Positions 1 to 25,203 of a stretch of 25,203 nt of DNA are shown one piece after another (the stretch's first letter is position 1; every line of letters starts with the position of its first letter). The notes under the pieces were generated by a model that saw nothing but the letters and a program-made list of their open reading frames with translations, was not told the DNA's origin and made no database searches. The DNA comes from a virus. Location of the stretch: positions 1 to 25,203 of IMG/VR virus record IMGVR_UViG_3300035698_025338; one strand, written 5' to 3'. The position numbers and the translations under genes were made by a program.

Positions 1-2437
1 ACCAGACCGATAGACTCACCGTCAGAATTGAAATAATCCCACCGATAACTGTTGCAGCAATGCTGATCGCCGTGCCTAAAGCGGTAATAATCGAAATCAA
101 CCCGCCGATGGCAAACGACAACATTCCGGCTATGGCTCCGAGAGTCAGAAGCCCTCCGCCAACCAGAGCTACTACTCCGATAATCTTTGCCGCTGTCACC
201 ACAAGTTGTTTATTGTTCTGGATGAATTTTGTAACGGATTTAGCTACCAGCATGAAGTAAGCTGCCGCCTTTTGCAGCTCGGGAGCCAATGCTTCACCAA
301 TAACCGACAATGCCAGCATTCCAGCCTGCTTAAGCCGCGCAAACGCCATACTCAGAGTTTTTGCCATTTTGGAGAAGGCTGTTTCAGTCATTCCGGCACG
401 GTTTTTCATCATTTTGATATCATCGGCAAATCCCTGCATATTTCTCAAGGCCGGTAGCACGCCACGCAATGCTCTGATCTTCGGAAATAATCTGCTTATT
501 GCGTCCGGCGGAAGTTTTTTGATCCGTTCGAACACGCCATGCAAGCCTTCTGATTTGATCGTTGCTGAACTCATTTCAAAGCCGAGCTTTCTGGCATAGG
601 ATGCCGCCTCGTTTGACGGTTTCAGGAAAGCCGCGAGCATTGAGTTCAACGCGGTCACTGCGTTATCGGTTTTTACCCCGTTTCTAGTCATGGTCGCAAT
701 GGCCGCGCCCATTTCCTCTACGCTCACTCCGGCACTGGCGGCGGTGGAGGCCACCATGCCAATACTCGGGGCTAATTCAGCAAATGTGGTATTATGTGCG
801 ACGATGTCATTTGCCACAAAGTTTTGCAACCCTGGAACGGTTAAATCATATACTTGTTCATGAGCTTGATCTTCAATAACGGTGATCTTATCGAAAAAGA
901 TAGGTTGATGAAAATCCCGGACACCACGGTGTGAGCGATATAACTTGTGGTTTGGGCGCGGTTTTTTCCCATAGGAAGATAATTTCCTTTGACGATTCGG
1001 GTCAACACTTGGATGATATTCGTTAAATTGCTTTACGCTTTCCCGTTCTATACCAATGAAATCTAGAAATCTCCGGATATCGACATAGCGTCGGGTTTCC
1101 AACTGCCATGCATTTTTCGATGTTGGAGAAATGCGTGTGACAATCCCGAATCTGAGTAGAAGATGCGCAATATCTTCAACCAAGCGCCGTGAAACAGAAC
1201 AATAACCAAGCTGAAAACTGCCACTGCCTTTACTTCGAGCCAACCACCCATCTCCTGTAAATAGAGCTCGTAATAAATTAGCCAAGTCATCTTTACACCA
1301 GCTGAAGCATTCATCTGGGATAAATTTTCCATAGCAGTTTTTACCCCATAGACCATAATCCCGCAACTTATCAATAACTGGGTTGCCGCCAGCATGACCA
1401 CGTGAACCTGCCACAATGTTATATCTTGGGGCTTTTTCTGGTTTTTGTTTAACTAACTTTAACTGACATCTTAAGGCAACTGCCGAAGCATCCAATTCTG
1501 CGGCCACTGCCGGAATTGTGGTAGTAACTCCTGGCGAACCATTAATAATTGAACCTTCAGAAATAAGATAACCAAGTAATGCTGGCCACCCTTTTGGAGT
1601 CTGTATATTTCCAAAGAAAGGCAAGGTTACAGGTAATGCAATTCTATCACCTACTTTTAGTTGATCAACTGGTCGCCAGCCATCAGGAGTAAGATAAGGA
1701 TGCTCAGGTGTTGTTCTTATTTCACGCCCGAAAGAAGTGCGTAATCGAACTACTTGCTTGGTCCCCATATCACACCAAGAAGCCATTACAGGAGTGAAGT
1801 TCCGTCCATCCCAGGCAATAACCTCAACGTTGCCATACAACGAGTCAATACGCCTGTATTCACCATTGGAAAGCAACACTCTGGTATCACCGGTTACACA
1901 TTTCCCCTTCTTGACCGTAGCGAACAAGAGATCAGAAACGCTCTGAGCCTGATTTGCATTCATCCCATACGAATTCAAGATCGTCGTAATCGCGTCAGCG
2001 GCCACACCGGTATCGGTTATTCCGGCTTTCGCCGCCTTTGCCGAAACCGCCAACACGTCCAATGCCTGGGACGGAGCAATAGACGCTGACAAAATATCAT
2101 AGAGCCCCTTTGCCAGCGTATCGGTTCCTTCGCCAAACTCAACGCTCATATCCTGGATGCCTTTTTTAAAAGCATCCATATGCTTTTCAGGTTCGTCAAG
2201 CATAGTTGAAACCTGCGCCATCTGCTGTTCGAAATCAGCAAACACCTTGGCTCCGCCGATAAACGGCATAGCCATAATCGCTGAGACGGTCAGCATCCGT
2301 TTTCCAGCGGCAGTCACGCTACGACTGAAGTTTTTCAATCGGGCCTGAGCCGCTCTGAGCCCACGCATAAGTTTGCTGTTTTCCAGAGTCAGCTCAACAT
2401 AAGCTGCCCCGGCACGGATGTTCGCACTTGACGCCAT
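1..2437 (-). CDS. Phage tail tape measure protein (TP901 type), intein-containing, C-terminus beyond the window
   Basis: The reading frame is open from the ATG at 2437 to the left edge of the window (about 812 codons), so the gene is partial. The first 179 residues and the 263 residues after the intein read as a TP901-family tape measure. They include ENSKLMRGLRAAQARLK near the start, FADFEQQMAQVSTMLDEP, alternating GxTDTGVAADAIT and AGVSVEEMGAAIATMTRNG segments, then a long hydrophobic, glycine-rich stretch near the edge (about residues 750-812) typical of tape measure membrane segments. In this family the protein sets tail length and is carried to the host membrane at infection. Residues 180-549 are an in-frame intein (see the separate entry); the joined protein reads KKGK-TTFAELAPSIG, a conserved family stretch. 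The gene directly follows the frameshifted tail chaperone gene, its classical position. Full length cannot be judged because the gene leaves the window. Confidence 0.9.
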   Translation of the reverse strand, partial: MASSANIRAGAAYVELTLENSKLMRGLRAAQARLKNFSRSVTAAGKRMLTVSAIMAMPFIGGAKVFADFEQQMAQVSTMLDEPEKHMDAFKKGIQDMSVEFGEGTDTLAKGLYDILSASIAPSQALDVLAVSAKAAKAGITDTGVAADAITTILNSYGMNANQAQSVSDLLFATVKKGKCVTGDTRVLLSNGEYRRIDSLYGNVEVIAWDGRNFTPVMASWCDMGTKQVVRLRTSFGREIRTTPEHPYLTPDGWRPVDQLKVGDRIALPVTLPFFGNIQTPKGWPALLGYLISEGSIINGSPGVTTTIPAVAAELDASAVALRCQLKLVKQKPEKAPRYNIVAGSRGHAGGNPVIDKLRDYGLWGKNCYGKFIPDECFSWCKDDLANLLRALFTGDGWLARSKGSGSFQLGYCSVSRRLVEDIAHLLLRFGIVTRISPTSKNAWQLETRRYVDIRRFLDFIGIERESVKQFNEYHPSVDPNRQRKLSSYGKKPRPNHKLYRSHRGVRDFHQPIFFDKITVIEDQAHEQVYDLTVPGLQNFVANDIVAHNTTFAELAPSIGMVASTAASAGVSVEEMGAAIATMTRNGVKTDNAVTALNSMLAAFLKPSNEAASYARKLGFEMSSATIKSEGLHGVFERIKKLPPDAISRLFPKIRALRGVLPALRNMQGFADDIKMMKNRAGMTETAFSKMAKTLSMAFARLKQAGMLALSVIGEALAPELQKAAAYFMLVAKSVTKFIQNNKQLVVTAAKIIGVVALVGGGLLTLGAIAGMLSFAIGGLISIITALGTAISIAATVIGGIISILTVSLSVW
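791..1900 (-). other. Intein with LAGLIDADG endonuclease inside the tape measure protein (370 aa)
   Basis: An in-frame 370-residue insertion with all class 1 intein landmarks. Residue 1 is Cys (codon 1898-1900) in CVTGDTRVLLSNGEY. Block B is TPEHPYL at about residues 64-70. Two dodecapeptide motifs of a LAGLIDADG (DOD) homing endonuclease are LLGYLISEGS (about 108-117) and LLRALFTGDGW (about 209-219), and both keep an acidic residue (E115, D217). Block F is VYDLTVPGLQNFVANDIVAHN, split here as VYDLTVPGLQ then NFVANDIVAHN, ending in the canonical His-Asn (Asn codon 791-793). The +1 extein residue is Thr. Removal restores KKGKTTFAELA. The Hint part should self-excise and ligate the exteins; the nuclease would spread the element to empty alleles. 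Of the three inteins in this window this is the one with intact-looking endonuclease motifs. Confidence 0.93.
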
Positions 2438-2440
2438 AGA

Positions 2441-2719
2441 TTATTGGTCCTTTGTCCAGATTCTTTTCATGTACTCAAAAGCAAGACGCGTGTCTTTTTT
2501 CGGTTTATGCTTGCGTTCGTAGGGGTTGAATGTTTCAGGTTTGACTGCTTGTTGTTTGCGCGGATCACGGTTGACGTTGAATAGCATCGCCAGAATATTG
2601 GCAGTATGGCTCCAATTGTCTTTACCGCAGGATTCGGCCATAATCAGTAGTTCACGCAACGTGAACGGTTCGGGATTCAGGCCGAGGATGCCTGCGATTT
2701 CGTAGATGAATCGATATAC
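2441..2719 (-). CDS. Tail assembly chaperone, -1 frame extension (gpT-like part of gpGT fusion)
   Basis: This frame has only a weak TTG (2659) as an internal start and no ribosome site. It is open upstream through the end of the 163-residue gene and reads sensibly there (KVYRFIYEIAGILGLNPEPFTLRELL, read in two parts KVYRFIYEIAGILG and LNPEPFTLRELL). The reading continues to IWTKDQ and stops at 2441, three bases before the tape measure ATG at 2437. If ribosomes slip -1 at GAAAAAG, the product is 150 residues of the upstream protein plus 92 from this frame, 242 in all. This matches the lambda gpG/gpGT scheme, in which the T part binds the tail tube and the G part binds the tape measure. The basic C-terminal part contains NPYERKHKPKKDTRLAF. 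Independent initiation at TTG 2659 (72 aa) is the alternative. Confidence 0.72.
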   Translation of the reverse strand, partial: VYRFIYEIAGILGLNPEPFTLRELLIMAESCGKDNWSHTANILAMLFNVNRDPRKQQAVKPETFNPYERKHKPKKDTRLAFEYMKRIWTKDQ

Positions 2720-3168
2720 TTTTTCACCTGCTGTTCCAGTTCCTTGTCCAGTTTCGGATCGTTCAGCTGCAGCTTCAGAGCTTTCTCCATCTGGTTCTTT
2801 ACCTTTTCCCCGGCGTTCATCAGCTTGCGAAGCACCAGCCGCTTCGCTTCCGGGAAAAAATCGACCAGTTCCTCCAACAAAGCGGTTGTCGCGTGTTCAA
2901 TCGCGTCTCCGCCCATGGCAGAGCCGAAGTTTTCATCTGAAATCTTCAGCTCATCAGCTTCAACTTTGCAGATGCAGTAAATCACATCGCAGAGCAGTAC
3001 CGGGTCGGATGCCAGCTCTTCCAGCAGATCAACATTGGGCGTATCGTTCTCATCAAGCTTGACTACATCCAATAGATTAATTTCTAGCAATGATCGCACT
3101 CGTTTGACGGTTGCAACATTCACCACAATTGTCCAGTTACGGTTTTGATTATCCTTAAAACACTTCAT
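2677..3168 (-). CDS. Tail assembly chaperone, short form (gpG-like)
   Basis: A 163-residue acidic, helical protein (LLEELASDPVLLCDVIYCIC, ALLEELVDFFPEAKRL, KQ/E-rich C-terminus). It lies between the tail tube gene and the tape measure gene, where siphoviruses encode the tape-measure chaperone. Its ATG overlaps the stop of the upstream tube gene (TAATG at 3166-3170), which implies translational coupling. The open frame that follows (down to 2441) is in the -1 frame and overlaps this gene's end, so a longer fusion is expected from a slip at 2719-2725. I do not recognise a specific Pfam family by sequence; the call rests on gene order and the two-frame layout. Confidence 0.72.
   Translation of the reverse strand: MKCFKDNQNRNWTIVVNVATVKRVRSLLEINLLDVVKLDENDTPNVDLLEELASDPVLLCDVIYCICKVEADELKISDENFGSAMGGDAIEHATTALLEELVDFFPEAKRLVLRKLMNAGEKVKNQMEKALKLQLNDPKLDKELEQQVKKYIDSSTKSQASSA
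2719..2725 (-). promoter_or_regulatory. Putative -1 programmed frameshift site GAAAAAG
   Basis: On the minus strand the zero frame reads CAG GTG AAA AAG TAT, and a -1 shift gives GAA AAA GTA TAT. The two Lys codons AAA-AAG are a standard slippery pair. The heptamer is not a perfect X-XXY-YYZ because its first base is G. About 25 nt downstream a CAGGC/GCCTG stem with a 7-nt loop (2678-2694) overlaps the zero-frame stop. An SD-like AGGTGA sits just upstream. Confidence 0.68.
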
Positions 3169-3605
3169 TATTCACCGCCTCCGGTTGCGCCAGCCCAGAT
3201 GGGCTCACGAGCTGAGTTAGCCGAGGGTTTGACGTTAACCGCGTAGTTGATTACTTCCTCCAGCCCCTCAGTCCGGTTGAATGAAATAACTTCAAAATCC
3301 GCGTCCAGACCAACTCCGTTTTCCGCCGAGTCCGCAATAAATAACGCAATCGGCGTATCATTAAAGAATGCGTTCTGCACCGCCTGGAACCCGGCATCAG
3401 AAGTATCTCCGGCAAGCGTAAACTCTACCGACGCGTCTTTCAGGCCGCTCAATACTTTTTTCCAGCCGGACGACCGCACCGCGACTTCGGCGCTGCCCTT
3501 TTCGATATTCAAAGATACCGAATCGGCCACGTGCTTGAGTTCCGTCGCGGCTTTAGTGCCAGCGACACCATAGAATATCTTTGCTTCAAAACCTATTTTG
3601 TACAT
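3168..3605 (-). CDS. Major tail tube protein
   Basis: A 145-residue protein beginning MYKIGFEAKIFYG, with the beta-rich pattern of TP901-1/lambda-V type tube subunits. It contains LKHVADSVSLNIEKGSAEVA (recording a typical strand-turn-strand), WKKVLSGLKDASVEFTL, DTPIALFIADS and DADFEVISFNRTEGLEEVINYAVNVKPS. Segments of the type EGLEEVINYAVNVKP (effect on expected tail subunit assay) are typical of phage tube proteins, which polymerise into the rigid tube around the tape measure. The ribosome site AAGGAT lies about 8 bases before the ATG. The gene is followed by the chaperone gene with overlapping TAATG. Tube identity comes from the sequence pattern plus its exact position between tail completion and chaperone genes. 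Confidence 0.78.
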   Translation of the reverse strand: MYKIGFEAKIFYGVAGTKAATELKHVADSVSLNIEKGSAEVAVRSSGWKKVLSGLKDASVEFTLAGDTSDAGFQAVQNAFFNDTPIALFIADSAENGVGLDADFEVISFNRTEGLEEVINYAVNVKPSANSAREPIWAGATGGGE

Positions 3606-3615
3606 AAAAAATCCT

Positions 3616-4008
3616 TTACTTTATTGAATCACTCCAGAACTTGTTGATTCTTTTCTCATTTGCTTTCAATGCCGGTCCCATAAAGGGGCGCCTGGGATAG
3701 TCCCTGCCGTAGTACTTCTCGCCAAACTCGTGCGCCCGACCGGAACGCCCAACCGCTGTATAAGTTGGACCAATCACCGCCGACATACGGTGTTTTTCCA
3801 CCTTGTAGAGCAACGCTCGTTTAAGCAGTCCTCTGCGAGTATGCGGTGGGGTTCCGGCTGTCGACTTCTTCTTACTTCGCCGAATGCTTCTCCTGGCTGT
3901 CAAGCGAATGGCAGCGGCGGCATGATTCAGACTTTGAAATGAGCCTTTGTCAACTTTCTTCTTAACTTTCTTGGCATCAAAACGCGAATGACTTCGCATG
4001 CCGAACAT
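3616..4008 (-). CDS. HK97 gp10-like head-tail/tail completion protein
   Basis: A 130-residue, very basic protein. It has an N-terminal KKVKKKVDKG segment, an alpha-helical AAAAIRLTARRSIRRSKK, a central TAGTPPHTRRGLLKRA loop and a C-terminal HEFGEKYYGRDYPRRPFMGPAL motif. The combination of an SxAGxPPHTRxGxLK-like loop and a YPxRPFMxPAL end is characteristic of the HK97 gp10 / phage minor tail (neck) family, which closes the tail end near the head. Only one base separates its ATG from the stop of the upstream gene (4010). A second Met three codons in is an alternative start. Confidence 0.8.
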   Translation of the reverse strand: MFGMRSHSRFDAKKVKKKVDKGSFQSLNHAAAAIRLTARRSIRRSKKKSTAGTPPHTRRGLLKRALLYKVEKHRMSAVIGPTYTAVGRSGRAHEFGEKYYGRDYPRRPFMGPALKANEKRINKFWSDSIK

Positions 4009-4009
4009 C

Positions 4010-4432
4010 TCAAGTCACCTTGAAAGTCAGCGTGATCACACTGGTAAATTGCCGATACTGGCGCAGATGTTCAGGATCGTAAATCGGATCGTTATCAATC
4101 CCAACACAGACCGCGTGTTGGTATTGACTCAGACGCTTGCGTTCAAATAGCCCGGCAATATCCTCAACTAGTTGCATCAGTTCAGCAATAATCTCAGGAT
4201 CCGCTGTTTTGCGCTGTACCCCGATATCGATTTTTACTTCACGTTCGCCATCACTCCGGGTTTCTCCAGTGATTTTCAGCGCCTTGGGAACGACTGTAAC
4301 CTTGAGCGTCTTTAAGTCTTTCAACTCAAATTCCGGCTTCAAGTTCATTACAGCAGTAACATCATCAGGCCAAATTACGCTGTTGTTCAATTCTGCCACC
4401 GCCGCATTGGCTATATCTATCAACAATGCCAT
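4010..4432 (-). CDS. Tail terminator/tail completion-like protein
   Basis: A 140-residue protein. Its beginning, MALLIDIANAAVAELN, and its layout (an N-terminal helix, a central strand with GETRSDGEREVKIDIGVQRK, a helix EIIAELMQLVEDIAGLFERK, and a final strand FTSVITLTFKV) are what tail terminator proteins of the lambda gpU / Gp17 type show. These form a ring at the head-proximal end of the tail. GAGGTGA lies 4-10 bases before the ATG. It sits between the holin-like gene and the gp10-like gene in a cluster of connector genes. The family is inferred from shape and position, not from a diagnostic residue. Confidence 0.58.
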   Translation of the reverse strand: MALLIDIANAAVAELNNSVIWPDDVTAVMNLKPEFELKDLKTLKVTVVPKALKITGETRSDGEREVKIDIGVQRKTADPEIIAELMQLVEDIAGLFERKRLSQYQHAVCVGIDNDPIYDPEHLRQYRQFTSVITLTFKVT

Positions 4433-4435
4433 TGG

Positions 4436-4654
4436 TCACCTCAACAAGTATTGAATAAGCGCGGTCAGAGCCGCCCCCAGCAATACCCAGATAATGCGCG
4501 TATAGATTTTAGTCGACTGCTCAAGCCGGTCGAGTCTTACAGTTATGCCCGGCTTGCCGTTGCCGCGAATGGCCGAATCAAGTTTATCGAGTTTATCAAA
4601 GAGCAGATCAAACTGCTTCTGACAGTGCTCCTGTTCAATATTACATTGTTCCAT
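4436..4654 (-). CDS. Small coiled-coil membrane protein, holin/XhlA-like
   Basis: I take the ATG at 4654, preceded by an AAGGAAA ribosome site, rather than the longer frame that would run back into the upstream gene. The 72-residue product has a heptad-like N-terminal half (HCQKQFDLLFDKLDKLDSAI), a short turn GNGKPGITV, a second helix RLDRLEQSTK, and one C-terminal membrane segment IYTRIIWVLLGAALTALIQY ending in LLR. This is the layout of hemolysin XhlA-type and similar small phage membrane proteins, some of which assist lysis. It lies among connector genes rather than beside an endolysin, and no endolysin is in the window, so a lysis role is only a possibility. Confidence 0.55.
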   Translation of the reverse strand: MEQCNIEQEHCQKQFDLLFDKLDKLDSAIRGNGKPGITVRLDRLEQSTKIYTRIIWVLLGAALTALIQYLLR

Positions 4655-4709
4655 TATTTTCCTTTCTTTCCGCTTCCGTAGTCCTGAAAAGGACGAAGTA
4701 TGAAGCAGT

Positions 4710-5081
4710 TTACAGCTCCGGGGCGTCCCCGGTGAATTTTGTGTGGATTCGTAAACACTTGCGGTAATTGTCGCTGTACCGCCATTCCGGCTCATGGTTT
4801 GGAGCCATCACCTCGTAAACAAGATTATCCTCAATAATCTCATCGCCGGGTTCTGGCAAGACTCGTTCTCCATCAATTATCAGAACCGCCGCACTAATCA
4901 AATAATCCCGGCTTTCGATGTATTGATAGCGACCGTAGTCATCAAGCACCTTGAAGACTGTCTTGCCGATTGTTGCCGACAGCGTTGTGGAATAAGTACC
5001 GCGCCGGTAAGTTACCGGCACGGTTAGATATTGTCCACGCTGTTCCTCAAGCCATTCATGAGCTTTGCGCATCAAATCCAT
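4710..5081 (-). CDS. Head-tail joining protein-like
   Basis: A 123-residue protein starting MDLMRKAHEWLEEQRGQYLT. It has a central DYLISAAVLIIDGERVLPEPGDEI segment (shown in parts DYLISAAVLIIDG and ERVLPEPGDEI) and an end MAPNHEPEWRYSDNYRKCLRI. The pattern P-x-P-GDEI followed by YEV and a final W-x-x-S/D...LRIHTK is common in small head-tail connector proteins (gpFII/siphovirus head-completion type), encoded just after the capsid and decoration genes as here. Two bases separate its ATG from the stop of the decoration gene. I cannot name an exact family. Confidence 0.6.
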   Translation of the reverse strand: MDLMRKAHEWLEEQRGQYLTVPVTYRRGTYSTTLSATIGKTVFKVLDDYGRYQYIESRDYLISAAVLIIDGERVLPEPGDEIIEDNLVYEVMAPNHEPEWRYSDNYRKCLRIHTKFTGDAPEL

Positions 5082-5083
5082 GA

Positions 5084-5695
5084 TTATGCTTCGGCTTCAA
5101 CCAGCCCGAGAGTTCGCAGACCGGCAAGAATCGCATCAAGTTTTGAGTTATTGGCTTCAACATCATCTTTAAGGACATTGTACTCAGTGCCAATAGTGGC
5201 GAAGTTGTTATTTATCGCCCCGGACTGATCAGTCGCTGACGTATCGGCAACCGACTCCAACTGGTGTGTCGCGCTGGCCGCCCCACCGGACTGATCGTCA
5301 ATATCCTCGGCGTTGGCTTCAGGATCGGCAATTGCTACAATGGCACTAAGCGGTACGTCACGCGAGACATTGATAATGACTCGCGCTGTGGCGTCATCAT
5401 CTCCGGCATCAGCGATGACCTTGCCGATGTATTTATTCGCACCGGCAGTCGCGGTGATTACCTTGTTATCAGCATCCCAGAACACAATGGTTCCTGCGGC
5501 AATAGCCGTGCCTTCTCCGGTCGCTTTGGTTATATCAAAAGCCCCGACCACCGCCAGAGCTCCAAGCTCTCCAGCCTTAATGTCAAGTTTAGCCACACAA
5601 ACCAGACTGCCAATGATTACAAGACTACCCGCCGCCACATCGGCTTCAGGCGTATAGTCAATTGAATGTCCCTGTTGTACATATTTTGCATCCAT
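5084..5695 (-). CDS. DUF2190 capsid decoration/fiber-like protein
   Basis: A 203-residue protein. Residues 1-110 fit the DUF2190 family: MDAKYVQQGHSIDYTPEADV, AAGSLVIIGSLVCVAK, GELGALAVVGAFDITK, AAGTIVFWDADNKVIT, and an end with IGKVIADAGDDDATARVIIN. This family is found immediately after the major capsid gene in many phages and is thought to decorate the capsid. The remaining ~90 residues are an extension: an acidic linker (ANAEDIDDQSGG) followed by a helical tail with NNNFATIGTEYNVLKDDVEA and SKLDAILAGLRTLGL that resembles a short oligomerising coiled coil. AGGAG lies about 11 bases before the ATG. Confidence 0.85.
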   Translation of the reverse strand: MDAKYVQQGHSIDYTPEADVAAGSLVIIGSLVCVAKLDIKAGELGALAVVGAFDITKATGEGTAIAAGTIVFWDADNKVITATAGANKYIGKVIADAGDDDATARVIINVSRDVPLSAIVAIADPEANAEDIDDQSGGAASATHQLESVADTSATDQSGAINNNFATIGTEYNVLKDDVEANNSKLDAILAGLRTLGLVEAEA

Positions 5696-5789
5696 AAATA
5701 AATTCTCCTATTTGTTTTATTCTTTTGGTCAACTCTTTGCGGAATTCAAGCCTGTGTCAGCAGGATGAATACCGCAAAGTATTATGGCA

Positions 5790-5842
5790 CCGGCACCATG
5801 CCGGGCGCGATCCAACGGCGAACCGTTGGTCGGCGAAGCCGA
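5790..5842 (-). other. Cluster of three short hairpins after the capsid gene
   Basis: In the 156-bp gap between the capsid gene stop (5852) and the decoration gene start (5695) there are three consecutive perfect inverted repeats. CCGGCA-3 nt-TGCCGG is at 5790-5804, CCAACGG-4 nt-CCGTTGG at 5812-5829 (loop TTCG on the minus strand), and TCGGC-3 nt-GCCGA at 5830-5842. None is followed by a T-run in the minus direction, so they look like RNA stability or attenuation structures rather than classical terminators. Confidence 0.6.
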
Positions 5843-5851
5843 AACGAAACC

Positions 5852-7903
5852 TTACGCACCAACAGCTTTAATCATGCCGCGATGATCCTGCTCACGAACA
5901 CCCAGGTCAAAGTAAACCCGAAACCACAAACCCAGCGTGTTGAAATCAGTCTCGCCGCGTTCAACTGTTGGAGTGCGTTTACCTTTGAGATAGCCGATCT
6001 CCCAAGTATCCACGGTCTGCGGATCACCGAACAAATACCACCCAGTCTGAGAGTTGCCCGTATACCCGGCATTCCCGAGATATGGCGAACTTACTACCTG
6101 CAGGTTTTCATCGGCAAGTACGTTCAATGCCGGACGCACAGTGTTGTCGGATCCACCACTCATTATCAAAGTCGCGCCCTGAGTGAGTTCGATTGCCAGG
6201 TGTTTAAGTGCTGTCGGCACCAGCATGAAACGCGGCTCAACACTGATGGGCTGACCGTCGGCGTCGACCTGATCAAGGAACAACTGAATCGCTTTCTTGA
6301 GACTATCAGCTGAAAGCGCTGAAGTAGCTCCGCCAAAGGTATTATTGTGACCTGTATGGAACAATGCCTTACCGTCAGCTTGAACCGGATTGCTCAGTAG
6401 TCTGCTGAAGAACAGCTGATCGATCAGTCGGGCTGCCCGGTTACCCATGGCGGTTGGAACTTTCATAAACGCCCCCAGATCATCATTGATAATCATTTTG
6501 CGGGTCAGGCAGAACTTCTTACCGTAGGTGTCAAGCTGGTTCTTGGCAGTTTCCTCTGCAACTCCACCCTCTTTGATCTCTCCATCTGCGGCAATTGGCA
6601 AAAGATCACCAACATCAGTCAGACGGAATCGGTCGTTCTCCTTGAAGTCGTTCAAGTCTCCGGTCGAACACAAGCGGGTTGCAATCACCGGCTGAGCCTT
6701 GTAACTCTGCAGCAGTTTTTTGTTCGCCACATTGCTCAGGATACCCGGCAAGCTGACACTCGAAAATGCCGCTCGGATGGTTTCGTTGTCGAAGCCACGT
6801 GAAGTCGGGATACCGTCAAGTTTCATGCATTCAACAATCATCTGACGCAACGGCATATCCATTTCGCTCATGCCAGCTTCAACCGCCGGAGCACCGTAAC
6901 TTTTTTCCAGCGAATCAGCGTCAACGCCAACCCGCAGGCACATCGCTGCTTCCAGGCTTTTGCGCATCTCGCCGCCCTCAGGTTTGCTTTTGACCGAGAT
7001 ATTCACATCGGCACTTGGTCGTTCCGCTCTCATAGTTTCCAGAACCTTGGATGTGACTATTTCAGGCATCCAGCCTGCGCTGATAGCCTCACGTTCAATT
7101 TCCGGGAAATCCCCGTCACAGATAAACTGGATTGCCGATACCCGTTCGCGTTCAGCTTTCACCGCTGACTGAGCCGCATCCTGCGCTTGCGCCTGAATGG
7201 TCGGAGGAGTCGCCATGGATTCGGCTTTTTTTGTTTCTTTGGTGTCGGTTTCTTCCGGCTTTTTGTCCTTGGTTTCAGGTTTCTTTTCGGGTTTGGTTTC
7301 CGGCTGTTCAGGCTTTTTCTCCTGTACTTCCGGCTTTACGTTTTTGTTTTCTACCTCGGTTTTAACTTCTTCTTTTGGCATATTGTCTCCTTTGCCTGTT
7401 ATGGTTGAAGGTTGATTGAGTTTGAAACTTGCGGTTACTTTCATGGTGGTTTTTGCGTCAGCTCCGACCGCTACGACAGAAATTTCACGCAGTATCGATA
7501 CTTTGATGTGATAGAACGGCCCGTCGAAACTCTGACCATTAATCTCTCGAGACGCTTTGACCAGTTCTGCATCCACAACATCCGCACCGATGGAGAGTTG
7601 CCAATCGGCTCCGGCCTTGCTCTGCGCCACGATATCCTTGGCGTCCTCACTTTCGGAAATTATCTGACCATTTATCTCCAAAGTGTTGTCTTTAACCAAA
7701 GCAGCAACAACTCCGACTCGCGCAGCGGTCTTGTTCTGATGGTTTGCCAAGAGCGGAACGCTGTCGGGCAGTTCCATACCAGCAAGGTCTACCACAACCG
7801 GGTGTTTCCAGCCCGGCAGGTTCATTTTGCCGCCGCTGTAGGCAAGCCCCATCACTTTCGGGATTGCTCCACCTGCTGCTTCTATCAGCAGAAAATCACT
7901 CAT
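5852..7903 (-). CDS. Fused prohead protease-major capsid protein
   Basis: A 683-residue single polypeptide. Residues 1-155 are a prohead protease domain: PLLANHQNKTAARVG with H55, GADWQLSIGADV with S104, and LREISVVAVGADAK with E140 at the places where the S78/U35-type serine proteases have their catalytic residues. Residues about 170-230 are a Lys/Glu/Pro/Thr-rich low-complexity linker (for example PEKKPETKDKKPEETDTKE). The rest (about 240-683) is a Mu gpT-like capsid protein with LRQMIVECMKLDG, FKENDRFRLTDVGDLLP, GNRAARLIDQLFFSRLLSNP, FMLVPTALKHLAIEL and a final WEIGYLKGKRTPTVERGE segment. The protease is expected to mature the prohead and cut itself free. AGGAG precedes the ATG, which overlaps the end of the 48-residue gene. 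Protease-capsid fusions are known but a minority arrangement. Confidence 0.92.
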   Translation of the reverse strand: MSDFLLIEAAGGAIPKVMGLAYSGGKMNLPGWKHPVVVDLAGMELPDSVPLLANHQNKTAARVGVVAALVKDNTLEINGQIISESEDAKDIVAQSKAGADWQLSIGADVVDAELVKASREINGQSFDGPFYHIKVSILREISVVAVGADAKTTMKVTASFKLNQPSTITGKGDNMPKEEVKTEVENKNVKPEVQEKKPEQPETKPEKKPETKDKKPEETDTKETKKAESMATPPTIQAQAQDAAQSAVKAERERVSAIQFICDGDFPEIEREAISAGWMPEIVTSKVLETMRAERPSADVNISVKSKPEGGEMRKSLEAAMCLRVGVDADSLEKSYGAPAVEAGMSEMDMPLRQMIVECMKLDGIPTSRGFDNETIRAAFSSVSLPGILSNVANKKLLQSYKAQPVIATRLCSTGDLNDFKENDRFRLTDVGDLLPIAADGEIKEGGVAEETAKNQLDTYGKKFCLTRKMIINDDLGAFMKVPTAMGNRAARLIDQLFFSRLLSNPVQADGKALFHTGHNNTFGGATSALSADSLKKAIQLFLDQVDADGQPISVEPRFMLVPTALKHLAIELTQGATLIMSGGSDNTVRPALNVLADENLQVVSSPYLGNAGYTGNSQTGWYLFGDPQTVDTWEIGYLKGKRTPTVERGETDFNTLGLWFRVYFDLGVREQDHRGMIKAVGA

Positions 7904-8042
7904 TTAATACTCCTTTTTTGTTAGTTAGAAATCCACCTTGCTTTGCTACGCTTTGCCGCGCATCGCCCAGCAGGGCCAGAGCACGCCGAGCTATATCTCG
8001 CTCACTAGGAGAAAGCCCGATTATGATTATTTTTCCTTCCAT
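7896..8042 (-). CDS. Small 48-residue overlapping gene between RAMP-like and capsid genes
   Basis: ATG at 8042 opens a 48-codon frame reading MEGKIIIIGLSPSERDIARR and then ALALLGDARQSVAKQGGFL, ending VLNE and TGA at 7896. It overlaps the last 16 bases of the upstream gene and the first 8 bases of the capsid gene (ATGAGTGA), an arrangement typical of coupled phage genes. GGTGA lies just before the start. The product is a likely amphipathic helix (ERDIARRALALLGDARQSVA). I do not recognise a family. A degenerate copy of part of its DNA lies upstream of the preceding gene (8604-8665), so an alternative reading is a repeated intergenic element that happens to be open. Confidence 0.5.
   Translation of the reverse strand: MEGKIIIIGLSPSERDIARRALALLGDARQSVAKQGGFLTNKKGVLNE
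7936..7987 (-). repeat. Degenerate ~50-bp repeat, copy A
   Basis: Shares with copy B (8604-8665), in the same order and orientation, the blocks CCTTG-TTTGC, GCTTTGCCGC, ATCGCC, GCAGGGCC and ACGCC (plus-strand reading) separated by short differing stretches. It ends just before the ribosome site of the capsid gene. Confidence 0.5.
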
Positions 8043-8596
8043 AAAGTCACCACAAACTTACCGAATGGCCCCTTACAGTCAGGACGAAAATCACCGAGAC
8101 CTATCCGCTTTCCGGATGCGTCAATGATTTCGCGAAGCAAAGCTGCGCTCATGATTTCCTCATCGAGATAAGCGGTAAACTCCAGTTCCCAATCATTGAA
8201 TTTGGGTCTATGAGCAAGAATGCGACCTCCGGTGGATGGGATGCGTACAGCCCGCGTGTCAACTTCCCATCCCTCTTTGGTTTTTATTGGAATTTCGACT
8301 CCTTCTATTTCAAGACAGGCGGGAATCAGACTGCTTTTCAAGGTGGTGACTTTGCTCTTGCCTGCCTTGAAAAATTTTCCGCCATCAATAATGGAGCGAA
8401 ACAAATTGGGCTGCGGAATCATTGGATTTCCATTGTTTCCGATATAGAGCTTTTTACTTGCCTGTTCTTTGGGGCTGCCTTTGTCACCGACTGTCGCCAC
8501 TCGGCTACCGTTACTTGCTGAAAGCTGCGCCTCGTCAGTGAAGCGGTTGCAGATTAACGGAGTTGTTCCTGTGATTTTGATTCTGATTTCTTTCAT
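8027..8596 (-). CDS. Unrecognised phage protein, possibly RAMP/Cas7-like fold
   Basis: I choose the ATG at 8596 (AAGGATG 5-11 bases upstream) over the longer frame, whose first 22 residues come from a repeated intergenic element. The 189-residue product starts MKEIRIKITGTTPLICNRFT and continues with PMIPQPNLFRSIIDGGKFF, TTLKSSLIPACLEIEGVEIPI (in parts TTLKSSLIP and ACLEIEGVEIPI), VRIPSTGGRILAHRPKFNDW, and ends with a Gly-rich RIGLGDFRPDCKGPFGKFVV. A first strand with I-x-G-x-TPLL, an IP...SIIDGGKFF helix and a late GlGd/r-G-x-G segment are features shared with RAMP-type (RRM-like) proteins such as Cas7/Csf2. No catalytic residue is evident. It sits between the portal and capsid protease genes, an unusual place for such a protein. 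The fold assignment is inference; the function is unknown. Confidence 0.75.
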   Translation of the reverse strand: MKEIRIKITGTTPLICNRFTDEAQLSASNGSRVATVGDKGSPKEQASKKLYIGNNGNPMIPQPNLFRSIIDGGKFFKAGKSKVTTLKSSLIPACLEIEGVEIPIKTKEGWEVDTRAVRIPSTGGRILAHRPKFNDWELEFTAYLDEEIMSAALLREIIDASGKRIGLGDFRPDCKGPFGKFVVTLWKEK

Positions 8597-8603
8597 AAAA
8601 CAT

Positions 8604-8665
8604 CCTTGGTTTGCATTGACGTGCTTTGCCGCTGATCGCCTTTGTCCGCAGGGCCTCGCCACGCC
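8604..8665 (-). repeat. Degenerate ~50-bp repeat, copy B
   Basis: Second copy of the element described at 7936-7987, located between the portal stop (8671) and the ribosome site of the RAMP-like gene. It is longer than copy A by two short insertions and has no ATG-started open frame equivalent to the 48-residue gene. Confidence 0.5.
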
Positions 8666-8670
8666 TGGGT

Positions 8671-10158
8671 TTATTTATTCTTTTGGTTTTGAATCATATC
8701 TTCCGGTTCAAAACCATCATTTTCTTCTAGTTCAATTAGTTGCTGTGACTCTTGCAGATTATTGGAAATGGGTATGCCAAGTTCTCGCATCAACCTCAAT
8801 TCCTTACCCCTCTGGCGTATAACAGAGAGATAATCACGTCCATCACGAGCACACTCCGCGGCGAGAGTTGTAGTGTTGTTTTCAAGCCTAACTTTTTGAG
8901 ATTTAGACTCTTTAAGCGGATCAACATGAACAAACGCATCCCAGTACCAAACACGCCTTGGATAATGTGCCAATTTGAACGGCAACCTTGAAGGCGATGC
9001 CCGCGCCAGAGAATACTCACGCATCCATACGATAAATAGCTGATTGAGAACTTCAGTTTCCCAAAAACTGCGGTCAACCATGATTGATTTGTGGTAGATC
9101 TGATTGTCCAGACGACCAGAGGCGTAATTGAAGCCGGAAAAATCTCCGGCTACACTGCCGTAAGTCGAACAGACGCATCTGGCGATCTCGCTTAAAATCA
9201 CCTTGACGAATTCAGCATGACTGGAGGCAGGCTGTTTCGGATCAAGCTGATCGAGTTTCCATCCAGCCGGAGCGGTCAACATCATATTGCGCTCCAGTGG
9301 AATGATATCCATCGGCTCAACTTCGTCACTTTCACCGTTTGGCGGAGCGTCAGTATAAAGAATCGCCGCGAAATCCGCCGCCGCCTCAGCCGCACTCAGC
9401 ACCGCCAGATTATACCGGCGTAATTGAGCAAATAACGGCAGTGCCGACGTGAGTTCCGGCACTCCCCGATGCAAGCCGGGTCTATCCTGACGAAAAATGT
9501 GCAGCATGAATTCTGCCGGGACTGATATCGCCTCTTCGCCAGGAGCGTAGTGGACATCGCCGGGATGGTATTTCATTACCCGGTAATTATCAGGATTGCC
9601 CCAGGTATCAAAACTGATGCCATCGACGCATTTATCATCTTCCTGCCAGATAAGTTCACTACCGATCCGGTCTGCCTCAATCAGCATCAGATCAAGTTTG
9701 ACATCATGATGAATTTTTGGATTAGTCGACATCACCGCGAAAGATTCGCCATCCTGGCACCGGGCCATTCGCATAGTACGCAGTTTCGAAGCCAGGCGCA
9801 CCGCCTCGCTCCACTGCATGAATTCAGTTTCAACTTCGTCATTGAAATCCTCGTCGCCAGTGAGCATTTGCAATCTTGGCCCAGTGCCGATGCAGTCGTT
9901 AGCCAGCATCTGAACTAGTCCCTTGGCGTAGGAGTTATTCGCTACTTCATAGCGTGATCGCATCCGCAGAGTCCGTCGCACATCGGGCGATGCTTCCATG
10001 TCAGCCGAAAGATGATCCGCCGCAGCCCAATGCCGGGCATTATCGTGCGTAGTCTGCGCCGCGTCAAATCGTCCACGAACAACAGGTCGAACACCGTAAC
10101 CCGGGGCCTGGATTTGCGGCTTTCTACTTTGGAATATTGATTTTAACTTTTGTATCAT
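8671..10158 (-). CDS. Portal protein, lambda gpB family
   Basis: A 495-residue protein with the lambda-type portal pattern (PF05136). It has an N-terminal FDAAQTTHDNARHWAAADHL, an SPDVRRTLRMRSRYEVANNSYAKGL arginine-rich segment (SPDVRRTLRMRSRYEV then ANNSYAKGL), DCIGTGPRLQ, FMQWSEAVRLA, MLIEADRI, HIFRQDRPGLHRGVPEL, FAAILYTDAPP, and YGSVAGDFSGFNYASGRL, a highly typical gpB motif, followed by RSFWETEVLNQLFIVWM. Twelve copies form the DNA channel at one capsid vertex. The length is normal for the family. AGGAT precedes the ATG, whose A is directly after the stop of the upstream 66-residue gene. The pairing with a GpA-type terminase is consistent. Confidence 0.95.
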   Translation of the reverse strand: MIQKLKSIFQSRKPQIQAPGYGVRPVVRGRFDAAQTTHDNARHWAAADHLSADMEASPDVRRTLRMRSRYEVANNSYAKGLVQMLANDCIGTGPRLQMLTGDEDFNDEVETEFMQWSEAVRLASKLRTMRMARCQDGESFAVMSTNPKIHHDVKLDLMLIEADRIGSELIWQEDDKCVDGISFDTWGNPDNYRVMKYHPGDVHYAPGEEAISVPAEFMLHIFRQDRPGLHRGVPELTSALPLFAQLRRYNLAVLSAAEAAADFAAILYTDAPPNGESDEVEPMDIIPLERNMMLTAPAGWKLDQLDPKQPASSHAEFVKVILSEIARCVCSTYGSVAGDFSGFNYASGRLDNQIYHKSIMVDRSFWETEVLNQLFIVWMREYSLARASPSRLPFKLAHYPRRVWYWDAFVHVDPLKESKSQKVRLENNTTTLAAECARDGRDYLSVIRQRGKELRLMRELGIPISNNLQESQQLIELEENDGFEPEDMIQNQKNK

Positions 10159-10359
10159 TTACGATCCTGAGTGTGATAGTTTGCTGATTTTTAGGCCGGA
10201 ATTTTTACGTTTTACGGCTTTTTTCCCTTCGAGGTAATTGTCCACAGCGATCTGGTCTTTCAGCGAATGCTGCTCAAACTCACCACTGTCATTTCTCGCC
10301 CGTTTCGGATTCGAAGCGTTGTCCTTGATGTTTTGAGATAAATCAGCTCCATCTGTCAT
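10159..10359 (-). CDS. Small hydrophilic protein before portal
   Basis: A 66-residue, highly charged protein: MTDGADLSQNIKDNASNPKR, NDSGEFEQHSLKDQIAVDNY, LEGKKAVKRKNSGLKISKLS. It lies in the position where lambda encodes gpW (between terminase and portal) but shows no clear gpW motif. GGGAGG is about 6 bases upstream of its ATG. Its stop touches the portal ATG (TAA at 10159-10161, ATG at 10156-10158). The SGEFEQHSLKDQIAVDNYL stretch is similar to short Mu/lambda-type proteins with unknown function. No function assigned. Confidence 0.75.
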   Translation of the reverse strand: MTDGADLSQNIKDNASNPKRARNDSGEFEQHSLKDQIAVDNYLEGKKAVKRKNSGLKISKLSHSGS

Positions 10360-10460
10360 TTAAGCCTCCCTTTGTTCTTAAGTCTGATTATTCCATTAGC
10401 GAGAATCTGCGCCACTTCCTTCATTTTGTCCGATTTCTCGGGGTGAATTTTTTCAGCCAT
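10356..10460 (-). CDS. Small 34-residue ORF at the head of the morphogenesis operon
   Basis: ATG at 10460 preceded by AAAGGAAT; the product begins MAEKIHPEKSDKMKEVAQIL and ends ANGIIRLKNKGRLK. The stop overlaps the ATG of the next gene (ATGA), and the GGGAGG ribosome site of that gene lies inside this frame. The peptide should form one basic amphipathic helix. The good ribosome site and the coupled junction argue that it is translated. No family recognised. Confidence 0.6.
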   Translation of the reverse strand: MAEKIHPEKSDKMKEVAQILANGIIRLKNKGRLK

Positions 10461-10785
10461 TTTCATTCCTTTCAAAAAAATCATGTGCCTCTACTATTCA
10501 TATTCAACAGAAAAGTGATTTTGGCTGAGATATACGGGGGATGGAAGTGTTTTTAATTGAAATTTCTTTTAGCTTGAGGGAGAAGAAAAAACAATAAAAA
10601 TGGGAGATATGTCTTTTTTTGATAAAATCAATCAAAACCCATTTGTTTACTATGCGTTTTGAAGAAAAATATCAAATAAAATGAAATAATTACTTGAAAA
10701 AACGAAACATAAATTTATGTTCATTATTAGCGGCTGAGAACTTATTCCCCCATCATCACCCCTCCCCATAGTTCTCAGTCGTTTT
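10461..10785. other. 325-bp AT-rich gap between terminase and morphogenesis genes
   Basis: No convincing gene longer than about 20 codons. It holds a long inverted repeat next to the terminase stop (separate entry), a perfect 16-bp palindrome AACATAAATTTATGTT at 10706-10721 followed on the minus strand by CG and TTTTTT (terminator-like but AT-only), and T/A-rich DNA up to the ribosome site of the 34-residue gene. On the plus strand a 20-codon frame (10599-10661) follows GGGAG-like sequence but is too short to support. A late promoter or RNA processing site is plausible; no clear -35/-10 pair was seen. Confidence 0.55.
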
Positions 10786-10787
10786 TT
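10731..10787. terminator. Inverted repeat with T-run just after the terminase gene
   Basis: Arms CGGCTGAGAACT (10731-10742) and AGTTCTCAGTCG (10770-10781) pair over 12 positions with one G-T type mismatch, and enclose a 27-nt loop that is C-rich on the plus strand (GGGG-A-GGGG..GGGGG on the minus strand). Six Ts follow on the plus strand (10782-10787), so as an intrinsic terminator it faces plus-strand (antisense) transcription. On the minus strand it would form a large stem-loop directly downstream of the terminase stop. Confidence 0.55.
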
Positions 10788-13128
10788 ATCTTTTGTTTCT
10801 CCGCATCTCTGAAAGCTTAATTTTTTCGCGTGTGATTCTGCTACTCCCAGACTCACGGTTACCACCTCTCCGACTTGAAAGTTTTACCGGGGCTTTGCGT
10901 TGTCTGGTTCCGGCACCTAATTCAGGCATAGTGGCTCCGAGCATGGACGCACTGACGGCGCAGCCGACGAGACAATCAAGAAAGTGATTGTCGTTATGCT
11001 GAGGGCGGATTTTCCATTCGTCAACGACCCGGCCTCGTCCAGCTGTCTTGACTCGGTACTCGGCGATCAGATGTTCGGCGATCAGCTGATGCTGGAGCGG
11101 AGCTCTTCCGTAAAATGTCAAATTACCCTTATCTCCGATGGCTACGGCCAGTCTGGCATGAATGAAAGATTTCCAGAAGTTGGTATCGTAAATCACATGC
11201 CGGATGGCTCGTTTGCCGGTCACATTTGGAATCATCCAATTCAGGCCAAGACGGTCGCCAGGCTTTTTGCGATACTCAGTCATTGGTTTGGATGATGCGC
11301 CAACGTATCGACCATGTGACGGCAGGATGATATTCGAGTATGTGCTCTGGCGGCAGAACTGATAAACGATGTCTGTGCTCTGTCCCCAGTTGGCGTCGAT
11401 CATGGCGCGTTCGACTTTGAACATTGCTCCATCTTCACGTTGCCATTCACGCGATAGATAATCATCCGTCAAAGCTGTCAATGCCGCATACAAACCGCCT
11501 TCAAATCCAGCCTGCGGAAAAACGCTTTGAATTGTCGGATTGGCATCCGCAAGCGAATACTGTCTGCGCTTTTGATCCGGCCATGCGCCGTAGTCGATTA
11601 CCGCACCGGTGAATTCATCACTCCAAGCGGCAACCACATAAAAAAGCAATGACTTCTGGACATCAATAAACATTGTAAGCTTATCGCAGGCCAATGGAAT
11701 GCGCCCTCGTTTCAGTCCGCTGACTTTTGAGGCTATTTCATCCACAGTCAAAAGTGATTCATCGCTATCGTCATCCGGCAATGGATCATTCTGGTACTCG
11801 CTACGGAATGCGGATTCATCCTGAAATTTCAAATTCATCGCATGCTGCAATGCTGAGATTTCGTCATGATTGTATCGCGCGTCCCAGGATATTTCCGCAC
11901 CGGCATCCATCGCTTCTTGATTAGCCTTGTAAAAATCGGTCGCAACCTGGAAGTTGCCGTCAGTACGCAGTGACTCAGCTCTGATTTCGGCATATTGTTC
12001 CCAGAGCTTCATGTTTTCCGGGAACTTATTAACCATCCGCGCCTTTTCACCATTCCAGTCAGGATGCTTGTTTTTGTCAAGAATAGTATCAGCCATATCG
12101 CCTGGTCGAATGATGGTGCATGGCATTACGCCGGATATTTTCTGTCCGGGACCAGCTAAGCCAAGGATGTCTCCTGCCAATACCCGGATGCGTTTGCGAG
12201 TCTGCTCCAGACTCCCGGCACTCTCGCTGGTTTGCGGATCGTCAATAATCACCAGAGAGGGACGAACGCTCCGACCATCGGAACGTTTGTATTTCATTCC
12301 ACGAATACGTCCGGTGATCCCAGCGACTCGAACGATGATACCGCTGGATTTGCTCTTTTTGATAGTCGGCAGAACAATTTCATTGCTCGTCCAGGTAATC
12401 CGAGTACGCATTCCCTGATACAACTGCCCGGCACACCGATTGGCGATTCCTTCAAGCTGCGCAACCGGATAGCAAACTTCCGGAAAATCAGTCGCCAATA
12501 TCTCATTGACTTCCAGCTCGGTTTTAATACTGTCAAGAATCTCCAGTGCAGCCGATTCGGTTGATCCAATCAGCGCCACAAACTCACGGTGACCATAAAG
12601 CATGGCCCATAAACAGGCCGCTTCTGCAAGACTCGTCTTTCCCATACCACGCGGGAGAGCCAAGGCAAATAAGCCGCCGCTTAAAACCGCAGTTTCGATT
12701 TTCTCAATCACTTTGATATGGTCAGGAGACCAGGTCAAAGAGAATGTTGCAGGGAAATAACTCTCGCAATATAATTGAAAATTACGTTCACAGTCAGCTT
12801 TCCGCTGCAAGTTGACAACTTCCGGCAAAGCTCCGATGTCGCGCCCGGATAACGATTGTTCTGCTTGTCGCTGTCGTTCGGCATCCCGGCGTTCGTCATA
12901 TGAACGAGACGTCGCATCGTTTTGCGGACGGTGTTTATGATCACACATCCAGGCAAAATATTTTACCAGATTGATATTCCGTGAATTGTCAGATGCCGCG
13001 ATACGAAAACCAACCCGGTTAAAGTCCCGGTAGATTCGCGCCTGTGGCAAAACAAATCCCTGTTGGGTGGAATTTATCAGTCGCGCCACTTCCACCGGGC
13101 GCATTGAATTTGGATTAATTGGTGGCAT
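10786..13128 (-). CDS. Terminase large subunit, GpA family
   Basis: A 780-residue packaging motor. Walker A is LPRGMGKT (158-165), Walker B LVIIDDP (292-298). Nuclease-domain acidic residues are likely D489 (MFIDVQ), D578 (MIDANWGQ) and D718 (HNDNHFLDCLVG). Between them are GRIRGMKYKRSDGRSVRPSL and PGDMADTILD, typical of lambda gpA-type terminases (PF05876). The family cuts concatemers and drives DNA into the prohead. Residues 1-110 precede the ATPase and contain RPVEVARLIN...RIYRDFNRVGFRI...NINLVKYFAWM, a pattern reminiscent of terminase small-subunit HTH domains. The ATG at 13128 overlaps the end of the upstream 67-residue gene by 14 bases. Confidence 0.95.
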   Translation of the reverse strand: MPPINPNSMRPVEVARLINSTQQGFVLPQARIYRDFNRVGFRIAASDNSRNINLVKYFAWMCDHKHRPQNDATSRSYDERRDAERQRQAEQSLSGRDIGALPEVVNLQRKADCERNFQLYCESYFPATFSLTWSPDHIKVIEKIETAVLSGGLFALALPRGMGKTSLAEAACLWAMLYGHREFVALIGSTESAALEILDSIKTELEVNEILATDFPEVCYPVAQLEGIANRCAGQLYQGMRTRITWTSNEIVLPTIKKSKSSGIIVRVAGITGRIRGMKYKRSDGRSVRPSLVIIDDPQTSESAGSLEQTRKRIRVLAGDILGLAGPGQKISGVMPCTIIRPGDMADTILDKNKHPDWNGEKARMVNKFPENMKLWEQYAEIRAESLRTDGNFQVATDFYKANQEAMDAGAEISWDARYNHDEISALQHAMNLKFQDESAFRSEYQNDPLPDDDSDESLLTVDEIASKVSGLKRGRIPLACDKLTMFIDVQKSLLFYVVAAWSDEFTGAVIDYGAWPDQKRRQYSLADANPTIQSVFPQAGFEGGLYAALTALTDDYLSREWQREDGAMFKVERAMIDANWGQSTDIVYQFCRQSTYSNIILPSHGRYVGASSKPMTEYRKKPGDRLGLNWMIPNVTGKRAIRHVIYDTNFWKSFIHARLAVAIGDKGNLTFYGRAPLQHQLIAEHLIAEYRVKTAGRGRVVDEWKIRPQHNDNHFLDCLVGCAVSASMLGATMPELGAGTRQRKAPVKLSSRRGGNRESGSSRITREKIKLSEMRRNKR

Positions 13129-13318
13129 CGTCTGAAGTCTCCTTTATTAGCCAGGCACCGTATTCAATCAGATTGAACGTTCCGTCCGGGTTGCGTGGTG
13201 CGCCGGATTCAACATCCGACGCCAGCGTTTGGGTTGTAATGGTTCTGCTTCCTGCCTGCTTGAGCAATTTGACTAGCATCTCCGGCGGCAATGAAGTTAG
13301 AGAGAGTGAATTATCCAT
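13115..13318 (-). CDS. Small TerS-like protein upstream of the terminase
   Basis: A 67-residue protein: PPEMLVKLLKQAGSRTITTQ, TLASDVESGAPRNPDGTFNL, IEYGAWLIKE. The order of a short helix, a T-x-x-TL helix, a G-x-P-x-NPDGT turn and an NLIxYxAWLxxE end is similar to phage terminase small subunits of the gpNu1 HTH type and to short DNA-packaging proteins. It overlaps the methyltransferase gene by 8 bases upstream and the large terminase by 14 bases downstream, so it is part of one coupled operon. Identification as TerS is inference from position and pattern; the protein is much shorter than lambda Nu1 (about 180 residues). Confidence 0.7.
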   Translation of the reverse strand: MDNSLSLTSLPPEMLVKLLKQAGSRTITTQTLASDVESGAPRNPDGTFNLIEYGAWLIKETSDDATN

Positions 13319-15548
13319 TTGTTATTACCTCAAGAACAGGTGTCAACTCCTGCCAGTCGTAGCCTTCGCCATGGACAAATTCAGCGTAACGTTTGCGAAT
13401 GACATCACAAAATCGTTCATCAAGCTCCATCAGGCAGGTAATGCGTCCGGTCTGCTCAGCGGCGATCAGCGTACTGCCGGAACCCGCAAAAGTATCGACA
13501 ATCAGGTTTCCTTTCTGGCTGGAATTCTGAATCAGATAGATCAGCATTTCTATTGGTTTCATGGTATTATGCGTCATTCCTACAGCTGTTTGGAATGTAT
13601 GGGAACCATCAACACTCAGATTGATGACTTCACCATCATACTGTTGCGGCTCAACTTTCTTGATGCGTCGCAACCAATACTTTTTCCCTCCATATATGAC
13701 TTCCCGACTTTCAAATGTCCTTTTGGATTTATGATAGTCAGAAGAATAAAACGGCAGCGTTTTCTTAAATTTACGCTTGCCTATACCCTTTCCGACAGGA
13801 GCTTGACGAAAATACAAAGAAGTTCTATAACCGAGAGATTCAGCAAAAAACTTCATTTGTGATGCAAGCGCTCGTGAAACGCTTTTTGAATGACGATGTC
13901 CCCGAGTGGAAATTATGCAACCATCTCCCGCCATGTAGCCTTCATAAAAACATTGTCTCAGTTCCCGACTCCATTGAAAGACTTCCGGGGAAATAACTTT
14001 TTGCGAAGCATATTTACCACACAGTTCAAGACAACGTTCTCCTTTTTCCGGGATAAACACCATTACAGTAATTCCATGTCCACCGGAATGATTTCTATAA
14101 GTTTTAACTTTTGACTTCCCTCCCCATACTTCAAGTTTTTTGCGTAGATGTGACTTTCTGCCATCCAAAGCAAAAACAGGATATTGGTTGTTTCCATGTC
14201 CAGCTTTCTGCAAGCTGCCTTGAGCCAACCATAGTCCATAACACCAAGCATCGAGTTTACCTATATCACGGTGACTACCATGCTCTAATTGAGGCGTAAG
14301 AATAAAATCATTTTCACGTAGGTCTTTTGCATCGGTCCAAGCAATATCCAATTCCCCATGTTCATTTCTGGTTGCGGTTAAATACGGATGATTGTGGGTT
14401 GCCTTATCTTCCAGGTTTGTCCCGGTTACTCCAATGTTAAAGATATTCTCGCAATATGAGTGGCTGCTACAAAGGGTTACTTCATGGAAGCATCCATCAT
14501 GAGACAACACTAGATCACCTTTTATGATTTCACCAATTGGAACATAGCCACGAATTGTCATCACAAGTGTATCTGGAGTAAGACATGGATGCAGATCACT
14601 TCTCTTAGGTCGGTTGAACTCCATAACCGTGGTCTGGGTTCGATCCGAATACCAGGAATGTGCCGCGCCGTCTTTCCAGCCATAAAGACACGGTTCATGA
14701 ATCCATTGATAATCCTGTCTGCCAAGCACCAGCGAGTTCTTTTTCCAGATCAGGCATTGGCGAACCTGTAAACCGGATGCTTTACATGCCCCTCGGAAAT
14801 TGTAACCCTCGCTATCGGCATGGAAAATGTAAAATGATGCGCCATCGTTCATGGTTTCCACTGCGTTGGTGAAAGCAGAAGCCAGGAAGTTAAAGAATGC
14901 TGAATCATCCATATCGTCGTTCTGAATAGTCATGCCAGTCCCGCCTTCATAGGCCACGTTGTACGGTGGATCAGTTAACCATAGGTCAGCAGTTTTACCG
15001 CTAAGCAAAGCCTTAACATCATCACTACTTGTCGCGTCACCGCACATCAGACGATGATTCCCCAGCTGGTAAATTTCGCCTGGTTTGCTGATCGGCTCTT
15101 CAGGAGTTTCAGGAACTTCATCAGGATCGGTCATGCCATCGGCTACCGCATCATCACCGTTAAGCAGCATATCCAGTTCGCCTTCATCAAAGCCAAATAA
15201 TGACAGATCAAAATTGCTTTGTTGCAAATCGGCCAGTTCCAACGGAAGTAATTCATAATCCCACTCGGCGATTTCACCGGTTTTATTATCGGCAATCCGG
15301 TATGCTTTGATTTGTTCCGGCGTTAAACCACGAGCGATATGAACTGGCACCGTATCCAGTCCCAAGTGTTCAGCAGCTTTCAGCCTGGTGTGACCACATA
15401 TTATAATGTTGTTTTCATCGACGACAATCGGCGCATGCCAGCCGAATTCTTTTATTGATTCAGCCACGGCCTCAATCGCGTTGTCGTTGATTCTCGGATT
15501 GCGTTCGTAAGGAATTACGTCCGCGAGTTTCATTTGTTCGATTTTCAA
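13311..15548 (-). CDS. ParB/Srx nuclease-like domain fused to N4/N6 DNA methyltransferase, intein-containing
   Basis: A 745-residue precursor. The ParB-like domain occupies residues 1-95 (RNPRINDNAIEAVAESIKEF in the N-box, CGHTR at 51-55). The methyltransferase follows with DPPY at 193-196 and, after the intein, HP-TMKPIEML and VDTFAGSGST (about 684-693). DPPY before FAGSG is the beta-class order for N4-cytosine/N6-adenine methylation. The mature protein would be about 405 residues, the usual size for the ParB-methylase proteins of phages. I use the TTG start at 15548 because AGGAG is 8 bases upstream; an ATG five codons later would leave the site too far away. It probably modifies phage DNA, protecting it from restriction or marking packaging sites. 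It begins the late operon, divergent from the AbiE operon. Confidence 0.93.
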   Translation of the reverse strand: MKIEQMKLADVIPYERNPRINDNAIEAVAESIKEFGWHAPIVVDENNIIICGHTRLKAAEHLGLDTVPVHIARGLTPEQIKAYRIADNKTGEIAEWDYELLPLELADLQQSNFDLSLFGFDEGELDMLLNGDDAVADGMTDPDEVPETPEEPISKPGEIYQLGNHRLMCGDATSSDDVKALLSGKTADLWLTDPPYNVAYEGGTGMTIQNDDMDDSAFFNFLASAFTNAVETMNDGASFYIFHADSEGYNFRGACKASGLQVRQCLIWKKNSLVLGRQDYQWIHEPCLYGWKDGAAHSWYSDRTQTTVMEFNRPKRSDLHPCLTPDTLVMTIRGYVPIGEIIKGDLVLSHDGCFHEVTLCSSHSYCENIFNIGVTGTNLEDKATHNHPYLTATRNEHGELDIAWTDAKDLRENDFILTPQLEHGSHRDIGKLDAWCYGLWLAQGSLQKAGHGNNQYPVFALDGRKSHLRKKLEVWGGKSKVKTYRNHSGGHGITVMVFIPEKGERCLELCGKYASQKVISPEVFQWSRELRQCFYEGYMAGDGCIISTRGHRHSKSVSRALASQMKFFAESLGYRTSLYFRQAPVGKGIGKRKFKKTLPFYSSDYHKSKRTFESREVIYGGKKYWLRRIKKVEPQQYDGEVINLSVDGSHTFQTAVGMTHNTMKPIEMLIYLIQNSSQKGNLIVDTFAGSGSTLIAAEQTGRITCLMELDERFCDVIRKRYAEFVHGEGYDWQELTPVLEVITNG
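13566..14585 (-). other. Intein with partly decayed LAGLIDADG endonuclease inside the methyltransferase (340 aa)
   Basis: A 340-residue in-frame insertion after residue 321. It begins CLTPDTLVMTIRGYVPIGEI (Cys codon 14583-14585), has block B THNHPYLTA (63-71), two dodecapeptide-like motifs CYGLWLAQGS (115-124) and FYEGYMAGDGC (213-223), and ends YDGEVINLSVDGSHTFQTAV then GMTHN (Asn codon 13566-13568). The +1 residue is Thr. Splicing joins DLHP to TMKP and restores the conserved HPTMKP motif. The first motif has Gln (Q122) where the family has the catalytic Asp/Glu; the second keeps D221. Self-splicing residues look intact, so the host enzyme should still be made. Confidence 0.94.
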
Positions 15549-15579
15549 AAGAAAAATCTCCTTTTTTTGAGTTTACTTC

Positions 15580-15620
15580 TTGCAAATCCTCTAACTTTGT
15601 TTATATTCTTAGAGGTTTTG
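15580..15620 (+). promoter_or_regulatory. AbiE promoter overlapped by an inverted-repeat operator
   Basis: TTGCAA (15580-15585) and TATATT (15602-15607) separated by 16 bases form a plausible sigma70-type promoter for the plus-strand AbiE operon. Arms CAAATCCTCTA (15583-15593) and TAGAGGTTTTG (15610-15620), 10 of 11 pairs matching, enclose the spacer and -10. AbiEi antitoxins are known to bind inverted repeats in their own promoter and repress it, which this arrangement fits. AAGGA at 15622-15626 precedes the ATG at 15635. The same 86-bp gap must also carry any promoter for the divergent minus-strand genes. Confidence 0.7.
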
Positions 15621-15634
15621 TAAGGATTATTAAT

Positions 15635-16237
15635 ATGACGAAATATGAAAAACAACTAAAGCCCTTGCTTGAAGGCAACCGTCCATTTACGGCATCTGAG
15701 ATACGAGATGCCGGGGTACCTGCTCAAGTTCTGGTAGACTTGTGCACTCAAGGAATAATTGAGCGTTTGTATCGCGGGATTTATCTTCCTTGCAAGGCAA
15801 GCCCGGCGACCGAACTTTCCGAACAGGTGGTTTCTTTGAAAATGCCTGACGGAGTCCTTTGTTTGCTTACCGCTCTGCGCTTCCATAATTTCACTACTCA
15901 ACTTCCGCATGAGGTATGGGTAGCGGTGAAACCTGGAAGCTGGGTTCCCAAAACAAATATTCCGGCGATCCGTGTGGTCACACAATCTGGGTCGTCTTAT
16001 GACCACGGCATTGAGGAGCACGATGTGGGCGGCATGACGCTGAAAGTTTATTCCGCAGCTAAAACTGTCGCCGACTGCTTCAAGTTCCGAAATAAAATTG
16101 GCATCGATGTTGCTTTGGAAGCACTTCAGGACGGTCTTCGTCAAGAACTTTTTACTGCCGACGAAATTTCAAAGGCGGCAAAAGCATGCCGGGTTTACAA
16201 AGTGATGTATCCGTATTTGGAGACTGTTTACGCATGA
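15635..16237 (+). CDS. abiEi: AbiEi antitoxin of type IV toxin-antitoxin/abortive infection system
   Basis: A 200-residue protein. The N-terminal winged-helix region (about 1-80) reads LLEGNRPFTASEIRDAGVPA, LVDLCTQGIIERLYRGIYLP, the pattern of the AbiEi N-terminal domain. The C-terminal domain contains LCLLTALRFHNFTTQLPHEV (LTALRFHxLTxQxPxxVWVAV is an AbiEi hallmark), WVPKTNIPAIRVV and VYSAAKTVADCFKFRNKIG, with the typical S-x-AKTVADCFKFRxKIG. It neutralises the AbiEii nucleotidyltransferase without direct contact and represses the operon. It ends in an ATGA overlap with abiEii. The operon faces opposite to all neighbouring phage genes, as expected of a cargo (moron) locus. Confidence 0.93.
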   Translation: MTKYEKQLKPLLEGNRPFTASEIRDAGVPAQVLVDLCTQGIIERLYRGIYLPCKASPATELSEQVVSLKMPDGVLCLLTALRFHNFTTQLPHEVWVAVKPGSWVPKTNIPAIRVVTQSGSSYDHGIEEHDVGGMTLKVYSAAKTVADCFKFRNKIGIDVALEALQDGLRQELFTADEISKAAKACRVYKVMYPYLETVYA

Positions 16238-17148
16238 GCAATCCCAATCCCACAAATTTTGCCGCATCGGTGGAGGCAAAACTAAAAAATGTTTGCAAAC
16301 AACAAAACATAGACTATAGGTTCGCTTTGATCCGCTATGCTACTGAACGTTTCTTGTATCGCTTGAGCGTTTCCGAATATGCTCAGCAATTCGTACTCAA
16401 AGGCGGCAACCTTTTTATTATCTGGCAAAACGGACGCAACTTCCGACCAACGGTTGATTCTGACTTTCTGTACTTTGGCAAACCAAATAACGTCTTATTC
16501 CAAGAGATATTCACCACGCTTTGCAATGCTCAAATTGATGAAAAATCAGGATTGCGATTTGATGCAGATACCATTAAGATTTCCGCAATACGTCAGGAGA
16601 TGAAAGATGTCGGAACTCGAATCATACTAACAGCATTCCTTGGCAATGCGCAGGTCCATCTGCAATTTGATATTGGAATCGGCGATGCCGTCACCCCTCC
16701 GCCAGAGTATGCTGAGTTTCCGGTGCTGCTCAATGGAGTTGCACCACGCCTGCGCATCTATCCCAAGGAAACCGCAATCTCGGAAAAATTCGAGGCGATG
16801 GTAACCAAAGGAGAACTCAACAGCCGCATGAAAGACTTCTATGACATTTGGTTGTTAACCGAGTTGTTTGATTTTGATTTCGTTACTCTGCAGCAGGCCA
16901 TTCACAACACATTCTCACGACATGAAGTTCCACTTCCAACATCAACACCAGAATGTTTTACCAGAAACTTTTTCAACAATCCGATGAAACAAATACAGTG
17001 GAAAGCTTTTTGCCGGAAAAATCATATTTCCCAACTTCCAGAAAGTTTTGAAATGGCGATTTCTCGAATCAAAGCATTTTTGGAACCGGTATATATGGAA
17101 TTGGTTTCGTCGCCAGAAACATGGCATGCAAACAAGGGCTGGCAGTGA
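16234..17148 (+). CDS. abiEii: AbiEii nucleotidyltransferase toxin
   Basis: A 304-residue protein (PF08843 type). I start it at the ATG at 16234 (ATGA overlap with abiEi) rather than at the longer frame. The nucleotidyltransferase core is LKGGNLFIIW (55-64) followed by RPTVDSDF (71-78), that is, the GG...D-x-D motif with D75 and D77. Later EKFEAMVTKGELNSRMKDFY (184-203) with DIW (204-206) gives the conserved K-F-EA-M-V and N-S-R-M-KD-F-YD-I-W signature. The family adds nucleotides to targets and arrests growth upon phage infection. All motifs are present, so the toxin looks intact. Its usual role is bacterial anti-phage defence or plasmid maintenance; here it is carried by a phage. Confidence 0.94.
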   Translation: MSNPNPTNFAASVEAKLKNVCKQQNIDYRFALIRYATERFLYRLSVSEYAQQFVLKGGNLFIIWQNGRNFRPTVDSDFLYFGKPNNVLFQEIFTTLCNAQIDEKSGLRFDADTIKISAIRQEMKDVGTRIILTAFLGNAQVHLQFDIGIGDAVTPPPEYAEFPVLLNGVAPRLRIYPKETAISEKFEAMVTKGELNSRMKDFYDIWLLTELFDFDFVTLQQAIHNTFSRHEVPLPTSTPECFTRNFFNNPMKQIQWKAFCRKNHISQLPESFEMAISRIKAFLEPVYMELVSSPETWHANKGWQ

Positions 17149-17520
17149 CGTTTATTAATTTTATTTTGGCAACATAATCATTGTATAAAATTTCCTTTCG
17201 GGTTATGTTTTAATGCTAAATCACCGCCATAAAAAAGCGGCGAATTTTATGATTTTTTACATATATGTAAGTAGTTGATAATCAGTGAATAAAGTTTTTT
17301 TATCACCTGCAAGCAAGTCTGCTTATTAGCCCTCCCCCTTCCGCTAGCCATAAGTCGTTGATGCTTAGGGGGGAACCATTTTTTTCTGCCATCTGCCCCC
17401 TCAGAATGCCTCTCATGTCGGCCACAATCGCGCAAGAATGCACCGTTTTCGCATTCTTTGGCGAAACACTGCATAATCTATGCGAAAAACTAAGGCGCGA
17501 CACGGCGCGACTGTGCGCGT
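17149..17520. other. 372-bp gap between convergent abiEii and the Mor-like gene
   Basis: The two flanking genes converge here. A weak stem CCGC/GCGG (about 17225-17240) lies upstream of an A/T-rich TTTTATGATTTTTT stretch and could end the AbiE transcript; AACATAA/TTATGTT arms with a ~25-base loop occur just before. TTACATATATGTAA (17257-17270) is a perfect 14-bp palindrome. On the minus strand a 75-codon frame (17247-17474, Cys/His-rich start) and an overlapping 66-codon frame exist but lack ribosome sites and a recognisable family, so I do not call them genes. Confidence 0.5.
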
Positions 17521-17769
17521 TTACGGGAACTTACCATTCTCTCGCCTCAGATGCGAGACGATCTGATTGACTCTTCGCACCGTCAGGCCGGTCACATTGG
17601 CTATTTCCGCGCTGGTCGCTCCGGTCTTGGCCATGGCGATCACCAGCTCCCGGTTGCCGGTGGTTCTTTTTTTGTCCGGGATATAAAGCATTCCGGTATA
17701 ATGCTGTTTGATTTTATCGACTAATTCTGACGGCAGCACATCGGCGGCATTGGCGTAAGATTTGTTCAT
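17521..17769 (-). CDS. Mor-like transcription activator
   Basis: An 82-residue protein from the ATG at 17769 (AGGAG 7-11 bases upstream; the longer frame to 17817 would run over a repeat). It reads MNKSYANAADVLPSELVDKI, KQHYTGMLYIPDKKRTTGNR, ELVIAMAKTGATSAEIANVT, GLTVRRVNQIVSHLRREN. LPxxLVxxIxxHYxGxxxYIPxxxR followed by a helix-turn-helix (TSAEIANVTGLTVRRVNQIV) matches the Mor/DNA-binding activator family of Mu, which turns on phage middle or late genes. It follows the repeat region and lies between the replication and late modules, fitting a switch role. Mu Mor is longer (129 residues), so the protein is a short version or a related HTH regulator. Confidence 0.72.
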   Translation of the reverse strand: MNKSYANAADVLPSELVDKIKQHYTGMLYIPDKKRTTGNRELVIAMAKTGATSAEIANVTGLTVRRVNQIVSHLRRENGKFP

Positions 17770-18130
17770 TTGTATTACTCCTGTTTTTGGGTGGAAATTT
17801 CTTAAAAACACTTCCATACTTTAATAATGGTCAAAACGGTACCCCCCTTCTAACACACACATAAAAAACAGCTTTTCGTGACGAGGGGGTGACCATTATG
17901 ACCATTATTATATATATATATATATTTATAATTATTTAACCTCAAACTCTCTTTCTTTTTCGCCTTAATAATGGTCGAAAACACCTGACCGTTATTAAAC
18001 CATTATGACCATTATGGGGGTGGAAATCACTTTTAAACGAAAATTCCATGCATAATGGTCGAACCGTTTTCAATAATGGTCAGATGCAAAATGACCATTA
18101 TCAGGTTGGAAATCGCATTAAAAAGCTTCC
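17770..18130. other. Repeat array around an AT tract: putative replication origin or regulatory region
   Basis: A 361-bp gene-free region. Eight exact 9-mers ATAATGGTC occur in both orientations (plus: 17824, 17968, 18052, 18073; minus: 17891, 17900, 18007, 18093; start positions), with near-copies at 17987 and 17998. Three dyads TGGAA...TTCC(A) occur at 17792-17816, 18021-18048 and 18107-18130, each close to a 9-mer. A 36-bp tract of only A and T (17904-17939, including a TA run) adjoins the two tandem sites. Iterons plus an AT-rich unwinding element next to a primase-helicase gene is the layout of phage and plasmid origins; binding by a regulator of the Mor-like gene is the alternative. Confidence 0.68.
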
Positions 18131-20467
18131 TCATATCAGTGAATAAAATGTTGCCGGACGCTTGCCGGTCGCTACTGTTTCGATTGAAATAAGCTCCTGA
18201 TTTACCAGACTCTCAAGCACCGCGTTCAGATAGTTCGGCGGGACATCCTTAACCTTCCGATTAAAGTTGCGTCCAGGCATCGGAGTGTTGGTGTCATTAT
18301 TTTTGCGCCAGTGTTCGAGAATATCCAGAACGCGCCTTGATACCCGGGCAAATTCATTTTTATGATGATTGCGTTCGACCATGGCGATTAGCTGTCCAAT
18401 TTCCCAAAATATGAACTCTTTGGCCCATTCGACCCCAGGGCGGGTTATCGTTACATTTTGCGGTTCAGTCGCAGCCGAACATGCGTAAATCAAGCTGAAT
18501 TTGAGAACGTGCTCAAAGGCTCTTGCCCAGATCGAAAGTCGCCAGTCATCAGTAGATTCCTTATCACATTTCTCATACTCGTCATCGGTTATGATATATA
18601 CTTCTCCCAGAAGTTTTTCCGCATCCGGAGTTACCGCTGCATCCATAGCGCGGACGTCAAGGTTGCCGCTGCCCGGAGGAACGAATTTATGCCATTTTTC
18701 CGCTTGAGCGATGATTGACGGTGAGATATTCCTTGGATCAGCCTGAATTTGTCCGCGTGAGCGGTTTTCCGTATGCATGATTGTCATCCGGCTGATCAGA
18801 CCACCCGCTAACATTCTGTCGGTCAGACATCCGAAAAATTCTACAGGAGTAGAAGTAGTCAAAGCGACCAGATTCGGACATGATATGGTTTTGGTCTCTT
18901 TCCCGGCAAGAGGTCTGGTGTTGAAAGTTTCCCCGGCGCTGGAAAACAACCTTAGTATCGTTGCAATTATCTCTCCAGTCCTGCCGGATTTATCCTGCGC
19001 CGCCCGTTCAAGGAAACTGTAAAACTCATCAGACTGCCAAAGCAAGGCGGGCATTAATACCATGGCATCTTCAAGACCTGCATTCGAGCTGACTGTTTCT
19101 ACGAGGTTTTTTGAAATTCCAAGTCGGGCAAGGATATGATTATTTACTTTTCTCGGATAATCTTTACCAACTCCGGATTTTGCCAGTAACGCCAAATAAG
19201 GATTGGTTCTTATTCCGTATAACGAGACCTTACGGGCCGCCAGATGCGCCATCAGTGCCATGGCTCCGGCAAAGGCGGCGGTTTGACTTGGATGCGCTGC
19301 ACTTTTCATGGAGAATTCCATAATGTCGTTTACCAATCCCGGCATATTATGCAACTCCACAGGTAACGGTACGATAAGGTTCGATTTTTTTCGCTTTTCT
19401 ACTGTGCGCGGCTTTTCGTTTTTATTCAAAATCCCGGATAAATCAACATCTTTGTCTTCTTTTATTTCCGGTTTAGGATCACCTTTGAGTTCGCGCAGGG
19501 CGTGCCAGTCGTTTTCTTGACAGGAATTATGATGACAGGTAAAACCTATTGCGCCGTTGGCCTGTTCGGTGATGACCGCGCTGCGGTTGGTATGCTCAGG
19601 ATTAAACGGACAGATCGGTAATACCCACTTACGTCCATCTTTCCAGGAGGTTGGAGCTTCGGCTTCCGGGCTGTATTCATTGATCCACATGTCGAGATTA
19701 AAATCAGACTGGAGTTTTGAAAATGTAGCCTGTGGTGTTTCCTGTTTTCCGGCCAGTGTCTGAAGCTGTTCAAGAGTGACTGCTTCCAGTTTATCCGGGG
19801 GTGAGATCATTTTTGCCATGCGATGCTTCCGGTCCTTGGTTTCATCGCCTTTGCGATTCCAGGTACCTGAAAGACGCCAGATTCGTGCCGGGTTGTAGAC
19901 GGTTGTGTCAACCTTTACCTTATCGTCATCGGCTTTGGCCATTGTTTTCAAACATGCCTGAATCAAGCCATCATCATCTACCGGCAAATCAATTTTATAC
20001 ATCAATTGTGCACCGTTGCCGGAATCCAGCATGATTGGTTTCGGCCAACCAATGGATGTTAAGTATTCAGTTATTTCCATCGCCTTGTATAAGGCCGCGT
20101 CGTGTTCTATGTCGGTTGAGGATATCCCGGAACGACGTACCGGATCACAATCAATAAGCAACCAGCGGCGTTTAAGGATATCCGCATCGGTGGTGGCCGC
20201 ATTCCGTTTCGCCTGTTGTATTCGGTTTGCAGACCTGGCCAGCAGATCAGGATGGACTGGATTCGGGGTGAAGTACACTCCGCGAGCAGAGATATGGTTT
20301 AAATCTTCGATGACCTTGTCAATATTCTCGTATGTAAAATATCCTGCTTCCGGGTGTTCATTACGCCACTTCGATGTTGTAGCGTCCAGGCATCTGATCT
20401 CGAACGTATCGCCCGGTTCAAACACCAGATTCAGGATGTTTTTTATTTCGTCACAATTATTTTGCAT
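18131..20467 (-). CDS. Primase-helicase fusion (AEP-like primase, zinc motif, P-loop ATPase)
   Basis: A 778-residue protein. Residues 1-240 look like an archaeo-eukaryotic-type primase: RWLLIDCDP (101-109, with the D106/D108 pair), DSGNGAQLMYKIDLP (148-162), DTTVYNPARIWRLSGTWNRK (187-206). A zinc-type motif follows: C286-P-F-NPEH292 ... C311-HHNSC316. The C-terminal half has LLAKSGVGKD (427-436, Walker A) and LLWQSDEFYSFLERA (475-489, Walker B), the DUF3987-type helicase pattern, then a likely winged-helix end from about 720. The protein should prime and unwind phage DNA. AGGAA lies about 6 bases before the ATG. It borders the repeat array at its 3' end. Confidence 0.88.
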   Translation of the reverse strand: MQNNCDEIKNILNLVFEPGDTFEIRCLDATTSKWRNEHPEAGYFTYENIDKVIEDLNHISARGVYFTPNPVHPDLLARSANRIQQAKRNAATTDADILKRRWLLIDCDPVRRSGISSTDIEHDAALYKAMEITEYLTSIGWPKPIMLDSGNGAQLMYKIDLPVDDDGLIQACLKTMAKADDDKVKVDTTVYNPARIWRLSGTWNRKGDETKDRKHRMAKMISPPDKLEAVTLEQLQTLAGKQETPQATFSKLQSDFNLDMWINEYSPEAEAPTSWKDGRKWVLPICPFNPEHTNRSAVITEQANGAIGFTCHHNSCQENDWHALRELKGDPKPEIKEDKDVDLSGILNKNEKPRTVEKRKKSNLIVPLPVELHNMPGLVNDIMEFSMKSAAHPSQTAAFAGAMALMAHLAARKVSLYGIRTNPYLALLAKSGVGKDYPRKVNNHILARLGISKNLVETVSSNAGLEDAMVLMPALLWQSDEFYSFLERAAQDKSGRTGEIIATILRLFSSAGETFNTRPLAGKETKTISCPNLVALTTSTPVEFFGCLTDRMLAGGLISRMTIMHTENRSRGQIQADPRNISPSIIAQAEKWHKFVPPGSGNLDVRAMDAAVTPDAEKLLGEVYIITDDEYEKCDKESTDDWRLSIWARAFEHVLKFSLIYACSAATEPQNVTITRPGVEWAKEFIFWEIGQLIAMVERNHHKNEFARVSRRVLDILEHWRKNNDTNTPMPGRNFNRKVKDVPPNYLNAVLESLVNQELISIETVATGKRPATFYSLI

Positions 20468-20482
20468 TAATATTCCTACAGG

Positions 20483-20683
20483 TTAAGCCTTGCGGTAGCG
20501 CCAGTATTTGTTGAGGTAGGTGATATCTGCTTCAGAAAGTGGATGCAGTCCACATTTACGGCTGAGTTCTCGTTCGGCCATGATCATATTTTCTTCACAC
20601 CATGGACAAATTTGTCCATATCTTGAACGGCGTTTTTGAGTGTAATATTCATGACAGCGTGAACATTTTTTTAGCGGATTCAT
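20483..20683 (-). CDS. Small zinc-ribbon protein
   Basis: A 66-residue protein from the ATG at 20683. It has two CxxC knuckles: CSRC (from residue 7) and CPWC, with YTQKRRSRYGQI between, followed by a helical REL SRKCGLHPLSEADITYLNKY WRYRKA. The distance and the basic linker fit a treble-clef/zinc-ribbon fold that binds nucleic acid or protein. A TTG-started version 12 codons longer (20719) is possible. It sits between the helicase and the primase-helicase, suggesting a replication accessory role. Specific function unknown. Confidence 0.68.
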   Translation of the reverse strand: MNPLKKCSRCHEYYTQKRRSRYGQICPWCEENMIMAERELSRKCGLHPLSEADITYLNKYWRYRKA

Positions 20684-20734
20684 AATAATTCTTTCGTTGG
20701 TTATTTGTGTTATATGCAAGTAGAAAAAAACAGA

Positions 20735-23524
20735 TTAAAAAGGGATTTCGTCTTCATCGTAATCTTCAAACGGACCTTCATGCGGGTCTCCCCAGCCGGG
20801 TTCAGGACAGTAATCCGGTACTGGTCCAATTTCGTAATCAACCACGCTGACGAACTTCTCCCCGGCAACAGCTTTGACAATTATTTTGGATGTTTTTGCC
20901 AGGACTCCGTCCTGAGCGAGCTGAACAGCTTCAGCGGCATTATTCGGTGGCGTCAGCTTGGAACGCTTACTCCACCATGCTTCAAATTTTCTTCTGGCAT
21001 AACCTGTGTGTTCAGGACATACCCACTCGGATTCGTATCTATTGAAACCGGTACAGTATTCAACCCTCATCGTCTTTGGAGTTTCATCAGATGCTCCGCG
21101 TTTATGATGAACGCTGTATTCAACGGTATGAACATCGTAATCAAAATGACTGGTTTGCCCTGATAGCACTCCGGCTGCTTCCGCATGGGCGTTGATGTTA
21201 CTCTTTTCAGGCGGCGGGAACTCGTAACCGCATTCAGGACAATTCATGTAAGCAGCATGAATGAGCGCCAGACAGTTAAGACATTTTTTTGCTGGGGCTT
21301 CGCCGTTGCCAGAGGCTTTATCGTTTACCTGGATCATATCAACCGGGCCATGCCGCATGATATTTTCACCGTAATCTAAAATTAAGCAGTTCTGTTTTTC
21401 CGGATGCAGGCGGGTGCCGCGACCACAATTACCTAAAATAGCAACCTTGCCGTTTCGACGGGTTACCAAAGTTCCTAAGCGATTTTTTACACACCATACC
21501 AGTTCATCCGGAATGTCATGTGATTGTGTTATTGAACAACGGTTTTTTACTAAATATGAAGGTATACTATTTGCTCCTCCAATTGTTGCGTGAGTTTGAG
21601 GTTTTAAGTAAAGTAGATATTGATCCACAGGCTCACCAGAATGCCAGGATGTTTTTTGTCGTTGGACTGCTTTATTGCACCTGTATCCCTTCTGAATAAT
21701 AATTGCTTGTAAATCATCAGCTAATAATTCATTATTTCCAACAGCTAAAGTATATCCTTTCGGAGTCCAGGTTATTGTTTTACTCTTTTTCCCATTTGCA
21801 TAATTCATAGCCTCAAGAAGAATTGCTAATTGCTTCTGTGAAATATCTTGTAAGGAATAGAGCAGCCGCTGTGTCAAAAAAGGGAAAAGCTTTTTCCATC
21901 CTGTTCTATTCTTGTTTTTTCCTCTGGGTTGCCCATATGGAATATGGTAATTTAAGTTGTCTGCATATTTAGCAAACATCCCTTTTCTTGCAATTTGATA
22001 ACGCCCATAGCCAAAGTTACATCCATCAAGCATAGAAATAATATCGGCATTGTATGGACTTTCGACTGATTGCGAAATTGTAATACCAAGTGTTTTAGGG
22101 TTCATATAGCCATCTGTCAGTACCCAACCTAAGAATCGCACCTCATCATCACTTAAATCAATTCCAGATGAATCTCCAGAAGCCGCAACTGGAATAAAGT
22201 ACGAGTCACGATACTTTTGCATTTCTTCAGCTGTTTTTTTCAGCCATCTGCTATCTTTCTTGTGACGATTTCGATAAACGATATCGTGTTGGTTTGTAAT
22301 CCTGATGTCTAAATGAGGCGCTTTAACTTCACGCATTGATTCTCCGTGAATCAACTGTCGCTTAATAACCGATTCAGCTCTTAAGAACTCCATACTCCCT
22401 TTTTCCATGTTAAAGGCCGCGACCTTTTCGATTTGCTTGAAAGTATTTACACTTCTCCAACCATGTTCTGATAATATTTCTGTTTGAGAATCAAGACACA
22501 TCTGGACCAAGAGACCAGGCGAATTGGTCGGACGCAACAGTACAATGCAGTCGGTGTTAGTTGCGTCAAAGCCAGTAGTCAGGACGTTGACGTTCGCCAG
22601 AAATTTAAGCGGAGGTTTGCTGCCGAATAAATCCGCAGGGACTTCTTTACCTTTAAACCGGTCAAGGATTTCTGCACGTTCGCCAGATGAAGTTGAACCG
22701 GTAACGATGGCACATTCCATTCTACTATATGAGGCAATTTTCTCGGCCACATGCTGACAGTGTTCCACACTTGAGGTAAAGATCAAAACGGACTGCCTCT
22801 CCTGTGTCAGGCTGACAATTTCACGACAGGCGGCATCAACCAGTTGCTTGTTGTCCATGATGTCTTCGACTTCGGACGCGATGAACTCACCTCCTCGGAC
22901 ATGCAGGTTATCCAGCTTTGCTTCGACTTTGCCAGCACGGGAAATCAATGGAGACAAATACCCTTGGTTAATCATTTCCTTAAGTCCGGCCTCATAGCAA
23001 ACATGATTTAGCAAGTTTTCCGGCTGGCAAATCAAGCCGCCTTTCATTCGATACGGTGTAGCTGTCAGTCCAATAATCCGCAGGTTCGGATTAACAACTT
23101 TTGCGTCTGCAAGAAAAGTCCGATACATTCCTTCGCCATCAGGAGCCAATAAATGGCACTCATCAACGATAACCAGATCAAATGGTCCCAGCTCACAGGC
23201 ACGTTTGTAAATAGACTGAATACCCGCGACGATTACCGAATGATCAGTGTCGCGACTGTTTAAACCTGCGGAATAAACGCCGACATCCAGACCGGGACAT
23301 AAAGCCCGAATTTTGTCAGCATTTTGCTCCAGAAGCTCTTTGACATGAGCCAGAATCAACACGCGCCCGGACCATTGTTGAACTGCGTCTGAAACAATTT
23401 GGCCTATAACCAGCGTCTTTCCTGTGCCTGTTGGCAACACCACACAGGGATTGTCATCGCAGGTACGCAAATGTTCATAAACAGCCTCGACTGCTTCTTT
23501 TTGATAAGGACGAAGTTCAAGCAT
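20735..23524 (-). CDS. DEAD/DEAH-box SF2 helicase, intein-containing
   Basis: A 929-residue precursor. SF2 motifs: RPYQKEAV (Q-motif area), VLPTGTGKT (29-37), DECH (121-124), LTATPYR (153-159), SVLIFTSSVEHC, LANVNVLTTGFDATNTDCIV, and motif VI split by the intein (LLVQM then CGRGTR). After the intein a zinc finger C748-xx-C751...C762-xx-C765 (CLNC, CPECGYEF) and a DUF-type C-terminal region with YEIGPVPDYCPEPGWGDP and acidic end EDYDEDEIPF. The spliced protein would be about 572 residues. It resembles the type III restriction/Res-subunit-like helicases common in phage replication modules. Its ATG overlaps the stop of the upstream small gene (TAATG). Confidence 0.95.
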   Translation of the reverse strand: MLELRPYQKEAVEAVYEHLRTCDDNPCVVLPTGTGKTLVIGQIVSDAVQQWSGRVLILAHVKELLEQNADKIRALCPGLDVGVYSAGLNSRDTDHSVIVAGIQSIYKRACELGPFDLVIVDECHLLAPDGEGMYRTFLADAKVVNPNLRIIGLTATPYRMKGGLICQPENLLNHVCYEAGLKEMINQGYLSPLISRAGKVEAKLDNLHVRGGEFIASEVEDIMDNKQLVDAACREIVSLTQERQSVLIFTSSVEHCQHVAEKIASYSRMECAIVTGSTSSGERAEILDRFKGKEVPADLFGSKPPLKFLANVNVLTTGFDATNTDCIVLLRPTNSPGLLVQMCLDSQTEILSEHGWRSVNTFKQIEKVAAFNMEKGSMEFLRAESVIKRQLIHGESMREVKAPHLDIRITNQHDIVYRNRHKKDSRWLKKTAEEMQKYRDSYFIPVAASGDSSGIDLSDDEVRFLGWVLTDGYMNPKTLGITISQSVESPYNADIISMLDGCNFGYGRYQIARKGMFAKYADNLNYHIPYGQPRGKNKNRTGWKKLFPFLTQRLLYSLQDISQKQLAILLEAMNYANGKKSKTITWTPKGYTLAVGNNELLADDLQAIIIQKGYRCNKAVQRQKTSWHSGEPVDQYLLYLKPQTHATIGGANSIPSYLVKNRCSITQSHDIPDELVWCVKNRLGTLVTRRNGKVAILGNCGRGTRLHPEKQNCLILDYGENIMRHGPVDMIQVNDKASGNGEAPAKKCLNCLALIHAAYMNCPECGYEFPPPEKSNINAHAEAAGVLSGQTSHFDYDVHTVEYSVHHKRGASDETPKTMRVEYCTGFNRYESEWVCPEHTGYARRKFEAWWSKRSKLTPPNNAAEAVQLAQDGVLAKTSKIIVKAVAGEKFVSVVDYEIGPVPDYCPEPGWGDPHEGPFEDYDEDEIPF
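21428..22498 (-). other. Intein in helicase motif VI (357 aa) with degenerate LAGLIDADG and unusual Gly-Asn end
   Basis: Begins CLDSQTEILSEHGWRSVNTF (Cys codon 22496-22498) and ends VTRRNGKVAILGN (Asn codon 21428-21430), with the +1 residue Cys. Block B is TNQHDIV (68-74). LAGLIDADG motif 1 is FLGWVLTDGY (122-131, D129 present); motif 2 is LLEAMNYANG (227-236), where Asn (N235) stands in the usual acidic position. The penultimate residue is Gly instead of the usual His; several working inteins lack that His. Splicing restores VQM-CGRGTR, the arginine-finger motif of the helicase. Confidence 0.93.
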
Positions 23525-23739
23525 TAAACACCACGCACTTGAATTCCAGCTTCAAGCAGTAAGCGACTAATCTCTCTGACAAACATATCAAATACCGCGA
23601 TGTGCATGTCGAGTTCATCTCGGACAGCCTTCAACGTTAATCCCTGCATCAGGTGTTGACAGATATTTCGCATATCCGGGTCAGTTATATTGTTTACCAC
23701 TTTTCGGGCGATAATTATTTTTCTACATCTGCATTGCAT
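23524..23739 (-). CDS. Small HTH-like protein
   Basis: A 71-residue protein: MQCRCRKIIIARKVVNNITD, PDMRNICQHLMQGLTLKAVR, DELDMHIAVFDMFVREISRL. The pattern LMQGLTLKAVRDELDMHIAVFDMFVREI resembles a sigma-region-4-type or LuxR-like helix-turn-helix (QGLTxxxVxxxLxM...F). The N-terminus has C3, C5 and basic residues. AAAGGAA is 9 bases upstream of the ATG. It is coupled to the helicase by TAATG and lies 3 bases after the RusA stop. A regulatory or replication-accessory role is possible; no family is certain. Confidence 0.62.
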   Translation of the reverse strand: MQCRCRKIIIARKVVNNITDPDMRNICQHLMQGLTLKAVRDELDMHIAVFDMFVREISRLLLEAGIQVRGV

Positions 23740-23742
23740 TTT

Positions 23743-24090
23743 TCATTGTTCCTTTTCATTTATTGTGATATAACAAAGACCGCCTTCCATTGGCTCTCTC
23801 ATATAAGCATGGAGGTCTTTGACTTGACTATCGTTAACCATCAAACCCGCATGCTGGAGAGCATCAAGGATGGGCTTCAGACAATTATCAACATCTCGTC
23901 TGCGCCGATCAGGCGGGTAAAGCTCAATTGAAAGCTCAATATGACCGGTAAGACGTTCCGGTATTTTGCTTCTGATAATCGCGATTACCCGCTCCCGGTA
24001 TTTGCGGCCCTCACGACTTATTAAGACGCAAGGACCGACATGCCGGTAGTAGTGGTTAATACTTGGTGGATACGGCAGTTCGAATTCCAT
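23743..24090 (-). CDS. rusA: RusA-family Holliday junction resolvase
   Basis: I start the gene at the ATG at 24090 (115 residues), not the longer frame (24228) that runs inside the DUF669 gene. MEFELPYPPSINHYYRHVGP is the RusA N-terminal signature (PPSxNxYYR). The catalytic aspartates are in RRRDVDNCLKPILDAL (D-x-D-N...LD), followed by GLMVNDSQVKDL, with the D of VNDSQV also conserved. The family cleaves four-way DNA junctions and debranches replication/packaging intermediates. The length (E. coli RusA is 120) is normal. Two bases separate its start from the DUF669 stop; weak ribosome site GCGGGT. Confidence 0.93.
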   Translation of the reverse strand: MEFELPYPPSINHYYRHVGPCVLISREGRKYRERVIAIIRSKIPERLTGHIELSIELYPPDRRRRDVDNCLKPILDALQHAGLMVNDSQVKDLHAYMREPMEGGLCYITINEKEQ

Positions 24091-24091
24091 A

Positions 24092-24550
24092 TTACCCGCG
24101 CTGCCAGGGAGCGGAAGTCTGCTGCTGACCAGATGGTAGAGCCTGATTATTGCCAGCGCCTTTTGCGGCATAGCCTTTAATCTCATTTGAGATTTCATCT
24201 GTGTCGTCGCGCTTTTTGCATTTAACATTGATTTCTAAAGGCAGGTTATGCAGATCAACCGAGTCTTTTGGTTCCATAATGTTCACCGCACGACATAGGG
24301 CGGAAAGTTCACTTTGGGCGATCTTCTGAGCTTGCGCACTTGGATTATTAATGTTCAATCTGGCCCAGACCTTACGATCCTTGTATTCGCCATCGATAAT
24401 CTCAAAAGTCAGTTCCAGATAATTGCCGTTGCCGGACTTGGTTGATTTCATTTCTGAATCAATGATTACCGCATTGTATTTTCCTGCTGGAATCGGCTCA
24501 AAAGCAACTGAGGGTTCTACTTCATGTGCATTAAAGTTTAATGTAGCCAT
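24092..24550 (-). CDS. DUF669 phage protein (SSB-like, recombination module)
   Basis: A 152-residue protein with the DUF669 pattern throughout: MATLNFNAHEVEPSVAFEPI, PAGKYNAVIIDSEMKSTKSG, NGNYLELTFEIIDGEYKDRK, VWARLNINNPSAQAQKIAQS, ELSALCRAVNIMEPKDSVDL, HNLPLEINVKCKKR. The C-terminus is disordered, Gln/Ser/Pro-rich (GNNQALPSGQQQTSAPWQRG), like the acidic or flexible tips of SSB proteins. This family always travels with phage recombination ATPases and is thought to bind single-stranded DNA. It lies between the Sak4-like ATPase side and RusA, a common order. Weak A/G-rich ribosome site. Confidence 0.9.
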   Translation of the reverse strand: MATLNFNAHEVEPSVAFEPIPAGKYNAVIIDSEMKSTKSGNGNYLELTFEIIDGEYKDRKVWARLNINNPSAQAQKIAQSELSALCRAVNIMEPKDSVDLHNLPLEINVKCKKRDDTDEISNEIKGYAAKGAGNNQALPSGQQQTSAPWQRG

Positions 24551-24580
24551 AAGATTTTCTTTCTTTTTGAGTTTAAGGCT

Positions 24581-24796
24581 TTATGCGTTTAATTTTTCTA
24601 GTGCAATAGCAGGATAACGACTGACAACCTGTCTGGTTTCCGAATCGGTCCTGATTAATTGCATTGCGTACTTTTTCCTTTCACAGTAGTTATTAAGTAG
24701 TGATAAATCAGCCAACGCGTCCTTGCGTCGATGGAAAACGGTACTGATGATATGTCGCGATTTGCGTTCATAGAGAACCCAACTTCGCCGGATCAC
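24581..24796 (-). CDS. Small coupled protein after the recombination ATPase
   Basis: I use the GTG at 24796, whose bases overlap the TGA stop of the ATPase gene (GTGA at 24793-24796), with GGGAAG upstream. The 71-residue product is VIRRSWVLYERKSRHIISTV, FHRRKDALADLSLLNNYCER, KKYAMQLIRTDSETRQVVSR, YPAIALEKLNA. The alternative ATG 15 codons earlier would overlap the ATPase by 49 bases. It is basic, with the N-terminal WVLYERKSRHIISTVFHRRKDA stretch that looks like a short beta-strand/helix domain. No family recognised; short hypothetical proteins of this kind are frequent in this position. Confidence 0.68.
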   Translation of the reverse strand: MIRRSWVLYERKSRHIISTVFHRRKDALADLSLLNNYCERKKYAMQLIRTDSETRQVVSRYPAIALEKLNA

Positions 24797-25203
24797 GTTT
24801 TGCTTCCCGTATTGTTCAGCGCAGTCACAAAAGCATCCCATGACAACGGCAGTTCAGGCGGCAGATTAAACCGATTCTTTGCGATGCAGGCCGGGCCGCC
24901 AACGGTACGAATAACCCGCTCTCCGCCATCAGCTCCAATGGGCGCGGCAATCGTGCGCTCCCGGTTGAATCCGGCATCTTCCTTCTGGGTTCGAAACCTG
25001 CGAGTAGCAAAGAACACCGCATCCACCCATTCGGAAATCAGCGCATTGGCATGCTTGTGCAAGCGCGGCAAATACCGGTCGTACGCGGATGATTCAGGAT
25101 CTTCAAACTTTTCGATCTTCGAATGAGCGATCAGAATGCAGGCCATGCCCTTTTCATTCCGAAGTGCATCCAGGAGTTTCAGAATCTTTCGCCAGTGAGT
25201 CAG
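24793..25203 (-). CDS. Phage recombination ATPase (AAA_24/Sak4-like), C-terminal part
   Basis: The frame runs off the right edge, leaving 136 residues of the C-terminus. It contains MACILIAHSKIEKFEDPESS, AYDRYLPRLHKHANALISEW, VDAVFFATRRFRTQKEDAGF, GERVIRTVGGPACIAKNRFN and LPPELPLSWDAF. This is the typical end of the phage ATP-binding (AAA_24, PF13479) proteins: a strand with IAHxKI, a YDRYxPxLHKxA segment, and RPAxxAKNR. These RecA-fold proteins act in single-strand annealing recombination with DUF669. The Walker A motif is outside the window. It is the first gene of this operon within view. Confidence 0.88.
   Translation of the reverse strand: MTHWRKILKLLDALRNEKGMACILIAHSKIEKFEDPESSAYDRYLPRLHKHANALISEWVDAVFFATRRFRTQKEDAGFNRERTIAAPIGADGGERVIRTVGGPACIAKNRFNLPPELPLSWDAFVTALNNTGSKT

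Follow-up and report, generated by a model that had tools for sequence, protein, structure and literature searches.

The repeat array beside the primase-helicase gene of this virus is very probably the replication origin of a tailed phage, at which the neighboring PrimPol-AAA+ helicase would bind the iterons through its C-terminal winged-helix (WH) domain, melt an A/T tract, load itself and prime synthesis. We observed directly the repeats, a layout common to related loci, and covariation of the repeat with the WH domain. With repeats in place in relatives, an origin of replication, as suggested in the preliminary description, is the best-supported reading of these sequence comparisons.

Repeat array in the window

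The window, meaning the whole stretch of DNA that was analyzed, is a complete virus record of 25,203 bp. The record is that of a tailed phage, with genes for terminase, portal, a fused protease-capsid protein, a Sak4-like annealing protein, single-strand binding protein, RusA and helicase, and nearly all of the listed phage genes are on the minus strand. The array is located between the stop codon of the primase-helicase gene (18131) and a Mor-like regulator gene (17521-17817, minus strand), that is, at the 3' end of the primase-helicase gene and not upstream of it. Eight exact copies of the 9-mer ATAATGGTC, four in each orientation, were all found within 17824-18101, and none was found elsewhere in the record. 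When the sequence was shuffled, the mean number of copies was 0.17 and none of 100 shuffles reached eight, in line with the earlier estimate that such a 9-mer should occur well under once. Since two further copies have one mismatch, the total number of iterons is ~10. Tandem pairs are present at 17891-17908 (exact) and 17998-18015 (with one mismatch), and the first 5 bp of a pure A/T tract are shared with an iteron. Thus, the eight 9-mers in both orientations, the tandem arrangement and the 36-bp A/T tract were all recovered as first described. The features are as follows:

17822-17910, minus strand: inverted-repeat module (tandem iterons, ACCCCCTCG, spacer, inverted iteron); single-stranded DNA fold, position and geometry recurring in L010 and pRN plasmids
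17824-17832, plus strand: iteron ATAATGGTC, distal, inverted relative to the tandem pair; exact match, layout
17891-17899, minus strand: iteron of the tandem pair adjoining the A/T tract; exact match, layout
17900-17908, minus strand: iteron of the tandem pair adjoining the A/T tract, 9-bp period; exact match, layout
17904-17939, no strand: pure A/T tract of 36 bp, probable unwinding element; composition, iteron-flanked A/T peak also in relatives
17968-17976, plus strand: nearest iteron across the A/T tract, opposite orientation; exact match, layout
17987-17995, minus strand: iteron with one mismatch (ATAACGGTC)
17998-18006, minus strand: iteron with one mismatch (ATAATGGTT)
18007-18015, minus strand: iteron; exact match
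18052-18060, plus strand: iteron; exact match
18073-18081, plus strand: iteron; exact match
18093-18101, minus strand: iteron; exact match

The inverted-repeat module has 27-nt arms that are 85% complementary with 35 nt between them, and positions 17815-17915 fold strongly as single-stranded DNA (z -5.5). In the window type, the tandem pair is followed by ACCCCCTCG, which is kept in the relatives L010 and L019 despite divergence of their remaining flanks. GC skew showed no sign change at the array, and sigma-70 promoters and terminators in the region were at chance level. A DnaA-dependent iteron plasmid origin was rejected because DnaA boxes are at chance level in the window, where no exact TTATNCACA was found and one-mismatch copies occurred in a chance number. 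A search of the region against Rfam gave one sub-threshold match only, to mir-3118, which we judged to be a by-product of the inverted repeat and the A/T run.

The three TGGAA..TTCC dyads noted previously were located at 17792-17816, 18021-18048 and 18107-18130. Across the window this pattern had 10 matches against 3.1 expected, a moderate excess, and three separate sites within 340 bp form a real cluster. The TGGAAAT..TTCC dyads interleave with the iterons, one of them lies 25-45 bp ahead of the probable Mor-like start codon, and none was seen in the relatives. A regulator specific to the window could use them as operators, and the origin reading does not need them.

Among the neighboring genes, an AbiEi/AbiEii type IV toxin-antitoxin pair (15635-17148) is encoded just past the putative origin and the Mor-like gene, on the plus strand and thus opposite to nearly all other genes. 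A ParB-domain/DNA methyltransferase fusion (13311-15548, minus strand) has a weak intein N-terminal match, and its methyltransferase match is split around residues 330-650. In the related locus L011, a DEAD/ResIII-type helicase of the prophage (745-3576) has an apparent intein-like insertion right after its first 30 residues.

Repeats and layout in relatives

The best relatives of the primase-helicase were in Lentisphaeria genomes (L010 and L011), followed by 66 viral loci and 29 of 198 genomes of the same class, and most are from Lentisphaeria phages and prophages. Scanning viral contigs with the WH alignment gave no further relatives. For 46 distinct complete relatives, the window included, we scored the top over-represented 7-9-mer in the 363 bp after the stop codon. 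For these loci and for the controls alike, the score is that of whichever word length did best. It was at log10 P -7 or lower in 27 of the 46 loci, whereas 1.1% of 542 control windows taken from those loci were as low; the window itself scored -21.4. Counts of exact 8-mers in 330 bp agreed with this: at least four copies were present in the downstream flank at 19 of 46 loci and in the upstream flank at none of 44, and random windows reached this number in 13 of 2,614 cases. In a held-out set, 10 of 18 loci reached log10 P -7. Note that a strong 3' repeat was missing in 19 of the 46 relatives, some of which have coding sequence there, and that many relatives are contig fragments.

The preliminary description had proposed searching related phages for the 9-mer. 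Direct searches of viral contigs and class genomes with forms of the window iteron gave no clustered arrays, and the relatives carry a 7-9-bp repeat of their own at the corresponding position (the 27 loci above, window included). Specifically, the tandem TGACCATTATGACCATTAT occurred in viral contigs only in L009, as a chance match inside a coding gene and outside any array, GGTCATAATGGTCA had eight matches but no clustered arrays in the 198 class genomes, and ATAATGGTCACCCCCT and TTATTGACCTTATTGAC formed no clustered arrays in viral contigs. L010, whose protein is 46% identical, has eight copies of a different 9-mer, GTCAATAAG, in both orientations just 3' of the primase gene. The same 9-bp tandem, A/T-rich stretch and C-run/G-run inverted repeat are found there, and its inverted module has the same position and geometry as that of the window, with a single-stranded fold at z -6.4. 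L043, with another WH type, has the iteron AGGTTAGA. The Moraxella phages Mcat11 (L087) and Mcat10 (L101) have nine copies of GCAGACA 3' of the primase gene (3552-3813, log10 P about -20), an array that sits right before the annotated attL, and the E. coli K-12 phages Halfdan and Shy have a weaker array of their own (log10 P -8). No 3' array was found in the distant helicase relatives Loki, RcSpartan, R7M, Vibrio 1.030, AH03, VCLv21, K9PH25C2, ctUnS216 and Ssp-JY40.

These arrays have a layout in common. The nearest iterons flanking the A/T peak are oppositely oriented in 31 of 33 loci, and the A/T fraction of the 40-bp peak is 0.85 against 0.65 in controls. Distally, one iteron or a tandem of them faces an inverted copy, mostly 60-74 bp away from start to start, and the tandem period in the relatives is 8-9 bp in most pairs. 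A tandem pair with an inverted copy at ~64 bp is part of this common layout. Stem pairing that continues past the iterons was not general across the family, and GTG/CAC start sites were not enriched in the loop of the inverted module (z 1.7).

Domain organization of the primase-helicase

The proposed initiator and its domains are encoded as follows:

18131-20467, minus strand: primase-helicase, proposed initiator, 778 aa; PHROG 3022 DNA primase, AlphaFold model at pLDDT 90, PrimPol motif residues invariant
19748-20467, minus strand: PrimPol domain, residues 1-240; motif I D106/D108, II Q154, III D187, IV R195
18380-19342, minus strand: MCM-like AAA+ helicase core, residues 376-696; VIA-align
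18131-18355, minus strand: C-terminal WH domain, residues 705-778, proposed iteron reader; model, covariation with iterons

An AlphaFold model built from the 46-sequence alignment had a mean pLDDT of 90 and a lower pTM of 0.58, so that the placement of the domains relative to each other is uncertain. The predicted order of folds is PrimPol, a Zn-type region, the AAA+ core and the WH domain. The best matches of the AAA+ core are MCM helicases, as exemplified by the yeast CMG chain 9e2w_5 (VIA-align Z 17.6, rmsd 3.9 over 271 residues). The model of the WH domain alone matched various winged helices, human MCM4 among them, at VIA-align Z 9-10, and all Foldseek E-values in the PDB fold search were above 0.001, so the domain is a generic winged helix with no specific closest family.

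PrimPol motifs I (hhhDhD) and III (hD) are present, with D106, D108 and D187 invariant in all 46 sequences, as is the motif IV Arg (R195). Position 154 of motif II (Gln or His) is Q in 39, H in six and Y in one, and the Zn-binding cysteines C286/C311/C316 are found in 38 of 46. The Pfam DUF3987 ATPase model matched L043 above the cut-off and L061 and L062 below it, with no match for the window protein. No DUF927 or D5/Primase_Cterm Pfam match was found in the window protein or four relatives.

The WH domain and iteron specificity

Iteron similarity was correlated with WH identity when PrimPol identity was held constant (partial Mantel r 0.32, 0 of 999 permutations) and when helicase identity was (r 0.21, 4 of 999 permutations), and the reverse tests of PrimPol or helicase given WH were weak or null; because the loci share ancestry, these and the following rank tests do not draw on fully independent samples. 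For 12 held-out loci with arrays, the nearest WH neighbor predicted the iteron at a median rank of 2 of 29 (mean 5.25), and none of 20,000 random draws was as good. On the other hand, the nearest PrimPol neighbor failed to predict the iteron of the same loci (median rank 18, mean 15). Note that L120 and L122 were missed by the WH neighbor and that L106 is almost identical to its neighbor. By these statistical tests, the WH domain appears to carry the repeat specificity, the repeat following the WH domain and not PrimPol.

We also examined relatives without a gene-adjacent array as a possible refutation of the match between WH domain and iteron. L065 has a WH domain like that of L068 and L139 (iteron AACTCCGCA), and AACTCCACA repeats, as its WH type predicts, were found ~3 kb downstream behind inserted DNA. 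The L065 insert (9475-12300, between primase and array) contains a 505-aa opposite-strand ORF (10083-11600) that is glycoside hydrolase-like by eye. In L051, whose WH domain is like that of the window, an array of GTCAATAAC/GGTTATTG is present ~1 kb downstream. No clear array was found in L067 and L038 in this check.

The primase-helicase, the HTH proteins and the Mor-like protein had been listed as candidate initiators. Covariation and held-out prediction single out the primase-helicase, through its C-terminal WH domain. The Mor-like protein probably does not read the array, since its gene is absent near most arrays: in ~20 of the 27 strong arrays it was not found within 5 kb downstream.

Taken as a mechanism, the primase-helicase would bind the 9-bp iterons through its WH domain and assemble on both flanks of the A/T tract in opposing orientations, perhaps as paired hexamers. 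The assembled initiator would then melt the tract and load itself as the helicase, giving bidirectional forks, and the PrimPol domain would synthesize the first primers.

Comparison with known systems

The phage P4 alpha protein, which acts with ori and crr, is a primase-helicase with a C-terminal iteron-binding domain; its primase type and iteron differ from those of the window. The best reading of the origin logic, by analogy, is that it resembles SaPI Rep. SaPI Rep and the SCCmec protein Cch2 are initiator helicases of staphylococcal islands that load themselves, and each uses a C-terminal domain to bind iterons immediately downstream of its own gene (PMC7581432). Here too, a putative initiator helicase has a C-terminal domain, for which covariation and held-out prediction point to iteron binding, and short repeats right downstream of its own gene. 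However, the present system is that of a tailed phage in which one protein joins PrimPol to an MCM-like AAA+ core, and its 7-9-bp iterons flank an A/T block in a fixed inverted layout. It may work like SaPI Rep, yet the missing DUF927 or D5/Primase_Cterm match keeps it from being classed there.

The protein is also like the PrimQH family of PrimPol-PV1 (Kazlauskas 2018) in combining PrimPol, a Zn-binding domain, an ATPase (of DUF3987 type in that family) and a C-terminal WH domain with Q or H in motif II, and origin recognition by the WH domain was predicted for that family in 2018 (PMC5862659). Candidate sites and covariation are added here to that description, whose cited passages give no origin sequences.

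The third likeness is to the archaeal plasmid pRN1 family (ORF904), which has a PrimPol-helicase-WH protein and an inverted-repeat element of ~100 bp 3' of its gene; the pRN1 helicase is described as SF3, and the best fold matches here are MCM chains, although an SF3 helicase may also fit. Replication of pRN1 depends on the region 3' of its replication gene, and the ~100-bp stem-loop restores replication when moved (PMC4234260). The authors left the sequence motifs of the initiator unidentified and favored a stem-loop structure over sequence-specific sites, a symmetry-restoring mutation having rescued replication (PMC4234260). In the pRN family we found arms 57-74 bp apart with an internal period of 9 bp. 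Specifically, the pRN1 arms are 21 bp long and 58 bp apart, with TGTCCA twice per arm at 9-bp distance. Self-match of the arm at lag 9 was 6, 6, 7 and 5 of 8 in pRN1, pRN2, pHEN7 and pDL10 (L214-L217), summing to 24 against 8-14 at other lags (P 5e-5 for the best of lags 8-11); this is a lead and not proof, because the 25-nt segments were picked by eye and pRN1 and pHEN7 are related, which the shuffles ignore. An iteron cluster with an A/T block was not detected on the gene side of pRN1.

Alternative explanations

Repeats of this kind could also be sites that the initiator binds only for control of its own expression or of copy number, with the true origin elsewhere, as exemplified by crr of P4. 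Covariation with the WH domain would be explained in this case too. However, the array includes an A/T tract and is located 3' of the gene, away from its 5' end, the 5' sides of the genes have no matching repeats, and pRN1 needs its matching region in cis (PMC4234260), so that we consider this very unlikely. An operator array bound by a transcription regulator (the Mor-like or HTH proteins) governing a late-gene switch would fit the Mor-like gene that begins just past the array in the window and about ten relatives, as well as the dyad 25-45 bp before its probable start codon. This is highly unlikely given that a Mor-like gene is missing within 5 kb of most arrays, that the repeat sequence tracks the WH domain of the initiator, and that an A/T tract between inverted iterons is origin-like.

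The strong single-stranded folds of the window and L010 raise the question of whether the origin is a cruciform or hairpin whose iterons are a by-product of the inverted-repeat stem; for pRN1, a stem-loop is what the authors of that study argue for (PMC4234260). Single iterons and those beyond the A/T tract fall outside the stem, pairing stops at the iterons in the family as a whole, and the arms of the pRN stem contain the internal 9-bp repeat, making a purely structural element a remote prospect. Finally, the ParB-domain/methyltransferase fusion encoded nearby could have the array as a parS-like partition site, but the iterons are not palindromic and their sequence tracks the WH domain of the initiator; the probability of this is close to negligible.

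Implications

Under the origin reading, the analysis contributes candidate sites at dozens of loci, a rule for their layout and a statistical test of WH specificity, and it makes testable the 2018 prediction of WH origin recognition (PMC5862659). The repeat changes together with the WH domain across dozens of phages, and the protein sequence therefore helps to predict the DNA that is read. We tentatively suggest, as an idea slightly more doubtful than not, that one class of origin serves the PrimPol-helicase-WH initiators of both the archaeal pRN plasmids and these phages; in it, 3' of the gene, tandem ~9-bp iterons and an inverted copy would face each other at a distance of 55-75 bp. In that case the pRN1 "stem-loop" would consist of two inverted pairs of sites for the initiator, and WH domain and iterons would be swapped as a matched module between PrimPol backbones, with a partly readable WH-to-iteron code. 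That the pRN stem-loop is kept in shape and not in sequence may be explained by sites diverging together with the domain that reads them.
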